Assembly (NCBI RefSeq): GCF_016900375.1
Contig: NZ_JACJKB010000008.1
Location: forward strand, 1-64,000
Source of the DNA: Collinsella tanakaei
GTDB taxonomy: Bacteria > Actinomycetota > Coriobacteriia > Coriobacteriales > Coriobacteriaceae
Reading direction: 5' to 3'
Length of the DNA stretch: 64,000 nt
Of the stretch, positions 1 to 64,000 are shown piece after piece. The first letter of the stretch is position 1; the number at the start of each line of letters is the position of its first letter. Position numbers and translations under genes: made by a program. Below the pieces are notes generated by a model. That model did not search any database, was not told the origin of the DNA, and saw only the letters and a program-made list of their open reading frames with translations.

Positions 1-403
1 GGTCGGGATCGTCGGGGTCGGCCGGGTCGGTCGGGCCTGCCGGTTCGGCCGGGTCGGCTTCCTCTTCCGATTCGGGGCCCGTCGGCACGTCCTCTTCCGG
101 CTCGGATGCCTCCGGCACATCCTCTTCCGGCTCAGTGGAAGGGGAAATCTGGTTCTCAGGACCTGCCGTCGTCGAATCGGCCTCTGCCCCAGCGGCATCC
201 AGCGTGGGCGTCGTCTGGTCTTCCTCGGCCTGCGAGGACCCCGTGGCCCCCGTGGCCTCAAGCGTTGCCGAAGCGCTCTTCACCGCGTCCTCCTGCGCCG
301 GCTGCCCAGGGTCGGATACTGCCCATGCAGGAGCCATGGGCACGCAGGCGAGAGCGGAGACGAGCGATGCGATAACAAGCATGTGGCGCGGTCGATACGA
401 CAT
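1..403 (-). CDS. Secreted protein, N-terminal part only (acidic Pro/Glu-rich linker)
   Basis: Only the first 134 codons lie in the window; the gene runs off the left edge. The start is the ATG at 403, with a GGGGAGG ribosome site a few bases upstream. The protein opens with a signal peptide: basic MSYRPRH, a hydrophobic stretch of about 20 residues, and an Ala-x-Ala-type cleavage region near PAWA (about residue 29). The rest is low complexity, rich in Ala, Thr, Ser, Glu, Asp and Pro, with repeated PEEDVP-like units that grade into a Pro/Asp run. This matches the acidic linker of the L,D-transpeptidase at 35037, so a cell-wall-anchored or wall-modifying C-terminus is a fair guess. The catalytic or binding part is not visible, so no function is assigned. 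Confidence 0.75.
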   Translation of the reverse strand, partial: MSYRPRHMLVIASLVSALACVPMAPAWAVSDPGQPAQEDAVKSASATLEATGATGSSQAEEDQTTPTLDAAGAEADSTTAGPENQISPSTEPEEDVPEASEPEEDVPTGPESEEEADPAEPAGPTDPADPDDPD

Positions 404-519
404 GGGACCTCCCCGTTGCTCCTTCATTGGCGTGCCGTACCCGGAAGACGGACGGCAGCGCTATCTAGATTCCAGTGTAGGCGGCATGTCCCCTCGTAGG
501 CGGACCATTCGGGGAGCGG

Positions 520-552
520 AAAAACATGACGCTGGGAACCGTCCTACCTGTC
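520..552. repeat. Degenerate R1 repeat in divergent intergenic region
   Basis: The 335-bp space between the divergent genes at 403 and 739 holds a decayed R1 element. It reads AACATGACGCTGGGAACCG followed by TCCTACCTGTC, the reverse complement of the R1 core with two or three changes. Beyond this and the palindromes at 641-697, no coding or RNA gene was seen here. Confidence 0.55.
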
Positions 553-640
553 GCGTTTACGACGGGTGCCAGCGCCAGGCGATTCGCTTGCGCTGCGCGC
601 TGGCAGCCCGATTGGCGCCGTTTGCCGGATGGCGGCGGGC

Positions 641-697
641 TTTATCCTCAAGGTGAGAATAATTTACTATCATTATCCTCGCTTTGAGGATAATGAT
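641..697 (+). promoter_or_regulatory. Two tandem operator-like palindromes upstream of the YjiM-like gene
   Basis: Copy 1 (641-663) is TTTATCCT-N7-AGAATAAT. Copy 2 (672-694) is ATTATCCT-N7-AGGATAAT, and copy 2 extends to a perfect palindrome with 12-bp arms and a 5-bp spacer at 669-697. The same 23-bp architecture recurs at 6378-6400 before yedF, and it was not seen before other genes in the window. A TACTAT hexamer at 665-670 could be a -10 element lying between the sites, which would fit repression. The regulator is unknown. The half-sites resemble halves of a Fur box, but their orientation and spacing differ. Confidence 0.65.
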
Positions 698-738
698 GTC
701 AGCCGCGCGATCCGCGCAACCGTTAGGAGGGAACGTCC

Positions 739-1902
739 ATGACCGATACCGACCGCTACCCGCTGCCCCGCACGTTCGAGGAGTTCAACGAGCAGCGCCG
801 GGCGAGCTTTATCCGCGTGAAGGATTTCAAGCAGGCAGGCGGCCGTCTGGTTGGCTACCTGTGCAGCTACACGCCGCTCGAGATCATCGACGCCGCCGGC
901 GCCTCGGGTGTGGCGCTTTGCGGCACGTCCGACGAGGTGATCCCCACCGCCGAGCTGATGCTGCCGGCGAACCTCTGCCCGCTTATCAAGTCGACCTACG
1001 GCTTCGCCGCCTCGGAGAAATGCCCGTTCACATTCTTTTCCGACATCATCGTGGGCGAGACCACCTGCGATGGCAAGAAGAAGATGTACGAGCTGCTCGG
1101 CGAGCTCAAGCCCACGCATATCCTGCACCTGCCGCAGGGGCGCGACCGCGCGTACGAGCGCGATGCGTGGTACGAGGAGTGCCGCCTTTTGAAGGAGCGC
1201 TTGGAGAAGCTGTACGACATCACCATCACCGATGACGACCTGCGCGCCGCGGCGCACCGCCGCAACCGCATGCGCCGGGCGATGATCGCGCTCTACAACC
1301 TGCAGGCGAACGAGCCGCCCGCGCTGAGCGGTGTCGAGCTCATGAGCACCATGTTCGCGGCGACCTTCAGCTTCGACATCGAGGAGTTCACGGCGAAGCT
1401 CGAGGCGCTGGCGGCCGAGCGCCAAGCGCAGTACAAGACGGGGGAGCGCCCCGTGCCGGCGGACGCCAAGCGCATCTTGGTGACCGGTTGTCCCATCGGC
1501 GGCGTCATCAACAAGATCGGCCGCACCATCGAGCGCAACGGCGGCGTGGTCGTGTGCGCCGACGACTGCTCGGGCGAGCGCACGCAGGCGAGCCTGGTCG
1601 ACGAGGACGCCGACGACATCCTGCGCGCCATCGCCGATCGCTACCTGGATATCAACTGCTCGGTCATGACACCGAACGCCGCGCGCATGGAGAATACCCT
1701 TGCCATGGTGGAGAAATACCACGTCGATGGCGTGATCGAGAGCGTGCTGACCGCCTGTCACACCTTCAATGTCGAGGCGACGCTCATGGAGCGCGCCGTC
1801 GAGGTTGCGGGCTTGCCGTACATGAAGGTCGAGACCGACTACAGCGCCGGCGACCAGGGCCAGATCGACACCCGCATAGCCGCCTTCATCGAAACCTTGT
1901 GA
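739..1902 (+). CDS. 2-hydroxyacyl-CoA dehydratase-family protein, YjiM / double-cubane type
   Basis: 387 residues, the size of E. coli YjiM and of double-cubane cluster proteins rather than of a two-subunit dehydratase. Cysteines likely to bind iron-sulphur clusters include C61, C80, C95, C110 (in the family signature [10 protein letters not shown]) and C340 (TACHTF); VTGCPIGG is also typical. Known relatives receive low-potential electrons from an ATP-driven activator and reduce small molecules; the physiological substrate of this type is unresolved. The activator gene follows at 2020, so the two form a functional pair. The ATG has an AGGAGGGAACG ribosome site. Two operator-like palindromes lie upstream, and one of the same kind precedes the selenium operon at 6446, pointing to a role in selenium or sulphur reduction (inference). 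The stop codon TGA is the first base triplet of an R1 repeat. Confidence 0.85.
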
Positions 1903-1979
1903 CAGATAGGACGGGGCCAACTGTCATGTTTTCGCGGGGCATGACAGGTAGGACGGGGCCCGCTGTCATGCTTTCGCGG
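1900..1979. repeat. Two tandem R1 repeats inside the YjiM/YjiL pair
   Basis: Two direct copies 42 bp apart, each TGACAGRTAGGACGGGGCC then a short spacer and CTGTCATG plus TTTCGCGG. The first TGACAG begins at 1900, so the TGA stop of the upstream gene is part of the repeat. The second copy runs 1941-1979. The repeats sit between two genes that should be co-transcribed. Confidence 0.8.
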
Positions 1980-2019
1980 ATGGACGATACAGGATTTTTA
2001 GGGGAAGGTCTGTTTGACC

Positions 2020-2799
2020 ATGGCTGAGATATTCGGCATCGGTGTGGATATCGGCTCCACGGCGACCAAGGTCGCGGTGCTCGATGGCGCAGGCGCGATC
2101 GTGCACACCGAGCTCATGCCCACGGGGTTCTCGAGCGTGGACGCGGCCGAGCGGGTTGCGGACGCGTTGGTCAGCTCCGGCTTCCCGGTCGGCGGGCGGG
2201 GAACCCGCGTGGTCGCGACCGGTTACGGCCGCATCGCGGTGCCCTATGCCGACAAGGTGGTGACCGAGATCACCTGCCACGGCATCGGTGCTGTGCGGCT
2301 GTTCGGCGCGTCTGGCACCGTCATCGACGTGGGCGGGCAGGACACCAAGGTTATCCAGCTCAAGGGCGGGCGCGTGGCCAAGTTCGCCATGAACGACAAA
2401 TGCGCTGCAGGTACCGGCCGCTTCCTGGAGATCATGGCCGATCGGCTCGGCGTATCGCAGCGGGACATGGCCTCCATGGCGCGCCGCGGTGCCGAGACCA
2501 AGATCTCCAGCATGTGCACGGTGTTTGCCGAGTCGGAGGTCATCAGCCTCATCGGGCGCGGCGTGCCGCGCGAGGACATCGCGCGGGGCGTGATCGACTC
2601 GGTTGTGACCCGCGTGGTCGCGCTCGTCGGGCAGGCGGCGGCAGCTCCGTACTTCTTGACCGGCGGCCTCTGCGACAACGGCTTCGTGGTCGAGCGGCTG
2701 TCCGCCCTGCTGAGTGAGCCGGTGGCCACCTGTCCCGAGGCGCGCTATGCCGGCGCCCTGGGCGCCGCCGATCGGGCGCTCGCGCTGGCGCGCAGCTAG
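2020..2799 (+). CDS. Acyl-CoA dehydratase activase (BadF/BadG/HgdC ATPase family), YjiL-like
   Basis: 259 residues from the ATG at 2020; a TTG at 2014 is an alternative start, and the GGGGAAGG ribosome site at 2001-2008 could serve either. The fold is the ASKHA ATPase fold: phosphate-1 loop GVDIGSTATK near the N-terminus, VDVGG-type loop (IDVGGQDTK), and the two cysteines that bridge a [4Fe-4S] cluster across the homodimer, C128 in NDKCAAGTG and C166 in SSMCTVFAES. The protein uses ATP hydrolysis to push an electron onto the partner double-cubane protein encoded just upstream. It acts in the cytoplasm and is expected to be highly oxygen sensitive. The 117-bp gap to the upstream gene is filled by two R1 repeats rather than a recognisable promoter, so co-transcription is likely. 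Confidence 0.88.
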   Translation: MAEIFGIGVDIGSTATKVAVLDGAGAIVHTELMPTGFSSVDAAERVADALVSSGFPVGGRGTRVVATGYGRIAVPYADKVVTEITCHGIGAVRLFGASGTVIDVGGQDTKVIQLKGGRVAKFAMNDKCAAGTGRFLEIMADRLGVSQRDMASMARRGAETKISSMCTVFAESEVISLIGRGVPREDIARGVIDSVVTRVVALVGQAAAAPYFLTGGLCDNGFVVERLSALLSEPVATCPEARYAGALGAADRALALARS

Positions 2800-2825
2800 A
2801 CGCTGCAGCTCCCGCGGTAGAAACA

Positions 2826-2907
2826 ACCCACAACCAAGGCCCACAACCTGAGGAAAAGCCGTATCCGAAACCGGTTTACCCTCAAGTTGTGGGCCTCAGT
2901 TGTGGGT
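2826..2907. terminator. Long inverted repeat between convergent genes
   Basis: 28-nt arms at 2826-2853 and 2880-2907 pair with three mismatches around a 26-nt loop. Each arm carries two CCCACAAC words. The element sits between the ends of the activase gene (+) and the YegP-like gene (-) and can serve both strands, although no long T-run follows. It could also be a mobile palindromic repeat. Confidence 0.5.
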
Positions 2908-2965
2908 GATGGGCGAGAGGCTGGGGCCTAGCGCCATCCGGGACCTCGCGAGCTTGCCGCGGAGG

Positions 2966-3142
2966 CTAGTCCTCCTCGATGACGACATCGGCGTCCGGGG
3001 CGTTCTTCTTCACGCTCTCGATACCCTTCTTGCAGGAGTCCATGGACTTGTAGACCTGCGACGTCGCGATGATCTCGCCGTTGGAGGCCTTGAGCACGAA
3101 GCGAACGCCCTTCTCGGTGCTCTTGATGACGAACTTGCCCAT
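2966..3142 (-). CDS. YegP-family small protein (DUF1508)
   Basis: 58 residues starting MGKFVIKSTEKGVRF. The ATG at 3142 is preceded by AAAGGA at a normal distance, so it is preferred over an upstream in-frame start at 3217. It carries the single YegP repeat: a beta-rich segment (FVLKASNGEIIATS) followed by VYKSMDSCKKGIESVKKNAP, a common form in small stand-alone members. The family folds as a small alpha/beta unit and its biochemical role is not established. The tail is acidic (DVVIEED). Transcribed alone, converging on the activase gene. Confidence 0.8.
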   Translation of the reverse strand: MGKFVIKSTEKGVRFVLKASNGEIIATSQVYKSMDSCKKGIESVKKNAPDADVVIEED

Positions 3143-3362
3143 GTGCGTGTCCTTTCTAGCGCGGGTGACCGTTACCGGCATCGTACCCAACAGATTTCCA
3201 ACAAACACCCCCTGCAAGCTGCTTCAAATGGGGCTTCAGGCACGGCTAGGGACCGCGCGCACGCCTTCTGCCACAGCCTGAGAACGTTCTCACCTGTTCG
3301 GACAAGATGTGCTAGCATGGTCGGGCGCAGGCGCGCGACGACGCATCACGGAGGGGGACACC

Positions 3363-4544
3363 ATGCCGGCAGGATTGCTGCCCATCATCTATCTGGCCTT
3401 CATCAGCCTCGGTCTTCCAGATTCCGCGCTCGGATCCGCCTGGCCGGTCATGGGCCCATCGCTCGGCGCGGGGCTGTCGTGGGTGGGTATCGTCACCATG
3501 ATCATTTCCGCCGGCACGATCGTGTCGAGTCTCATGTCGGTGCGCGTTGTGGAGCGGTTCGGCACCGGAAAGGTCACGGTGGCAAGCGTTGCCCTGACCG
3601 CTCTGGCGCTGCTGGGCTTCTCGATCTCCGGCGAGTTCTGGCATCTGCTGCTGTGGGCGATTCCCTACGGTCTCGGCGCCGGAGCGGTCGACGCCGCACT
3701 TAACGCCTTTGTGGCCGTGCATTACGAAAGCCAGCACATGAGCTGGCTGCACTGCATGTGGGGCGTCGGCGCGAGCGGCGGACCGATGATCATGAGCGCT
3801 TGCTTGGGTATCGGTACCTGGGGCGATGGCTTCCGCGCGCTCGGCGCCATCCAGCTTGCGATCGTGGTGGTGCTCACGCTGTCGCTTCCGCTATGGCGCG
3901 ACCGCAAGCTTCCTCACGGCACGCGGGAGAGCGGGGTCGAGGCGGTCCCGGCCGCCCGCAGCCGTCGCGAGCTGCTGCGAATCGATGGCGTCATCGCGGT
4001 GCTCATCTGCTTCTTCTGCTACTGCGCGCTTGAGGGGACCTGCGGCAGCTGGGCCGCGTCGTACTGCACGCTCGAGGCGGGCATTCCCGCTGAGACCGCG
4101 GCGAGCTGGGCCTCGCTGTTCTTCATCGGCATCACCATCGGCCGCTTGGCGAGCGGCTTTCTGTCGTTCCGCGTATCGGACGAGGGCATGATTCGCCTCG
4201 GTCAGCTGCTGGTCGCAGTGGGACTGGTCATCTTCTTCGTTCCGTGGGCGCGGGATTTCCTGGCTGCGGGCTTTATTCTGCTGGGACTCGGCTGCGCACC
4301 CATCTACCCTTCGATCATCCACGCGACGCCCCGGCGCTTCGGCGATGACGTCGCCCTCGAGCTCACCGGTATGCAGATGGCCTTCGCCTACATCGGCTCG
4401 CTGGCGATGTCTCCGCTGTTCGGCGTCATCGCGCAGGCCATCGATATCAGCCTGTACCCGGTATACCTTGCGGCGCTGCTGGCGGTGATGGTCGTCGCTG
4501 CGGAGAAGGTGAACCGCGCGACCTCTGCGCGTCGCCGCGCCTGA
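3363..4544 (+). CDS. Major facilitator superfamily transporter
   Basis: 393 residues with about twelve hydrophobic helices and a longer basic loop near the middle (about residues 180-205, RDRKLPHGTRESG). The start is the ATG at 3363, just after a strong GGAGGGGG. The N-terminal LPDSALGSAWP and the general layout resemble sugar- or fucose-permease-like MFS proteins (FucP/YfkF group), but the substrate cannot be read from the sequence. It is monocistronic: a degenerate promoter region lies upstream and the tRNA pair downstream has its own promoter. The predicted location is the cytoplasmic membrane. Confidence 0.8.
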   Translation: MPAGLLPIIYLAFISLGLPDSALGSAWPVMGPSLGAGLSWVGIVTMIISAGTIVSSLMSVRVVERFGTGKVTVASVALTALALLGFSISGEFWHLLLWAIPYGLGAGAVDAALNAFVAVHYESQHMSWLHCMWGVGASGGPMIMSACLGIGTWGDGFRALGAIQLAIVVVLTLSLPLWRDRKLPHGTRESGVEAVPAARSRRELLRIDGVIAVLICFFCYCALEGTCGSWAASYCTLEAGIPAETAASWASLFFIGITIGRLASGFLSFRVSDEGMIRLGQLLVAVGLVIFFVPWARDFLAAGFILLGLGCAPIYPSIIHATPRRFGDDVALELTGMQMAFAYIGSLAMSPLFGVIAQAIDISLYPVYLAALLAVMVVAAEKVNRATSARRRA

Positions 4545-4609
4545 TGCGCGGCCGGGCCATCGCCGGGGGAGGATCGCTAGGGGAGACAACGTGAAGTTGG
4601 TTCGCGCCG

Positions 4610-4638
4610 TTGCCCCGAGATGCTCCATGCCCTATAAT
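4610..4638 (+). promoter_or_regulatory. Sigma-70-type promoter of the tRNA-Pro/tRNA-Gly unit
   Basis: TTGCCC at 4610-4615 and TATAAT at 4633-4638 are separated by 17 bp. The mature tRNA-Pro begins 52 bp downstream, leaving room for a short 5' leader. Confidence 0.7.
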
Positions 4639-4689
4639 CATCTGGCCTTGGGACAAGCAGGGTCAAAGACCCCAGCTGCTCAACACCTT

Positions 4690-4766
4690 CGGGACGTGGC
4701 GCAGTTTGGTAGCGCGCCTGCTTTGGGAGCAGGATGTCGCAGGTTCGAATCCTGTCGTCCCGACCA
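4690..4766 (+). tRNA. tRNA-Pro (anticodon TGG)
   Basis: 77 nt including an encoded CCA. The acceptor stem CGGGACG pairs with CGTCCCG, the anticodon arm is CTGCT-TTGGG-AGCAG with TGG in the loop, and the T arm contains GGTTCGAATCC. It is followed after five bases by tRNA-Gly, so the two are processed from one transcript. Confidence 0.95.
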
Positions 4767-4771
4767 TACAT

Positions 4772-4845
4772 GCGGGCGTAGTTCAATGGTAGAACCCCAG
4801 CCTTCCAAGCTGATGACGCGGGTTCGATTCCCGTCGCCCGCTCCA
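4772..4845 (+). tRNA. tRNA-Gly (anticodon TCC)
   Basis: 74 nt with encoded CCA. The acceptor stem is GCGGGCG/CGCCCGC, the anticodon loop CTTCCAA holds TCC, and the T arm has GGTTCGATTCC. A decayed copy of its central part appears at 6186-6213. Confidence 0.95.
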
Positions 4846-4855
4846 GAACGTTACG

Positions 4856-4888
4856 GAGCCCGGCGCCCTCGCGGTGCCGGGCTCTTTG
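4856..4888 (+). terminator. Rho-independent terminator of the tRNA pair
   Basis: GAGCCCGGCGCC pairs with GGTGCCGGGCTC across a five-base loop and is followed by TTT. It lies ten bases after the CCA of tRNA-Gly. Confidence 0.8.
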
Positions 4889-4907
4889 CGTGCCGCGCGG
4901 TCCACTG

Positions 4908-5052
4908 GCTGCGCTTTCGGGGCGCCGATATCGCGGCTGTGCGCTTTCGGAACACTGCCATGCCTTCACTGTGCGCTAAAGGAACATCCATGGCGCCGCG
5001 ATGTTCCGAAAACGCACAGCCTAGGGTGGCTGGGTGTTCCGATAGCGCACAG
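4908..5052. repeat. R4 repeat cluster (GTGCGCTNTCGGAACA words, both orientations)
   Basis: Four good copies: 4937-4954 and 4969-4986 forward, 5002-5019 and 5035-5052 reverse, plus a partial copy at 4908. Consensus CTGTGCGCTNTCGGAACA with variation in the middle (TTTCGG, TAAAGG, TTTTCGG, TATCGG). The two pairs face each other and could fold into a large hairpin. The cluster fills much of the 476-bp gap between tRNA-Gly and the FNT gene. The remaining bases up to 5321 show no gene; TATAGT near 5256 may be the -10 of the next gene. Confidence 0.8.
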
Positions 5053-5321
5053 TCTGGGTAGCGGCCCCGGTCCTGCTCGCTTGGCGCCTTGGCCCCCTAG
5101 CAGGCGCATCACCATGGCGACGATTCTCAGCGCGCTGCCTGGCCTCGGGCAGCCCACGGCCCTGCTCGCTACATCCCGGCGCCCATCTTCCAGCCATGCC
5201 GCGCCGTTTTGATGTTACATGCCGCGAACGACGCGAACTGACGCCCTGAAAGCTCGTATAGTCGTAGTGTCGCGTTTCGGCGCGACGTTCAAGCATCGGT
5301 CGATATGGGGGAAGGTGGCGT

Positions 5322-6158
5322 ATGGCCGTGCAAGAATCCAAGGAGTTTCCGACAACGGAATGCCTCGCGCCGGCGCAGATCGAGGCGAAGGTCGAGGCGG
5401 CGGCCATAACGAAGGCGGCCTTGCCCGCAGGCAAGATGTTCGTGCTGGCGATGCTCGCCGGTGCGTTCATCGCCTTCGGCGGTCTGTACTTCACGGTGTT
5501 TCTATCTGACACGGCGCTCAGCTGGGGGCCTCAGCGCGTGGTCGGAGGCCTCGTGTTCTGCATCGGCCTCGTACTCGTGCTCGTCTGCGGCGCGGAGCTC
5601 TTCACGGGCAACTCGCTCATGGTGTGTGCGCTCGCTTCGGGCAAGATCGATGTGCGCGGGCTTTTGCGCAACTGGGTGATCGTGTGGCTCGGCAACTTCG
5701 CGGGCGCCCTCATCGTCACCGCCATCGTGTTCTTTGCGCGCATCTACCAGATGAACGGCGAGGCTGTCGCTGCGACGATGGTCTCCATCGCTGCGGGCAA
5801 GGTGACGCCCGACGCGGTGACGCTGTTCTTCCGCGGCATCCTGTGCAACGTCTTCGTGTGCCTGGCCGTGTGGATCGGTTTCGCGGGAAAGACGGTCACC
5901 GACAAGGTCGTCGGTATCCTGCTGCCCATCTCGGGATTCGTGGCCTGCGGATTCGAGCACTGCGTGGCCAACATGTACTTTTTGCCGATGGGCGCCGCCA
6001 TGGTGGCCAACGGTTACGGGGCCGACATCGCCGGGGCGGCGTCGCTGAACGTCGCGGGTATCTTCTACAACTTGGCGTTCGTGACGCTCGGCAACATCGT
6101 GGGCGGAGCGGTGCTTGTCGCGCTTGCGTACTGGTTCGTCTACCACCGCAAGGGGTAA
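5322..6158 (+). CDS. Formate/nitrite transporter (FNT) family channel
   Basis: 278 residues with six hydrophobic helices after a charged 35-residue N-terminus. Family marks are the AELFTGNSLM segment in helix 2 and GFEHCVANMYFLPMG, whose H213 corresponds to the pore histidine of FocA. FNT proteins are pentameric channels in the cytoplasmic membrane for small monovalent anions such as formate, nitrite or hydrosulfide. The gene starts at ATG 5322 after GGGGGAAGG. It stands alone between the YjiM/YjiL pair and the selenium operon and ends in the strong terminator at 6232. That setting makes hydrosulfide or hydroselenide as plausible a cargo as formate, but this is inference; sequence alone does not fix the ion. 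Confidence 0.87.
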   Translation: MAVQESKEFPTTECLAPAQIEAKVEAAAITKAALPAGKMFVLAMLAGAFIAFGGLYFTVFLSDTALSWGPQRVVGGLVFCIGLVLVLVCGAELFTGNSLMVCALASGKIDVRGLLRNWVIVWLGNFAGALIVTAIVFFARIYQMNGEAVAATMVSIAAGKVTPDAVTLFFRGILCNVFVCLAVWIGFAGKTVTDKVVGILLPISGFVACGFEHCVANMYFLPMGAAMVANGYGADIAGAASLNVAGIFYNLAFVTLGNIVGGAVLVALAYWFVYHRKG

Positions 6159-6185
6159 GGGGCGACCATCGAGCAGCATCCGCAG

Positions 6186-6213
6186 GCTTCCAATCTGATG
6201 GCGCGGGATCGAT
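6186..6213 (+). other. Possible tRNA-Gly fragment (decayed copy)
   Basis: 28 bases match the anticodon-loop to T-loop part of the tRNA-Gly(TCC) at 4772 with four differences (shared words CTTCCAA, CTGATG, CGCGGG and TCGAT). Acceptor stem and 5' half are not recognisable, so it is not a working tRNA. It could be a relic of an integration or rearrangement at the tRNA. Confidence 0.4.
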
Positions 6214-6231
6214 GCGAGAGCCTACGTACAT

Positions 6232-6265
6232 AGCAGGCCAGGGCATATGCCATGGCCTGCTTTTT
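6232..6265 (+). terminator. Terminator after the FNT gene
   Basis: AGCAGGCCA pairs with TGGCCTGCT, with a further GCATATGC palindrome in the centre, followed by TTTTT. It separates the FNT gene from the yedF operon. Confidence 0.85.
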
Positions 6266-6377
6266 CATGCGTTGGCGATATGGGGGTGCACCCGACCTTG
6301 TGCCGCGCCAGAAACGACCGGTCGCCGATTGCGCCGCGCCGCCCAGCCTTGCCCGAGAATGTTTTATTATCATTGTC

Positions 6378-6400
6378 ATTATCCTAGCAATGAGGATAAT
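6378..6400 (+). promoter_or_regulatory. Operator-like palindrome before the selenium operon
   Basis: ATTATCCT-N7-AGGATAAT, the same 23-bp layout as the two sites at 641-697. It lies 45 bp upstream of yedF. TATTAT just upstream (6365-6370) may be the -10 box, paralleling TACTAT at the other locus. Confidence 0.65.
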
Positions 6401-6445
6401 CAAGCGGACATCTCGGCTGAGACGCCGTAGACGAAAGGACCTCCC

Positions 6446-7087
6446 ATGATCGAGCTCAACTGCTTTGGCGAAACCTGTCCCAAACCTGTCATCCGCGCCA
6501 TGAAGGCGCTGCAGGAGTCCGCGGCAGAAGGCGCCGTCCGCGTGCTCGTGGACAACACGGTTGCCGTGGAGAACCTCAAGCGCCTGGCCGCCAGCAAGCA
6601 GGGTACGGCGGAGGTCGAGGAGATCGAGGGCGGTTGGGCCGTCACGATCGCCGGCGTCACCGCCGCCGCTGCCGAAAACCCGGCGGGGGAGGAAGCCGCG
6701 CTCGCCGAGGCGGGTATCGCCTGCCCCGTGCCCGAGGCCGCGCCTGCCAAGCAGCAGGTTACCGTCTTCGTGGGCTCAAAGGCACTCGGCCAGGGTGCGC
6801 CCGAGCTCGGAAATATCCTCATCAAGGGTCTCGTCTACGCGATGTCGCAGGCCGACGAGGTGCCGCATCGTATCGTGTTCTTCAACGACGGCGCCGCCCT
6901 CACCTGCGAGGGCTCCGAGCTCGTCGACGATGTGCGCGAGCTGGAGCGCCGCGGCTGCGAGGTGCTGACCTGCGGCACCTGCCTCGATTTCCATGGTCTG
7001 CGCGACAAGCTCGCCGTGGGCGGCGTGACCAACCTGTATGCCATCTCCGAGTTCGTGCTCGGCCCCGACAAGGTCGTGACGCTGTAG
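6446..7087 (+). CDS. yedF: Selenium-metabolism protein YedF (TusA-like plus DsrE-like domains)
   Basis: 213 residues. The N-terminal 70 residues form a TusA/SirA-type sulfurtransferase domain with the CPKPVI motif (C11; C6 also present). The C-terminal 110 residues are DsrE-like, with a CGTC pair at C176 and C179. This two-domain form is the one found next to SelD in genomes that use selenium for labile molybdenum-enzyme cofactors; it presumably carries persulfide or selenide between enzymes. It is the first gene of a tight operon: the desulfurase starts 22 bp on, then DUF3343, then selD. AAAGGA precedes the ATG. Expression is probably controlled at the palindrome at 6378. Confidence 0.88.
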   Translation: MIELNCFGETCPKPVIRAMKALQESAAEGAVRVLVDNTVAVENLKRLAASKQGTAEVEEIEGGWAVTIAGVTAAAAENPAGEEAALAEAGIACPVPEAAPAKQQVTVFVGSKALGQGAPELGNILIKGLVYAMSQADEVPHRIVFFNDGAALTCEGSELVDDVRELERRGCEVLTCGTCLDFHGLRDKLAVGGVTNLYAISEFVLGPDKVVTL

Positions 7088-7109
7088 CGCAGAGAGGGCC
7101 GCACCGACC

Positions 7110-8255
7110 ATGATCTACCTGAACAACGCCGCGACGACCATCCAGAAGCCGCCGGCGGTCGCCGAGGCGGTCGTCGCCGCCATGGCGGGCGCAGGCAGCA
7201 GCTCGCGCGGGGCGTCCGCCAACGACCTTGCAGCGGCGCGCTCCGTCGCGGGCGCGCGCGTACGGCTCGCGCGCCTTATCGGCTTTTCGCACCCCGAGCG
7301 CGTGATCTTCACCCAAAACGCGACGATGGCGCTGAACACGGCCATCTTCGGCCTGCTGCGTCCGGGCGATCATGTGATCACGACGGATTTCGAGCACAAC
7401 TCGGTGCTGCGTCCGCTGCACGAGCTCGAGCGCCGCGGCGTCATCGACCTCGATTACCTGCGCGCCGACGCATCGGGCCGCCTGCATATGGAGGACCTCG
7501 AGGGGCTCTTCCGCCCCAACACGGCTGCTGTCGTGTCCACGCATGCGTCCAACCTGACGGGCGCCATCGTGGACGCCGCCGCGCTCGCCGAGGCGGCCCA
7601 TGCGCATGGCGCCCGGTTCGTGCTCGATGCCTCGCAGACACTCGGCGCGCTGCCGGTAGACATGGTGGCGCTCGGGGCCGACATCCTGTGCTTCACGGGT
7701 CACAAGGCCCTTATGGGCCCGCAGGGCACCGGCGGTCTTGCCGTGGTTTCCGACGTGGAGCTCGCACCCCTCGTGCACGGGGGTACAGGCGTCAAGAGCG
7801 CTGATCCCCTCCAGCCCGAAAGCTATCCGGAGCATCTGGAGGCAGGCACTATGAACGGGCACGGCCTGGCCGGCCTCGATGCCGCTCTGGAGTTCCTGCT
7901 CGACCTGGGTGTCGATCAGGTGGAGCGCCACGAGCGCGATTTGCGCGAGCGCTTCTGCGCAGGTGTGGCTGGCGCCGCGGGCGTCACCGTGTACGGTCAA
8001 GATGACGGCCATGGGCACGCGGGCGTGGTGGCGCTGAACCTTGCCGGCATGGATTCCTCGACGCTGGCCGATCGCTTGGCCTACGAGCACGGCATCGCCA
8101 CGCGCGCCGGCTTGCACTGCGCCCCGCGCATGCACGCGGCGCTGGGTACACTCGAGCAGGGCGCGGTTCGGTTCTCGTTCGGCTGGTACACCACCGCAAG
8201 CGACATCGATGCCGCCGTGGAGGCTCTTGCCGCAATCGCGGCGGAGCTCGACTGA
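7110..8255 (+). CDS. Cysteine desulfurase-family PLP enzyme (selenium cluster type)
   Basis: 381 residues of the class V aminotransferase fold, opening MIYLNNAATT. The PLP lysine is K199 in FTGHKALMGPQGTG, the PLP-phosphate region is NATMALN, and the persulfide-forming cysteine is C337 in GLHCAPRMH. The enzyme would take sulphur from cysteine or selenium from selenocysteine and pass it to a carrier. Its neighbours suggest delivery to YedF or the DUF3343 protein and then to SelD, rather than general Fe-S assembly, since no SUF or ISC scaffold gene is adjacent. The family corresponds to the desulfurases found beside orphan selD genes. Confidence 0.88.
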   Translation: MIYLNNAATTIQKPPAVAEAVVAAMAGAGSSSRGASANDLAAARSVAGARVRLARLIGFSHPERVIFTQNATMALNTAIFGLLRPGDHVITTDFEHNSVLRPLHELERRGVIDLDYLRADASGRLHMEDLEGLFRPNTAAVVSTHASNLTGAIVDAAALAEAAHAHGARFVLDASQTLGALPVDMVALGADILCFTGHKALMGPQGTGGLAVVSDVELAPLVHGGTGVKSADPLQPESYPEHLEAGTMNGHGLAGLDAALEFLLDLGVDQVERHERDLRERFCAGVAGAAGVTVYGQDDGHGHAGVVALNLAGMDSSTLADRLAYEHGIATRAGLHCAPRMHAALGTLEQGAVRFSFGWYTTASDIDAAVEALAAIAAELD

Positions 8256-8273
8256 TGGAGGGAAGGGGAGCGC

Positions 8274-8519
8274 ATGGGGCGTGAGCGGACCGAGCGCATC
8301 GTCGTTTCGTTTTCCAGCACCTTCGATGCCATGGAGGCGGAGCGCCTGTGCCAGGAGGCGGGTGTCGCGGGGCGCATCATCCCGCTTCCCGTCGAGATCG
8401 ATTCCGAATGCGGGCTGGCGTGGTCCATGCCCACCGATGACGATGCGGTGCTTGCCGCATTTAACGCGGCAACCGAGGGGCACCTTGTTCCCGAGGGCAT
8501 CCATCACCTGATGTTGTAA
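8274..8519 (+). CDS. DUF3343 protein, putative selenium/sulphur carrier
   Basis: 81 residues, with a good ribosome site (GGAGGGAAGGGGA) before the ATG. DUF3343 members are small cytoplasmic proteins with an N-terminal VVSFSSTFDAMEAERL-type helix and a central segment ending in a single conserved cysteine (SECGLAW here). They occur almost only beside selD, yedF and desulfurase genes or near 2-hydroxyacyl-CoA dehydratase-like proteins. Both contexts occur in this window. A carrier role is inferred from this association; the biochemistry is not established. Confidence 0.82.
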   Translation: MGRERTERIVVSFSSTFDAMEAERLCQEAGVAGRIIPLPVEIDSECGLAWSMPTDDDAVLAAFNAATEGHLVPEGIHHLML

Positions 8520-8574
8520 GAGGTTCTGATGCCTGTTGGGCTGGTCCAGCAGGCGGCATGGGGAGGTTTTAGCC

Positions 8575-9615
8575 ATGGAGACCACGGTCAAGCTCACCAA
8601 GCTCGCGGACTGCGCGGGCTGCGGGGCGAAGGTCGGAGCCGGTGAGCTCGCGCAGCTGTTCGAGGGCTTTCCCGATGTTCACGATCCCAACCTGCTGGTG
8701 GGATTCGATCATGCCGACGACGCCGCCGTCTACAAGCTGCGCGATGACCTGGCGATCGTGCAGACGCTCGACTTCTTCCCGCCCATCGCGGACGACCCCT
8801 TCACGTTCGGTCAGATCGCGGCGGCAAACGCCCTGTCGGATATCTACGCCATGGGTGGACGCCCCATCACGGCGCTGAACATCATGGCGGTGCCGGAAGA
8901 CATGCCCAAGGACGCCGTGCGCGAGATCCTGCGCGGAGGCGCCACGAAGGTCGCCGAGGCGGGTGCCATCGTGGCGGGCGGCCATAGCATCTACGATGCG
9001 GAGCCCAAGTACGGCCTGTCCGTGACGGGCGTCATCGACCCGGCGAAGCTGCTGCGCAACGACACCGCGCAGGTCGGCGACGTGCTCATCTACACCAAGC
9101 CCGTGGGCATCGGAATCATGACCACAGCCCTCAAGGGTGGCCTTGCCGGCGAGGAGGATCGCGCGCGCGTCGAGGGGCTCATGTGCACGCTCAACCGCGC
9201 TGCTGCGGAGGCGGCGCGCCCCTTTGCGGTGCACGCCTGCACCGACATCACGGGTTTCGCGGTGCTGGGGCACATGCTCGAGCTCGCGCAAGGGTCCGAC
9301 ACCTGCATCGAGCTCGATTCCGCTGCGTTCGAGTTCTTGCCCGGAGCCCTGGACTTCGCCGCAATGGGTATTCTGCCTGCCGGCGTGTACCGCAATCGGC
9401 GCTATGCGGAGGCGGAGGTCGAGATTGCGCCCGAGGTTTCGCTTTCCGTTGCCGACGCTCTTTTTGACCCTCAGACCTCCGGTGGCCTGTTGTTCGCAGT
9501 CGACGCCTCCGATGCCGATGCTCTCATGGCGGCGCTTGACGGCGCGGTGCCCGCGGCGCAGCGGATCGGCGTCGTGCGGAGCTACGAGGGCGGGGCGCGC
9601 GTTCGCGTGCGGTAG
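8575..9615 (+). CDS. selD: Selenide, water dikinase
   Basis: 346 residues from the ATG at 8575 (GGAGG seven bases upstream); an upstream TTG at 8536 lacks support. SelD makes selenophosphate from selenide and ATP. The active-site loop DCAGCGAK keeps the catalytic cysteine (C16, equivalent to E. coli C17) and lysine (K19), while the second cysteine of the E. coli CGC motif is alanine. Other signatures are GFDHADDAAVY (metal/ATP aspartates), the NALSDIYAMGG motif and GGHSIYDAEPKYGLSVTG. No selA, selB or tRNA-Sec is visible in the window. The partners are those of the orphan-SelD system feeding selenium-dependent molybdenum hydroxylases, and such a hydroxylase is encoded at 11898-15718. Last gene of the operon. 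Confidence 0.93.
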   Translation: METTVKLTKLADCAGCGAKVGAGELAQLFEGFPDVHDPNLLVGFDHADDAAVYKLRDDLAIVQTLDFFPPIADDPFTFGQIAAANALSDIYAMGGRPITALNIMAVPEDMPKDAVREILRGGATKVAEAGAIVAGGHSIYDAEPKYGLSVTGVIDPAKLLRNDTAQVGDVLIYTKPVGIGIMTTALKGGLAGEEDRARVEGLMCTLNRAAAEAARPFAVHACTDITGFAVLGHMLELAQGSDTCIELDSAAFEFLPGALDFAAMGILPAGVYRNRRYAEAEVEIAPEVSLSVADALFDPQTSGGLLFAVDASDADALMAALDGAVPAAQRIGVVRSYEGGARVRVR

Positions 9616-9786
9616 GGCTCTCAAGCGGGCACCGTGTGTCCGAGCGCTCGACGCCTCGCTTTGAGGTCTGCTCGCTCAGCCGGGAAACTCAAACTGCATA
9701 GAATCGGCGGTGTCGTGCATAGGTTGTACCTTTTGCCATCCTCGTTCGCTGTTTGAGGGCTGCGCGCGGCGGTTTCATGCCGCTCT

Positions 9787-9943
9787 CCTGGATGCTTTCG
9801 CGGGTTTTGTACCCGCTCCGGCGCATGGGCGGAGGCTCAGAGCCCCGCCGGAGGAGCTATTTACATCGCTTCGGGGTTCAGTTGGGCTATTCAGCGGCGG
9901 GGGAGGGTGCCCTTGCGGTACAAAACTCGCAAAAGTATCCAGG
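9787..9943. repeat. MITE-like element with about 29-bp imperfect inverted ends
   Basis: The 553-bp gap before gdhA contains no convincing gene. It holds an inverted repeat, 9787-9816 against 9915-9943, sharing GTTTTGTACC, GCTTT/ACTTT and CCTGGAT-type ends. Inside is a second hairpin, CTCCGGCG/CGCCGGAG near 9816-9853, with GGCTCAGAGCC at its tip. It could be a small non-autonomous mobile element or a structured RNA. The rest of the gap (9944-10168) shows nothing recognisable apart from a run of T before 10140. Confidence 0.5.
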
Positions 9944-10117
9944 CGGGTCCCGTACGTCCTGATTTGCCGTGCGACATACGACATCTGCGCAGTTGAGAAA
10001 CACGGGTGAAACGTTTTCGCAACATCACGGATACGACATAGATATTTAGCAGGCCAAACGTTGAAATCTCTGTAGCGGGCTCATTGCTTTTAGGTAAAGC
10101 GCGTCAATCTGCCGTAG

Positions 10118-11524
<1,407 letters not shown>

Positions 11525-11555
11525 TAATAGCGCTGCCAATCGAATCGTTATGTGG

Positions 11556-11580
11556 AGGGACGGTCATCGAGGCCGTCCCT
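11556..11580 (+). terminator. gdhA terminator hairpin
   Basis: AGGGACGG pairs with CCGTCCCT over a nine-base loop. It abuts the long R2 palindrome that starts at 11579, so the repeat has inserted directly behind the stem. Confidence 0.55.
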
Positions 11581-11690
11581 CCCTGCCATTCCTGCAATTT
11601 CGGGGACAGGTCCCAAACTTTCATCGATGCCCTCCAGGGCATCGATGAAAGTTTGGGACCTGTCCCCGAAATTGCAGGAATGGCAGGGAG
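11579..11690. repeat. Perfect 55-bp-arm palindrome containing two R2 cores
   Basis: Arms of 55 bp match exactly around a 2-bp centre. Each arm carries GGGGACAGGTCCCAAACTTT followed by a CATCGATG-type palindrome near the centre and TTCCTGCAATTT on the outside. The 373-bp gap between gdhA and the hydroxylase genes otherwise holds only the gdhA terminator and a probable promoter region around 11700-11890 (for example TACACT near 11845). Confidence 0.85.
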
Positions 11691-11897
11691 TTTTCCACCG
11701 GTTATTGAACTTATCAACAAATGAATACTATCTAACACAAAGCTGTTCTCTGCAGCGCCATCCTGTCGATGATGCGCCAGCGCCGTGCGCAGCGGGTATT
11801 TTGCGTGTCGCCGAAGCGCCGTGAGCGGGGAGCCGGGCCCTCAGGTACACTGTGAAGATGTGCATAAAAGCAGCCAATCTTTGCAGATGGGAGAGCA

Positions 11898-12749
11898 ATG
11901 CTCAAGTTTGGGAGCTATGTTCGCGCGGCGAACATCGATGACGCTCTGGAGGTGCTGCGGTTCAAGAAGGGCGCTATGGTCCTCGGCGGCGGCATTTGGA
12001 TGCGTCTTTCGAACCGTACGGTGCCCTGCGTGATCGACCTTTCGGACTGCGGTCTCAACACGATCGAGGAGACCGACGACGAGTTCCGCATCGGCGCCTA
12101 CGTCACCCTGCGCGACCTCGAGGTCGCCGGCAAGCTCAACGCGGTGACGGGCAACGTGCTGCGCGACGCCGTCCACGATATCGTGGGCGTGCAGATGCGC
12201 CAGCTCGCGACGGTGGGCGGCAGCGTCTTCGGACGTTTCGGCTTCTCCGATGTCATCTGCGCGCTTCTGGCGCTCGACACGGACGTGGAGCTCGCCGGCG
12301 CTGGCCGCATGCCGCTGGCGCAGTTTATCGACATGCCCTATGAGCTCGATGTTCTGACCCATGTGATCGTTCGCAAGCGCGATTACCGCGCGGCGTACCA
12401 GTGCATGCGCAAGGCGGCGACGGACTTCGCTTCCGCCAATGCGTGCGCCGCGTACTGGGACGGCTCCTGGCACGTTTCGGTGGGTGCGCGTCCCGCGAAG
12501 GCGCGCCTGCTTGCCGGCGATGCCCTGGGTATCGCCTCTGCAGAGCCCACCGCCGAGGAGATCGCGTGCGCCATCGAGGCGGTTCGCAGCCTGAAATACA
12601 GCTCCAACCTGTGGGGCTCCGAGCGCTACCGCCGCCACCTTGCCGGCGTGCTTGCTGCCCGCGCCATCGTTGAGGCGGCCCCGTATTCCTCGCCCGAGGC
12701 GGCCGATGCCGCACGGGCCGTCTGCTCCGGTGAGGAGGCGATCGCATGA
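11898..12749 (+). CDS. Molybdenum hydroxylase, FAD-binding subunit (CoxM/XdhB type)
   Basis: 283 residues. The FAD domain has the N-terminal GGGIWMRL loop and the RQLATVGGSVFG motif (about residues 99-110), both typical of the medium subunit of xanthine dehydrogenase-like enzymes, and a C-terminal CO-dehydrogenase-flavoprotein-like domain. It passes electrons from the Fe-S subunit to the acceptor. The gene starts at ATG 11898 after GGGAG. Its last four bases overlap the start of the Fe-S subunit gene (ATGA), which gives tight translational coupling. The neighbouring selD operon suggests that the holoenzyme carries labile selenium at the molybdenum site. Confidence 0.87.
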   Translation: MLKFGSYVRAANIDDALEVLRFKKGAMVLGGGIWMRLSNRTVPCVIDLSDCGLNTIEETDDEFRIGAYVTLRDLEVAGKLNAVTGNVLRDAVHDIVGVQMRQLATVGGSVFGRFGFSDVICALLALDTDVELAGAGRMPLAQFIDMPYELDVLTHVIVRKRDYRAAYQCMRKAATDFASANACAAYWDGSWHVSVGARPAKARLLAGDALGIASAEPTAEEIACAIEAVRSLKYSSNLWGSERYRRHLAGVLAARAIVEAAPYSSPEAADAARAVCSGEEAIA

Positions 12750-13288
12750 GCGGAAAGCTGATGGACGTCACCGTCGTCTTGAACGGCAAGAAGGTCGCCG
12801 CCTCCGTGGCGCCCGACCAGTCGCTGCTCGCCTTCGTGCGCGATCACGGCTGCAAGTCCGTGAAGTGCGCCTGCGAGACCACGAACTGCGGTCTATGCAC
12901 GGTGTGGCTCGATGGCCGCGCGGTGCTGTCGTGCGCCGTGCCGATGGCCCGCGCGAACGGCCACGAGGTCACGACGCTCGAGGGCCTGCAGGCGGAGTCG
13001 GCCGATTTCGCGCGCTGCATGGCCGAGGAGGGCGCGGAGCAGTGCGGCTTCTGCTCGCCCGGCCTGATCATGAACGTGCTCGCAATGGAGCGCGAGATCC
13101 GCGAGCGCGCGGAGGCCGAGGGCACCGCGCCCGCCATGCCCACCGAGGATGACATGAACAGCTATCTGGCCGGCAATCTCTGCCGTTGCACGGGATATAC
13201 GAGCCAGCGCCGCGCCATCCGCCGCTATATGGAGAGCCGCTTCGCCGCAGCCGGCGAGGCTTCCGCGGCGGCTGGAGAGGGGGAGTAG
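12746..13288 (+). CDS. Molybdenum hydroxylase, 2Fe-2S subunit (CoxS type)
   Basis: 180 residues. The N-terminal plant-ferredoxin domain has CETTNCGLC and a later cysteine in AVLSC. The C-terminal four-helix domain has CGFCSPG and CRCTGY for the second [2Fe-2S] cluster. The role is electron transfer from the molybdopterin centre to FAD. A 15-residue acidic insertion (ERAEAEGTAPAMPTEDD) separates the second cluster motifs and may be a lineage feature. The gene overlaps the preceding FAD subunit gene by four bases and lies three bases before the large subunit gene. Confidence 0.9.
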   Translation: MSGKLMDVTVVLNGKKVAASVAPDQSLLAFVRDHGCKSVKCACETTNCGLCTVWLDGRAVLSCAVPMARANGHEVTTLEGLQAESADFARCMAEEGAEQCGFCSPGLIMNVLAMEREIRERAEAEGTAPAMPTEDDMNSYLAGNLCRCTGYTSQRRAIRRYMESRFAAAGEASAAAGEGE

Positions 13289-13291
13289 CCC

Positions 13292-15718
13292 ATGAGCATG
13301 ATCGTCACGCGCGAAAGCGAGCGCGAGAACCTGACCCATATCGGCGCGAAGACCGTCAAGAAGGACGCCTACGCCCTGCTTGCCGGCAAGCCGCTCTACA
13401 CGAACGACATCGTGCCCGCCGATGTCCTCACCCTCAAGATCCTGCACAGCCCGCACGCCTTCGCGCGCATCCGGTCCATCGACACGTCGCGCGCGGAGAA
13501 GATCCCGGGCGTCGTTGCCGTCTACACCTATAAGGATGTGCCGAACAAGCGCTTCACGCTCGCCGGCCAGAGCTATCCCGAGGCGAGCCCGTATGACCGC
13601 CTCATCCTCGACGAGGTCGTGCGCTACGTGGGCGACGAGGTCGCCATCGTGGCGGCCGAGACCGAGGACGCGGCCGAGCGTGCGCTCAAGCTCATCAAGG
13701 TCGACTACGAGGTCATGGAGCCCGTGCTCGACTTCACGCGCGCCAAGGGCAACCCGGTCGTCATCCACACCGAGGACAACTACCACGTGAACGGTGCGTG
13801 GATCAACAACGACCGCATGAACAACGTCGTGGCCTCCGGTCTGTCGGAGCACGGCGACCTCGAGGCGGCCTTCGACGAGTGCGATATCGTCGTCGACGAG
13901 ACCTACCACACGCTGGCCGACGCCCAGGCGATGATGGAGACGTTCCGCTCCTTCGCCGAGATCGACGCCTACGGCCGCATCACGGTGACCTCCTCCACGC
14001 AGGTGCCGTTCCACGTGCGCCGCATGGTCGCCAACGCCCTGGATATCCCGCAGTCGCGCGTGCGCGTGGTCAAGCCCCGCATCGGCGGCGGCTTCGGCGC
14101 CAAGCAGACGGGCTGCAACGAGATCTTCTGCGCCTTCGTGACCGCGAAGACCGGGCGTCCCTCCAAGATCATCTACACGCGCGAGGAGACGCTCGCGTCG
14201 TCTAACTCGCGCCACGAGATGCAGCTGCACGTGCGCCTCGGCGCCAAGAACGACGGCACGATCGTGGCCATCGACCTGTACACGCTCTCCAACCAGGGTG
14301 CCTACGGCGAGCACGGTCCCACGACCGTCGGCCTTTCGGGCCACAAAAGCCTGCCGCTGTACAACCACGCCAAGGCGAGTCGTTTTGCCTTCGACGTGGT
14401 GTACTCCAACACCATGCCAGCGGGCGCCTACCGCGGCTACGGCGCGACCCAGGGCCTGTTCGCCGTCGAGTCCGCCGTGAACGAGCTGGCCGACCGCCTG
14501 GGCATGGATCCCTGCGAGATCCGCCTGAAGAACCTGGTCACGCCGGGTGAGCGCCTGGCGCAGTACGACGACAACGAGCTGTATTCCTGCACCGCCGCCG
14601 ACTGCCTGCGCCGCGCGATGGAGATGATCGGCTGGGCCGACAAGCCGCTGCGACAGGACCTGGGCGACCGCGTGCGCGGCCTGGGCGTGGCGCTCTCCAT
14701 GCAGGGCTCGGCCATCGCCAAGATCGACATCGGCTCGGTCGACCTGCGCGTCGAGGAGTCCGGCTTCTACACGCTGTCCATCGGTGCCACCGACATGGGC
14801 ACGGGCTGTGACACGATCCTCGCGCAGTTCGCCGCCGAGGCGCTGCGCTGCGACACCGACCGCATCGTCGTGCACGGCGTCGATACCGACGTGTCGCCCT
14901 TCGACACGGGTTCCTACGCGAGCGCATCCACCTACCTGACCGGTATGGCCGTGCTGAAGGCCGCCGAGCAGCTCATCGCCGAGCTGCGCCGTCGCGCAGC
15001 GGGCTTCATGGGCGTCGACGTGAACGACGTCCTGTTCGATGGCGACGACATGCTCGCTTTCGAGCCGGGTGTGCTCGATGTTCCCGCCGATGTGGACAAG
15101 CCGGAGTTCTCCGGCATCTACGACGACGTCGAGGCCATCGCGCGCTCCTACCAGCTCGCCCAGGCCTCCCCGGATGCCGAGCCCGTGGCGAAGATGTCGC
15201 TCACCGAGCTTGCGAACAAGCTCGTGGCAGGCGGCGACGGCGACTGCCTGACGGCCCATGCCGCCGCGAGCTCGCCCACCAGCCCGCCGCCGTTCATGAG
15301 CGGTATCGCCGAGGTGGATGTCGACAAGGCCACCGGCAAGGTCACCGTGGTCGACTATGTGAGCGTCGTCGACTGCGGCACGGTGGTGAACGAGAACCTC
15401 GCGCGCGTGCAGGCCGAAGGCGGCATCGGCCAGGGCATCGGCATGGCGCTTACCGAGGACGTGCAGTACAGCGATCGCGGCCGCATGCGCACGCGCTCGT
15501 TCATGACGTACAAGGTGCCGACGCGCCTCGACCTGCCGAACATCCGCATGGAGTTCGCACCGAGCTACGAGCCCACCGGCCCGTTCGGCGCCAAGTCGAT
15601 CGGCGAGGTCGTCATCAACACGCCGTCGCCCGCCATCGCGAGCGCCGTGGCGCATGCGACCGGCCACTACGTCCGCACGCTGCCCATCACTCCCGAAAAG
15701 GCCCTCTTCGGCGAATAG
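13292..15718 (+). CDS. Molybdenum hydroxylase, molybdopterin-binding subunit (xanthine dehydrogenase family)
   Basis: 808 residues, the full length for the large subunit. The N-terminal aldehyde-oxidase a/b hammerhead domain is followed by molybdopterin-binding domains with RIGGGFGAKQ, GAYRGYGATQG, GTGCDTILAQ and GPFGAKSIGEV. E772 in the last motif is the conserved catalytic base. Enzymes of this family hydroxylate purines or other N-heterocycles with water as oxygen source. The preceding selenium genes fit the selenium-dependent members, in which selenium is a labile Mo ligand rather than selenocysteine; no in-frame TGA codon is seen. The substrate (xanthine, hypoxanthine, nicotinate or other) cannot be decided from the sequence. 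Confidence 0.9.
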   Translation: MSMIVTRESERENLTHIGAKTVKKDAYALLAGKPLYTNDIVPADVLTLKILHSPHAFARIRSIDTSRAEKIPGVVAVYTYKDVPNKRFTLAGQSYPEASPYDRLILDEVVRYVGDEVAIVAAETEDAAERALKLIKVDYEVMEPVLDFTRAKGNPVVIHTEDNYHVNGAWINNDRMNNVVASGLSEHGDLEAAFDECDIVVDETYHTLADAQAMMETFRSFAEIDAYGRITVTSSTQVPFHVRRMVANALDIPQSRVRVVKPRIGGGFGAKQTGCNEIFCAFVTAKTGRPSKIIYTREETLASSNSRHEMQLHVRLGAKNDGTIVAIDLYTLSNQGAYGEHGPTTVGLSGHKSLPLYNHAKASRFAFDVVYSNTMPAGAYRGYGATQGLFAVESAVNELADRLGMDPCEIRLKNLVTPGERLAQYDDNELYSCTAADCLRRAMEMIGWADKPLRQDLGDRVRGLGVALSMQGSAIAKIDIGSVDLRVEESGFYTLSIGATDMGTGCDTILAQFAAEALRCDTDRIVVHGVDTDVSPFDTGSYASASTYLTGMAVLKAAEQLIAELRRRAAGFMGVDVNDVLFDGDDMLAFEPGVLDVPADVDKPEFSGIYDDVEAIARSYQLAQASPDAEPVAKMSLTELANKLVAGGDGDCLTAHAAASSPTSPPPFMSGIAEVDVDKATGKVTVVDYVSVVDCGTVVNENLARVQAEGGIGQGIGMALTEDVQYSDRGRMRTRSFMTYKVPTRLDLPNIRMEFAPSYEPTGPFGAKSIGEVVINTPSPAIASAVAHATGHYVRTLPITPEKALFGE

Positions 15719-15730
15719 CCCGACCCGTCC

Positions 15731-15831
15731 GGCCGGCTGAGGCACCGCACCTTGCCGCTCAAGCCTTCGGGCGCCGCACGCCAGGCGTGCGCCCTCGGCT
15801 TTCGTGGCAATCTGCGGCACCTCAGCCGGCC
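15731..15831 (+). terminator. Long imperfect hairpin after the hydroxylase operon
   Basis: GGCCGGCTGAGG (15731-15742) pairs with CCTCAGCCGGCC (15820-15831). Inner segments TTGCCG.../...CGGCAA and GGGCGCCGCACGCC/GGCGTGCGCCC continue the stem with bulges. There is no T-run, so it may be a palindromic repeat acting as an RNA 3' end. Confidence 0.5.
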
Positions 15832-15843
15832 GTCTCCGTTGCC

Positions 15844-15957
15844 GACAAGATGGTGCCAGGCACAAACTTGTCGCCAGGCGTGGACAAGATGGTGCCAGGC
15901 ACAAACTTGTCGCCAGGCGTGGACAAGATGGTGCCGGGTGCAAACTTGTCGCTGGCT
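15844..15957. repeat. R6: three tandem 39-bp units
   Basis: Units start at 15844, 15883 and 15922. Each begins GACAAGATGGTGCCAGGCAC and ends in CTTGTCGCCAGGCGTG. The first two are identical and the third has drifted (GCCGGGTG, GCTGGCTTGG). GACAAG and CTTGTC make a hairpin in each unit. It belongs to the repeat-filled 533-bp gap between the hydroxylase and tRNA-Leu. Confidence 0.85.
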
Positions 15958-15962
15958 TGGCA

Positions 15963-16077
15963 TGTGCGCTTTTGGAACGTCTTGTAGCGTTTAACTGTGC
16001 GTTTTCGGAACACGGGGGCGCTTTGGATGTTCCGATAGCGCACAGTTTGCATTGGCCTATGTTCCGTTAGCGCACAG
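15963..16077. repeat. R4 repeat cluster
   Basis: A partial forward copy at 15963, a forward copy at 15995-16012, and two reverse copies at 16028-16045 and 16060-16077. The arrangement is the same as at 4908-5052. Confidence 0.8.
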
Positions 16078-16096
16078 CGATGTGCGGTGCCGAGGC

Positions 16097-16162
16097 GCAT
16101 GACAGTTAGGACGGGGCCCAGTGTCATGAACATGACACTGGGCCCCGTCCTAACTGTCATGC
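16097..16162. repeat. Perfect R1 palindrome, 32-bp arms
   Basis: Two R1 cores in head-to-head orientation, each GCATGACAGTTAGGACGGGG plus CCCAGTGTCATG, match exactly around a central AA. No gene lies in the remaining 16163-16251; TATCAT near 16225 may be the -10 of the tRNA-Leu promoter. Confidence 0.85.
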
Positions 16163-16251
16163 TCGGCGGCTATGTGCGCGTGCTGTGCGGGAAAGCTTCA
16201 CCGCACGCACGCTGGCCGTATCTGCTATCATTCAGAAACTGTGCGTAAACT

Positions 16252-16335
<84 letters not shown>

Positions 16336-16405
16336 AAACGCCGTGATTGGTTACAACGGGCTATCGGCACCCACGATATGCCGACGTACTGTAAGAGGAG
16401 GAACG

Positions 16406-17698
16406 TTGAACATCACTTCTGACGTGAAGGACGCCAAGCTCACCGCGACGGTCACCATCCCGGCCGCCGACGTCGACGCTGCCATCAAGAAGGCCTACAA
16501 GGAGGCTGCCAAGAGGTATCGCTTCCCGGGCTTCCGCGCTGGTCATGCGCCCCGTCCCGTTATCGACAACATGCTCGGCGCCGGCGCCGTGCTCGCTCAG
16601 GCCACCAACGACCTGATCGGTGCCAACGAGTCCGCTGTCCTGAACGAGCTCGACATCGTCCCCGTCAAGTCCGGCGACTACGGCAACATCGACGAGATGG
16701 TCAAGGACCACGAGGACTACACCTACACCATCGAGTTCCAGCTCCGTCCGAGCTACGAGCTCAACTCCTATGATCCCGTCGAGATCGAGATGCCTCCCGC
16801 GGAGGTCACCGAGGGCGAGATCGACGCCCAGATCGAGATGCTCATGGGTTATCACGCCTCCTTCAAGGACGCCGAGCGCGCCGTTGCCGAGGGCGACTAC
16901 GTCACCGTCGACATCGAGAACATCAAGAACGCCGAGGCGCTCAACGGCGAGGGCCGCATGGTCGTCGTCGGCTCCGGCAACCTGCCCGCTGCCTTCGATG
17001 AGGGCCTGACCGGCATGAATGTCGACGAGTCCAAGGAGATCTCCTGGACCCCCGAGGTCGAGGGCGCCGAGGAGGCCTCCGTCAAGGTGACCGTCAAGAA
17101 CATCAAGGAGCGCATCCTGCCCGAGCTCACCGACGAGTTCGCCAAGGCCTCCTTCGGCTTCGATGACATCGCCGCCATGCGCGACGCCGTCAAGATCGAG
17201 CTCGACGCCGACAAGACCTCCAAGCTCCCCGGCATCAAGGAGAACCGCGCCGTGGCCAAGCTGGCCGAGCGCCTCGAGGCCGAGAAGATCGACGAGGATT
17301 ACGAGCAGTCCGTCTTCTCCGAGCTGGGTCAGAACTTCCTGCAGAGCCTGTCCGGCCGCGGCATGACCCTCGACGGCTGGCTGAAGACCGCCGGCATGTC
17401 CACCGACGCCTTCCTGGCCGACCTGCACCGTCAGGCCGATGACGTCGCCCGCGAGTCCCTGGCTCTCGACGCTCTGGCCCGCAAGCTCGAGATCGAGGTC
17501 ACCGACGAGGACGTTGACGCCGAGTTCGAGCGCGCCGGCATCCAGGATGTCGAGGCCTCCAAGGCTCAGTTCATCGCCGAGGGCCGCATGCCCGCCGTCC
17601 GCGACTCCATCCGTCGCTCCAAGGCCGTCGACTGGCTGGTCGACAACGCGGTCGTGACCGAGGTCGACGAGTACGCCAAGGCTGACGACGCCGAGTAG
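16406..17698 (+). CDS. tig: Trigger factor
   Basis: 430 residues from a TTG start at 16406, chosen because AGGAGG sits six bases upstream and the protein then begins MNITSDVKDAKLTATV like other trigger factors. The ribosome-binding signature is FPGFRAGHAPRPVI (the GFRxGxxP loop, about residues 45-55). A central FKBP-type prolyl isomerase domain (VAEGDYVTVDIENIKN) and a helical C-terminal chaperone region follow. It binds nascent chains at the ribosome exit. It is the first gene of the tig-clpP-clpX group, an order conserved in many bacteria. The extremely biased codon use fits high expression. Confidence 0.94.
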   Translation: MNITSDVKDAKLTATVTIPAADVDAAIKKAYKEAAKRYRFPGFRAGHAPRPVIDNMLGAGAVLAQATNDLIGANESAVLNELDIVPVKSGDYGNIDEMVKDHEDYTYTIEFQLRPSYELNSYDPVEIEMPPAEVTEGEIDAQIEMLMGYHASFKDAERAVAEGDYVTVDIENIKNAEALNGEGRMVVVGSGNLPAAFDEGLTGMNVDESKEISWTPEVEGAEEASVKVTVKNIKERILPELTDEFAKASFGFDDIAAMRDAVKIELDADKTSKLPGIKENRAVAKLAERLEAEKIDEDYEQSVFSELGQNFLQSLSGRGMTLDGWLKTAGMSTDAFLADLHRQADDVARESLALDALARKLEIEVTDEDVDAEFERAGIQDVEASKAQFIAEGRMPAVRDSIRRSKAVDWLVDNAVVTEVDEYAKADDAE

Positions 17699-17741
17699 GC
17701 TGTCCCCGCAACGGGGTATCATACCGGGAGACCGGATCTGA

Positions 17742-17789
17742 CGTTACGGTGCTTCGACTCCGCGCTTATCGCGGGCGGGCACCGTAACG
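17742..17789 (+). other. Hairpin in the clpP leader
   Basis: CGTTACGGTGC pairs exactly with GCACCGTAACG, with CCGCG/CGCGG stacked inside. No T-run follows, so it is not an obvious terminator. It may stabilise or regulate the clpPX message. A GGTATCATACC palindrome lies just upstream at about 17714. Confidence 0.45.
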
Positions 17790-17825
17790 CGTATGTACGA
17801 CTGAACGCGAAAGGGGAATGCTTCC

Positions 17826-18445
17826 ATGTACCGGATTGATTCCGCGCTCGTGCCCTACGTCATCGAGCAGACGCCGCGCGGCGAGCGCAGCTATGACATC
17901 TATTCCCGCCTGCTGAACGACCGCATCATCTTCCTGGGCGAGGAGATCAACTCCACGACCGCCAACCTGGTGATCGCGCAGCTGCTCCATCTCGAGAGCC
18001 AGGATGCCGAGAAGGACATCTCCCTGTACATCAACTCGCCCGGCGGCGAGGTGTATTCGGGTCTGGCCATCCTCGACACCATGAACTTCATCAAGCCCGA
18101 CGTGTCCACCATCTGCGTAGGCATGGCGGCGAGCATGGCGGCCGTGCTGCTGGCGAGCGGCGCTAAGGGCAAGCGCTTCTGCCTGCCGAACTCCATGATC
18201 ATGATCCACCAGCCGAGCGGCGGCGCCCAGGGTCAGCAGACCGAGATCGAGATCGCCGCGCGCGAGATCAAGGAGACGCGCCGCAACCTGAACCAGATCC
18301 TGTCCGACGCCACCGGCCAGCCGTTCGAGAAGGTCGAGGCCGACACCGAGCGCGATCACTACATGCGTGCCGCTGCCGCCCTCGAGTACGGTCTGGTCGA
18401 CCGCATCGTGACCTCCCGTGCGGCCACCCAGGGAAGCGAGCAGTA

Positions 18446-18446
<1 letters not shown>
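17826..18446 (+). CDS. clpP: ATP-dependent Clp protease proteolytic subunit
   Basis: 206 residues. The serine-protease triad is visible as S103 ([10 protein letters not shown]), H128 ([10 protein letters not shown]) and D177 (TERDHYM). ClpP forms a double-heptamer barrel that degrades proteins fed by ClpX. The start [16 protein letters not shown] fits the usual processed N-terminus region. The last base of its TAA stop is the first base of the clpX start (TAATG), so the two are translated in tandem. Confidence 0.96.
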
Positions 18447-19852
<1,406 letters not shown>

Positions 19853-19878
19853 CCCGGCTCTCGAACAACGGTTGATAA

Positions 19879-19924
19879 GCCCCCGCGGCCTCGACGCGCA
19901 AGCGCCGTGGACGCGGGGGCTTCG
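19879..19924 (+). terminator. clpX terminator
   Basis: AAGCCCCCGC pairs with GCGGGGGCTT over a GC-rich partly paired loop, directly after the clpPX genes. The trailing T-run is short. Confidence 0.65.
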
Positions 19925-20060
19925 TTCTGGCGGGCGGCGGTGCGCAGCGTGCCATCGCTGGTTCCCGCCGCGATGCATGGGGATATCATTTGGCGGGCAC
20001 GGGACGCGCATGGCTGGTAGTATGGAAGCGTATGTTGATCAGACGATGAAGGAGACCCGA

Positions 20061-22087
<2,027 letters not shown>

Positions 22088-22108
22088 GATCAGGGAGGTC
22101 ATCTGAGC

Positions 22109-23014
22109 ATGCGAATCTTCATCACGGGATGCAACGGCCAGCTGGGCTGCGAGCTCAAGCGCCTGCTGTCGTGCGGCATGGCCGAGATCGGCCCCATCCC
22201 TTCGGCCTATGAGGGCGCAAAGGTGCTCGCGGCGGATGTCGACGACCTCGACATCACCGACGCCGCCGCGGTCGACGCGTTTTTTGCCGAGCACGCCTTC
22301 GACGTGGTGATCAATGGCGCCGCCTACACGAACGTCGACGGCTGCGAGGCGAACGAGGAGCTCGCCTATGCCGTCAACGCCGAGGGACCGCGCAACCTCG
22401 CGCGCGCCTGCGCCGCGCAGGGCGCCAAGCTCGTGCACGTGTCCACCGACTACGTGTTCCCGGGCACCGAGGCGGGGGAGCGCACCGAGGAGGATCAAAC
22501 CGACCCGGTGAGCGCCTACGGCCGCACGAAGCTCGCCGGCGAGCGTGCCGTGCTCGAGACCTGGGAGAAGTCGTTCGTGGTCCGCACCGCCTGGCTGTAC
22601 GGCTATGTGGGCAAGAACTTCGTCAAGACGATGCTGCGCCTGGCAGACAGCCTGGGTGCGCTCACGGTCGTGGCCGACCAGCTGGGCAACCCCACGTCGG
22701 CAAACGACCTCGCCTACGAGCTGCTCAAGATCGCGCTCACCGACGACTACGGCATCTACCACTGCACGAACAACGGCATCTGCTCCTGGGCCGACTTCGC
22801 CCGCGCCATCGTGGAGCGCGCTGGCTACGACCCGGCGATCGTGACGTCGTGCACCTCCGACGAGTACGCCGCCGCGCATCCCGATGCGGCGCGCCGTCCG
22901 GCGTTCTCCGCGCTGGCGAACGCCCATCTGGCTCGCACCGTGGGCGACGAGATGCGCCCGTGGGAGGCCGCGCTCGACACCTATATGGCCAACCTCGAGC
23001 ATCTCGGGGCATGA
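22109..23014 (+). CDS. rfbD: dTDP-4-dehydrorhamnose reductase
   Basis: 301 residues: NAD(P)-binding GCNGQLGCEL, active-site VHVSTDYVFPG and the YGRTKLAGE tyrosine/lysine pair. It performs the last reduction to dTDP-L-rhamnose. GGAGG precedes the ATG. The stop codon overlaps the start of the following glycosyltransferase (ATGA), which suggests that the product is used directly by the downstream transferases. Confidence 0.94.
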   Translation: MRIFITGCNGQLGCELKRLLSCGMAEIGPIPSAYEGAKVLAADVDDLDITDAAAVDAFFAEHAFDVVINGAAYTNVDGCEANEELAYAVNAEGPRNLARACAAQGAKLVHVSTDYVFPGTEAGERTEEDQTDPVSAYGRTKLAGERAVLETWEKSFVVRTAWLYGYVGKNFVKTMLRLADSLGALTVVADQLGNPTSANDLAYELLKIALTDDYGIYHCTNNGICSWADFARAIVERAGYDPAIVTSCTSDEYAAAHPDAARRPAFSALANAHLARTVGDEMRPWEAALDTYMANLEHLGA

Positions 23015-23817
23015 TGGCGATGGCCGACGTCAAGCACGCGTTCGCGGTCTGCGCGTACGGGAAGAGCCCTTATCTGCCCGAATGCCTCGCCTCGCTGGCG
23101 GCGCAGACCTATGGCGACAGCGAGGTGTTCATCGCGACCTCGACCCCGAGCGACTGGCTCTACGACATCGCCAAGTCGTTCGCCCTGCCCGTCTACGTGA
23201 ACACGGGAGCCTCGGGCATCGGGCAGGACTGGAACTTCGCCTATCGCCATGCCCACGCCCGCTATGTGACCATTGCGCATCAGGACGACACCTATGAGCC
23301 CACCTACGCCGAGGCTGCGGTGGCTGCGCTGGATGCCACGCCCGATGCGCTGATCTATTTCAGCGACTACGGCGAGCTGCGTGCCGGCGAGCGCGTGGAC
23401 GACAACCGCCTGTTGCGCGTGAAGCGCACGCTGCTGCGTCCCCTGCGCTGCGCGCCCCGCGCCGCGGCTGCCCGGTGGCGCAAGCGCGCCGCGCTGCGTT
23501 TCGGCTCGGCCATCTGCTGCCCGGCCGTCACCTTCAACGTCGAGCGCTGCCCCATGCCGCCGTTCGTGGTGGGCATGAAGTCGAATCTCGATTGGGCGAC
23601 CTGGGAGTCGCTGTCGCGTCTTTCGGGCGCCTTCCTGTACGACCCCGCCGTGCGCATGCACCACCGGATCCACGAGGACTCGGCGACCTCCGAGCTCATC
23701 GCGTCGCATCAGCGCGATGCCGAGGACCTGGCCATGCTCGAGCGCTTCTGGCCCCGTCCCGTAGCCGGCCTCATCGAGCGCTTCTATGCGAAGGGGACTG
23801 AGAGCAATGACCTCTGA
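23011..23817 (+). CDS. Glycosyltransferase, family 2
   Basis: 268 residues from the ATG at 23011, overlapping rfbD. The GT-A nucleotide-sugar domain is recognisable by the N-terminal AVCAYGKSPYLPECLASLAAQTY and the acidic HQDDTYEP motif (the DXD equivalent). A basic segment near residues 130-170 (RVKRTLLRPLR... RWRKRAALR) is unusual for the family and could bind membrane or acceptor phosphate. It has no transmembrane helix, so it is probably a cytoplasmic or peripheral enzyme adding one sugar of the envelope polysaccharide. Donor and acceptor are unknown; rhamnose is possible given the neighbours. Confidence 0.82.
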   Translation: MMAMADVKHAFAVCAYGKSPYLPECLASLAAQTYGDSEVFIATSTPSDWLYDIAKSFALPVYVNTGASGIGQDWNFAYRHAHARYVTIAHQDDTYEPTYAEAAVAALDATPDALIYFSDYGELRAGERVDDNRLLRVKRTLLRPLRCAPRAAAARWRKRAALRFGSAICCPAVTFNVERCPMPPFVVGMKSNLDWATWESLSRLSGAFLYDPAVRMHHRIHEDSATSELIASHQRDAEDLAMLERFWPRPVAGLIERFYAKGTESNDL

Positions 23818-24796
23818 TCGCGCCGCCGCGCCGCTCGTGTCGGTGCTCATCCCCGTCTACAACGCGGAGCGCTACCTGGCGCGCTGCCTCGACAGCGTGC
23901 TTTCGCAGGACTATCCGAACATCGAGATCGTGGCGGTGGACGACGGCTCGCGTGACGGCTCGCCGGCGCTGCTCGACGCCTATGCCGCCAAGTATCCCGG
24001 GCGCGTTCGGGTCGAGCACCGCGCGAACGGGGGAGTGGCCGCCGCGCGCAACCGCGCGATCGAGCTCGCTGCTGGTGAGTACCTCATGTTCTCCGATAAC
24101 GACGACTATTTCGAGCCGGGATGCGTGACGATGCTCGTCGACGCCGCGCTCGATGCCGATGCGGACCTCGTGTGCGCCGGCTTCCAGCGTCCCGACGAGA
24201 AGGGTGCCATCGTGGACGGGATCATCCCCGATCCGTCATCGGATTGGGCGCCCTATGCCATCGTCGCGGCGTGGGCGAAGATCTTCCGCACCGCGTTCGT
24301 GCGCGAGCATGGCCTGGCCTTCTTCGATACGAATATCGGCGAGGACCTCGTGTTCACGCTGCCCGCCGTCGAGCTGTCGCGTCGCACGGTCGTGCTCGAT
24401 CGCGTGGCGTACAACTGGTTCTACAACACCGAGAGCGTGTCGTCCACGGCGCACCGCACCTCGAGCGGCCTTGCTTTCGAGAAGACGCTCGACGCGCTCA
24501 TTGCCGAGCTCAAGCGGCACGGCCTGTCGGTGTCCGATATGGTGCGGCACTATCTCATCCGGTTCGTGGCGTGGTATCTGATGTACACCTGCCGCGGCGA
24601 CGGCGCCGCCGAGGCTGCGAGGCAGCGCTCGCATTACATCGCCTGGCTCGATGCGAACCTGCCGGGATGGCGGCGCGATCCGTACGCGAAGCCGTCGCAG
24701 CCCGCAAGCGATGCGCTGGCCAACCGGGTTGCCGTCTGGCTGTTCGCGCGCCATCCGCGCCTGTTCGCGCTCGCACAGAGGGCCTACTGCCGGTAA
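23807..24796 (+). CDS. Glycosyltransferase, family 2
   Basis: 329 residues from the ATG at 23807, 11 bp inside the end of the preceding gene. Clear GT-A signature: VSVLIPVYNAERYLARCLDSVLSQDYPNIEIVAVDDGSRDGS, then the metal-binding SDNDDYFEP and the C-terminal catalytic GEDLVFT. The domain takes the first 220 residues. The rest is helical with a weakly hydrophobic stretch (IRFVAWYLMYT). It is the last gene of the rfbA-B-D-GT-GT run and is followed by the bidirectional terminator at 24913. Confidence 0.88.
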   Translation: MTSDRAAAPLVSVLIPVYNAERYLARCLDSVLSQDYPNIEIVAVDDGSRDGSPALLDAYAAKYPGRVRVEHRANGGVAAARNRAIELAAGEYLMFSDNDDYFEPGCVTMLVDAALDADADLVCAGFQRPDEKGAIVDGIIPDPSSDWAPYAIVAAWAKIFRTAFVREHGLAFFDTNIGEDLVFTLPAVELSRRTVVLDRVAYNWFYNTESVSSTAHRTSSGLAFEKTLDALIAELKRHGLSVSDMVRHYLIRFVAWYLMYTCRGDGAAEAARQRSHYIAWLDANLPGWRRDPYAKPSQPASDALANRVAVWLFARHPRLFALAQRAYCR

Positions 24797-24829
24797 GGCG
24801 TGTTAGCCGGGCCTAGCCGGGCCGCCGGC

Positions 24830-24905
24830 GATGTCCGTCTGGTACCGGATGCCCGGAATCGGCCTTCCCAAAGGGCGGAAAACGGACATCTGGTGCTAAA
24901 TGCCC
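24830..24905. repeat. Short palindromic/direct repeat pair
   Basis: GATGTCCGT (24830-24838) is inverted as ACGGACATC (24882-24890), and TCTGGTRCYRRATGCCC occurs twice in direct orientation (24838, 24889). It is a small structured relic of unknown origin just before the shared terminator. Confidence 0.4.
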
Positions 24906-24912
24906 ATACATG

Positions 24913-24956
24913 CCGGGGCCCGCGTGGGAATCGTCCTCCACGCGGGCCCCGGTTTT
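24913..24956. terminator. Bidirectional terminator between convergent units
   Basis: CCGGGGCCCGCGTGG pairs perfectly with CCACGCGGGCCCCGG over a ten-base loop and is followed by TTTT on the + strand. It separates the + strand sugar genes from the - strand DUF2304/glycosyltransferase pair. Confidence 0.85.
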
Positions 24957-25006
24957 CCAGCGGGTAGCCTTCACGGGCTGAGCGCCGGTCAATCTGCGCG
25001 CAGGCG

Positions 25007-25372
25007 CTACTTCTTCTGCTCGAGTTCGCCCATGCGGTCGCGCAGCGAGCGCTCGAGCAGGGCATTTTCCTGAGCGAGCTCGTTCACACGGTGCTTGAGC
25101 AGCGAGATCTCCGAGGAGTTCGCGAACATCTTGGCCATGAGCAGCACGATGATGAACAGGAAGATGAAGTTCGACGGGCTCACGAAGCCGAAGAGGTCGG
25201 AGAAGAAGAACGTGATTTCGGGGAAGACCGCGAGCACGATGAGCAGGCCGGAGAGCGCAACCCAGAAGATGGCGTCGCCCATGAGGACGGTCGACTTGCG
25301 GATGCGCTGCGCCACGAAGGCGAACGCCAGGACCGCGCCGGCGACGAGCAGGATTCTCAATGCGATAGACAT
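25007..25372 (-). CDS. DUF2304 membrane protein
   Basis: 121 residues. Three hydrophobic helices (about 5-20, 32-52 and 65-83), with FFFSDLFGFVSPSNFIFLF as the recognisable DUF2304 core, then a coiled-coil-like tail with heptads (LKHRVNELAQENALLERSLRDRM). DUF2304 proteins nearly always sit beside a dolichyl-phosphate-mannose-synthase-like transferase, which is exactly the case here: the gene lies ten bases after the glycosyltransferase at 25383-26063. A role as membrane partner of that enzyme is inferred. Confidence 0.85.
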   Translation of the reverse strand: MSIALRILLVAGAVLAFAFVAQRIRKSTVLMGDAIFWVALSGLLIVLAVFPEITFFFSDLFGFVSPSNFIFLFIIVLLMAKMFANSSEISLLKHRVNELAQENALLERSLRDRMGELEQKK

Positions 25373-25382
25373 GTGCGGGCAC

Positions 25383-26063
25383 CTACCTTAGCCACTGGAA
25401 CAGAAGGATGGACAGGCACGTGCGGCCCATGTAGCTCACGATATGCGGCAGGTCTAAGTAGCTCGTGCCGCCCTGGCGCTCCTGCATCTTGGCGGGGATC
25501 TCGACGATCGTCTTGTGCTTGCGGGCCATGAGCGCCACGGTGTCGGGCTCGGGCGCGATGTCGAAATCCTTGGTGAAGTGCTCGATCATGTTTCTGTTGA
25601 ACAGGCGCATGCCGCTCGTGGGGTCGGTGATCGTGGTGCCGGTCGTGAGTTTGATGAGCGCCGTGATGAGTCGCTGGCCCACGCCGCGCGCGCCGGTGGG
25701 CTTCGTGCCGTCGAGGAAGCGCGAGGCGATCACGATGTCGGCGTCGTGCTCCTGCATCGCCGCGGCGAGCTTGGGGATGTATGAGGGCAGGTGCTGCCCG
25801 TCGGCATCGAACTGGACCACCGCGTCGTAGCCGTTGCGGTAGGCGTACTTCATGCCGCAGCGGAACGCCGAGGTGAGGCGCGTGTTGATGGGCAGCGACA
25901 CGTAGCTGAAGCCGTGCGCACGGCACAGGTCGGCCGTCGCGTCCTTCGAGCCGTCGTTGACGACGAGGTAATCGATATCGGGACATTCGCGGCGAAGCCA
26001 ATCGACCGTGTCGACGATGCATTCTTGCTCGTTGTAGGCTGGGATGACCGCCAGGATCTTCAT
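25383..26063 (-). CDS. Glycosyltransferase family 2, polyprenyl-phosphate hexose synthase type
   Basis: 226 residues of the DPM1/UPP-glycosyltransferase type: ILAVIPAYNEQECIVDTV, LVVNDGSKDAT, the metal motif QFDADGQH and TDPTSGMRLFNR. It probably moves a hexose from a nucleotide to undecaprenyl phosphate on the cytoplasmic face; the DUF2304 protein downstream would help to hold or flip the product. The start is the ATG at 26063, with the ribosome site AGAAAG upstream on the - strand. It diverges from rfbC, sharing a 187-bp regulatory space. Confidence 0.87.
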   Translation of the reverse strand: MKILAVIPAYNEQECIVDTVDWLRRECPDIDYLVVNDGSKDATADLCRAHGFSYVSLPINTRLTSAFRCGMKYAYRNGYDAVVQFDADGQHLPSYIPKLAAAMQEHDADIVIASRFLDGTKPTGARGVGQRLITALIKLTTGTTITDPTSGMRLFNRNMIEHFTKDFDIAPEPDTVALMARKHKTIVEIPAKMQERQGGTSYLDLPHIVSYMGRTCLSILLFQWLR

Positions 26064-26250
26064 CGTGAGGGTGCTTTCTTTTGTGGGCTTACCGTCGTGA
26101 GCTGGTCACGGCCAAAATGGTACCACATGCGTACGACACTGCCGCAGGTGCGAAGGCGCGCACCACACCGTGCATATCTTTTGGAGGGTACGGGCGCTGG
26201 CGCGGCCGGCGCGTATACTGTCATAGGTACATTCGAGGTGGAGGGACCCT

Positions 26251-26838
26251 ATGGCAGAGTCTGTGAAGTCAGGTAATTTCACGTTCATCCCGACGAGCAT
26301 CGAGGGGGTCGTCCTGGTGGACTGCACGTCCTATGGCGACCAGCGCGGCTCGTTCATGGAGACGTACAAGCGCTCCGATTTCGTCGCGGGCGGCATCGAC
26401 ACGACGTTCGTGCAGGACAACCAGTCCATGAGCACGAAGGGCGTCCTGCGTGGCCTCCACTTCCAGATCAACCATCCCCAGGCAAAGCTCGTGCGCGTCA
26501 TCTCGGGCGAGGTATTCGACGTCTGCGTCGACCTGCGTCCGGGCAGCCCCACGCTTGGTGCCTGGGAGGGCGCCCTTCTCACGGGCGAGAACCATCGCCA
26601 GCTGTACATCCCGCACGGCTTCGCGCACGGGTTCTTCGTGCTGAGCGACACCGCGACCTTCGCCTACAAGTGCGACGACGAGTACCATCCCAACGACGAG
26701 GGCGGCCTCATGTGGGACGACCCCGAGATCGGCATCGACTGGCCGATCCCCGAGGGCATCACCCCCGTGCTCTCCGACAAGGACCGCCGCCATCCGACCT
26801 TCGCCGTCTGGTGCGAGGCCAACGGGGTGGAGCGATGA
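26251..26838 (+). CDS. rfbC: dTDP-4-dehydrorhamnose 3,5-epimerase
   Basis: 195 residues. The cupin core has the catalytic histidine in GVLRGLHFQ, and VRVISGEVFDVCVDLRPGSPT plus LYIPHGFAHGFFVLSD are conserved in RmlC. It completes the dTDP-rhamnose pathway together with rfbA, B and D at 20-23 kb. GGAGGG precedes the ATG, and TATACT at 26214-26219 is a likely -10 box. The gene overlaps the next glycosyltransferase by four bases (ATGA). Confidence 0.95.
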   Translation: MAESVKSGNFTFIPTSIEGVVLVDCTSYGDQRGSFMETYKRSDFVAGGIDTTFVQDNQSMSTKGVLRGLHFQINHPQAKLVRVISGEVFDVCVDLRPGSPTLGAWEGALLTGENHRQLYIPHGFAHGFFVLSDTATFAYKCDDEYHPNDEGGLMWDDPEIGIDWPIPEGITPVLSDKDRRHPTFAVWCEANGVER

Positions 26839-27836
26839 AGATCGTCGAGAACACCGAGCTGCTCTCCGCCGAGCCGGTCGTCAGCATCCTGTGCATCACC
26901 TTCAACCAGATCGACTACATCGCCGACGCCCTCGACAGCTTCCTTGCCCAGGACATCGACGTGCCGGTCGAGATCCTGGTGAACGACGACTGCTCGACCG
27001 ACGGCACAACCGACGTGCTGCTGGACTACCAGCGTCGCCGTCCGGACGTGTTCCGCATCGTCACCCATGAGGAGAACCAGTACTCCCTCGGCTTCAGCCC
27101 CATGGGGCAGTTCCTCGTGCCGCTCGCGCGCGGCCGCTTCATCGCCATGTGCGAGGGCGACGATTACTGGACCGATCCCACCAAGCTCTCCCGTCAGCTC
27201 AAGGTGATGCAGGAGCGCCCGGAGATCGCCGCCTGCGTGCACGCCAACGACAACGTGCAGGCGGCCACGAAGCACCGCATCTCGACCGTGCGCTATGCCC
27301 AGGGCGACTGCATGATCTCCCTTGCCGACATCACGTCGCGCTCGCAGTGCTATGCGACGAACAGCCTGTTCGTGCGCGCCGAGGCCATGCGCGCCTACCA
27401 CGAGTCGTCGTTTTTTACCCTGCGCGCCGATGGCGACCACAAGATGCTCGTGCACTTCGGCCTCATCGGCGGCGGCATCTACTACCTCGACCGCGTGATG
27501 AGCGCCTACCGCGTGCTCTCCAAGAACTCCGTCAACCGCTCCATGCTGCTGGGCGGTGACACCTCGGGCGTGGCCAAGAAGAAGCACGACAACCGCGTCG
27601 AGCTGCTCCAGCTTGCCGATAACGAGACGAACGGAGCCTATCACGACGCCATCGAGCGCGGTATCGACTGCATCCACTACGCCTACTACCGCGACATCCG
27701 CGACCTGCGCACCCTGCGCCGCCGCTGGCCCGAGCGCCTGAAGGCGGAGGGCTTCCTCGCGAAGGTCGACCTGCACCTGTACACCTATGCGCGCCCGCTC
27801 CACAAGCTCGCGCTCAAGGTGTACTGCAAGCTCTAG
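26835..27836 (+). CDS. Glycosyltransferase, family 2
   Basis: 333 residues from the ATG at 26835, overlapping the end of rfbC. VSILCITFNQIDYIADALDSFLAQ and VEILVNDDCSTDGT mark the GT-A domain, and CEGDDYWTD supplies the DXD-type metal site. The C-terminal third is helical and basic. It is coupled to the rhamnose epimerase, so a rhamnosyltransferase is possible, but the donor is not determined. It is followed by the flippase after a 63-bp gap. Confidence 0.88.
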   Translation: MKIVENTELLSAEPVVSILCITFNQIDYIADALDSFLAQDIDVPVEILVNDDCSTDGTTDVLLDYQRRRPDVFRIVTHEENQYSLGFSPMGQFLVPLARGRFIAMCEGDDYWTDPTKLSRQLKVMQERPEIAACVHANDNVQAATKHRISTVRYAQGDCMISLADITSRSQCYATNSLFVRAEAMRAYHESSFFTLRADGDHKMLVHFGLIGGGIYYLDRVMSAYRVLSKNSVNRSMLLGGDTSGVAKKKHDNRVELLQLADNETNGAYHDAIERGIDCIHYAYYRDIRDLRTLRRRWPERLKAEGFLAKVDLHLYTYARPLHKLALKVYCKL

Positions 27837-27899
27837 CGCACGGCGGGAGCCGCAGGGTGCCATCGCCCGCGCGGCTGACGCTCGGAAAGGTTGTTGATT

Positions 27900-29372
27900 T
27901 TGCCTACGGGTAGCTTGAAGGAAAGAACGATCGGCTCGCTGTTCTGGAAGCTGTTCGAGCAGGGCGGTGCGGCGGCCATCACGCTCATCGTCCAGATCGT
28001 CATGGCGCGCATCCTCGCGCCGGACGAGTTCGGCATGCTCGCCATCATGCTGGTGTTCGTGAACATCGGCAACGTGGTCGTGCAGTCGGGCCTGAACACG
28101 GCGGTCATCCAGGCGCCCGACATCACCGAGCGCGACTACTCGACCGTCTTCTGGATGTGCTTCGTCGTCTCGCTCGTGCTGTATGCGTTCGTGTTCTTCC
28201 TGGCACCGGTCGTGGCGGCGTTCTACGCCATGCCCGCGATCGTGGCGCCCCTGCGCGTGCTCGTGCTCGTGCTGATCGTGAACTCCTACAACTCCATCCA
28301 GGAGGCGATCGTCGCCCGCCAGCTCGAGTTCTTCAAGACATTTCGCTCCACGGTGACGGCCGCCGTGGTGTCGGGCAGCATCGGCATCGGCGTGGCGCTC
28401 GCCGGCGGCGGCATCTGGGCGCTCGTGGTCCAGCAGCTGCTCTACCAGCTGTGCAAGTGCATCGTCCTGGCGGCTCAGGTTCCCTGGAAACCGCATCTGG
28501 TGTTCGAGCGCGCGCGTGCGGTCCGCCTGTTTCGCTTCGGTTGGAAGCTTCTGGCCTCGGGCCTGCTCGACCAGATGTACCAGAGCCTGTCCGACCTGAT
28601 CATCGGCAAGCTCTTCAACAGCACGCAGCTGGGGTACGTCTCGCAGGGCAAGAAGTACCCGCAGGCCCTCGGCACCGTGCTCGACGGCGCGGTGCAGCCC
28701 GTCATGCTGTCGGCCGTGGCCCATGTGCAGGACGACCGCGCCCGGGTTCGCCGCCTCGTGCGCCGCGCGCTCAAGACGAGCACGTTTTTCATCATGCCCG
28801 CCATGACGCTCTTCGCGGTGGCCGCCGAGCCGCTCGTGACGCTGCTGCTGGGCGAGAAATGGGTCGCCTGCGTGCCCTACCTGCAGGTCTACTGCTTCGT
28901 GTACGGGCTGCTTCCCATCCACAGCACGAACCTCCAGGCGTTCAACGGCGTCGGCCGCAGCGATCTGTTTTTGAAGCTCGAGGTAGTCAAGAAGATCATC
29001 GGCCTGGTCATCCTCTGCTTTGCCGCTTTCGTGCTGCACGACCTCACCGCCATCGTGTTCGGCTATGCCGTGAGCGGAGTCATCTGCACCTTCGTGAACG
29101 CCTCGCCGAGCAAGCGCGTGCTCGGCTATGCCTATAGCGAGCAGCTGCGCGACATCGCGCCCGCGTTCGCGCTGTCGATCGTCTGCGGCCTCGCCGTGTA
29201 CCCCATCTCGTGGCTGGGGCTGCATGAGATCCCGACGATCGCGCTCATGTGCGTCGCCATGATGGTGCTGTACCTGGTGCTCGCCAAGCTCCTTCGGGTG
29301 GAGGAGCTGACGTATCTGCTCAACACGCTCAAAGGCATGCGCGGCGGCCGTTCGGGCGCCGATGCGCGCTGA
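27900..29372 (+). CDS. Polysaccharide flippase (Wzx / MATE-like, lipopolysaccharide biosynthesis family)
   Basis: 490 residues if translation begins at the TTG at 27900, which fits the GGAAAGG site at 27884-27890; TTG codons at 27891 and 27894 are alternatives. About fourteen hydrophobic helices, beginning with SLKERTIGSLFWKLFEQGG, typical of MOP-superfamily exporters of lipid-linked oligosaccharides (MviM/Wzx type). It would flip the repeat unit built by the surrounding glycosyltransferases across the cytoplasmic membrane. No Wzy-like polymerase is obvious, although the 702-residue membrane protein at 31955 could have a related job. Confidence 0.87.
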   Translation: MPTGSLKERTIGSLFWKLFEQGGAAAITLIVQIVMARILAPDEFGMLAIMLVFVNIGNVVVQSGLNTAVIQAPDITERDYSTVFWMCFVVSLVLYAFVFFLAPVVAAFYAMPAIVAPLRVLVLVLIVNSYNSIQEAIVARQLEFFKTFRSTVTAAVVSGSIGIGVALAGGGIWALVVQQLLYQLCKCIVLAAQVPWKPHLVFERARAVRLFRFGWKLLASGLLDQMYQSLSDLIIGKLFNSTQLGYVSQGKKYPQALGTVLDGAVQPVMLSAVAHVQDDRARVRRLVRRALKTSTFFIMPAMTLFAVAAEPLVTLLLGEKWVACVPYLQVYCFVYGLLPIHSTNLQAFNGVGRSDLFLKLEVVKKIIGLVILCFAAFVLHDLTAIVFGYAVSGVICTFVNASPSKRVLGYAYSEQLRDIAPAFALSIVCGLAVYPISWLGLHEIPTIALMCVAMMVLYLVLAKLLRVEELTYLLNTLKGMRGGRSGADAR

Positions 29373-29412
29373 GGCGTATGATAGGGGCCAACCCGCAACG
29401 ACAGGAGACGTT

Positions 29413-30522
29413 ATGCCTGACGAGAGAATTCTGGTAACCCGTTCCTCGATGCCGACACTCGAGGAGTATGTGAACGAGATCGCCCCGCTGTGGGATTCGC
29501 ACTTCCTGACGAACATGGGCGAGAAGCATCAGCAGCTCGAGCGCGACCTTCTGAGCTATCTCGACGTCGACAACATCACGCTGTTCGTGAACGGCCACAA
29601 CGCCCTCGAGTGCGTGCTCGAGGCCATGGACCTGCACGGCAAGGTCATCACGACGCCCTTCACCTTCGCCTCGACCACGCACGCCATCGTGCGCAAGGGC
29701 CTCACGCCGGTGTTCGCCGACATCAGGCCCGATAACTACACGCTCGACCCCGCCAAGATCGAGGAGCTGATCGACGGCGAGACGACGGCCATCCTGCCGG
29801 TGCATGTGTACGGCAACCTGTGCGACGTCGAGGCGATCCAGGACATCGCCGCGCGCCATGGCCTCAAGGTGATCTACGACGCGGCGCATGCCTTCGGCGT
29901 GCGCAAGAACGGCGTCAGCTCGGCGATGTTCGGCGATGCGTCGATGTTCTCGTTCCACGCCACCAAGGTTTTCAACACCATCGAGGGCGGCGCGGTGTGC
30001 TACCGCGACCACGACCTCAAGGAGAAGCTCGACCACTGGAAGAACTTCGGCATCTCGGGACTCGAGGAGGTCGAGTACGCCGGCGGCAACGCGAAGATGA
30101 ACGAGTTCTGCGCGGCGATGGGCGTGTGCAACCTGCGCCATCTGCCCGACGAGATCGCCAAGCGCAAGCTCGTGGCCGAGCGCTACTGGGACAACCTCGA
30201 GGACGTGCCCGGCATCGTGGTGCACCGTCCGGCGGAGGGCATCGAGTCCAATTACTGCTATCTGCCCGTGGTGTTCGAGGACGAGTTCGGCGCCACCCGC
30301 GACGACGTGTACGCCGCCCTGCGCGCCCAGGATATCTTCGCGCGCAAGTACTTCTATCCGCTCACGACGCAGTTCGACTGCTACCGCGGTCGCTTCGATT
30401 CGTACGAGACGCCCATCGCGGCCCATGTGTCGACCCACGTGCTCACGTTGCCGATGTTCGCCGACCTGACGATGGAGCAGGTTGACCGCATCTGCGCCAT
30501 CGTCCGTTCCTGCGCCCGCTAA
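29413..30522 (+). CDS. DegT/DnrJ/EryC1/StrS-family sugar aminotransferase
   Basis: 369 residues. PLP-fold protein with the sequence VIYDAAHAFGVRKNG for cofactor ring contact and the lysine in SFHATKVFNTIEGG, the usual internal aldimine site. NGHNALECVLEAM and TPFTFASTTHAIVRKGLTPVFADI are typical. The family transfers amino groups to keto sugars bound to nucleotides, here presumably for an aminodeoxyhexose in the polysaccharide. AGGAGA precedes the ATG. Three bases after the stop a 73-bp-arm palindrome begins. Confidence 0.9.
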   Translation: MPDERILVTRSSMPTLEEYVNEIAPLWDSHFLTNMGEKHQQLERDLLSYLDVDNITLFVNGHNALECVLEAMDLHGKVITTPFTFASTTHAIVRKGLTPVFADIRPDNYTLDPAKIEELIDGETTAILPVHVYGNLCDVEAIQDIAARHGLKVIYDAAHAFGVRKNGVSSAMFGDASMFSFHATKVFNTIEGGAVCYRDHDLKEKLDHWKNFGISGLEEVEYAGGNAKMNEFCAAMGVCNLRHLPDEIAKRKLVAERYWDNLEDVPGIVVHRPAEGIESNYCYLPVVFEDEFGATRDDVYAALRAQDIFARKYFYPLTTQFDCYRGRFDSYETPIAAHVSTHVLTLPMFADLTMEQVDRICAIVRSCAR

Positions 30523-30525
30523 CAG

Positions 30526-30684
30526 CTTGGCCTCTCTGGGGACGTAGCCGGAAGGCGCCAGGGCGTGAAAAGGGGACAGGGGTTATTTCACATGGGACGG
30601 CGATTGCGCCTGTCCCATGTGAAATAACCCCTGTCCCCTTTTCACGCCCTGGCGCCTTCCGGCTACGTCCCCAGAGAGGCCAAG
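30526..30684. repeat. Perfect 73-bp-arm palindrome (R3 outer, R2-like inner)
   Basis: Arms 30526-30598 and 30612-30684 match without error around a 13-bp centre. The outer part is the R3 unit (GGCCTCTCTGGGGACGTAGC then CGGAAGGCGCCA). The inner part has GAAAAGGGGACAGGGGTTAT followed by TTCACATGGGAC, related to R2. The structure suggests one repeat inserted within another. Confidence 0.9.
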
Positions 30685-30697
30685 GCCCGCGGATACC

Positions 30698-30729
30698 AAA
30701 AAGCGCCCCGGTGCTGCCGGGGCGCTTTT
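30698..30729 (-). terminator. Terminator of the NlpC/P60 gene
   Basis: AAGCGCCCC pairs with GGGGCGCTT. On the - strand the stem is followed by TTTTT-like bases, and it lies 20 bp after the stop codon of the gene at 30750. Confidence 0.8.
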
Positions 30730-30749
30730 GCGTTGCGTTGCGGTGGCGG

Positions 30750-31796
30750 TTAGTTCGCGTGGATGGGGGAGCCGCCGCCGAGGAAGCCTTGGTCGCCGTC
30801 GAGCGGGCTGATGCAGACGCCGACCTTGACGCCATCGACCCAGTGGCCGGAGGAGTGGATGATCTCGCGGACACCGGTCTCCTCGTTCACACCGAGGTAG
30901 ATGGCGGCGTGGCGCAGGTTATCCCAGCTGGGGTTGGTGCCGTAGCCGAAGAACACGATATCGCCCGGCTCGAGCTCGTCCTTGCTGTACTTGAGCAGAC
31001 CGCGCTCGCGCAGCCACTTGGACTGGGCGTTGAAGGAGCTGTCGGCCATGGACTCCCAGAGCTGGTAGCCCGCCTCGTTGTACACCCAGTAGGTGAAGCC
31101 GTCGCAGCTGAACTCGTTGGGGCCGAGGCCGGCGTGCTTATAGGGGCAGCCGAGCTTGCTCTCGGCGATGGAGATGATACGGGCCTCTTCGGCGGTCACG
31201 TCGGCGGGAAGATCGACAACGATTTCGCCGGTAACCTTGTCGAACTCGATCTCGACGCCGTTGACGATGTGCTTGCCGAGGAGCATCCAGCCGAAGGTCA
31301 TGTCGTAGTAGACGGTCTTGGTGCCGCCTTCGCCATCGGGGACGACCTGGAAGCCCTTCAGCATCTCGCCGGTGATGGTGTCGAAGTACCAGCGGTGCTC
31401 CTTGTTGTCGATGGGAGAGACGCGGACGTCCTCGCCGTAGACCATGTGGCCGTTCTTGTCGTAGCGGACCCACTTGAGCTGGTTGGGGATGAGCACGTCC
31501 TTATCGAAGGCCAGGGTGCCATCAATGTCGAACCAGTACCAGGCGTTGGTCTCGGGGTCGTAGACCTCCTTGTACTTCGCCTGGACACCGTAGTCGTACC
31601 AGTACATCTCGCCGTCGTCGGCGCGCGTCCAGCCGTTGTAGCCGGGGTGGTTCGCAACCTCGCTATCGGCGATCACGTTTTCCGCGCCGCAGTCAACAGC
31701 CAAGGCAGGGGCGGGCGCGGCCATGAGGGCGCACGCGATTCCGGCGCCCGCGAGAAGCGGGGCGAAGGTCAGCTTGGCGTTGCGGTTGTTCTTCAT
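30750..31796 (-). CDS. Secreted NlpC/P60 peptidoglycan hydrolase with cell-wall-binding repeats
   Basis: 348 residues from the ATG at 31796, which has GGAGG just upstream; the longer reading frame has no support. Signal peptide: basic MKNNRNAK, hydrophobic AGAGIACALMAAPAPALA. Residues 40-210 hold aromatic, Gly/Asp-rich repeats (WYWFDIDGTLAFDKD, WVRYDKNGHMVYGED, RWYFDTITGEMLKG) of the choline/glucan-binding type, related to those at 35037. The C-terminal papain-like domain has C231 (SCDGFTYW) and H296 (RHAAIYLG). It would cut stem peptides of peptidoglycan outside the cell. It is encoded alone, opposite in direction to the sugar genes. Confidence 0.9.
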   Translation of the reverse strand: MKNNRNAKLTFAPLLAGAGIACALMAAPAPALAVDCGAENVIADSEVANHPGYNGWTRADDGEMYWYDYGVQAKYKEVYDPETNAWYWFDIDGTLAFDKDVLIPNQLKWVRYDKNGHMVYGEDVRVSPIDNKEHRWYFDTITGEMLKGFQVVPDGEGGTKTVYYDMTFGWMLLGKHIVNGVEIEFDKVTGEIVVDLPADVTAEEARIISIAESKLGCPYKHAGLGPNEFSCDGFTYWVYNEAGYQLWESMADSSFNAQSKWLRERGLLKYSKDELEPGDIVFFGYGTNPSWDNLRHAAIYLGVNEETGVREIIHSSGHWVDGVKVGVCISPLDGDQGFLGGGSPIHAN

Positions 31797-31954
31797 GCAG
31801 CCTCCAAATGGTTCGGGCTTCATTCCTAATCGTCCATGATACCCGTCTGTGACCTTGATGACCCCCTTCACGGCGGGGAACCTCCGCGTCCTCACGATTT
31901 CTGTGCAGGTTATAATCGGGCGTACCATCTGTTTCATCTATTCGGGAAGGGCTT

Positions 31955-34063
31955 ATGCTCCACCTCGCTATCTCCTGCCTTGCCGCCATCGTCATCCTCA
32001 TGCTTCCGGGCTGGCTCGCCGTGCGCGCCATCGGCACGCGCCCCGTCGTCGCGACGATGCTTGCCCCCGCCGTCTCGATCGCGCTGTATGGCGTGCTTGG
32101 AACGGCATATGCCCTCGTGGGTATCCCGAGCGGCCCGCTCACGCTCTTCGCCGCCCCAACCGCGCTGCTTGCCGTGGTCGCGCTGGTCTGCCTTCGCGTC
32201 CGCGGCGCCCGCCGCGAAGATGCGCCGGCGGGCGCCCATGCGCGTGCGGTGCCCGGGCGCGCCATCCCCGTCGCAAAGCGCGCCTTCACGGTTGCCGGGC
32301 GCGACATCTCCTGGTTGACGCTGGCCGCCATCGTCGCGGTGGCTGTCGGAATCGTCACCTGCTGCACGGTGTTTTTGCCGAGTCTGGGCGATCCCGAGGC
32401 CTTCTCGCAGAACTACGACAACGCCTTCCACCTGAGCCGCGTGCGCACCTTCATGGACACCGGGGTCTTCAGCTCGCTTGCGGGCGGCTTCTATCCTTCC
32501 GCCTGGCACTGCCTCGTCGCCCTCATCGGCACCTCGACCGCGGCGTCGGTGCCCCTGGCGGTCAACGCCTCGCTCGTTACCATCGAGGGCGTCGCCTACC
32601 CGCTGAGCATGGTGGCCCTGCTCGCCGCCCTGTTCCCCGACCGGCCGAAGCGCGTGGTCCTCGGTGCGCTCGCGTGCACGGCCATCGCGTACTTCCCCTG
32701 GCGCATCATGCTGTTCGGACCGCTCTATCCCAACGTGCTGTCGTTCTCGCTCATGCCGGCCGTCGTCGGCCTATTCGTCGTCATGGTGCAGCGCGAGACC
32801 GAGCGCGCGGCCCGTATCCGCGCCGCCGTGCTGTTCGTGGTAGGCGGCGTGTCGCTGGCTATCGCGCAGCCCAACGGCGTGTTCTCGGCGGGCGTGTTCC
32901 TGATCCCGTTTTGCCTGTACGCCGCCGGCACGTATGCGCGCGCGGCGTGGCGGGGGAGGGCTGGCGTGCTCGTGGCAATCGCGGCGGCGCTCGCGGTCGG
33001 GGCTGCCATTGCCGCCATCTGGGTCGGCCTGCTCCACGTGCCGTTCTTCGACGCTATCGTCACCTATCCGCGCGACACGCCGCTCAACGTGGAGGACGCC
33101 TGCAGATGGGCCCTTCACTTCTCGTATGTCATTCAGCGCCCCCAGTACATGGCGGGCTGGCTCGTCGTGTTCGGCAGCCTCTTCCTGCTGCTCGAGCGCC
33201 GGCGCCGCTGGATCGTCTTCGGCTATGGCCTGACCGCCCTGCTGTTCGTCATCTCCATCAGCGTGGGCGGGCGCCTGCGCGAGGTGTTCACCGGTTTTTG
33301 GTACAACGACTACCATCGCATGGCAGCTGCGGCGAGCGTGTTCGCGATCGTTCCGCTCGCGGTTGCCCTCGACTACGTGGTCTCGGCGATCTTCTTCGTG
33401 TTCCGCAAGATCTCGCACGATGCCGCGGGTCGCATCACGCGTCCCGCCGGCGTCGTTGCCGGCGTGCTCATCTGCGCCGTGCTCACCTTCATGTATGTCC
33501 TGAACAGCAACCCGGTGTCGTTTCTGCCCGATGAACGTAGGTCGTACGCCTACGACGCCGTGATGTACGAGATGCGCGACATGTACGGCATCGGCGAGAA
33601 CGGCGAGACCGGTCCGCTCGAGCAGGAGGAGCGCGATTTTCTTGATCGCGTCGTCGACGAGGTGGGCACCGAGGCGATGATCGTGAACCAGCCCTATGAC
33701 GGCAGCGTGTTCGGCTATGCGATCGACGATTTGAACCTTCTGTTCAAGCAGTACAACCCGATGGACGACGAGGCGTCGACGACCGTGCGGCTGCGCGGCC
33801 TGGCCGTTGCGGGAAGCCCCTCGGTCCAGGAGGCCTTCGAGGAGCTCGACGCGGCCTACGTGCTGCAGCTCGATCAGGGCAGGGGACCGGCCGACATGAA
33901 CGAGGACGGCTCGTTCTACCTGAGCGGCTACGGCAAGGAAGGCTGGTGCGGCATCAACCGCATCGAGGACGGCACGCCGGGCTTTACCGTCGTGCTCTCA
34001 GAGGGCGACATGCGCTTGTACCGGGTGGAGGGCGTCGACGTGGCGCCGGAGGATGCTGCCTGA
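31955..34063 (+). CDS. Large polytopic membrane protein, DUF6541-like
   Basis: 702 residues. About fourteen hydrophobic helices occupy roughly residues 1-520, followed by a 180-residue acidic extracellular domain without helices (from about FLPDERRSYAYDAVMYEMRD). Residues with PWRIMLFGPLYPNVLSF and GRLREVFTGFWYNDYHRMAA resemble actinobacterial DUF6541 proteins, which look like GT-C glycosyltransferases or oligosaccharide polymerases. GGGAAGGG precedes the ATG. Placed inside the polysaccharide locus, it could polymerise or attach the repeat unit (inference). It ends in the palindromic terminator at 34134. Confidence 0.75.
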   Translation: MLHLAISCLAAIVILMLPGWLAVRAIGTRPVVATMLAPAVSIALYGVLGTAYALVGIPSGPLTLFAAPTALLAVVALVCLRVRGARREDAPAGAHARAVPGRAIPVAKRAFTVAGRDISWLTLAAIVAVAVGIVTCCTVFLPSLGDPEAFSQNYDNAFHLSRVRTFMDTGVFSSLAGGFYPSAWHCLVALIGTSTAASVPLAVNASLVTIEGVAYPLSMVALLAALFPDRPKRVVLGALACTAIAYFPWRIMLFGPLYPNVLSFSLMPAVVGLFVVMVQRETERAARIRAAVLFVVGGVSLAIAQPNGVFSAGVFLIPFCLYAAGTYARAAWRGRAGVLVAIAAALAVGAAIAAIWVGLLHVPFFDAIVTYPRDTPLNVEDACRWALHFSYVIQRPQYMAGWLVVFGSLFLLLERRRRWIVFGYGLTALLFVISISVGGRLREVFTGFWYNDYHRMAAAASVFAIVPLAVALDYVVSAIFFVFRKISHDAAGRITRPAGVVAGVLICAVLTFMYVLNSNPVSFLPDERRSYAYDAVMYEMRDMYGIGENGETGPLEQEERDFLDRVVDEVGTEAMIVNQPYDGSVFGYAIDDLNLLFKQYNPMDDEASTTVRLRGLAVAGSPSVQEAFEELDAAYVLQLDQGRGPADMNEDGSFYLSGYGKEGWCGINRIEDGTPGFTVVLSEGDMRLYRVEGVDVAPEDAA

Positions 34064-34133
34064 TCGGACAGCGGTCATCCGCTTCAGGGGCGGCCGTCCG
34101 GTACCAAAATGCCGCGCGAGCGGCAACGTTCAC

Positions 34134-34176
34134 AAAGCGGGCCCCGCATCGAGCGCTCGATGCGGGGCCCGCTTTT
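34134..34176. terminator. Perfect bidirectional terminator
   Basis: GCGGGCCCCGCATCGAGC is followed immediately by its exact complement, flanked by AAA and TTTT. It serves the convergent membrane-protein and DJ-1 genes. Confidence 0.9.
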
Positions 34177-34201
34177 GCAAGATGGATTCAGTCGCCTGCG
34201 C

Positions 34202-34780
34202 CTACACCTCGAAGGTGGCGCCCATGAGCTTGGCGAACTCGCGGCAGATCGCGGTGTCGCCCGGCCAGGCGGGAGCGGTCACGAGGTTGCGGTCGACGAC
34301 GGCCTGATCGACATCGACGGGCACATAGGTGCCGCCCGCAAGGGTGATGTCGGGGCCGACGGCGGGATAGGCCGTGGCCTTGTAGCCCTCGAGGACGCCG
34401 GCGGCGGCGAGCACCTGCGGGCCGTGGCAGATGGCGGCGACGGGCTTGCCGTCGGCGAAGAACTCGCGGGTGATTTCGAGGACGCGCTCATTCAGGCGGA
34501 TGTACTCGGGTGCACGACCGCCGGTGATGAATAGGCCCACGTAATCGGCCGTGTCGACGGCGTCGAAATCGGCGGTGAGGGCGAAGTTGTGGCCGCGCAG
34601 CTCGGTGTAAGTCTGCTCGCCGAGGAAGTCGTGGACGGCGGTGGCAACCGTGTCGCCGGCCTTCTTGTCGGGGCAGACGGCGTCGACCTGGTAGCCGAGC
34701 ATGGACAGCGCCTGGAAGGGCACCATGGTCTCGTAATCCTCGGTGAAATCACCGCAGAGCATAAGAACCTTCTTGGTCAT
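34202..34780 (-). CDS. DJ-1/PfpI family protein
   Basis: 192 residues of the class-I glutamine-amidotransferase-like fold. The nucleophilic elbow is [10 protein letters not shown] with C118. An acidic residue that polarises this cysteine ([12 protein letters not shown]... region) and [15 protein letters not shown] are conserved. Members act as deglycases, glyoxalases, chaperones or stress proteins; the exact activity is not predictable. Start: ATG at 34780 with AAAGGAG-like bases upstream on the - strand. It has no apparent link to the neighbouring envelope genes. Confidence 0.87.
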
Positions 34781-35036
34781 TTGCGACTCCTTTCTGTGGG
34801 CGCACGAGTGCCGCTGATGTGCCTACGTTCAACCATACCCCTCATGCGCCAGGTGGTATGCGTCACACCTCGCTTGCGGTTGCCCTGCATAGGCGAACGG
34901 CGGCGAACGGCGTTTGGCATGAGAGGTGTGTGGACTCCCGATGGCGGGTTCCAATAAAAACGGCTGTGTTAGAATGTGGTACGTTCGCGTCCGGATTCAA
35001 TCCGGACGTTTCGTATCTGCAGAAAGGTTTTGAGCT

Positions 35037-36902
35037 ATGGCAGATTGCTCCACATCCTGGTGGCGCCGCAATGCCGTCAAGCTTGCGCTCGCCTCCACAA
35101 TGTCCGTTGGTCTCGCCTTCGGCGCGACCGCCGCGTACGCTACCGAGCCGACCGTTCCCGCCGAGACCCCCGCTGTGACCCTTCTCGAGCCTGCAGTCAT
35201 CTCCGAGACCGAGCAGGTCGAGGCGATCGAGACCGCCACGGTCGAGGAGACCGTCGTCGACGACGTCGCGACCGTGCCCGCCACTGACACGACCGATGTC
35301 GTGACCGGCGGCGCTGCCCTCGAGGGCTCCGTCATCACGACCGAGACCACCGAGGATGTCGACGACACCAAGCAGCCTGCGACCGACGTCGAGGATCAGA
35401 CCGGCGACGCTGCGACCGATGGCGACATCACGACCGCGACCGATCCCGACGAGGGCGAGGAGTCCGAGGAGGAGACCAAGCCCGGTACGGGTGAGGAGGA
35501 GTCCGACCCCACGACCGACCCCGACGAGGAGACCAAGCCCGGCGAGGGCGATCAGTCCGAGGAGGAGAAGCCCGGCGAGGGCGAGGGCGACGACGAGGAG
35601 GACCCCGACACCCCCGATATTCCCGATGGCAAGCCCGAGAGCGGCACCGGCTGGGGCTCCGACTCCGCCGGCAACGCGAACTACTATGAGAACGGCAAGC
35701 TCGTCTGGAGCGTCGACAAGAACGGCAACCGCACCTACTACAAGGACGGCGTGGCGACCAACCCCGACTGCGTGTTCTTCAACGACCCGACGACCGGCAA
35801 GCGCTATTGGTACGAGGGCGGCGAGATCGTCGCGAGCCACTCGTTCTACGATCCCGTGACCAACAACTGGTACTGGGCCGATGCCGACGGCACCATCGCC
35901 CACGGCAAGGACGCCTTCATCCCGAAGGACAGCTCCGTCGACATGGATCGCTTCCTGAACGATGCCGACTACCGCAACGCCAACGGCAAGTGGGTCCGCT
36001 TTGACAACAACTACGTCATGGTCAAGGGCGAGAACTACTACAACGATCACTGGTATTACTTCGATACCACGACCAGCGAGATGGTGAAGCACTTCGCCTA
36101 CGTGACGCCTGCCAACGGCGGCCAGGGCAAGTGGGTCTTCTACGACGAGATCACCGGCCAGATGCTCTACGGCGAGCAGTACAAGACCTCCAACAAGACC
36201 GACAACACGTATCACTGGTACTACCTCAACGACTACACCGGCGCCGTTACCTACGGCTGGTGGACCATTCCCGCCTCCGGCAAGGTCGTCTTCTACGACC
36301 GCGTTCTCGGCTGGATGAAGTACGGTTGGGTCGACACCGGCGACAAGGTGGTCGGCAACAACACCAACTGGCACTTCTTCAACCGCTACACCGGCGAGTG
36401 CATGACCCAGGACGACCGCGGCAACGCCGCCCACGACAGCTGGCTGCGCATGTACGACGGCACGAGCAAGACCGACAAGTACATCTGCGTCGACAAGGAC
36501 AACTTCCGCACGATCATCTTCCAGCGTGTCGGCAACGACTGGGATGTTCTGAAGGTCTTCAAGTGCGGTCTCGGCCGTCCCGATGCCAACATGGGCCGCG
36601 GCACGCAGGAAGGCGTCTGGTACCTGGGCGAGAACGTCCCGTCCTACCCGGTGCCCGACGATCTGTGGCGCGCCAACTACGACCGCATGGAGAACGACAC
36701 CACCTCGGGCGTCCGCTGGAGGATCCACTACATCTGGGACCAGGGCTTCCACGGCACCGTGTACACGAGCTCCATCCCCGCTGAGCAGCAGCTCGAGAAG
36801 TACATCTCCGACGGCTGCGTGCGCCTGCTGGAGGTGGACGCCAAGTGGCTGTGGGACAACTGCGCCAACGGCACGAAGGTCTACATCTGGCGTCGCTACT
36901 AG
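35037..36902 (+). CDS. Secreted L,D-transpeptidase with cell-wall-binding repeats
   Basis: 621 residues. Signal peptide with WWRRNAVK and hydrophobic LALASTMSVGLAFGATAAYA (cleavage near residue 37). Residues 40-200 are a Glu/Asp/Thr-rich spacer with repeated EEE, KPGEG and DPTTDPDEE units. Residues 205-470 hold about eight aromatic repeats (YYENGKLVW, RYWYEGGEIVAS, NWYWADADGTIAHGKD, YDRVLGWMKYGW). The C-terminal YkuD domain has H572 (GFHGT) and C594 in SDGCVRLLEVD. It would form 3-3 cross-links or anchor proteins in peptidoglycan outside the cell. GAAAGG precedes the ATG, and TAGAAT upstream may be a -10 element. Confidence 0.92.
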   Translation: MADCSTSWWRRNAVKLALASTMSVGLAFGATAAYATEPTVPAETPAVTLLEPAVISETEQVEAIETATVEETVVDDVATVPATDTTDVVTGGAALEGSVITTETTEDVDDTKQPATDVEDQTGDAATDGDITTATDPDEGEESEEETKPGTGEEESDPTTDPDEETKPGEGDQSEEEKPGEGEGDDEEDPDTPDIPDGKPESGTGWGSDSAGNANYYENGKLVWSVDKNGNRTYYKDGVATNPDCVFFNDPTTGKRYWYEGGEIVASHSFYDPVTNNWYWADADGTIAHGKDAFIPKDSSVDMDRFLNDADYRNANGKWVRFDNNYVMVKGENYYNDHWYYFDTTTSEMVKHFAYVTPANGGQGKWVFYDEITGQMLYGEQYKTSNKTDNTYHWYYLNDYTGAVTYGWWTIPASGKVVFYDRVLGWMKYGWVDTGDKVVGNNTNWHFFNRYTGECMTQDDRGNAAHDSWLRMYDGTSKTDKYICVDKDNFRTIIFQRVGNDWDVLKVFKCGLGRPDANMGRGTQEGVWYLGENVPSYPVPDDLWRANYDRMENDTTSGVRWRIHYIWDQGFHGTVYTSSIPAEQQLEKYISDGCVRLLEVDAKWLWDNCANGTKVYIWRRY

Positions 36903-36925
36903 GCTCGCCGACAACCTCTGCAACG

Positions 36926-36955
36926 AAGACCCCGCTCCCCGCGGGGTCTTTTTGT
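36926..36955 (+). terminator. Terminator of the L,D-transpeptidase gene
   Basis: AGACCCCGC pairs with GCGGGGTCT over TCCCC and runs into TTTTT. The last T is already the first base of the R5 repeat that follows. Confidence 0.9.
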
Positions 36956-37187
36956 CCACTTTCAGGACGGAGATGTTTTCGGACACCCGGCGGCGCGGGC
37001 CCGCTGGCCCCCTGGGGACGGAGGCGGCTGGCCTCTCTGGGGACGTAGCCGGGAGGCGCCACGCCGTGGACTCCGGCTGACGTCTTCACCGCGGTGGCCG
37101 GCGTGGCGCCTCCCGGCTACGTCCCCAGAGAGGCCAGCCGCCCCGTCCGCCGGGTGTCCGAAAACATCTCCGTCCTGAAAGTGGACA
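36953..37187. repeat. Composite element: R5 - R3 hairpin - inverted R5
   Basis: The outer ends are R5 copies in opposite orientation (36953-36990 and 37147-37187, core TTTCAGGACGGAGATGTTTT). Inside, from about 37025 to 37139, is an R3 hairpin (GGCCTCTCTGGGGACGTAGC with CGGGAGGCGCCACGCC arms). This nested unit fills most of the 377-bp gap before 37280. Confidence 0.85.
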
Positions 37188-37198
37188 AAGGGGAAAGC

Positions 37199-37231
37199 AT
37201 GACAGTGGGACCCGTCCTAATTGTCATACCC
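37199..37231. repeat. R1 repeat (reverse orientation)
   Basis: ATGACAGTGGGACCCGTCCT followed by AATTGTCAT, a variant of the reverse R1 core. It lies directly upstream of the ATP-grasp gene, before its GGGAGGG ribosome site. Confidence 0.7.
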
Positions 37232-37279
37232 TGTGTCATAATGGGGCCTGTCGGTAACCGTTTTGTGGGAGGGTCTGTT

Positions 37280-38431
37280 ATGGCCGTTACAGTGGAGAAC
37301 AATCTCGATGCGATGCTCAAGCGTGGCTTCTCGAAGAAGATGGCCACGCTCTATCTGAATAACCTTGAGCGCGAGAAGCGCGACGGTTTCTTCGATGCCG
37401 ATTACCTCGCATGGGCGCACGAGCACGGCTTCTACGGCGAGTCCGCCACGGCCTACAACCTGACCGAGGACACTATCGACAACTACCTGTCCGATTACGA
37501 CTACTGCCGCGTGTGGCCGCTGAACGACTGGCAGCGCATCTGGATCAACGACAAGCTCACCTTCGCCTACATGTTCTGGGGCACCGAGTTCCAGAAGTAC
37601 CTGCCCGAGTCGTACTACTACTGCGCGCAGGACCGCCTCGTGCCGCTGCTGGATAGCAATATGGATCCAACGGTCGACGGCTTCCTCGCGCTGCTGCGCG
37701 AGAAGGGGGAGTACGCCGCCAAGCCGTGCAACGGCGAGTGGGCGCGCGGCTTCCACAAGCTGTCCTACATCGACGGCTCCTATCTCATCGACAACAAGCC
37801 TTCCGACGAGGCCTCCGTGCGCACCTTCGTCGCCGAGAAGAAGAACCTGATCTACACCGAGTTCTTCCATCCGAGCGCCGAGATGGCCCGCATCGACCCG
37901 CTCATCCACACCCTGCGCATCCTCATGGTCAACCGCGATGGCGCGAATCCCTATCCGGCGTCGGCCTACCTGCGCTTCGCCATGGGCACGGGTGGCGACG
38001 ACTCCAAGGCCAACTACCACCGTCCCGAGTCGCGCGACATCAGCTCCTACAACGTGGGCTTCGACATGGAGACCGGCCACTTCGGTGGCGGCCACATCAT
38101 CTACGGCTACAAGCGCATCGACACCGACCTGCACCCCGACAGCGGCGTGGAGGCCGCGGGCACCATCGAGGAGTGGCCCGAGATCAAGAAGATGCTCGCC
38201 GAGATGTCGCTGCGCATCGGCCCGCTCGAGTACCTGGGCTACGACGTGGGCATCACCGACAAGGGCGTGAAGCTCATGGAGATCAACTCCCACTCCGGCT
38301 GCAAGTACCTGCAGGTCTTCCGTCCGTATCGCGCCGACGCCTTCATGAACGAGTTCTTTTCCGACAAGCTCGCGAAGATCGACGCTCTGGACGACGAGGC
38401 CATCGCGCGCCGCAACGCCTGGGCACGCTAG
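37280..38431 (+). CDS. Sugar-transfer-associated ATP-grasp protein
   Basis: 383 residues from the ATG at 37280 (GGGAGGG nine bases upstream). The central and C-terminal parts fit the ATPgrasp_ST family (glutamate-ligase-like): YAAKPCNGEWARGFHKL as the nucleotide-lysine region, IHTLRILMVNRDG, and KLMEINSHSGCKYLQVFRPY as the metal/phosphate end, with the E-x-N motif expected for Mg-ATP. The first 90 residues are rich in aromatic and charged residues, without a membrane helix. Such genes occur in capsule and teichoic-acid loci and probably form an amide or ester between an amino acid or carboxylate and a sugar; the substrate is unknown. A second ATP-grasp gene follows 19 bp on. Confidence 0.8.
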   Translation: MAVTVENNLDAMLKRGFSKKMATLYLNNLEREKRDGFFDADYLAWAHEHGFYGESATAYNLTEDTIDNYLSDYDYCRVWPLNDWQRIWINDKLTFAYMFWGTEFQKYLPESYYYCAQDRLVPLLDSNMDPTVDGFLALLREKGEYAAKPCNGEWARGFHKLSYIDGSYLIDNKPSDEASVRTFVAEKKNLIYTEFFHPSAEMARIDPLIHTLRILMVNRDGANPYPASAYLRFAMGTGGDDSKANYHRPESRDISSYNVGFDMETGHFGGGHIIYGYKRIDTDLHPDSGVEAAGTIEEWPEIKKMLAEMSLRIGPLEYLGYDVGITDKGVKLMEINSHSGCKYLQVFRPYRADAFMNEFFSDKLAKIDALDDEAIARRNAWAR

Positions 38432-38450
38432 GCGCGGGTGATTCGCCGAC

Positions 38451-39674
38451 ATGGAACGTGAACAACGCTCGATCCTGCTTTTGGGAGGATCGCGCCAGCA
38501 GGTCGTGGCGATCGAGTGCGCCAAGCGCCTCGGGTACCACACGGTGCTCTGCGACTATCTGCCCGACAACCCCGGTCAGTACGCGGCGGACGTCTTCTAC
38601 CAGGAGAGCACGACCGACCGCGCGCGCATGCTCGAGATCGCGCGGGCCGAGGGCGTGTCCGGCGTGCTCGCCTACGCCTCCGACCCCGCCGCGCTGACGG
38701 CGGCCTATGTGGCCGAGGAGCTCGGGCTTCCCACGAACCCGCTCGCTTCGGTGGAGACCCTGAGCACGAAGCACCTGTTCCGCCGCTATCTGTCCGAGCA
38801 CGGGTTCCCCGCGCCCGCCGCCCATCCCGTCACGGTGGATGCGGACCCGAGCGAGGTCGCGCAGCTGGCGGCGACCATGAGGCAGCCGGTCGTCATCAAG
38901 CCGACCGATTCGAGCGGCTCCAAGGGCGTGAGCGTGCTCGACGGACCCGATGCCGAGGAGGTGCGCCGCGCCCTTGAGGCTGCGGCCGCGTACTCGCGCA
39001 ACGGCGTGCTGCTGCTCGAGGAGTACATCCGCGCGGGGTTCCCGCGCGTCATCGGCGGCGACGTGTTCGTCGTCGACGGCGAGGTCCGCTTCTGGGGCCT
39101 CATGTCGTGTTTGCGCGACGAGGAGCTCGGCGGCCTTGTGCCCATCGGCGAGCGCTGCCCCTCGGGGCTGTCCGCCGCCCAGGAGCGTGCCGTCCGCGAG
39201 CAGATTCAAGCGCTCGTGACCTCGCTCGGCATGCGCTTCGGCGAGTTCAACGTCGAGATCATCGTCGGCGAGGACGACACCCCGTACTTCCTCGAGCTCG
39301 GGGCGCGCGCCGGCGGCAACATGATCCCCGTCCAGCTTTCGGATATCTCCGGCGTGGACCTCATCGAGGCGAACGTGCGCTACGCCATGGGCGATTCCTC
39401 GCTTGACGTCGCCTTCGACGGCTCCGATGCCGCCTTTGCCACCTATGTGCTGCACACCGACCGCGAAGGTATCCTGCGCGGCGTCGAGACGGATCCCGAC
39501 ATCGCGCCGTGCATCTACCGCTCGGTGATGTACGTGGAGCCCGGGCAGCCGGTCGAGCGCTTCGACGGCGCCGGCAAGGCGCTCGGAATCTTCTTCCTGC
39601 GCTTTGACGATGTTGCGCATATGGAGGGCATGCTCGACGGCATCACCCGGCGTATACGCGCGGTGGTATCCTAG
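38451..39674 (+). CDS. ATP-grasp ligase, carbamoyl-phosphate-synthase-like
   Basis: 407 residues. N-terminal Rossmann-like pre-ATP-grasp domain (SILLLGGSRQQVVAIECAKRLG), then the ATP-grasp core: VVIKPTDSSGSKGVSVLD (glycine-rich lid with lysine), LLLEEYIRAG and FNVEIIVGEDDTPYFLELGARAGGNMIP (metal-binding E and N). Homologues ligate carboxylates to amines through an acyl-phosphate, including peptide ligases and sugar-modifying enzymes. No strong ribosome site precedes the ATG, which fits translational coupling to the preceding ATP-grasp gene. Together with the GT2 gene at 39749 it forms a possible three-gene decoration module. Confidence 0.85.
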   Translation: MEREQRSILLLGGSRQQVVAIECAKRLGYHTVLCDYLPDNPGQYAADVFYQESTTDRARMLEIARAEGVSGVLAYASDPAALTAAYVAEELGLPTNPLASVETLSTKHLFRRYLSEHGFPAPAAHPVTVDADPSEVAQLAATMRQPVVIKPTDSSGSKGVSVLDGPDAEEVRRALEAAAAYSRNGVLLLEEYIRAGFPRVIGGDVFVVDGEVRFWGLMSCLRDEELGGLVPIGERCPSGLSAAQERAVREQIQALVTSLGMRFGEFNVEIIVGEDDTPYFLELGARAGGNMIPVQLSDISGVDLIEANVRYAMGDSSLDVAFDGSDAAFATYVLHTDREGILRGVETDPDIAPCIYRSVMYVEPGQPVERFDGAGKALGIFFLRFDDVAHMEGMLDGITRRIRAVVS

Positions 39675-39748
39675 AGACCTATATGAACGATTCGCGCCCG
39701 GCAGCCGTCGGGCGCCTGCTTGCTTTTGACCCCTGAGGAGGACCCTCG

Positions 39749-40885
39749 ATGCATCGAGATGCCCAATCGCTCGTGTCCGTCATCATCCCCATCTACAACG
39801 TCGAGAAGTTTCTCGACCAGTGCCTGGAGAGCGTGCTCGGGCAGACCTACCGCAACATCGAGGTCCTGTGCATCAACGACGGCAGCACCGATTCGTCGCC
39901 CGAGATCATCCGCCGCTTTGCCGCCAAGGACCCGCGCGTCCGCATGATCGACAAGGAGAACGGCGGCTACGGCATGGCCTGCAACCGCGGCCTGTCCGAG
40001 GCGCGCGGCGAGTGGATCTCGATCATCGAGCCCGATGACTGGATCGATGCCGGCATGTACGGCGATATGCTGACCTTCGCCGCGAGCTTCGAGGAGACGA
40101 TCGACATCGTCAAGTGCCCGTGGACCGATATCGTCGACTGGAATAACCCCAAGAAGCAGAACGCCGTGCGCTGCACGCTCGACGGCCTGTACCCGACGTC
40201 GACGGCGCCCGCGCCGCTGACCGCCATGCCGCGCCTCATCGAGATGCACCCTTCCATCTGGTCGGCCATCTACCGCCGCGCCTTCCTGGAAAAGAAGGGC
40301 ATCAAGTTCATCGAGTACCCCGGCTCCGGTTGGGCTGACAACCCCTTCCTCGTCGAGGCCTTTTGCCAGACCGACGCCATCGTGTACTTCGACAAGCCGT
40401 ACTACAACTATCGCTGCGACCTGCTCGGCTCGACGTGGAACCACAAGACGGAGGACCTCGTCGCGCGCCCGTTCGACCGCTGGATGACCATGACGAAGAT
40501 CATGCAGCGCATCGGCGTCACCGACCGCGGGGTGTGGGAGGCGCACTACATGCGCGGCTTCAACTACATCCGCGGCGCCATCACCGATGACGGTTTCAAG
40601 CACCCGGTCGTCCAGAAGAAGATCCGCGAGGTCTTCGCGATGATGGACGACGACCTCGTGGTCTCGATGGTGAGCCTCAACAAGGGCCGCAAGAAGTTCT
40701 ACTTCGCGATGCAGGACAAGCCCTGCCCCAAGGTGAAGTTCACCGGCGAGCGCATGAGCTACCTCGTCGACGAGGGCAAGCACATGCTGCACCTCTACGG
40801 CGTGTACGGCCTGCTGCTGCGCGTGTTCCGCCGTATCCGCCGCATCGGCTTCACCGAGGTCGACGTCGCCCAGAAGCGCTACTGA
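39749..40885 (+). CDS. Glycosyltransferase, family 2
   Basis: 378 residues. VSVIIPIYNVEKFLDQCLESVLGQTYRNIEVLCINDGSTDSS and EPDDWIDAGMY (DXD-type) are textbook GT2 motifs. The C-terminal 150 residues contain WADNPFLVEAF and helices common to capsule glycosyltransferases. GAGGAGG precedes the ATG. It follows the two ATP-grasp genes, with TATCCT near 39666 a possible promoter element. The TGA stop at 40883-40885 is the beginning of an R2 repeat. Confidence 0.9.
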   Translation: MHRDAQSLVSVIIPIYNVEKFLDQCLESVLGQTYRNIEVLCINDGSTDSSPEIIRRFAAKDPRVRMIDKENGGYGMACNRGLSEARGEWISIIEPDDWIDAGMYGDMLTFAASFEETIDIVKCPWTDIVDWNNPKKQNAVRCTLDGLYPTSTAPAPLTAMPRLIEMHPSIWSAIYRRAFLEKKGIKFIEYPGSGWADNPFLVEAFCQTDAIVYFDKPYYNYRCDLLGSTWNHKTEDLVARPFDRWMTMTKIMQRIGVTDRGVWEAHYMRGFNYIRGAITDDGFKHPVVQKKIREVFAMMDDDLVVSMVSLNKGRKKFYFAMQDKPCPKVKFTGERMSYLVDEGKHMLHLYGVYGLLLRVFRRIRRIGFTEVDVAQKRY

Positions 40886-41008
40886 AAGTTCGGGGACAGG
40901 TCCCAAACTTTCACCAGGACGGGTTCAGCCGTCATAAACGCGGACGGCCGGGGTGGAAGCGCCCCGGCCGTCCGTTTTTGTGACAGCTGAACCCGTCCTA
41001 ATTGTCAT
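40883..41008. repeat. R2 repeat plus facing R1-type arms around a terminator
   Basis: R2 (40883-40913) is TGAAAGTT, GGGGACAGGTCCC and AACTTTCA. Its first three bases are the stop codon of the glycosyltransferase. Then AGGACGGGTTCAGC (40915-) and its complement GCTGAACCCGTCCT (40986-) enclose the terminator at 40941. The right part ends in ATTGTCAT. Confidence 0.8.
40941..40979 (+). terminator. Terminator before valS
   Basis: CGGACGGCCGGGG pairs perfectly with CCCCGGCCGTCCG over an eight-base loop and is followed by TTTTT. Confidence 0.92.
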
Positions 41009-41061
41009 CAAAGATGCGTGGTATCCTCAACGTTTGTGTATCGCGATAGAAGGGAACTTCC

Positions 41062-43758
<2,697 letters not shown>

Positions 43759-43810
43759 CGGTTTGAGTTCGTTCCGATGAAATCGGATGCGACCGATTGA
43801 GGTTGATTTT

Positions 43811-43849
43811 GCGCCGCTCCAGACAGTTAGTCTGGGGCGGCGCTCTTTT
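43811..43849 (+). terminator. valS terminator
   Basis: GCGCCGCTCCAGA pairs with TCTGGGGCGGCGC (one G-T pair), followed by CTCTTTT. Confidence 0.85.
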
Positions 43850-43971
43850 CTGCCCCCGAATGTAGGAGTGTGCATCATAAAACATTATGCCGAGCACAGG
43901 GACACAAGATGATGATGATGGAGCGGTTTTCCGCTTCGGTGAAATTGTGTTTGATTTTCGAGTCTCTTCGC

Positions 43972-44046
43972 TCCACACGCGCCGTACCGCCCGACAACGC
44001 CGCAGGTATTTCCTGCGGCGTTGTCGGGCGGTACGGCGCGTGTGGA
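43972..44046. repeat. Perfect 35-bp-arm palindrome
   Basis: Arms 43972-44006 and 44012-44046 match exactly around TATTT. They contain CCACACGCGCCGTACCGCCC and CGACAACGCCGCAGG. It does not share words with R1-R6. The 435-bp gap between valS and the oxidoreductase gene holds otherwise only the valS terminator; no gene was seen in 44050-44193. Confidence 0.85.
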
Positions 44047-44193
44047 CGAATCGCTCTTCAAAATCGTACAGAATAAAAGTCAGGTACCCGATTTGCCGGA
44101 ATGTACGCTATATGTTGGGGCGCATTCCCGAATTGCATGCGCCCCATACCTTGCCCGCTGCATGATTGCTGCAATGGGTCCTTAGGGTATTGC

Positions 44194-45414
44194 CTAGGCG
44201 ATGCCCATGTATTCCTTCATGCCCTCGATGGCCACCTTCGCGCCCGCGACCGCATGCACGACGGTGCGGGGGCCCGTCGCCACGTCGCCTGCCGCAAAGA
44301 TGCCGGGGACGGTGCACATGTTCTTCTCATCCACCTCGAGCAGGCCGCGGTCGTTGGTGGCCAGGCCGTCGGTGGTGAGCACGAGCTTGTTCTTAGGCAG
44401 CTGCGACACGGCGATCATGACGGTGTCGCACCTTACGTGGTCGAGTTCGTCTTCGTAGCCTACGACCTCGCCGTTCTCGTCGAAGATCGCCGTGCGGAAG
44501 ACCGGGCCCTCCTTCTCGATGGCGATAACGTCTTTGCCGCGCACGATCTCGCAGCCCTCGAGCTCCGCGTACTCGACCTCTTCCGAGCTCGCCGTGACGC
44601 TGTTGGTGTTGGAGTACAGGGTCACCCGGTGCGCGCCGTGGCGCAGGGCTGTGCGCGCCACGTCCATGGCGACGTTGCCCACGCCGATGATCGCCACGTC
44701 TTGCCCCACGGTCACGGAATCGGGGTCGACGAGGTAATCGATGCCGAACAGGACGTTGCCGCGCGCCTGGCCGCGGATGTCGAGCTTGCGGGCGCGCCAG
44801 GTGCCCGTGCCCACGAACACGCAGTCGTAGCCGTCGCGGAAGAGGTCGTCGATGTGCAGGGAGCCGCCGATGGTGGTCGAGGGGCGCAGGTGTACGCCAA
44901 GCGAGGTCATGATGTCGCGATAGCGGCTCACGAGCTCCTTCGACAGGCGGAACTCCGGGATTCCGTAGCGCAGCACGCCGCCAACCTCGGCCTTCTGCTC
45001 GAACACGGTGACGTCGCAGCCGGCCTCGGCCATCTTGATGGCGACGGTGATGCCCGCGGGGCCCGATCCGATGACGGCGACGGACTTGCCGTTCGGCTCC
45101 GCGCGCTTGGGCTGATAGCGGTCGAGGAAGGTGCGGGAGATGTAGCTCTCGATGCTCGAGAAGTGCACCGGGTTCCCCTTGCGACCCTGGATGCAGTTGC
45201 CCTCGCACTGGTTGGAGTGGTTGCAGATAAGCGAGCACACGGCGCTCATGGGGTTGTTGTCGAACAGCAGCGCGCCCGCCTCGTCCATCTTGCGCTCCTT
45301 GAACAGGCGGATGACCTCGGGGATGGGCGTGTGGACGGGACATCCCTTGATCTGGCACATCGCGCGCTTGCACCCGAGACACCGGTTGGCTTCTTCAACA
45401 ACATGAATCGACAT
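44194..45414 (-). CDS. FAD-dependent, GltD-like oxidoreductase (glutamate synthase small-subunit family)
   Basis: 406 residues. The N-terminal Fe-S domain has CLGCKRAMCQIKGCPVHTPIPE and VCSLICNHSNQCEGNCIQG, the two cysteine groups of GltD and dihydropyrimidine dehydrogenase. FAD-binding GSGPAGITVAIKMAEAG and the NAD(P)-binding GVGNVAMDVARTALR follow. The C-terminus closes with GIFAAGDVATG. No large glutamate-synthase subunit is nearby, so it may pair with an unlinked protein or act as a stand-alone NADPH:ferredoxin-type oxidoreductase. The ATG at 45414 has GGGAGA upstream. It is expressed divergently from folC. Confidence 0.87.
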   Translation of the reverse strand: MSIHVVEEANRCLGCKRAMCQIKGCPVHTPIPEVIRLFKERKMDEAGALLFDNNPMSAVCSLICNHSNQCEGNCIQGRKGNPVHFSSIESYISRTFLDRYQPKRAEPNGKSVAVIGSGPAGITVAIKMAEAGCDVTVFEQKAEVGGVLRYGIPEFRLSKELVSRYRDIMTSLGVHLRPSTTIGGSLHIDDLFRDGYDCVFVGTGTWRARKLDIRGQARGNVLFGIDYLVDPDSVTVGQDVAIIGVGNVAMDVARTALRHGAHRVTLYSNTNSVTASSEEVEYAELEGCEIVRGKDVIAIEKEGPVFRTAIFDENGEVVGYEDELDHVRCDTVMIAVSQLPKNKLVLTTDGLATNDRGLLEVDEKNMCTVPGIFAAGDVATGPRTVVHAVAGAKVAIEGMKEYMGIA

Positions 45415-45729
45415 GCTCTTCTCCCATCGCTTACGTTGCGTTCTGCTTTGACGCCGAAATGGTGTGCGGCTATCTCTAACATAGAGGTTTTGCGCGCTCG
45501 ATAGCGTGCGGCAACGTGCTCTTAATGTGGTTTTGTTCTATGCGCCAGCAGCGGAGGCGAATACAGGCTGCGAATCAGGTACCGGTACCTACGGGTTCGC
45601 CGCGGCGCGGGGTGTCGCTGCCGGTTTGCCCGCATCGGCCCGGGCGGGGACGGCGCGTGGTAGTATCTAGCGTGCCGCCTCAGGTGACGCGGCGCTCTGG
45701 ATCACATGAAACGTAGGAGCTGACCCTCT
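45415..45729. other. Intergenic region between divergent oxidoreductase and folC genes
   Basis: 315 bp without a gene or RNA. It should contain two back-to-back promoters; TAGTATCT near 45660 is a candidate -10 for folC. None of the R1-R6 repeat families was found here. Confidence 0.5.
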
Positions 45730-47103
45730 ATGCCTCAACGAACCGATGTGTACGCGGTGCCCTTCGAGGTGCCGGAGCTTTCCTTTGACGAGGCGGTGGC
45801 GCTCGCCGCCGATACCGGCAAGATCTCCGGCGACGCGGGTCCGCTGCTGGAGACCGTTATCGACATGCTCGACGAGCTCAAGCGGCCCGATGAGCACTAC
45901 GACTGCATTCAAGTTGCCGGCACCAACGGCAAGACGTCGACCACGCGCTTTACCGCGGCGATCCTGCACGGCGAGGGGTTGAAGACTGCCCTCTATACGT
46001 CGCCGCAGCTCGTGCGCTATCCCGAGCGCATGGAGATAGATGGCCAGGTGGTTTCCGACGACGCGTTCGCCCATGGTGTGTCGGCAGCCGTGGAGGCGGG
46101 CCGCCGCGTCAACGCTGCCCGCGCGGCGGCGGGGGAGCGAGCCTACACCATCACGCCCTTCGACCTGCTGACCGTGGCGGCGCTCGTCGTGTTCGCCGAG
46201 GCGCGCGTCGACGTCGCGGTGCTCGAGGTCGGCATGGGAGGCCGCTGGGACGCCACGAGCGCGACCGATCCGGTTGCCGTCGCCATCACGGGCATCGGCC
46301 TCGACCACATCCGCATCCTGGGCGATACGCTCGAGGCCATCGCGGGCGAGAAGGCTGCCGTCATCAAGCCGGGCCGCGCAGTGGTGTTGGGGGAGGGCAC
46401 GCACGAGCCCAGCGTCCAGCGCGTGATGGACGAGCGCTGTTCGGCCTGCGGTGTCGACCCTCTCGTGGTCGCGCGCCGGGTGCGTTCGCTGCCGAGCGCG
46501 CTGGGGGAGCCGGTGGCGTTCTCTGTCGATACCCCGCGCGCCTCCTACGAGCTGAGCATTCCCAAGCCGAGCTACCAGCCGCAAAACGCTGCCTGCTCCG
46601 TATTTCTGGCGGAGGCCTATCTCGGCCGCGCGCTTGATGCCGCTGTGCTCCAGGAAAGCCTGGCGACTTGTCCCACGCCGGGCCGCTTCGACGTGGTGCG
46701 CACCGATCCGCTCGTGCTGATCGATGCCTGCCATAATCCTCAGAGCTGCGAGAACTTCGTCAGCGCGCTCGATGAGTTCGGCGATGACGTTGCTGCGCGC
46801 CCCCTGCTGCTCATGGCGGCGCTTTCCGACAAGGACGTCGACGGCATCGTCCGCACGCTGGTCCCGGCGTTTCCGCGGGTGGCCGTGACGGCGACGGCAT
46901 CCGACCGTGCGCTTGCCCCGGACGAGCTCGCGCGCCTCGTTGGCGACGAGCTCACCCGCGAGGGGAGGCCGAAGACGGACCTCGCTGCGGTGTACCCGAC
47001 GGTCGCAGAGGCGCTCGATGCCCTGACGGCGGCAGGTGAGCCCGTTGTCGCCGCCGGCACGATCACGCTTGCGGGCGAGGTCGCGGGTCTGCTGCGCTCC
47101 TAG
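45730..47103 (+). CDS. folC: Folylpolyglutamate synthase / dihydrofolate synthase
   Basis: 457 residues of the Mur-ligase type. The P-loop is VAGTNGKTSTTRFT (about residues 63-76), followed by LYTSPQLVRYPERM and VLEVGMGGRWDATSA, and by IDACHNPQSCENF in the C-terminal domain, all family hallmarks. It adds glutamate to dihydropteroate and folates in the cytoplasm. AGGAGC precedes the ATG. An R5 repeat lies 19 bp after the stop. Confidence 0.93.
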   Translation: MPQRTDVYAVPFEVPELSFDEAVALAADTGKISGDAGPLLETVIDMLDELKRPDEHYDCIQVAGTNGKTSTTRFTAAILHGEGLKTALYTSPQLVRYPERMEIDGQVVSDDAFAHGVSAAVEAGRRVNAARAAAGERAYTITPFDLLTVAALVVFAEARVDVAVLEVGMGGRWDATSATDPVAVAITGIGLDHIRILGDTLEAIAGEKAAVIKPGRAVVLGEGTHEPSVQRVMDERCSACGVDPLVVARRVRSLPSALGEPVAFSVDTPRASYELSIPKPSYQPQNAACSVFLAEAYLGRALDAAVLQESLATCPTPGRFDVVRTDPLVLIDACHNPQSCENFVSALDEFGDDVAARPLLLMAALSDKDVDGIVRTLVPAFPRVAVTATASDRALAPDELARLVGDELTREGRPKTDLAAVYPTVAEALDALTAAGEPVVAAGTITLAGEVAGLLRS

Positions 47104-47122
47104 TTGCCCCTCAACCTCTCGA

Positions 47123-47156
47123 TGTCCACTTTCAGGACGGAGATGTTTTGGGTCAT
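47123..47156. repeat. R5 repeat (single)
   Basis: TGTCCACTTTCAGGACGGAG then ATGTTTTGGGTCAT, one forward copy of R5 just after folC. Confidence 0.75.
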
Positions 47157-47258
47157 CGGTACATGGCAGAGGTGTGGTCAAACCGTCAAGTTGGACTTAA
47201 AGGTTAATGTCTGCTCTATACTGATTCCAATCGATAACGATTGGAGCGGTACCACCGT

Positions 47259-48425
47259 ATGAGCAAAACCGTAGTCTCGCATCGCGCCATGGTGCGCCCT
47301 TGGGCTCGCGTGGCCTGCACGGCCGGCCTGACGGCCGTCCTTACCTGCGCGGGCGCCCTGACCCCGTGGGCGGGGAGCGCGTACGCCGCCTCGAGCGCCA
47401 CGATGGCCGAGCTTGAGCAGCTGACCGCCCAGGTGCGCGATGCCGCTGCAGCCCACGACGAGGCGATGGCGACCGCCGCCGACCTCGATGCCCAGATCTC
47501 CACCCAGGCGGCCGAGATCGTCCACATCGAGCAGGAGGTCCTGCCCGCCCAGCGCGAGCGCGCCTCCCAGGCTGCCGCCAATCTCTACAAGATGCGCGAG
47601 ACGTCGGGCAACATCGTCTCGATGCTCTTCTCCACAAGCTCGCTTTCCGACTTCATCACCTCGATGAAGTATCTGACCACCATCCAGGACGGCAACGTCG
47701 ATATCCTGGAGGACCTCGAGGAGACGCGCTCCGAGCTCTCGACCCGCCTGGCGGAGCTCTCGTCCATGAAGGACCAGGCCGTCCAGCAGGAGCAGCTCGC
47801 CTCCGATGCGCTCCAGCAGGTGAGCGAGGCGCAGGCCGCCATGCAGCAGCGCGCTAACAGCGAGGATGCCGCCGAGGCGGAGGCTGCGCGCAAGGCCGCC
47901 GAGGAGGCTGCAGCCCTGCAGCGCCAGATGGAGGAGAAGGCCGCAGCTGAGCAGCAGACGGCGGCCCAGGAGCAGCAGACCGCCCAGCCCGAGCAGCAGC
48001 CCGCACAGGACACCCAGCCTGCACCCGAGCAGGATGCGACGCCGTCCGAGCCGACGCAGGAGACCCCCGAGCAGCAGCCTGCCGAGGACCCCGAGCCCGA
48101 GCAGCCGGTCGAGGACGATTCCTCGTCCAACGCGAGCGGCTGGATGTCGGGCGTGGCCTCCCACTACGGCACGGGTGACGGCTTCATGGGCGGTACCACC
48201 GCGAGCGGCGATATCGTGACCGAGACCTCCATGGGCGTGGCCATGCTCGATGTGCCGCTGGGCACTTATGTCGAGATCCGCTATAACGGCAAGTCGGTCG
48301 TCGCCGTGGTGAACGACCGCGGTCCTTACGTGCACGGCCGCGTGATCGACATGCAGCCCGCTGTTGCCCGCGCGCTCGGATTCCTGTCCGTCGGCGTCGG
48401 CACGGTGGAGTATCGCTTCCTGTAG
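47259..48425 (+). CDS. Secreted coiled-coil protein with RlpA-like double-psi beta-barrel
   Basis: 388 residues from the ATG at 47259. Signal peptide about residues 1-45 (basic start, hydrophobic ACTAGLTAVLTCAGALTPW, cleavage after AYA). Residues 50-220 are a long coiled coil with the hydrolase-linker look of CwlO/EnvC N-termini (LDAQISTQAAEIVHIEQEVL). Residues 220-305 are a Gln/Glu/Pro-rich spacer. The C-terminal 90 residues are an RlpA/3D-like barrel: VASHYGTGDGFMGGTTASGD, VVNDRGPYVHGRVIDM and ALGFLSVGVGTVEYRF, with the acidic residue in VVNDRG. Proposed role: peptidoglycan binding or lytic activity at the cell surface. The start is preceded by GGAG; TATACT at 47217 may be the -10 box. Confidence 0.87.
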   Translation: MSKTVVSHRAMVRPWARVACTAGLTAVLTCAGALTPWAGSAYAASSATMAELEQLTAQVRDAAAAHDEAMATAADLDAQISTQAAEIVHIEQEVLPAQRERASQAAANLYKMRETSGNIVSMLFSTSSLSDFITSMKYLTTIQDGNVDILEDLEETRSELSTRLAELSSMKDQAVQQEQLASDALQQVSEAQAAMQQRANSEDAAEAEAARKAAEEAAALQRQMEEKAAAEQQTAAQEQQTAQPEQQPAQDTQPAPEQDATPSEPTQETPEQQPAEDPEPEQPVEDDSSSNASGWMSGVASHYGTGDGFMGGTTASGDIVTETSMGVAMLDVPLGTYVEIRYNGKSVVAVVNDRGPYVHGRVIDMQPAVARALGFLSVGVGTVEYRFL

Positions 48426-48587
48426 CGCACCTGAACTGAATGCGACCTCAAGGCGCCCTGCGGCAGATGTTGCGGGGCGCCTTGCTGTCGCGTGCCCGAG
48501 CGCCGTGCCGCGCGAGCCGTCCCGCCGTCCTGCCGTCTGGACTACAATGGGCGGGACCGAATCCAGACGCAAGAGAATCGAGGAGAG

Positions 48588-49679
48588 ATGGCACAGGTTG
48601 ACGAGGCGCGTGTCGCGCGGGTCCTGGAGCGGCTCGAGGCGGGGCATCCGGGAAGCCAGCTTCTGGTGACGGATCCCTGGTCGATCTTCTACCTTACGGG
48701 CTTTTACGCTGAGATGTTCGAGCGCTTCTCGGGTGTGCTGCTGCGCGCGGGTGCGCGCCCGGTCATCTTCGACAACGCCCTGTATCCCATCGATGCCTAC
48801 GACAACGCGGACGTCGTGGTGTTCAACGACACCGATGACCTTGCCTCCGTCCTCATGGATCGCATCGATCCGACCGCACCGCTCGGCATCGACGCGAGCA
48901 TGCGCTCGGGCTTCCTCATCCCGCTGCAGGAGCGCGAGGCTGCGTCCTCGTTTTTCCTCGGCTCCTATGCCGTGGCCGATACCCGTGCGCACAAGGATGC
49001 CCGCGAGCGGGAGCTCATGCGGCAGTCGAGTCGCATCAACGACGCGGTGATGGCCGAGCTGCCCGCCCTCGTGCACGAGGGCGTCACCGAGCACGAGATC
49101 GCCTCGCAGATGCTCACTCTCTACCGCAAGCACGGTGCGCAGGGCTTTTCGTTCCCGCCGATCGTGAGCTTCGGCGGGAACGCGGCGAACCCGCATCATG
49201 AGCCCGACGACACGGCGCTTGCCACCGGGCAGGTCGCGCTGTTCGACATCGGCGGTCAGTACGAAGGCTACTGCTCCGATATGACCCGCACCTTCTTCTG
49301 GGGTGAGCCCGACGAGGAGTCGCGGCGCATCTACGATATCGTGCGGCGGGCGAACGAGGCCGCCGAGACGCTCGTGGCGCCGGGCGTCCGCTTCTGCGAC
49401 CTCGATCGCGCGGCGCGCCGGGTGATCGAGGACGCCGGCTACGGCCCGTACTTCACCCATCGGTTGGGTCACTCCATCGGCCTTCAGGACCACGAGCCGG
49501 GCGACGTGTCGGCCGTGAACGAGGCTGTCGTGGAAGCGGGCATGACGTTTTCCATCGAGCCGGGCATCTACCTGCCCGGACGCACGGGCGTGCGCATCGA
49601 GGACCTGGTGCTCGTGACCGAGGACGGCTGCGAGATCCTGAACTCCTACACCAAGGAGCCGTGCCGGATCGACCGGTAG
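48588..49679 (+). CDS. Xaa-Pro peptidase, M24 family
   Basis: 363 residues from the ATG at 48588 (GAGGAGA immediately upstream). Creatinase N-terminal domain, then the M24 pita-bread domain with metal ligands in FDIGGQYEGYCSDMTRTF (two aspartates), HRLGHSIGLQDHE (histidine), TFSIEPGIYLPGRTGVRIEDL (two glutamates). It releases N-terminal residues next to proline, in the cytoplasm. A weak hairpin with AAGGCGCC/GGCGCCTT arms lies upstream at about 48450 and may end the preceding gene. Monocistronic. Confidence 0.92.
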   Translation: MAQVDEARVARVLERLEAGHPGSQLLVTDPWSIFYLTGFYAEMFERFSGVLLRAGARPVIFDNALYPIDAYDNADVVVFNDTDDLASVLMDRIDPTAPLGIDASMRSGFLIPLQEREAASSFFLGSYAVADTRAHKDARERELMRQSSRINDAVMAELPALVHEGVTEHEIASQMLTLYRKHGAQGFSFPPIVSFGGNAANPHHEPDDTALATGQVALFDIGGQYEGYCSDMTRTFFWGEPDEESRRIYDIVRRANEAAETLVAPGVRFCDLDRAARRVIEDAGYGPYFTHRLGHSIGLQDHEPGDVSAVNEAVVEAGMTFSIEPGIYLPGRTGVRIEDLVLVTEDGCEILNSYTKEPCRIDR

Positions 49680-49824
49680 GGCAGCGCCCCGCGCTTGGTC
49701 GCCCATTGCCCCGGGGCGCGTCGGTGTACACTATGTCGAAAGCGTGTCGCCGCGCGGGCGTGTGAGGACACGCGGTAAAATGAACCGAATTGTATCGCGA
49801 ACGAGACTGAAAGGTTGTTCTGCC

Positions 49825-50256
49825 ATGTCTCAATACATCCAGGAGATCATGTCGCCTGAGCTCATGGGGGCCATCTACGCTTTCGTGGGCTTCATCGCCG
49901 CGCTCTACGTGCTCTCCGTCGTGTACGTGTTCATCGACGCCAAGCGCCGCGGTGCGGGTCTGTTCTGGGTGTGGGGCATCGTCGCGCTCATCCCGTTCGT
50001 GGGTCTCATCGCCTACCTGGTGCTGCGTCCCAACTCCTACCTCGCCGATCGCGAGGAGCAGGAGCTCGACATGGCGCTGCGTGAGCGTCAGCTCGCCCAG
50101 TACGGCACCTGCCCGCAGTGCGGAAGCCCCATCGAGAAGGACTTCGTGGTGTGCCCCGTGTGCAACACGCAGGTGCGCAACGTGTGCCCGAGCTGCCATC
50201 GCCCGCTCGACGCGCACTGGAAGGTCTGCCCGTACTGCCGCACCCACATCCAGTAA
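49825..50256 (+). CDS. Membrane protein with C-terminal double zinc ribbon
   Basis: 143 residues from the ATG at 49825 (GAAAGG upstream). Two hydrophobic helices (about 12-33 and 44-66) resemble the phospholipase-D-nuclease N-terminal (PLDc_N) pattern, with GLFWVWGIVALIPFVGLIAYLVLRP between and after. Residues 95-143 have four CxxC pairs: CPQC, CPVC, CPSC and CPYC, forming two zinc ribbons on the cytoplasmic side. Function is not known; similar proteins are common in actinobacteria. Confidence 0.83.
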   Translation: MSQYIQEIMSPELMGAIYAFVGFIAALYVLSVVYVFIDAKRRGAGLFWVWGIVALIPFVGLIAYLVLRPNSYLADREEQELDMALRERQLAQYGTCPQCGSPIEKDFVVCPVCNTQVRNVCPSCHRPLDAHWKVCPYCRTHIQ

Positions 50257-50269
50257 CACGGAATGCTCA

Positions 50270-50303
50270 GCGCCCCCGGCCCCACAGCCGGGGGCGCTTT
50301 TGG
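50270..50303 (+). terminator. Terminator after the zinc-ribbon gene
   Basis: GCGCCCCCGGC pairs with GCCGGGGGCGC and continues into TTTT. An R3 hairpin begins at the last T. Confidence 0.9.
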
Positions 50304-50421
50304 CCTCATTGGGGACGTAGCCGGGAGGCGCCAAGCCCCGCCCCGCCCCGCCGCGCAGAAAACGGCGCGACGGGGCGGGGCGGGGCTTGGCGCCTCCCGG
50401 CTACGTCCCCAATGAGGCCAA
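50300..50421. repeat. R3 hairpin
   Basis: TTGGCCTCATTGGGGACGTA plus GCCGGGAGGCGCCAAGCCCC in the left arm, exact complement in the right, around a GC-rich centre. It is one of four R3 hairpins in the window. Confidence 0.88.
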
Positions 50422-50428
50422 GGCCGCC

Positions 50429-50600
50429 CTGTGCGCTTTCGGAACGCATCGGGGCCCTGGGATGTTCCCTTGGCGCGCATCCGGCCGTGGGCGATGTTCC
50501 GATAGCGCGCAGCCGGGCGCGCAGCGGCGGCGTGCGGGACCCCGGCCATCGGGCGCGCCCGCGCAATGTCCCAAAACATCTCCGTCCTGAAAGTGGACAT
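50429..50600. repeat. R4 copies followed by an inverted R5 copy
   Basis: R4 at 50429-50446 (forward) and 50495-50512 (reverse), a degenerate copy near 50463, then R5 in reverse at 50566-50600. The same order, almost base for base, recurs after thrS at 52741-52916. The 601-bp gap from 50257 to 50857 holds these repeats and the thrS leader. Confidence 0.85.
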
Positions 50601-50693
50601 GTAACGGTTTCGGGGTGGCGAGCGGTGGTGCTAGACCTCGGACGCTAACAGTGGTACAACAGATGCACCCACGACACGAAGGGGTTTGAATTC

Positions 50694-50738
50694 ATGCAGA
50701 TCGCGTTCGCACATAACGTTCGAACTCAGACTATCTAG
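50694..50738 (+). CDS. Putative thrS leader peptide (14 residues)
   Basis: A short open frame, MQIAFAHNVRTQTI, begins at 50694 after AAGGGG at about 50680 and stops with TAG. It contains two Thr codons two apart just before the end, followed by Ile. It is separated by 49 bp from the terminator stem at 50788. This layout resembles ribosome-mediated attenuation, with threonyl-tRNA shortage stalling the ribosome. It is a small peptide with no conservation information, so the assignment is tentative. Confidence 0.5.
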   Translation: MQIAFAHNVRTQTI

Positions 50739-50787
50739 GCGTCTGTCTCATCGCATGGCCGGCAGGCCACGGACAGGCGCCGCATAT

Positions 50788-50824
50788 CGCTCGCCGTCAC
50801 ATACCGTGACGAGCGGGCGTTTTT
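50788..50824 (+). terminator. Attenuator-type terminator before thrS
   Basis: CGCTCGCCGTCAC folds with GTGACGAGCGGGCG (one bulged A) and is followed by TTTTT. An upstream stem GCGTCTGTC/GACAGGCGC (50739-50780) could pair first. The terminator ends only 33 bp before the thrS start, so it must be read through to express the gene. Confidence 0.7.
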
Positions 50825-50857
50825 CTTGACCCCGACGTCTCCAGAAAGAGGATTCAC

Positions 50858-52621
50858 ATGAAAGCGCTGTATAACGACGGTTCCGTAGCCGAGCTTCCGG
50901 CTGACGAGGTCACGCACGTCATCCGTCACTCCGCGGCCCATATCATGGCCCAGGCCATCAAGCGCCTGTACCCCGAGGCCGACTTCGCCTACGGCCCGGC
51001 GACCGACAACGGCTTCTACTACGATGTCGACCTGGGTGAGGCCAAGCTCTCCGAGGACGACCTTCCCGCCATCGAGGCCGAGATGAAGAAGATCGTGAAG
51101 GAGAACCTCAAGTTCACGACCTTCGAGCTGCCTCGCGCCGAGGCCATCAAGCTCATGGAGGAGCGCGGCGAGAAGTACAAGGTCGAGCACATCGGCGACC
51201 TCGATGAGGACGCGCGCATCACCTTCTTCCAGCAGGGCGAGTACATCGACATGTGCGTCGGCCCGCACATCACCTACACGAAGGCGCTCAAGGCCTTCAA
51301 GCTCACGGGCGTGTCCGGCGCCTACTGGAAGGCCGATAAGAACAACAAGATGCTCACGCGCGTGAACGGCACGGCGTTTGCCACCAAGGAGGAGCTCGAC
51401 GAGCACCTGCGCATGCTCGAGGAGGCCAAGAAGCGCGACCACCGCAAGATCGGCCGCGAGATGGACCTGTTCATGATGCGCGACGAGGCCCCGGGCTTCC
51501 CGTTCTTCCTGCCCAACGGCATGATCCTGAAGAACCAGCTGCTCGATTACTGGCGCGAGATCCATCATAAGGCGGGCTACGTCGAGATCTCCACGCCGCT
51601 CATCATGAACAAGCAGCTGTGGAAGACCTCCGGCCATTGGGATCACTACAAGGACAACATGTACTCCACGATCATCGACGAGGAGGAGTACTGCATCAAG
51701 CCGATGAACTGCCCGGGCGGCGTGCTCGTGTACAAGAGCCATCCGCACAGCTATCGCGAGCTGCCCATCCGCGCCGGCGAGATCGGCCTGGTGCACCGCC
51801 ACGAGCTCAAGGGCGCCCTGCACGGCCTGTTCCGCGTGCGCTGCTTCAACCAGGATGATGCGCACCTGTTCGTGCGTCCCGACCAGCTGACCGATGAGAT
51901 CGTGGGCGTGGTGAACCTGATCGACTCCGTGTACCAGAAGTTCGGCTTCACCTATCACCTCGAGCTTTCCACGCGCCCCGAGGACTCCATGGGCTCCGAT
52001 GAGGATTGGGAGCGCGCCGAGGCCGGCCTGCGCGAGGCGCTCGACCGCCTGGGCAAGGACTACGTCATCAACGAGGGCGATGGCGCCTTCTACGGTCCCA
52101 AGATCGACTTCCACCTGGAGGACTCGCTCGGTCGTACCTGGCAGTGCGGCACCGTCCAGCTCGACTTCCAGATGCCGATCAACTTCGACCTGGAGTACGC
52201 CGACGCTGATGGCACCAAGAAGCGTCCGATCATGCTGCATCGCGTGGCCTTCGGCTCCATCGAGCGCTTCATCGGCATCCTGATCGAGCACTACGCGGGC
52301 AAGTTCCCCACCTGGCTCGCGCCGGTTCAGGTGAAGGTTCTGCCCGTGTCCGAGAAGAGCCGCGCCTACGCGCACACCGTTGCCGATCAGCTTGACGCCG
52401 CCGGTATCCGCGTGGTCGTGGATGACCGTGACGAGAAGATCGGCTACAAGATTCGCGAGGCCCGCGGCGTGGACCGTGTGCCCTACATGCTGATCTTGGG
52501 CGAGAAGGAGGCCGAGGCCGGCAACATCTCGGTGCGCGACCGCACGAACGAGACGCACGAGTCGACCGTCGAGGACTTCATCGCGCAGCTCGCCGTCGAG
52601 ATCTCCGAGCGCCGCAGCTAA
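50858..52621 (+). CDS. thrS: Threonyl-tRNA synthetase, form without TGS domain
   Basis: 587 residues, about 55 shorter than the usual enzyme because the N-terminal TGS domain is missing: the sequence begins only about 25 residues before the editing-domain motif HSAAHIMA. Class II motifs are intact: YCIKPMNCPGG (zinc cysteine), LRIxE-type RAGEIGLVHRHELKGALHGLFRVRCFNQDDAH and the C-terminal anticodon-binding domain VKVLPVSEKSRAYA. The cytoplasmic enzyme charges and edits tRNA-Thr. AAAGAGGA precedes the ATG. Regulation by the upstream leader is likely. Confidence 0.95.
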   Translation: MKALYNDGSVAELPADEVTHVIRHSAAHIMAQAIKRLYPEADFAYGPATDNGFYYDVDLGEAKLSEDDLPAIEAEMKKIVKENLKFTTFELPRAEAIKLMEERGEKYKVEHIGDLDEDARITFFQQGEYIDMCVGPHITYTKALKAFKLTGVSGAYWKADKNNKMLTRVNGTAFATKEELDEHLRMLEEAKKRDHRKIGREMDLFMMRDEAPGFPFFLPNGMILKNQLLDYWREIHHKAGYVEISTPLIMNKQLWKTSGHWDHYKDNMYSTIIDEEEYCIKPMNCPGGVLVYKSHPHSYRELPIRAGEIGLVHRHELKGALHGLFRVRCFNQDDAHLFVRPDQLTDEIVGVVNLIDSVYQKFGFTYHLELSTRPEDSMGSDEDWERAEAGLREALDRLGKDYVINEGDGAFYGPKIDFHLEDSLGRTWQCGTVQLDFQMPINFDLEYADADGTKKRPIMLHRVAFGSIERFIGILIEHYAGKFPTWLAPVQVKVLPVSEKSRAYAHTVADQLDAAGIRVVVDDRDEKIGYKIREARGVDRVPYMLILGEKEAEAGNISVRDRTNETHESTVEDFIAQLAVEISERRS

Positions 52622-52632
52622 CGACCGATTGC

Positions 52633-52660
52633 CGGGCCGCTCCCTTGGGAGCGGCCCGTT
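52633..52660 (+). terminator. thrS terminator
   Basis: CGGGCCGCTCCC pairs with GGGAGCGGCCCG over TTG, followed by TT. Confidence 0.8.
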
Positions 52661-52665
52661 CCATG

Positions 52666-52737
52666 TTGGCCTCATTGGGGACGTAGCCGGGAGGCGCCAA
52701 AAATGGCGCCTCCCGGCTACGTCCCCAATGAGGCCAA
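52666..52737. repeat. R3 hairpin (short form)
   Basis: The same arms as at 50300 (GGCCTCATTGGGGACGTAGC, CGGGAGGCGCCA) with only a few bases in the centre. It represents the minimal R3 unit of about 72 bp. Confidence 0.9.
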
Positions 52738-52740
52738 GGC

Positions 52741-52916
52741 CGCCCTGTGCGCTTTCGGAACGCATCGGGGCCCTGGGATGTTCCCTTGGCGCGCATCCGG
52801 CCGCGGGCGATGTTCCGATAGCGCGCAGCCGGGCGCGCAGCGGCGGCGTGCGGGGCACCGGCCATCGGGCGCGCCCGCGCAATGTCCCAAAACATCTCCG
52901 TCCTGAAAGTGGACAT
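52741..52916. repeat. R4 copies and inverted R5, near-duplicate of 50429-50600
   Basis: About 175 bp that match the block at 50429-50600 with only a handful of changes, including R5 at 52882-52916. The 369-bp gap before the PLP-fold gene contains this block, the R3 hairpin and a TATACT box near 52950. Confidence 0.88.
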
Positions 52917-52990
52917 CAATTAGTTTGCGCGGTGCAGGCGTGCGGCAGGTATACTAGACGAGTACGCACGAACGGGGAGGGTGATTGCGC

Positions 52991-54094
52991 GTGACGCAGG
53001 CGAATACAGAGCTCGCTCAGGAGTTCTCTGCTGCCGCACATGCACGTGCGTCCTGGTTCGTTCGTGCCGGAAACGTTCCCGAGGCAATCGCGAAGCTCGG
53101 GCTCATCGGCCCCTCCGACCGCCTTGTCGTGCGCGCTAACGATTTCACCAAGGCCTTCCTGCGCCATTTCGGCTCCGGCGTGCTCACCTTCGCGAAGGAC
53201 GATTCCGCCGAGGCTTTCGTCGATGCCACCTGGTCGGCTCAGCATCCTGCGGCGACTGGCCGCATGGAGCCGCGCGAGGAGGGGCACGCCTCCTACGCCG
53301 ACGGTGCCGGCGCCCGCTTCGACCGGGTGTTCTGGTTCGTGAACTCCATCGGCTGCCGTGGCCTGCGCGTGCCCGACCTGCGTTCACTTGCCGCTGCCGC
53401 TCGCGAAGCCGGGGCATTGCTCATCGTGGACAATACCGTCGCCTCGACGTACTGCTGCCAGCCGCTCGCGCTCGGCGCCCATATGGTTTTCGAGGCGCTC
53501 GACCGCGTGGCAGCCGGTCTCCTCCGTACCAAGGCCGTTGCCATCTCCGTTGCCCGCGACATCGTGGGGAAGGGGAGAAAGCAACAGGTCGATGCGCTTG
53601 CGCATCAGGCGTACTGCATGCTTGCCCAGCGCTTGGGAGGGGAGTACTTGCAGGTTCGCTTCAACGTGGACGACGAGGACCTTTCCGTCATCGCTGCCGG
53701 CATGGAGACGCTTGCCGACCGCATGCAGCGCCACATGGACCACGCACGCGTTATCGCCGAGTACCTTTCTGCCAACCCGTTCGTTCCCAGCGTGAGCTAT
53801 CCGGGACTCAAGGGGCATCCCGATCACGGCATCGCCGCCAACGTGCTGACCCACGGCTTCGGCCCTGCTATCGATTTCGAGCTCCCGGGTTCCGCGACTG
53901 CCGGCTCCTTCATCGAAGGCTGCTCCTGCGCCGGCCGCGCCCAAGCCGCCGGCGGTCCCTACACGCGCCTGTCGGCCCTCGATGGCGACGACGCGCGCTT
54001 CATCCGCCTGTTCGCGGGCGTCGACGACCCGCTGGACATCGTGGACAGTCTCGAGCAGGCCATGCGCCTGTACTGCAATCCTCCCCACGCCTGA
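52991..54094 (+). CDS. Cys/Met-metabolism PLP-fold protein lacking the catalytic lysine
   Basis: 367 residues from GTG 52991 (GGGGAGG at 52974-52980; TTG 52985 is an alternative). The fold is that of cystathionine gamma-synthase/lyase: LLIVDNTVAST with the ring-binding D147, then PLALGAHMVFEALDRVAAG, where active relatives have GADIVVHSATKYxGGH. By this alignment the PLP lysine is replaced by R172. The C-terminal IRLFAGVDDPLDIVDSLEQAM keeps the carboxylate-binding arginine region. It is therefore probably a non-catalytic or altered-function paralogue. It is unlikely to be a pseudogene, since the frame is intact with good codon use. mntP follows 80 bp on. Confidence 0.75.
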   Translation: MTQANTELAQEFSAAAHARASWFVRAGNVPEAIAKLGLIGPSDRLVVRANDFTKAFLRHFGSGVLTFAKDDSAEAFVDATWSAQHPAATGRMEPREEGHASYADGAGARFDRVFWFVNSIGCRGLRVPDLRSLAAAAREAGALLIVDNTVASTYCCQPLALGAHMVFEALDRVAAGLLRTKAVAISVARDIVGKGRKQQVDALAHQAYCMLAQRLGGEYLQVRFNVDDEDLSVIAAGMETLADRMQRHMDHARVIAEYLSANPFVPSVSYPGLKGHPDHGIAANVLTHGFGPAIDFELPGSATAGSFIEGCSCAGRAQAAGGPYTRLSALDGDDARFIRLFAGVDDPLDIVDSLEQAMRLYCNPPHA

Positions 54095-54174
54095 TAGGAA
54101 GCGATGCGCAGGCGGGAGATTTCGCCGCCACAACCTGATATGACATGTTCGATCCATGCATCGGGGAGGATGTT

Positions 54175-54750
54175 ATGGACCCTTCATTTACCTCTGCAAA
54201 CCTCATCGAGGCGCTGCTTTTGGGCGTCGCGCTCGCCATGGACGCCATGGCCGTCACCCTATCGAACACCCTGTGCGAGCCGGATATGCCGCGCGTGAAG
54301 AAGCTGGCCATGCCGGTGGCCTTCGCGCTGTTCCAGATGGGCATGCCCATCGCCGGATACTTCGGAGGCACCCTCGTCGCACCGCTTATCGAGGCGTATG
54401 CGGGCATCGTGTCGTTTGCGATCCTGGCGTTCGTCGGCGGCAAGATGATCTGGGAGGCGGTACATGAGCTGCGCGAGCCCGAGAGCTGCTCGCCGACGCG
54501 TCTGACGTGGGCGACGATCGGCATGGAGGCTATCGCAACCTCGATCGATGCCTTCGTCGTGGGCGTCTCGTTTGCGGCGAGCGGCAAGGACATCGTGCTG
54601 TACGGCGGCGCTATCGGCGTCACGACCTTCCTGTGCTGCCTGGCCGTGATCTTCATCGGCCGCAGGCTCGGTGCGCACTTCGGTCCGCGCGCCACCATCG
54701 CCGGTGGCATCGTGCTGCTGCTCATCGGCCTCAAAGCCCTCATCAGCTAA
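54175..54750 (+). CDS. mntP: Manganese efflux pump MntP
   Basis: 191 residues, typical length. Six hydrophobic helices with the two inverted halves marked by ALAMDAMAVTLS and ATSIDAFVVGVS, whose aspartates lie in the metal path. GGGGAGGA precedes the ATG at 54175. No yybP-ykoY riboswitch was recognised in the short upstream gap. It exports excess Mn2+ across the cytoplasmic membrane. Two R1 repeats start directly behind the stop. Confidence 0.92.
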   Translation: MDPSFTSANLIEALLLGVALAMDAMAVTLSNTLCEPDMPRVKKLAMPVAFALFQMGMPIAGYFGGTLVAPLIEAYAGIVSFAILAFVGGKMIWEAVHELREPESCSPTRLTWATIGMEAIATSIDAFVVGVSFAASGKDIVLYGGAIGVTTFLCCLAVIFIGRRLGAHFGPRATIAGGIVLLLIGLKALIS

Positions 54751-54752
54751 AC

Positions 54753-54938
54753 CTGACAGGTAGGACAGTTCCCACTATCATGTTTTTCGCCGCGATGCCA
54801 TTCGGTGCTAACGGAGCGCGTTTCGCAGGCATTCACCAGAAGCTGCGCGCGAACGTATGACAGGGGAGCACGTCCTGCCTGTCATACGTGTGCGACGGTT
54901 CGGGAAAACATGACACTGGGCCCCGTCCTACCTGTCAT
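54753..54938. repeat. Three R1 repeats between mntP and the ModE-like gene
   Basis: 54753-54787 (forward, core changed to AGGACAGTTCCC), 54857-54885 (core AGCACGTCC) and 54905-54938 (reverse, perfect GGGCCCCGTCCTACCTGTCAT-type end). The last copy runs into the ModE-like gene and provides its final codons and stop. Confidence 0.8.
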
Positions 54939-55269
54939 GTCCGAGTTCGAGTTCGTGGGCGCGGCGGCAGAGGAGCTCGTTCATCTCCTGCTGGATGCTG
55001 CGATAGGTGGCGAGCGCCTGCTTGCCCTCGGGCGTGAGGGTCGAACCGCGGGCGCCGTCGCGGGCGAGCAGCTCGTAGCCCAGCTGCGCCTCGGCCTCCT
55101 TGACGATGCGCCAGGCCTTTGAGTAGGCCATGCCCATGCGCTTCGCTGCGGCGTTGAGCGAATGCTCCTGCTCCACGCCCTCCATGAGCAGGGCGATGCC
55201 GTGCCCGAAGGCGCCCGGCAGGTTCTCGTCGCTTATGAACGTCAGACGCGTTTTCGGCTTGATCGTCAT
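54928..55269 (-). CDS. ModE-like winged-helix regulator, DNA-binding domain only
   Basis: 113 residues. The LysR/ModE type helix-turn-helix is visible as SLNAAAKRMGMAYSKAWRIVKEAEAQLGYELLARDGARGSTLTPEGK, which covers almost the whole ModE N-terminal domain. The molybdate-binding MOP domains are absent. It may respond to no ligand directly, or act together with another protein. Other genomes place such short forms near molybdate transport or molybdoenzyme genes; here the molybdenum hydroxylase is 40 kb away. The last three residues, His-Asp-Arg, and the stop are encoded by an R1 repeat. Confidence 0.85.
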   Translation of the reverse strand: MTIKPKTRLTFISDENLPGAFGHGIALLMEGVEQEHSLNAAAKRMGMAYSKAWRIVKEAEAQLGYELLARDGARGSTLTPEGKQALATYRSIQQEMNELLCRRAHELELGHDR

Positions 55270-55486
55270 CCGACTCGCTCCTCTTCGCTAAAGCCTTTGC
55301 TCGAGTTTGCCACGGCTCGCGCATATTCCCCGTGAAAGTTCAAACATAGAGCATTGTAGCAGCGGCGATTGCTCTACAATAGCCGCGAACCGCGACGCCA
55401 TGCGGTTCATCCGCGAAACCGTGCGCCGTGAGGCGGTGCCGCTGAGCCCGCATCTGGTGCGCACCACGACCTGAAGAGGAGTACCT

Positions 55487-56998
55487 ATGGCGATGTTTTT
55501 CCCTGGCGAGTCCCACACGTTCTCTGAGTATCTGCTGGTTCCCGGTTATTCGTCTTCTGAGTGCGTTCCCGGCAACGTTTCGCTCAAGACCCCGCTCGTG
55601 CGCTTCAAGCGCGGTGAGGAGTCCGAGATCAGCCTGAACATCCCCATGGTCTCCGCCATCATGCAGTCCGTCTCCGGCGAGCGCATGGGTGTGGCGCTGG
55701 CCACCGAGGGCGGCATGGCCTTCATCTACGGCAACCAGACGCCCGAGCAGGAGGCGGCCATGGTCAAGGCCGTGAAGGACCACAAGGCGGGCTTCGTCGA
55801 GTCCGACTCCACCCTCACGCCCGACATGACCATGGAGCAGGTCATCGCCCTTAAGAACAAAACCGGCCACTCCACCATGCCCGTGACCGACGACGGCACC
55901 CCGCGCGGTCGCCTGCTGGGCATCGTGACGAGCCGCGACTACCGTCCTTCTCGCGACGACCACTCCAAGAAGGTCAGCGAGTTCATGACCCCGCGCGAGA
56001 AGCTCATCGTGGGCGACAAGAACATCACCCTCAAGAAGGCCAACGACGTCATCTGGGATAACAAGCTGAACGCCCTGCCCTGCGTCGACGAGAACGACCA
56101 CCTGGTCGGCATCGTGTTCCGCAAGGACTACGACTCCCACAAGACCAACCCCAACGAGCTGCTCGACGCCAACAAGCGCTACATGGTGGGCGCCGGCATC
56201 AACACGCGCGACTACGCCGAGCGCGTGCCGCTGCTCGTGGAGGCCGGTGTCGATGTCCTGTGCATCGACTCCTCCGAGGGCTTCTCCGAGTGGCAGAAGC
56301 GCACCATCGAGTGGATCCGCGCCAACTACGGCACCTCCGTCAAGGTGGGCGCCGGCAACGTCGTCGACGCCGACGGCTTCCGCTTCCTCGCCGACTGCGG
56401 CGCCGACTTCATCAAGGTCGGTATCGGCGGTGGCTCCATCTGCATCACCCGCGAGACCAAGGGCATCGGCCGCGGCCAGGCCACGGCCGTCATCGACGTG
56501 TGCCGCGCGCGCGACGAGTACTTCGAGGAGACCGGCATCTACGTGCCCGTGTGCTCTGACGGCGGCATCGTCTACGACTACCACATGACGCTCGCGCTCG
56601 CCATGGGCGCTGACTTCATGATGCTCGGCCGCTACTTCGCCCGCTTCGACGAGAGCCCGACCGACCGCGTGAACGTGAACGGCCAGTACATGAAGGAGTA
56701 CTGGGGCGAGGGCTCTGCGCGTGCCCGCAACTGGCAGCGCTACGACCAGGGCGGCGAGACCAAGCTCGGCTTCGTCGAGGGCGTCGACTCCTACGTGCCC
56801 TACGCCGGCTCGCTCAAGGAGGGCGTGCGCCAGACCATCTACAAGATCAAGTCGACGATGTGCAACTGCGGCGCGCTCACCATCAAGGAACTGCAGGACA
56901 AGGCGCGTCTGACGCTCGTGAGCTCGACCTCCATCGTCGAGGGCGGTGCGCACGACGTCGTCGTCAAAGACTCGCAGCAGAGCGTGAGCTATAACTAA
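55487..56998 (+). CDS. guaB: IMP dehydrogenase (divergent type)
   Basis: 503 residues. Barrel with the catalytic C319 in [23 protein letters not shown], the Arg-Tyr of the flap (WQRYDQGG), and two CBS domains near residues 100-215 ([33 protein letters not shown]). The cysteine loop differs from the common bacterial GSICTTRVV pattern and looks more like forms seen in some protists and a subset of anaerobes; this is from memory, not a search. It oxidises IMP to XMP in GMP synthesis. GAGGAG precedes the ATG. Monocistronic. Confidence 0.9.
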
Positions 56999-57035
56999 CC
57001 GCTCGCGAGTTACCGCTCGTTTTCCGAACGATGAG

Positions 57036-57073
57036 GCGGGGCCTGCGGCCGTGTGGCTGCAGGCCCCGCTTTT
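57036..57073 (+). terminator. guaB terminator
   Basis: GCGGGGCCTGC pairs with GCAGGCCCCGC, followed by TTTT. Confidence 0.9.
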
Positions 57074-57103
57074 GTGCGTGAAGCGGCTTTGTTTCTCATG
57101 GCT

Positions 57104-57162
57104 CCCTACGGTAAAAGCCCTGTGCAGGAAATGGACCTGCCCTAAACCCGTAGGGCTTTTTT
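57104..57162 (+). terminator. Second hairpin-terminator before leuS
   Basis: CCCTACGG pairs with CCGTAGGG and runs into CTTTTTT, with GCAGG/CCTGC inside. It lies about 45 bp before leuS and could be an attenuator; a short frame over it has only one Leu codon, so that is not claimed. Confidence 0.7.
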
Positions 57163-57208
57163 GCTAGAATTCGAAACCGTTACTGTTTGAACCCTCTAAG
57201 GAGCCCCT

Positions 57209-59776
<2,568 letters not shown>

Positions 59777-59779
59777 CCT

Positions 59780-59813
59780 TGTCCACTTTCAGGACGGAGA
59801 TGTTTTAGGACAT
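59780..59813. repeat. R5 repeat behind leuS
   Basis: Forward copy TGTCCACTTTCAGGACGGAG then ATGTTTTAGGACAT. Confidence 0.8.
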
Positions 59814-59822
59814 GTGCCTCCC

Positions 59823-59863
59823 AAGGCGGGTCGCCTCCGGTTTTGCCGGAAGCGACCCGCCTT
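59823..59863 (+). terminator. leuS terminator
   Basis: AAGGCGGGTCGC pairs with GCGACCCGCCTT over an inner CCGG/CCGG stem. It lies behind the R5 element rather than right after the gene. Confidence 0.75.
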
Positions 59864-59959
59864 CTTCGTTACGCCCCTTACGCCCATCCGTCGGATTGAA
59901 CCGTTTATCCAGATGTGTTGTGACTGTGATGGATGAAGCAGTAAGATTTCCTTACCGAT

Positions 59960-59979
59960 TGCAATAAATTCTTATTGCA
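59960..59979 (+). promoter_or_regulatory. Operator-like palindrome before the symporter gene
   Basis: TGCAATAA-ATTC-TTATTGCA, an exact palindrome with 8-bp arms, lies 39 bp upstream of the ATG in an otherwise AT-rich stretch. It is a probable binding site for a local regulator, not identified in the window. Confidence 0.5.
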
Positions 59980-60018
59980 TATGTCCATACGGAGAGGGAA
60001 GAGGGAAGAGGCGATCGC

Positions 60019-61443
60019 ATGCAGCTGCAGACGCAGGCGTTGGTGATTGTGGGCGTGTACCTGGTGGTCATGCTCTCGATCGGCTACATCGTCGGTAAGC
60101 TCAACATCAAGAGCAGTGAGGACTACATGGTCGCGGGCCGCAGGATGGGCCTGCTGTTCGTGGCGTTCTCGCTGTCGGCCAACAACATCGGCGGCGGTTC
60201 CACCACCGGCCTGGCGCAGCGCGCCTACGGCGAGTGGGGCATCAGCGCCGTGTGGTACGTGCTCGCAGCGTCCATCGCCATGATCCCGCTCGCGTACTTT
60301 GCGCCGAAGATTCGCAAGACCATGGCCGTGACGATCCCCGAGGTCGTTGGCCGTCGTTTCGGCGCCACCTCGAGCACCATCACCGCCGTGCTGTCCGTGT
60401 TGTCGCTGTTCTGCCTGACGTCCTCGCAGATCACCGCAGCGGGCAGCGTCGTCTCCACGCTGCTGGGCATCCCGACCAACGTCGCGCTCGTGGCCGCCGG
60501 CTTTGTCGTGATCTTCTACACCACCTTCGGCGGCATGGTCGCCGACCAGGTGGCCGACCTGATCCAGTTCTGCGTCATCCTCGTCGGCCTCGGCATCGCG
60601 ACGCCTATCGTCATCGAGGGCTGCGGCGGCTGGGATGCCGTCTCCGCGGCCCTGCCCCCGGCGCAGCTCGACTTCACGACCATCGGCGTCGTGACGATCA
60701 TCGGCTACATATTCAACTACTTCTGCACCTTCCTGGCCGGCCCCGAGATGGTTTCGCGCTTCGAGTCCGCCAAGGACGAGAAGACCGCTACGGGCGCCGC
60801 TTGGCTGTCCGCCATCCTGATGGCCGCCATGGCGTTCTTCCCGACGCTGCTCGGCCTCTGCGCCGCGGCGACCATGCCCGGCCTTGCCAACGGGGGCGCC
60901 AACGCCATGCTCGAGGTCACGACCGCCCATGCGCCGGGCTTCATCTCCGGCATCGTGTGCGCGGCCATCATCTGCGCGACCATGTCGTCGGCCGACTCCA
61001 ACCTGCTGTGCATGTCTACGATCATCATGAACGACCTATACCTCAAGTTCGGCGGCCGCGAGCTCACCGACAAGCAGAAGGTCTTCTACACCCGCGCCTG
61101 CAACGTCGTGTTTGCCATCATCGCCATCTGCATCTCGATGTTCGGCGTGCCCATCGTGACGATGAACACGTTCGCCTTCGGCATCCGCTGCGCCGGCCCG
61201 TTCGCGGCATACGGCCTGGGCCTCGTGGTCAAGAACGCCACGAAGAACTCCGGCATCATCTCGCTTGTCGGCGGTACGATCGGCTTCATCTTCTGGCAGG
61301 TGCTCTCCGGCGGCGACTTCCTGTTCGGCATCCTGCCCGTCGTGTTCGGCTGCTTCGTCTCCTGCGTGGTGTTCTTCGTCGTGAACGCCATCGAGTGGAA
61401 GCGCGGCGTGCCCGCAGCCCCGTCTGCCTACCTGGAGGAGTAG
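60019..61443 (+). CDS. Sodium/solute symporter (SSS family)
   Basis: 474 residues with about thirteen hydrophobic helices, the SSS layout. VGKLNIKSSEDYMVAGRRMG near the N-terminus (SSS start region) and the helix-1 break with LSANNIGGGSTTG (sodium site) are characteristic. The GPEMVSRFESAKDEKTA loop and FISGIVCAAIICATMSSADSNLL complete the signature. The substrate is unknown (pantothenate, proline and others share the fold). GAAGAGG precedes the ATG. Regulation is probably at the palindrome at 59960. Confidence 0.88.
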   Translation: MQLQTQALVIVGVYLVVMLSIGYIVGKLNIKSSEDYMVAGRRMGLLFVAFSLSANNIGGGSTTGLAQRAYGEWGISAVWYVLAASIAMIPLAYFAPKIRKTMAVTIPEVVGRRFGATSSTITAVLSVLSLFCLTSSQITAAGSVVSTLLGIPTNVALVAAGFVVIFYTTFGGMVADQVADLIQFCVILVGLGIATPIVIEGCGGWDAVSAALPPAQLDFTTIGVVTIIGYIFNYFCTFLAGPEMVSRFESAKDEKTATGAAWLSAILMAAMAFFPTLLGLCAAATMPGLANGGANAMLEVTTAHAPGFISGIVCAAIICATMSSADSNLLCMSTIIMNDLYLKFGGRELTDKQKVFYTRACNVVFAIIAICISMFGVPIVTMNTFAFGIRCAGPFAAYGLGLVVKNATKNSGIISLVGGTIGFIFWQVLSGGDFLFGILPVVFGCFVSCVVFFVVNAIEWKRGVPAAPSAYLEE

Positions 61444-61487
61444 CCCTTTTGGAGTAACGTCCGCGCATCAATGGGAATCTCCCTTCG

Positions 61488-61519
61488 CGCCCCGTTCGCC
61501 CCGGCGAGCGGGGCGTTTT
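61488..61519 (+). terminator. Symporter gene terminator
   Basis: CGCCCCGTTCGCC pairs with GGCGAGCGGGGCG (one G-T), followed by TTTT. Confidence 0.88.
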
Positions 61520-61521
61520 GC

Positions 61522-61799
61522 AAGTTCGGGGACAGGTCCCAAACTTTCACGCGGCAGGCGCTTTGTCCGCTTTCAGGACGGAGATGTTTTGGGACATTCA
61601 CGGGCGCTTGCGTTGCCTTGCCCCGCGCCTAGCTGGGCCGTTCCGAGAATATATCTATTCTCGGAACCCCATTTGGCGTTTCCGCAGGATTCGTTCTTCG
61701 CGCCTTCCGACAATATATATATATTCTCGGCAGTACCCCAGAACGACCCCTGACCAACCGGCCCCCCATGAAAGTTTGGGACCTGTCCCCAAGCTTTCA
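61522..61799. repeat. Composite repeat: R2 ... R5 ... AT palindromes ... inverted R2
   Basis: R2 copies at 61522-61549 and 61769-61799 face each other and bound about 280 bp. Inside are a forward R5 (61564-61597) and two AT-rich palindromes, TTCCGAGAATATATC... at 61641-61666 and CGACAATATATATATATTC at 61708-61726 followed by TCGG. The 524-bp gap from 61444 to 61967 contains no gene besides this, the terminator and the rimP leader. Confidence 0.8.
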
Positions 61800-61922
61800 T
61801 GCCGATAATGTGTGCAATTTGCGAAGGCGGATGCCCGGAAAACCGCCGCTGACGGCGCAGGATGACGCATTTCACCTGCGTGTGCTATGATTGCTGGGCA
61901 ATTGAAGCTGTAACGTGAAAGG

Positions 61923-61950
61923 AGTGCGGGTCCGCCCGCGCTTCTTTTTT
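61923..61950 (+). terminator. rimP leader terminator (attenuator-like)
   Basis: AGTGCGGG pairs with CCCGCGCT over TCCG and is followed by TCTTTTTT, 18 bp before the rimP start. Similar stems stand before rimP-nusA in many bacteria and are thought to be part of NusA-linked autoregulation. Confidence 0.75.
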
Positions 61951-61967
61951 GTTTGGGGAGGTGTTGC

Positions 61968-62462
61968 ATGGTCAAGAGTGCGCTCGAGCAGCAGATCATC
62001 GATGCGCTGGAGGCGGTCGCCGGCGAGCACGGCATCGACGTCGTCGACGTCGAGGTCGTGGGCGCGACGAAGGCCCCGTGCGTCCGCGTGCGCATCGATC
62101 GGGCCGATGGCGAGGCCATCTCGCTCGATGAGGTCACCGCGCAGAGCAAGTGGGTGAGCGATACCGTGGAGGAGCTCGATCCCATCTCGGGGTCGTATAC
62201 CCTCGAGGTGTCGAGCCCGGGCATGGCGCGTCCGCTGCGTCGGCCCCAGGACTTCATCCGCTTCGCGGGCTCCGATGTCGAGCTCACGACCACGGCAACG
62301 GAGGGTCGCCGCAAGTTCAAGGGTTCCATCGCCAGCGCGGACGACGCCGGCGTCACGCTCGCCCTGGACGGCGACGAAACCGTGACGATTCTCCATGACG
62401 AGATCAAGAAGTGCACCTTGAAGCCGGTCTATGACTTCAAGGGCGGAAAGGGTGGCAAGTAA
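61968..62462 (+). CDS. rimP: Ribosome maturation factor RimP
   Basis: 164 residues. VDVVDVEVVGATKAPCVRVRIDR and the LEVSSPGMARPLRRPQDF signature are standard. It assists 30S subunit assembly. GGGGAGG lies six bases before the ATG. The TAA stop overlaps the nusA start (TAATG). Confidence 0.94.
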   Translation: MVKSALEQQIIDALEAVAGEHGIDVVDVEVVGATKAPCVRVRIDRADGEAISLDEVTAQSKWVSDTVEELDPISGSYTLEVSSPGMARPLRRPQDFIRFAGSDVELTTTATEGRRKFKGSIASADDAGVTLALDGDETVTILHDEIKKCTLKPVYDFKGGKGGK

Positions 62463-63721
62463 TGGCATCGGAGATGATGGAAGCGCTCATGGCTCTTTGC
62501 CAGGAGAAGCATATCGACCAGCTCTATCTTATCGACCGTCTCGAGCAGTCGCTCGCCAAGAGCTACGCCGAGATCCTCCATCTCGACTGGGGTGCGAAGG
62601 TCACCATCGACCGCGCCACCGGCAAGATCTACGTCTACAAGCTCATCCCCATCGACGACTCCATGGATGAGGAGGGCAACTACACCGAGTTCGAGGAGAT
62701 CGACGTCACGCCGAAGGACACCTCCCGCATCGCGGCGCAGCACGCCAAGGCCGAGATCAACGCCATCGTGCGCAACTCCGCCCGCGAGCAGATCTACGAG
62801 GAGTTCTCGAGCCGCATCGGCGACATCATCACCGGCACCGTCCTGCAGTCCACGCCCGACTTCACCATCGTGAAGATCCGCGAGGGCGTCGAGGCCGAGC
62901 TGCCGCACTTCGACCTGCGTCGCTACGAGAACGAGCGCAACGAGCGTCCGCAGGGCGAGCGCTACATGCACAACCAGCGCATCAAGGCCGTCATCATCGA
63001 CGTGCGCGACCCGAACTCCACGCTGCCCCCGGTGCGCGGCGAGCACTCCCGTCCGCCCATCGTCATCTCGCGCACGCATCCCGCGCTCATCCGTCGCCTC
63101 TTCGAGCTCGAGGTCCCCGAGATCTACGAGGGCACCGTCGAGGTCATGTCCATCGCCCGCGAGCCTGGCCAGCGCTCCAAGGTCGCCGTCCGCTCGCTCG
63201 ACGACCGCCTCGATCCGGTGGGCGCCTGCGTCGGCCCCAAGGGCAGCCGCGTGCGCACCGTCGTGTCCGAGCTGCGCGGCGAGCGCGTCGACGTCATCCT
63301 GTGGGATGCCGACCCGGCGGCCTATGTGGCCAACGCGCTTTCGCCCGCGAAGGTGACCCGCGTGCTCATCGACGAGGAGAAGAACTACGCCGGCGTGATC
63401 GTTCCCGACGACCAGCTCTCGCTCGCCATCGGCAAGGAGGGCCAGAACGCCCGCCTGGCCGCCCGCCTCACCGGCTGGCACATCGACATCAAGAGCGAGT
63501 CGCTCGCCGCTGACATCCTGCGCAACGTGCCCGTCGTGCCCGCCGCCCCCGTTGCGGAGGACCTGCTTTCCGACGACGAGCCCGAGCGCTGCGCATACGT
63601 TTCGGAGTCCGGCATCCGCTGCCGCAACCAGGCCCGTCCCGGCTCCCGCTACTGCGGTGTCCATGACCCCGAGGACATGGACGCCTCGGATGCCTTCGAG
63701 GATGCCGAGGACCTCATCTAA
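62462..63721 (+). CDS. nusA: Transcription termination/antitermination protein NusA with C-terminal Cys/His tail
   Basis: 419 residues. N-terminal RNA-polymerase-binding domain, S1 domain ([21 protein letters not shown]), then two KH domains ([10 protein letters not shown]... [42 protein letters not shown]). The last 45 residues are unusual: C377-x9-C387-x10-C398-x2-H401, then an acidic end, resembling a small zinc-binding motif. The usual ylxR gene is absent between this gene and infB. NusA controls pausing, termination and antitermination. The rimP leader stem may be a target for autoregulation. Confidence 0.94.
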
Positions 63722-63818
63722 CGGGTAGCGCGTCCGCCAGACCGGGCGCACCCGAAGAGTCGGTACCCGTTGGATTGATGTGGGCGCGAAAAGCGCCCGA
63801 GAGGTAGGTGATTGGCAT

Positions 63819-64000
63819 ATGGCGAAGGTTCGTGTATCCAGCCTGGCCAAGGAATTCGGAATGACGTCCAAAGAGCTGCTCGAGCAGCTCGCCGAGATGA
63901 AGATTCCTGCAAAGTCCGCGTCGAGCGCCCTTGAGGACGCCTACGTGTCGATGGTCAAGAAGAAGCTCGCGCCCGTGCTCGAGGCCCGCGCCGCCGAGAT
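63819..64000 (+). CDS. infB: Translation initiation factor IF-2, N-terminal part
   Basis: The gene starts at the ATG at 63819 (GAGGTAGG upstream) and continues past the window. The visible 60 residues, MAKVRVSSLAKEFGMTSKEL and on through LLEQLAEMKIPAKSASSAL, are the IF2 N-terminal domain. Position after nusA is the classic order. Confidence 0.92.
   Translation, partial: MAKVRVSSLAKEFGMTSKELLEQLAEMKIPAKSASSALEDAYVSMVKKKLAPVLEARAAE

Follow-up and report, generated by a model that had tools for sequence, protein, structure and literature searches.

A pair of ATP-grasp ligases in a Collinsella tanakaei polysaccharide island may N-acylate an amino sugar

What do two ATP-grasp ligases join when their genes stand side by side at the end of a polysaccharide locus? 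The question is raised by Collinsella tanakaei contig NZ_JACJKB010000008.1, the first 64,000 nucleotides of which form the window, that is, the whole stretch of DNA analysed here. We suggest that the two enzymes, which we term A1 and A2, serve as carboxylate-amine ligases of a polysaccharide island, with a 4-amino-4,6-dideoxyhexose as the sugar that they N-acylate and amino acids as the probable acyl donors; this is our preferred reading, held with moderate confidence and drawn from sequence comparison.

The row of two ATP-grasp genes and a glycosyltransferase gene described in the initial annotation is confirmed as three intact open reading frames on the + strand, all running in one direction across 37280-40885, with gaps of 19 bp (A1/A2) and 74 bp (A2/GT2). 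A1 (37280-38431, +, 383 aa), whose ATG at 37280 stands behind GGGAGGG, belongs by the curated cut-off to the Pfam family ATPgrasp_ST (PF14397; E 3.9e-14, 52.9 bits, cut-off 31.4), the match spanning residues 135-373 of a 410-aa reading begun 27 codons upstream of the chosen ATG. The name of that family, 'sugar-transfer associated', is not a tested function; as a phrase it returned no literature match, and we know of no member with a measured activity. A2 (38451-39674, +, 407 aa) is a CPSase-like or L-amino-acid-ligase-like ATP-grasp ligase (Pfam CPSase_L_D2; E 9.2e-9, 35.6 bits, cut-off 19.8), and the third gene (39749-40885, +, 378 aa, behind GGAGG) encodes a GT2 glycosyltransferase (Pfam Glycos_transf_2; E 4.3e-33, 115.1 bits, cut-off 23.3). 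G039, the closest genome that has all three genes, encodes counterparts with full-length identities of 94% (A1), 88% (A2) and 87% (GT2). Collinsella tanakaei An368 has this trio too (locus L040). A reading of these genes as chance antisense frames was rejected on the intact frames, the Pfam matches over cut-off, the 87-94% identity of the G039 counterparts and the invariant residues described below.

Comparison of loci within the genus shows that A1, A2 and GT2 end a 21.2-kb island (19853-41061) between clpX and valS, and the earlier assignment of the ATP-grasp genes to a polysaccharide locus therefore holds. In 26 of 30 fetched genus loci no more than 1.5 kb separates clpX from valS, and the island genes occupy this site in the window and in G039. 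The island contains RmlA-, RmlB-, RmlD- and RmlC-like genes (20062-20963, 21083-22087, 22109-23014 and 26251-26838, all +; Pfam NTP_transferase, GDP_Man_Dehyd, RmlD_sub_bind and dTDP_sugar_isom, respectively; the starts of the first two were chosen by us), which we read as a putative rmlABDC set that would be the source of dTDP-4-keto-6-deoxyglucose. GT2 glycosyltransferase genes are interspersed in this stretch (20062-26838), one of them (25383-26063) on the - strand. Further along the + strand lie genes for a Wzx-like flippase (27915-29372; Polysacc_synt_3, E 5.4e-96), a relative of which neighbours A1 in divergent orientation at 8 of 29 A1 loci, a DesI-like DegT sugar 4-aminotransferase (29413-30522; Pfam DegT on a longer reading from 29362), a 702-aa DUF6541 protein (31955-34063; E 3.8e-145) and, directly upstream of A1, a YkuD L,D-transpeptidase (35037-36902; E 2.1e-14) with choline-binding-like repeats (Choline_bind_3, 26.7 bits, just below the cut-off of 27). 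A Mur-ligase-like gene is found at 45730.

Both ligases keep the predicted catalytic residues. In an alignment of 29 A1 sequences K92, K148, E194, R213, R232, D322, E334 and N336 are invariant, and in 19 aligned A2 rows the residues fitting the ATP-grasp catalytic set are invariant as well; we take the A1 set to be the predicted ATP- and Mg-binding residues of the ATP-grasp fold. Comparison of the A1 and A2 profiles detected no similarity (0.1% probability), which argues that the two are not recent duplicates, despite a sub-threshold match of A2 to ATPgrasp_ST (25.3 bits, cut-off 31.4).

The pair, and not the trio, is the conserved unit. Across 396 Coriobacteriia genomes, a strong A1 (at least 160 bits; 11 of the 39 genomes with A1 matches fall below this and were left out of the counts) was found in 28 and A2 (E<=1e-60) in 22; these cut-offs, like those for RmlD (1e-60) and the aminotransferase (E 1e-120), are single values of our choosing. 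Whether the two ATP-grasp genes keep together in relatives was the point on which the initial annotation had let its reading hang: in all 13 genomes with both they lie at most 4 kb apart, and in 10 of the 13 they are adjacent on one strand. Conservation of the whole trio, a check that it proposed, fared less well. Fifteen of the 28 strong-A1 genomes carry no such A2, and among the fetched loci a GT2 gene adjoins the pair only in the window and in one relative (G039; locus L071), while GT2 relatives in the A1 loci L082, L085, L088, L091 and L093 are not adjacent. The trio was accordingly rejected as a unit. Outside the class, an A1 profile search of 236 genomes of the phylum matched four, of which two are distant (98 and 75 bits) and the others are G039 and the genome of the organism itself. 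Two loci, L101 and L104, fall outside the A1 cluster and were likewise left out of the counts. The long A1-like proteins L099, L100, L102, L103, L106 and L109, considered as domain fusions, share ~27-33% identity over part of A1 and were set aside; among four of them scanned against Pfam, a second match appeared only in L106 (NTP_transf_3, below cut-off).

The partner that both ligases share is the sugar 4-aminotransferase. The best NCBIfam match of the window's enzyme is the DesI equivalog TIGR04427, and its product is not certain because the score is 279 bits against a cut-off of 650; its best solved match is 2po3 (E 3.9e-57; file name '4-dehydrase'), which we take to be DesI. The aminotransferase occurs in 55 of the 396 class genomes, and these include 28/28 strong-A1 genomes and 22/22 A2 genomes. 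At the genus level, all 15 genera with strong A1 fall within the 31 of 153 that have the aminotransferase (1.4e-12, a value inflated by relatedness); in the organism's own genus two genomes have strong A1 and three the aminotransferase (0.003 for 43 genomes or 0.004 for 40, since the class sample need not contain all 43, and likewise inflated by relatedness). A further gene of sugar biosynthesis, RmlD, served as a control: only 28 of 91 RmlD-positive genomes have the aminotransferase, yet among these RmlD-positive genomes it accompanies 16/16 A1 and 14/14 A2. Nine genomes have A2 without strong A1; in seven of them A2 immediately follows the aminotransferase gene, and in two it is not beside it; G029, whose A2 is just below the cut-off, has the same arrangement as the seven. 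A second aminotransferase precedes 6 of 19 A2-cluster copies, and for the one member tested the best solved match is 4piw, a dTDP-4-amino-4,6-dideoxygalactose transaminase (E 1.8e-171). Some observations weigh against the link. In the window itself the aminotransferase is not adjacent to A1, lying ~7 kb away. Weak A1 matches (<160 bits) are accompanied by the aminotransferase in only 5 of 11 genomes, strong A1 and A2 are both absent from 18 of the 55 genomes with the aminotransferase, and 12 of the 28 strong-A1 genomes lack RmlD at the chosen cut-off. Taken together, co-occurrence and adjacency suggest that an amino sugar is N-acylated, most probably while it is still a nucleotide sugar, before the polysaccharide is completed.

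We therefore propose the following order of events, in which we infer the amide bond, the sugar, the acyl donor, the nucleotide-sugar stage and the order of the ligases. The RmlA- and RmlB-like enzymes would produce dTDP-4-keto-6-deoxyglucose, and the DesI-like aminotransferase would convert it to dTDP-4-amino-4,6-dideoxyhexose. A1 and A2, perhaps acting in two steps, would use ATP to turn a carboxylic acid into its acyl phosphate and transfer the acyl group, most likely that of an amino acid, to the 4-amine of the sugar. A glycosyltransferase would then use the acylated sugar, and Wzx would export the repeat unit. Relatives seem, from their gene content, to carry the same ligase step. Products of the kind envisaged are known from polysaccharides, where 4-amino-4,6-dideoxyglucose is described as bearing N-acetylglycyl, N-acetyl-D-alanyl or N-[(R)-3-hydroxybutyryl]-L-alanyl groups (PMC3210612). 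An ATP-grasp amidoligase encoded in a capsule locus has also been reported, namely Cj1438 of Campylobacter jejuni (PMC11800379).

Structure models, a check proposed at the outset, are informative for A2. The A1 model, an AlphaFold2 prediction built from four sequences, has a mean pLDDT of 42.4, and the A1 profile finds only two marginal matches in the PDB, both to alpha-L-glutamate ligase (E 0.47 and 0.65). The A2 model (pLDDT 81.4) is closest to 4dim, the Anaerococcus prevotii 'phosphoribosylglycinamide synthetase' (profile E 3e-34, fold Z 33.7), a name that looks like one given by similarity; to our knowledge 4dim has no tested function. It also aligns over nearly its full length with the L-amino acid ligases BL00235 (3vot_B; Z 31.6, 372 residues, rmsd 3.5), RizA (4wd3; Z 28.5) and BacD/YwfE (3vmm). 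Unlike these enzymes, with which it is only 13-18% identical, A2 scores just below the cut-off for LAL_C2 (28.7 against 29.4 bits) and we therefore do not class it among the L-amino acid ligases; nor is the fold specific by itself, because PurK and PurT chains fit the model nearly as well (Z 25-29). The three ligases make free dipeptides, and the likeness would suit a pathway in which A1 and A2 release a soluble peptide, or a small molecule resembling a dipeptide, bound to no sugar. We consider such a product unlikely, given that the pair ends a polysaccharide island, that the copies in relatives lie among polysaccharide genes, and that strong A1 and A2 never occur without the sugar aminotransferase in the class sample. 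The suggestion of the initial annotation that amino acids or other carboxylates are attached to the envelope polysaccharide thus finds agreement in the fold of A2, while the aminotransferase context shifts the probable acceptor from the finished polysaccharide to an amino sugar.

A different acceptor is suggested by Campylobacter jejuni, where the capsule amidoligase Cj1438C is reported to act on glucuronic acid (PMC11800379). By analogy, A1 and A2 might couple an amine or amino acid through an amide bond to a uronic-acid carboxylate of the polysaccharide: like the TupA-like Cj1438C, they are predicted to be of the amide-forming ATP-grasp type and belong to a surface-polysaccharide locus with a GT2 partner, which adjoins the ligases here and is fused to the ligase domain in Cj1438. 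We regard this as improbable. The window has two ligases, not one, and neither has a TupA-family match among its Pfam matches at E up to 0.1 (2 listed for A1, 10 for A2); both co-occur with sugar 4-aminotransferases instead. Moreover, whereas the Cj1438C target is described as a glucuronic acid carboxylate, no UDP-glucose dehydrogenase (PF03721) scores over the cut-off in the organism's own draft genome (99.84% complete; controls over cut-off in 13 of 14), the one sub-threshold match covering 39 positions at 22.7 of 27 bits, so a uronic-acid acceptor is unlikely by this route and uronic amidation was placed behind N-acylation of an amino sugar. Least probable of all, and in our view quite remote, is that A1 and A2 make or amidate some other part of the envelope, such as a peptide cross-link or anchor handled by the YkuD protein directly upstream of A1, with the Mur-ligase-like gene as a further hint, since, of the loci fetched, the window and L071 alone have the L,D-transpeptidase next to A1 (the L072 contig starts just before A1, its upstream gene unseen) and the pair occurs elsewhere without it, the aminotransferase being the constant partner.

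Returning to N-acylation of the amino sugar, we note that A2 appears to track its surroundings. In a tree of 31 sequences, two of them outgroup rows and the other 29 from the A2 family, the proteins group by upstream gene with 7 changes, against a mean of 16.8 in shuffles, 0 of 200 of which were as low as 7. The A1-context group requires 2 changes, and several deep branch points are undecided; the tree fits specialisation by context, with one origin not proven. It is tempting to go further, although we offer this only tentatively: the sequence-unrelated A1 and A2 could act one after the other on the sugar 4-amine, one adding an amino acid and the other capping or extending it, so that a short peptide-like substituent would arise independently of ribosome, tRNA and carrier protein. 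In that case Coriobacteriales lineages might place such ligases behind DesI-like and WecE-like aminotransferases, diversifying the surface polysaccharide of gut commensals.

In a partial survey of the open-licence literature we found no report tying ATP-grasp ligases to the amide bond of aminoacylated amino sugars, and we know of no structures of surface polysaccharides from gut Coriobacteriia. If the proposal is true, A1 and A2 would be two tractable enzymes for producing acylated sugar nucleotides, and an ATP-grasp gene that follows the gene of a sugar 4-aminotransferase would serve as a genomic rule for predicting these decorations, starting with the gut Coriobacteriia.

The initial annotation described two adjacent ATP-grasp ligase genes and a glycosyltransferase gene in a row at 37280-40885, and this arrangement is borne out by three plus-strand genes, which encode A1 (37280-38431, 383 aa; Pfam ATPgrasp_ST), A2 (38451-39674, 407 aa; CPSase_L_D2) and the glycosyltransferase GT2 (39749-40885, 378 aa; Glycos_transf_2). 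In the window sequence they are separated by 19 bp (A1-A2) and 74 bp (A2-GT2). LAL_C2, ATPgrasp_N and ATPgrasp_ST are among the sub-threshold Pfam matches of A2. Alignment of 29 A1 sequences leaves K92, K148, E194, R213, R232, D322, E334 and N336 invariant, and alignment of 19 A2 sequences leaves K107, K150, a DSSGSKG loop, E190, E191, E269, E282 and R286; both sets fit what we take to be the nucleotide- and magnesium-binding residues of ATP-grasp enzymes. For the predicted structure of A2 (pLDDT 81.4), the leading matches, aligned over nearly its full length, are 4dim at Z 33.7 and, at Z 31.6, the L-amino acid ligase 3vot, followed by PurK, RizA, BacD and PurT chains; the predicted structure of A1 is unreliable (pLDDT 42.4). 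We note that a CCCGTCCTAATTGTCAT-like motif at the end of a 38-bp imperfect inverted repeat 3' of GT2 (40916-40999) recurs, by eye, directly 5' of A1 (~37210), so that similar repeats lie on both sides of the trio. A further imperfect inverted repeat of 239 bp (36951-37189), between the L,D-transpeptidase gene and A1, belongs to a REP- or MITE-like family, related stretches giving 130 matches in the organism's own draft genome, with both strands and fragments counted.

The trio closes an island of RmlABDC-like genes, glycosyltransferases, a Wzx-like flippase, a DegT aminotransferase, DUF6541 and an L,D-transpeptidase, which sets clpX and valS 21.2 kb apart. Among 30 loci around valS fetched from a search of 42 genomes of the genus, 26 have clpX no more than 1.5 kb from valS; the remaining four are the window, its nearest trio-bearing relative G039, one locus with clpX ~5.6 kb away (L189) and one ending at a contig edge. 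G039 carries the same island genes on two contigs (L187, L071). The start of ValS in another relative, G029, is identical to that in the window, and this genome has the short clpX-valS form (L183). Judged by the majority form, the island would be a gain here rather than a loss elsewhere. Although lacking the island, G029 has an aminotransferase-A2 locus of its own elsewhere (L105, 7646-12365), which also holds a second, more distant A2-like gene. Two gene calls oppose the island's direction (30750-31796 and 34202-34780, both minus strand); by eye, one starts like a secreted protein and one resembles DJ-1/PfpI. Downstream of valS lies a perfect inverted repeat (43972-44046) whose 35-bp arms enclose a loop of 5 nt.

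Across 396 genomes of the class, A1 is strong (best match above 270 bits) in 28, with weak matches in 11 more, and A2 is found in 22 at E 1e-60 and in 16 at E 1e-100. Strong A1 and A2 coexist in 13 genomes, so the outcome named as refuting the initial annotation, that relatives do not carry the two ATP-grasp genes together, did not arise; yet 15 of the 28 A1 genomes are without such an A2. In 10 of the 13, A2 lies directly 3' of A1 on the same strand, making 11 loci (G322 has two) with spacings below 100 bp or a 1-bp overlap, an adjacency read from the calls of a home-made gene caller and additionally from tblastn positions. In the other three, the genes are divergent and ~200 bp apart (G212), separated by one gene (G215) or 3.7 kb apart (G296). 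Conservation of the trio thus stands for the ligase pair and not for the glycosyltransferase, since, among the fetched loci, GT2 adjoins A1-A2 only in the window and G039. Another CPSase-like ATP-grasp gene lies in the fetched stretch of 8 of the 15 A1 genomes without A2 (protein clusters c16, c25, c26, c32 and c46, each call resting on one scanned member). The other seven show no recognised CPSase-like partner in the fetched stretch, so A1 can probably occur alone; the genomes sampled are drafts, and some loci reach contig edges (L072 starts just before A1, L092 stops just after it). Four long readings (~740-1050 aa) end in a C-terminal ATPgrasp_ST domain (L106:8955-12104, L109:7815-10787, L099:6836-9625 and L100:7174-9384); the N-terminus of that in L106 also matches a nucleotidyltransferase, weakly and below cut-off, and this reading might be a ligase fused to sugar activation.

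The constant partner is the DesI-like sugar 4-aminotransferase (29413-30522, plus strand), whose best solved relatives are 2po3 and perosamine synthetases. At E 1e-120 it is found in 55 of the 396 genomes, including 28/28 with strong A1 and 22/22 with A2, a correlation among related genomes at cut-offs of our own choice; 18 of the 55 have neither ligase. The control gene RmlD, a general sugar-pathway gene (E 1e-60), occurs in 91 genomes, only 28 of which also carry the aminotransferase; A1 occurs in 16 and A2 in 14 of the 91, with the aminotransferase present every time. Where A2 occurs without strong A1 (9 genomes), it lies directly 3' of the aminotransferase in seven (G054, G176, G378, G385, G090, G364 and G178), the exceptions being G273 and G300; the same position is seen in G029, whose A2 falls just under the cut-off. 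A second aminotransferase precedes A2 in 6 of 19 A2-cluster copies, and the one member tested matches the dTDP-4-amino-4,6-dideoxygalactose transaminase 4piw (E 1.8e-171). In a tree of A2-family proteins, the groups follow the identity of the upstream gene. A ~325-aa protein (cluster c18; L078:8166-9134, L089:10454-11440 and four other loci), starting near REIGGYFELE or REIGGYLELE, is encoded in five loci between a WecE-like gene with its A2 copy and A1, in the opposite direction; at E 0.001 Pfam gave nothing for two members, and one had no worthwhile solved relative.

The amine produced by sugar 4-aminotransferases is the most likely target for acylation by A2-type ligases, because A2 adjoins two kinds of these enzymes and, at the cut-offs used, was not found without the DesI-like one. 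An acceptor of the uronate type, known from the Campylobacter capsule case (PMC11800379), is unlikely, because the organism's own draft genome (99.84% complete) has no UDP-glucose dehydrogenase above cut-off. For acylation of the sugar amine, the likeliest donor is an amino acid, since A2 resembles L-amino acid ligases. Where A1 occupies the upstream place, A2 may act in series on the product of A1, which would yield a substituent of the N-[(R)-3-hydroxybutyryl]-L-alanyl kind, known on 4-amino-4,6-dideoxyglucose (PMC3210612). Three of the 14 loci with A2 also have a GNAT acetyltransferase gene, which lies 3' of A1-A2 in L078 and in L079 and close by in L087. Such an enzyme would be consistent with the capping of a free amino group; N-acetylglycyl and N-acetylalanyl capping is seen in nature (PMC3210612). 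We infer the stage (the nucleotide sugar rather than the polymer), the order of the ligases and the donor. ATP-grasp amidoligases within capsule loci are already known, and the name that Pfam gives to the family of A1 already hints at a connection with sugar transfer; what is new, as far as we have seen within the open-licence literature, is that two unrelated ATP-grasp ligases are paired, tied to sugar 4-aminotransferases and spread across Coriobacteriales loci.
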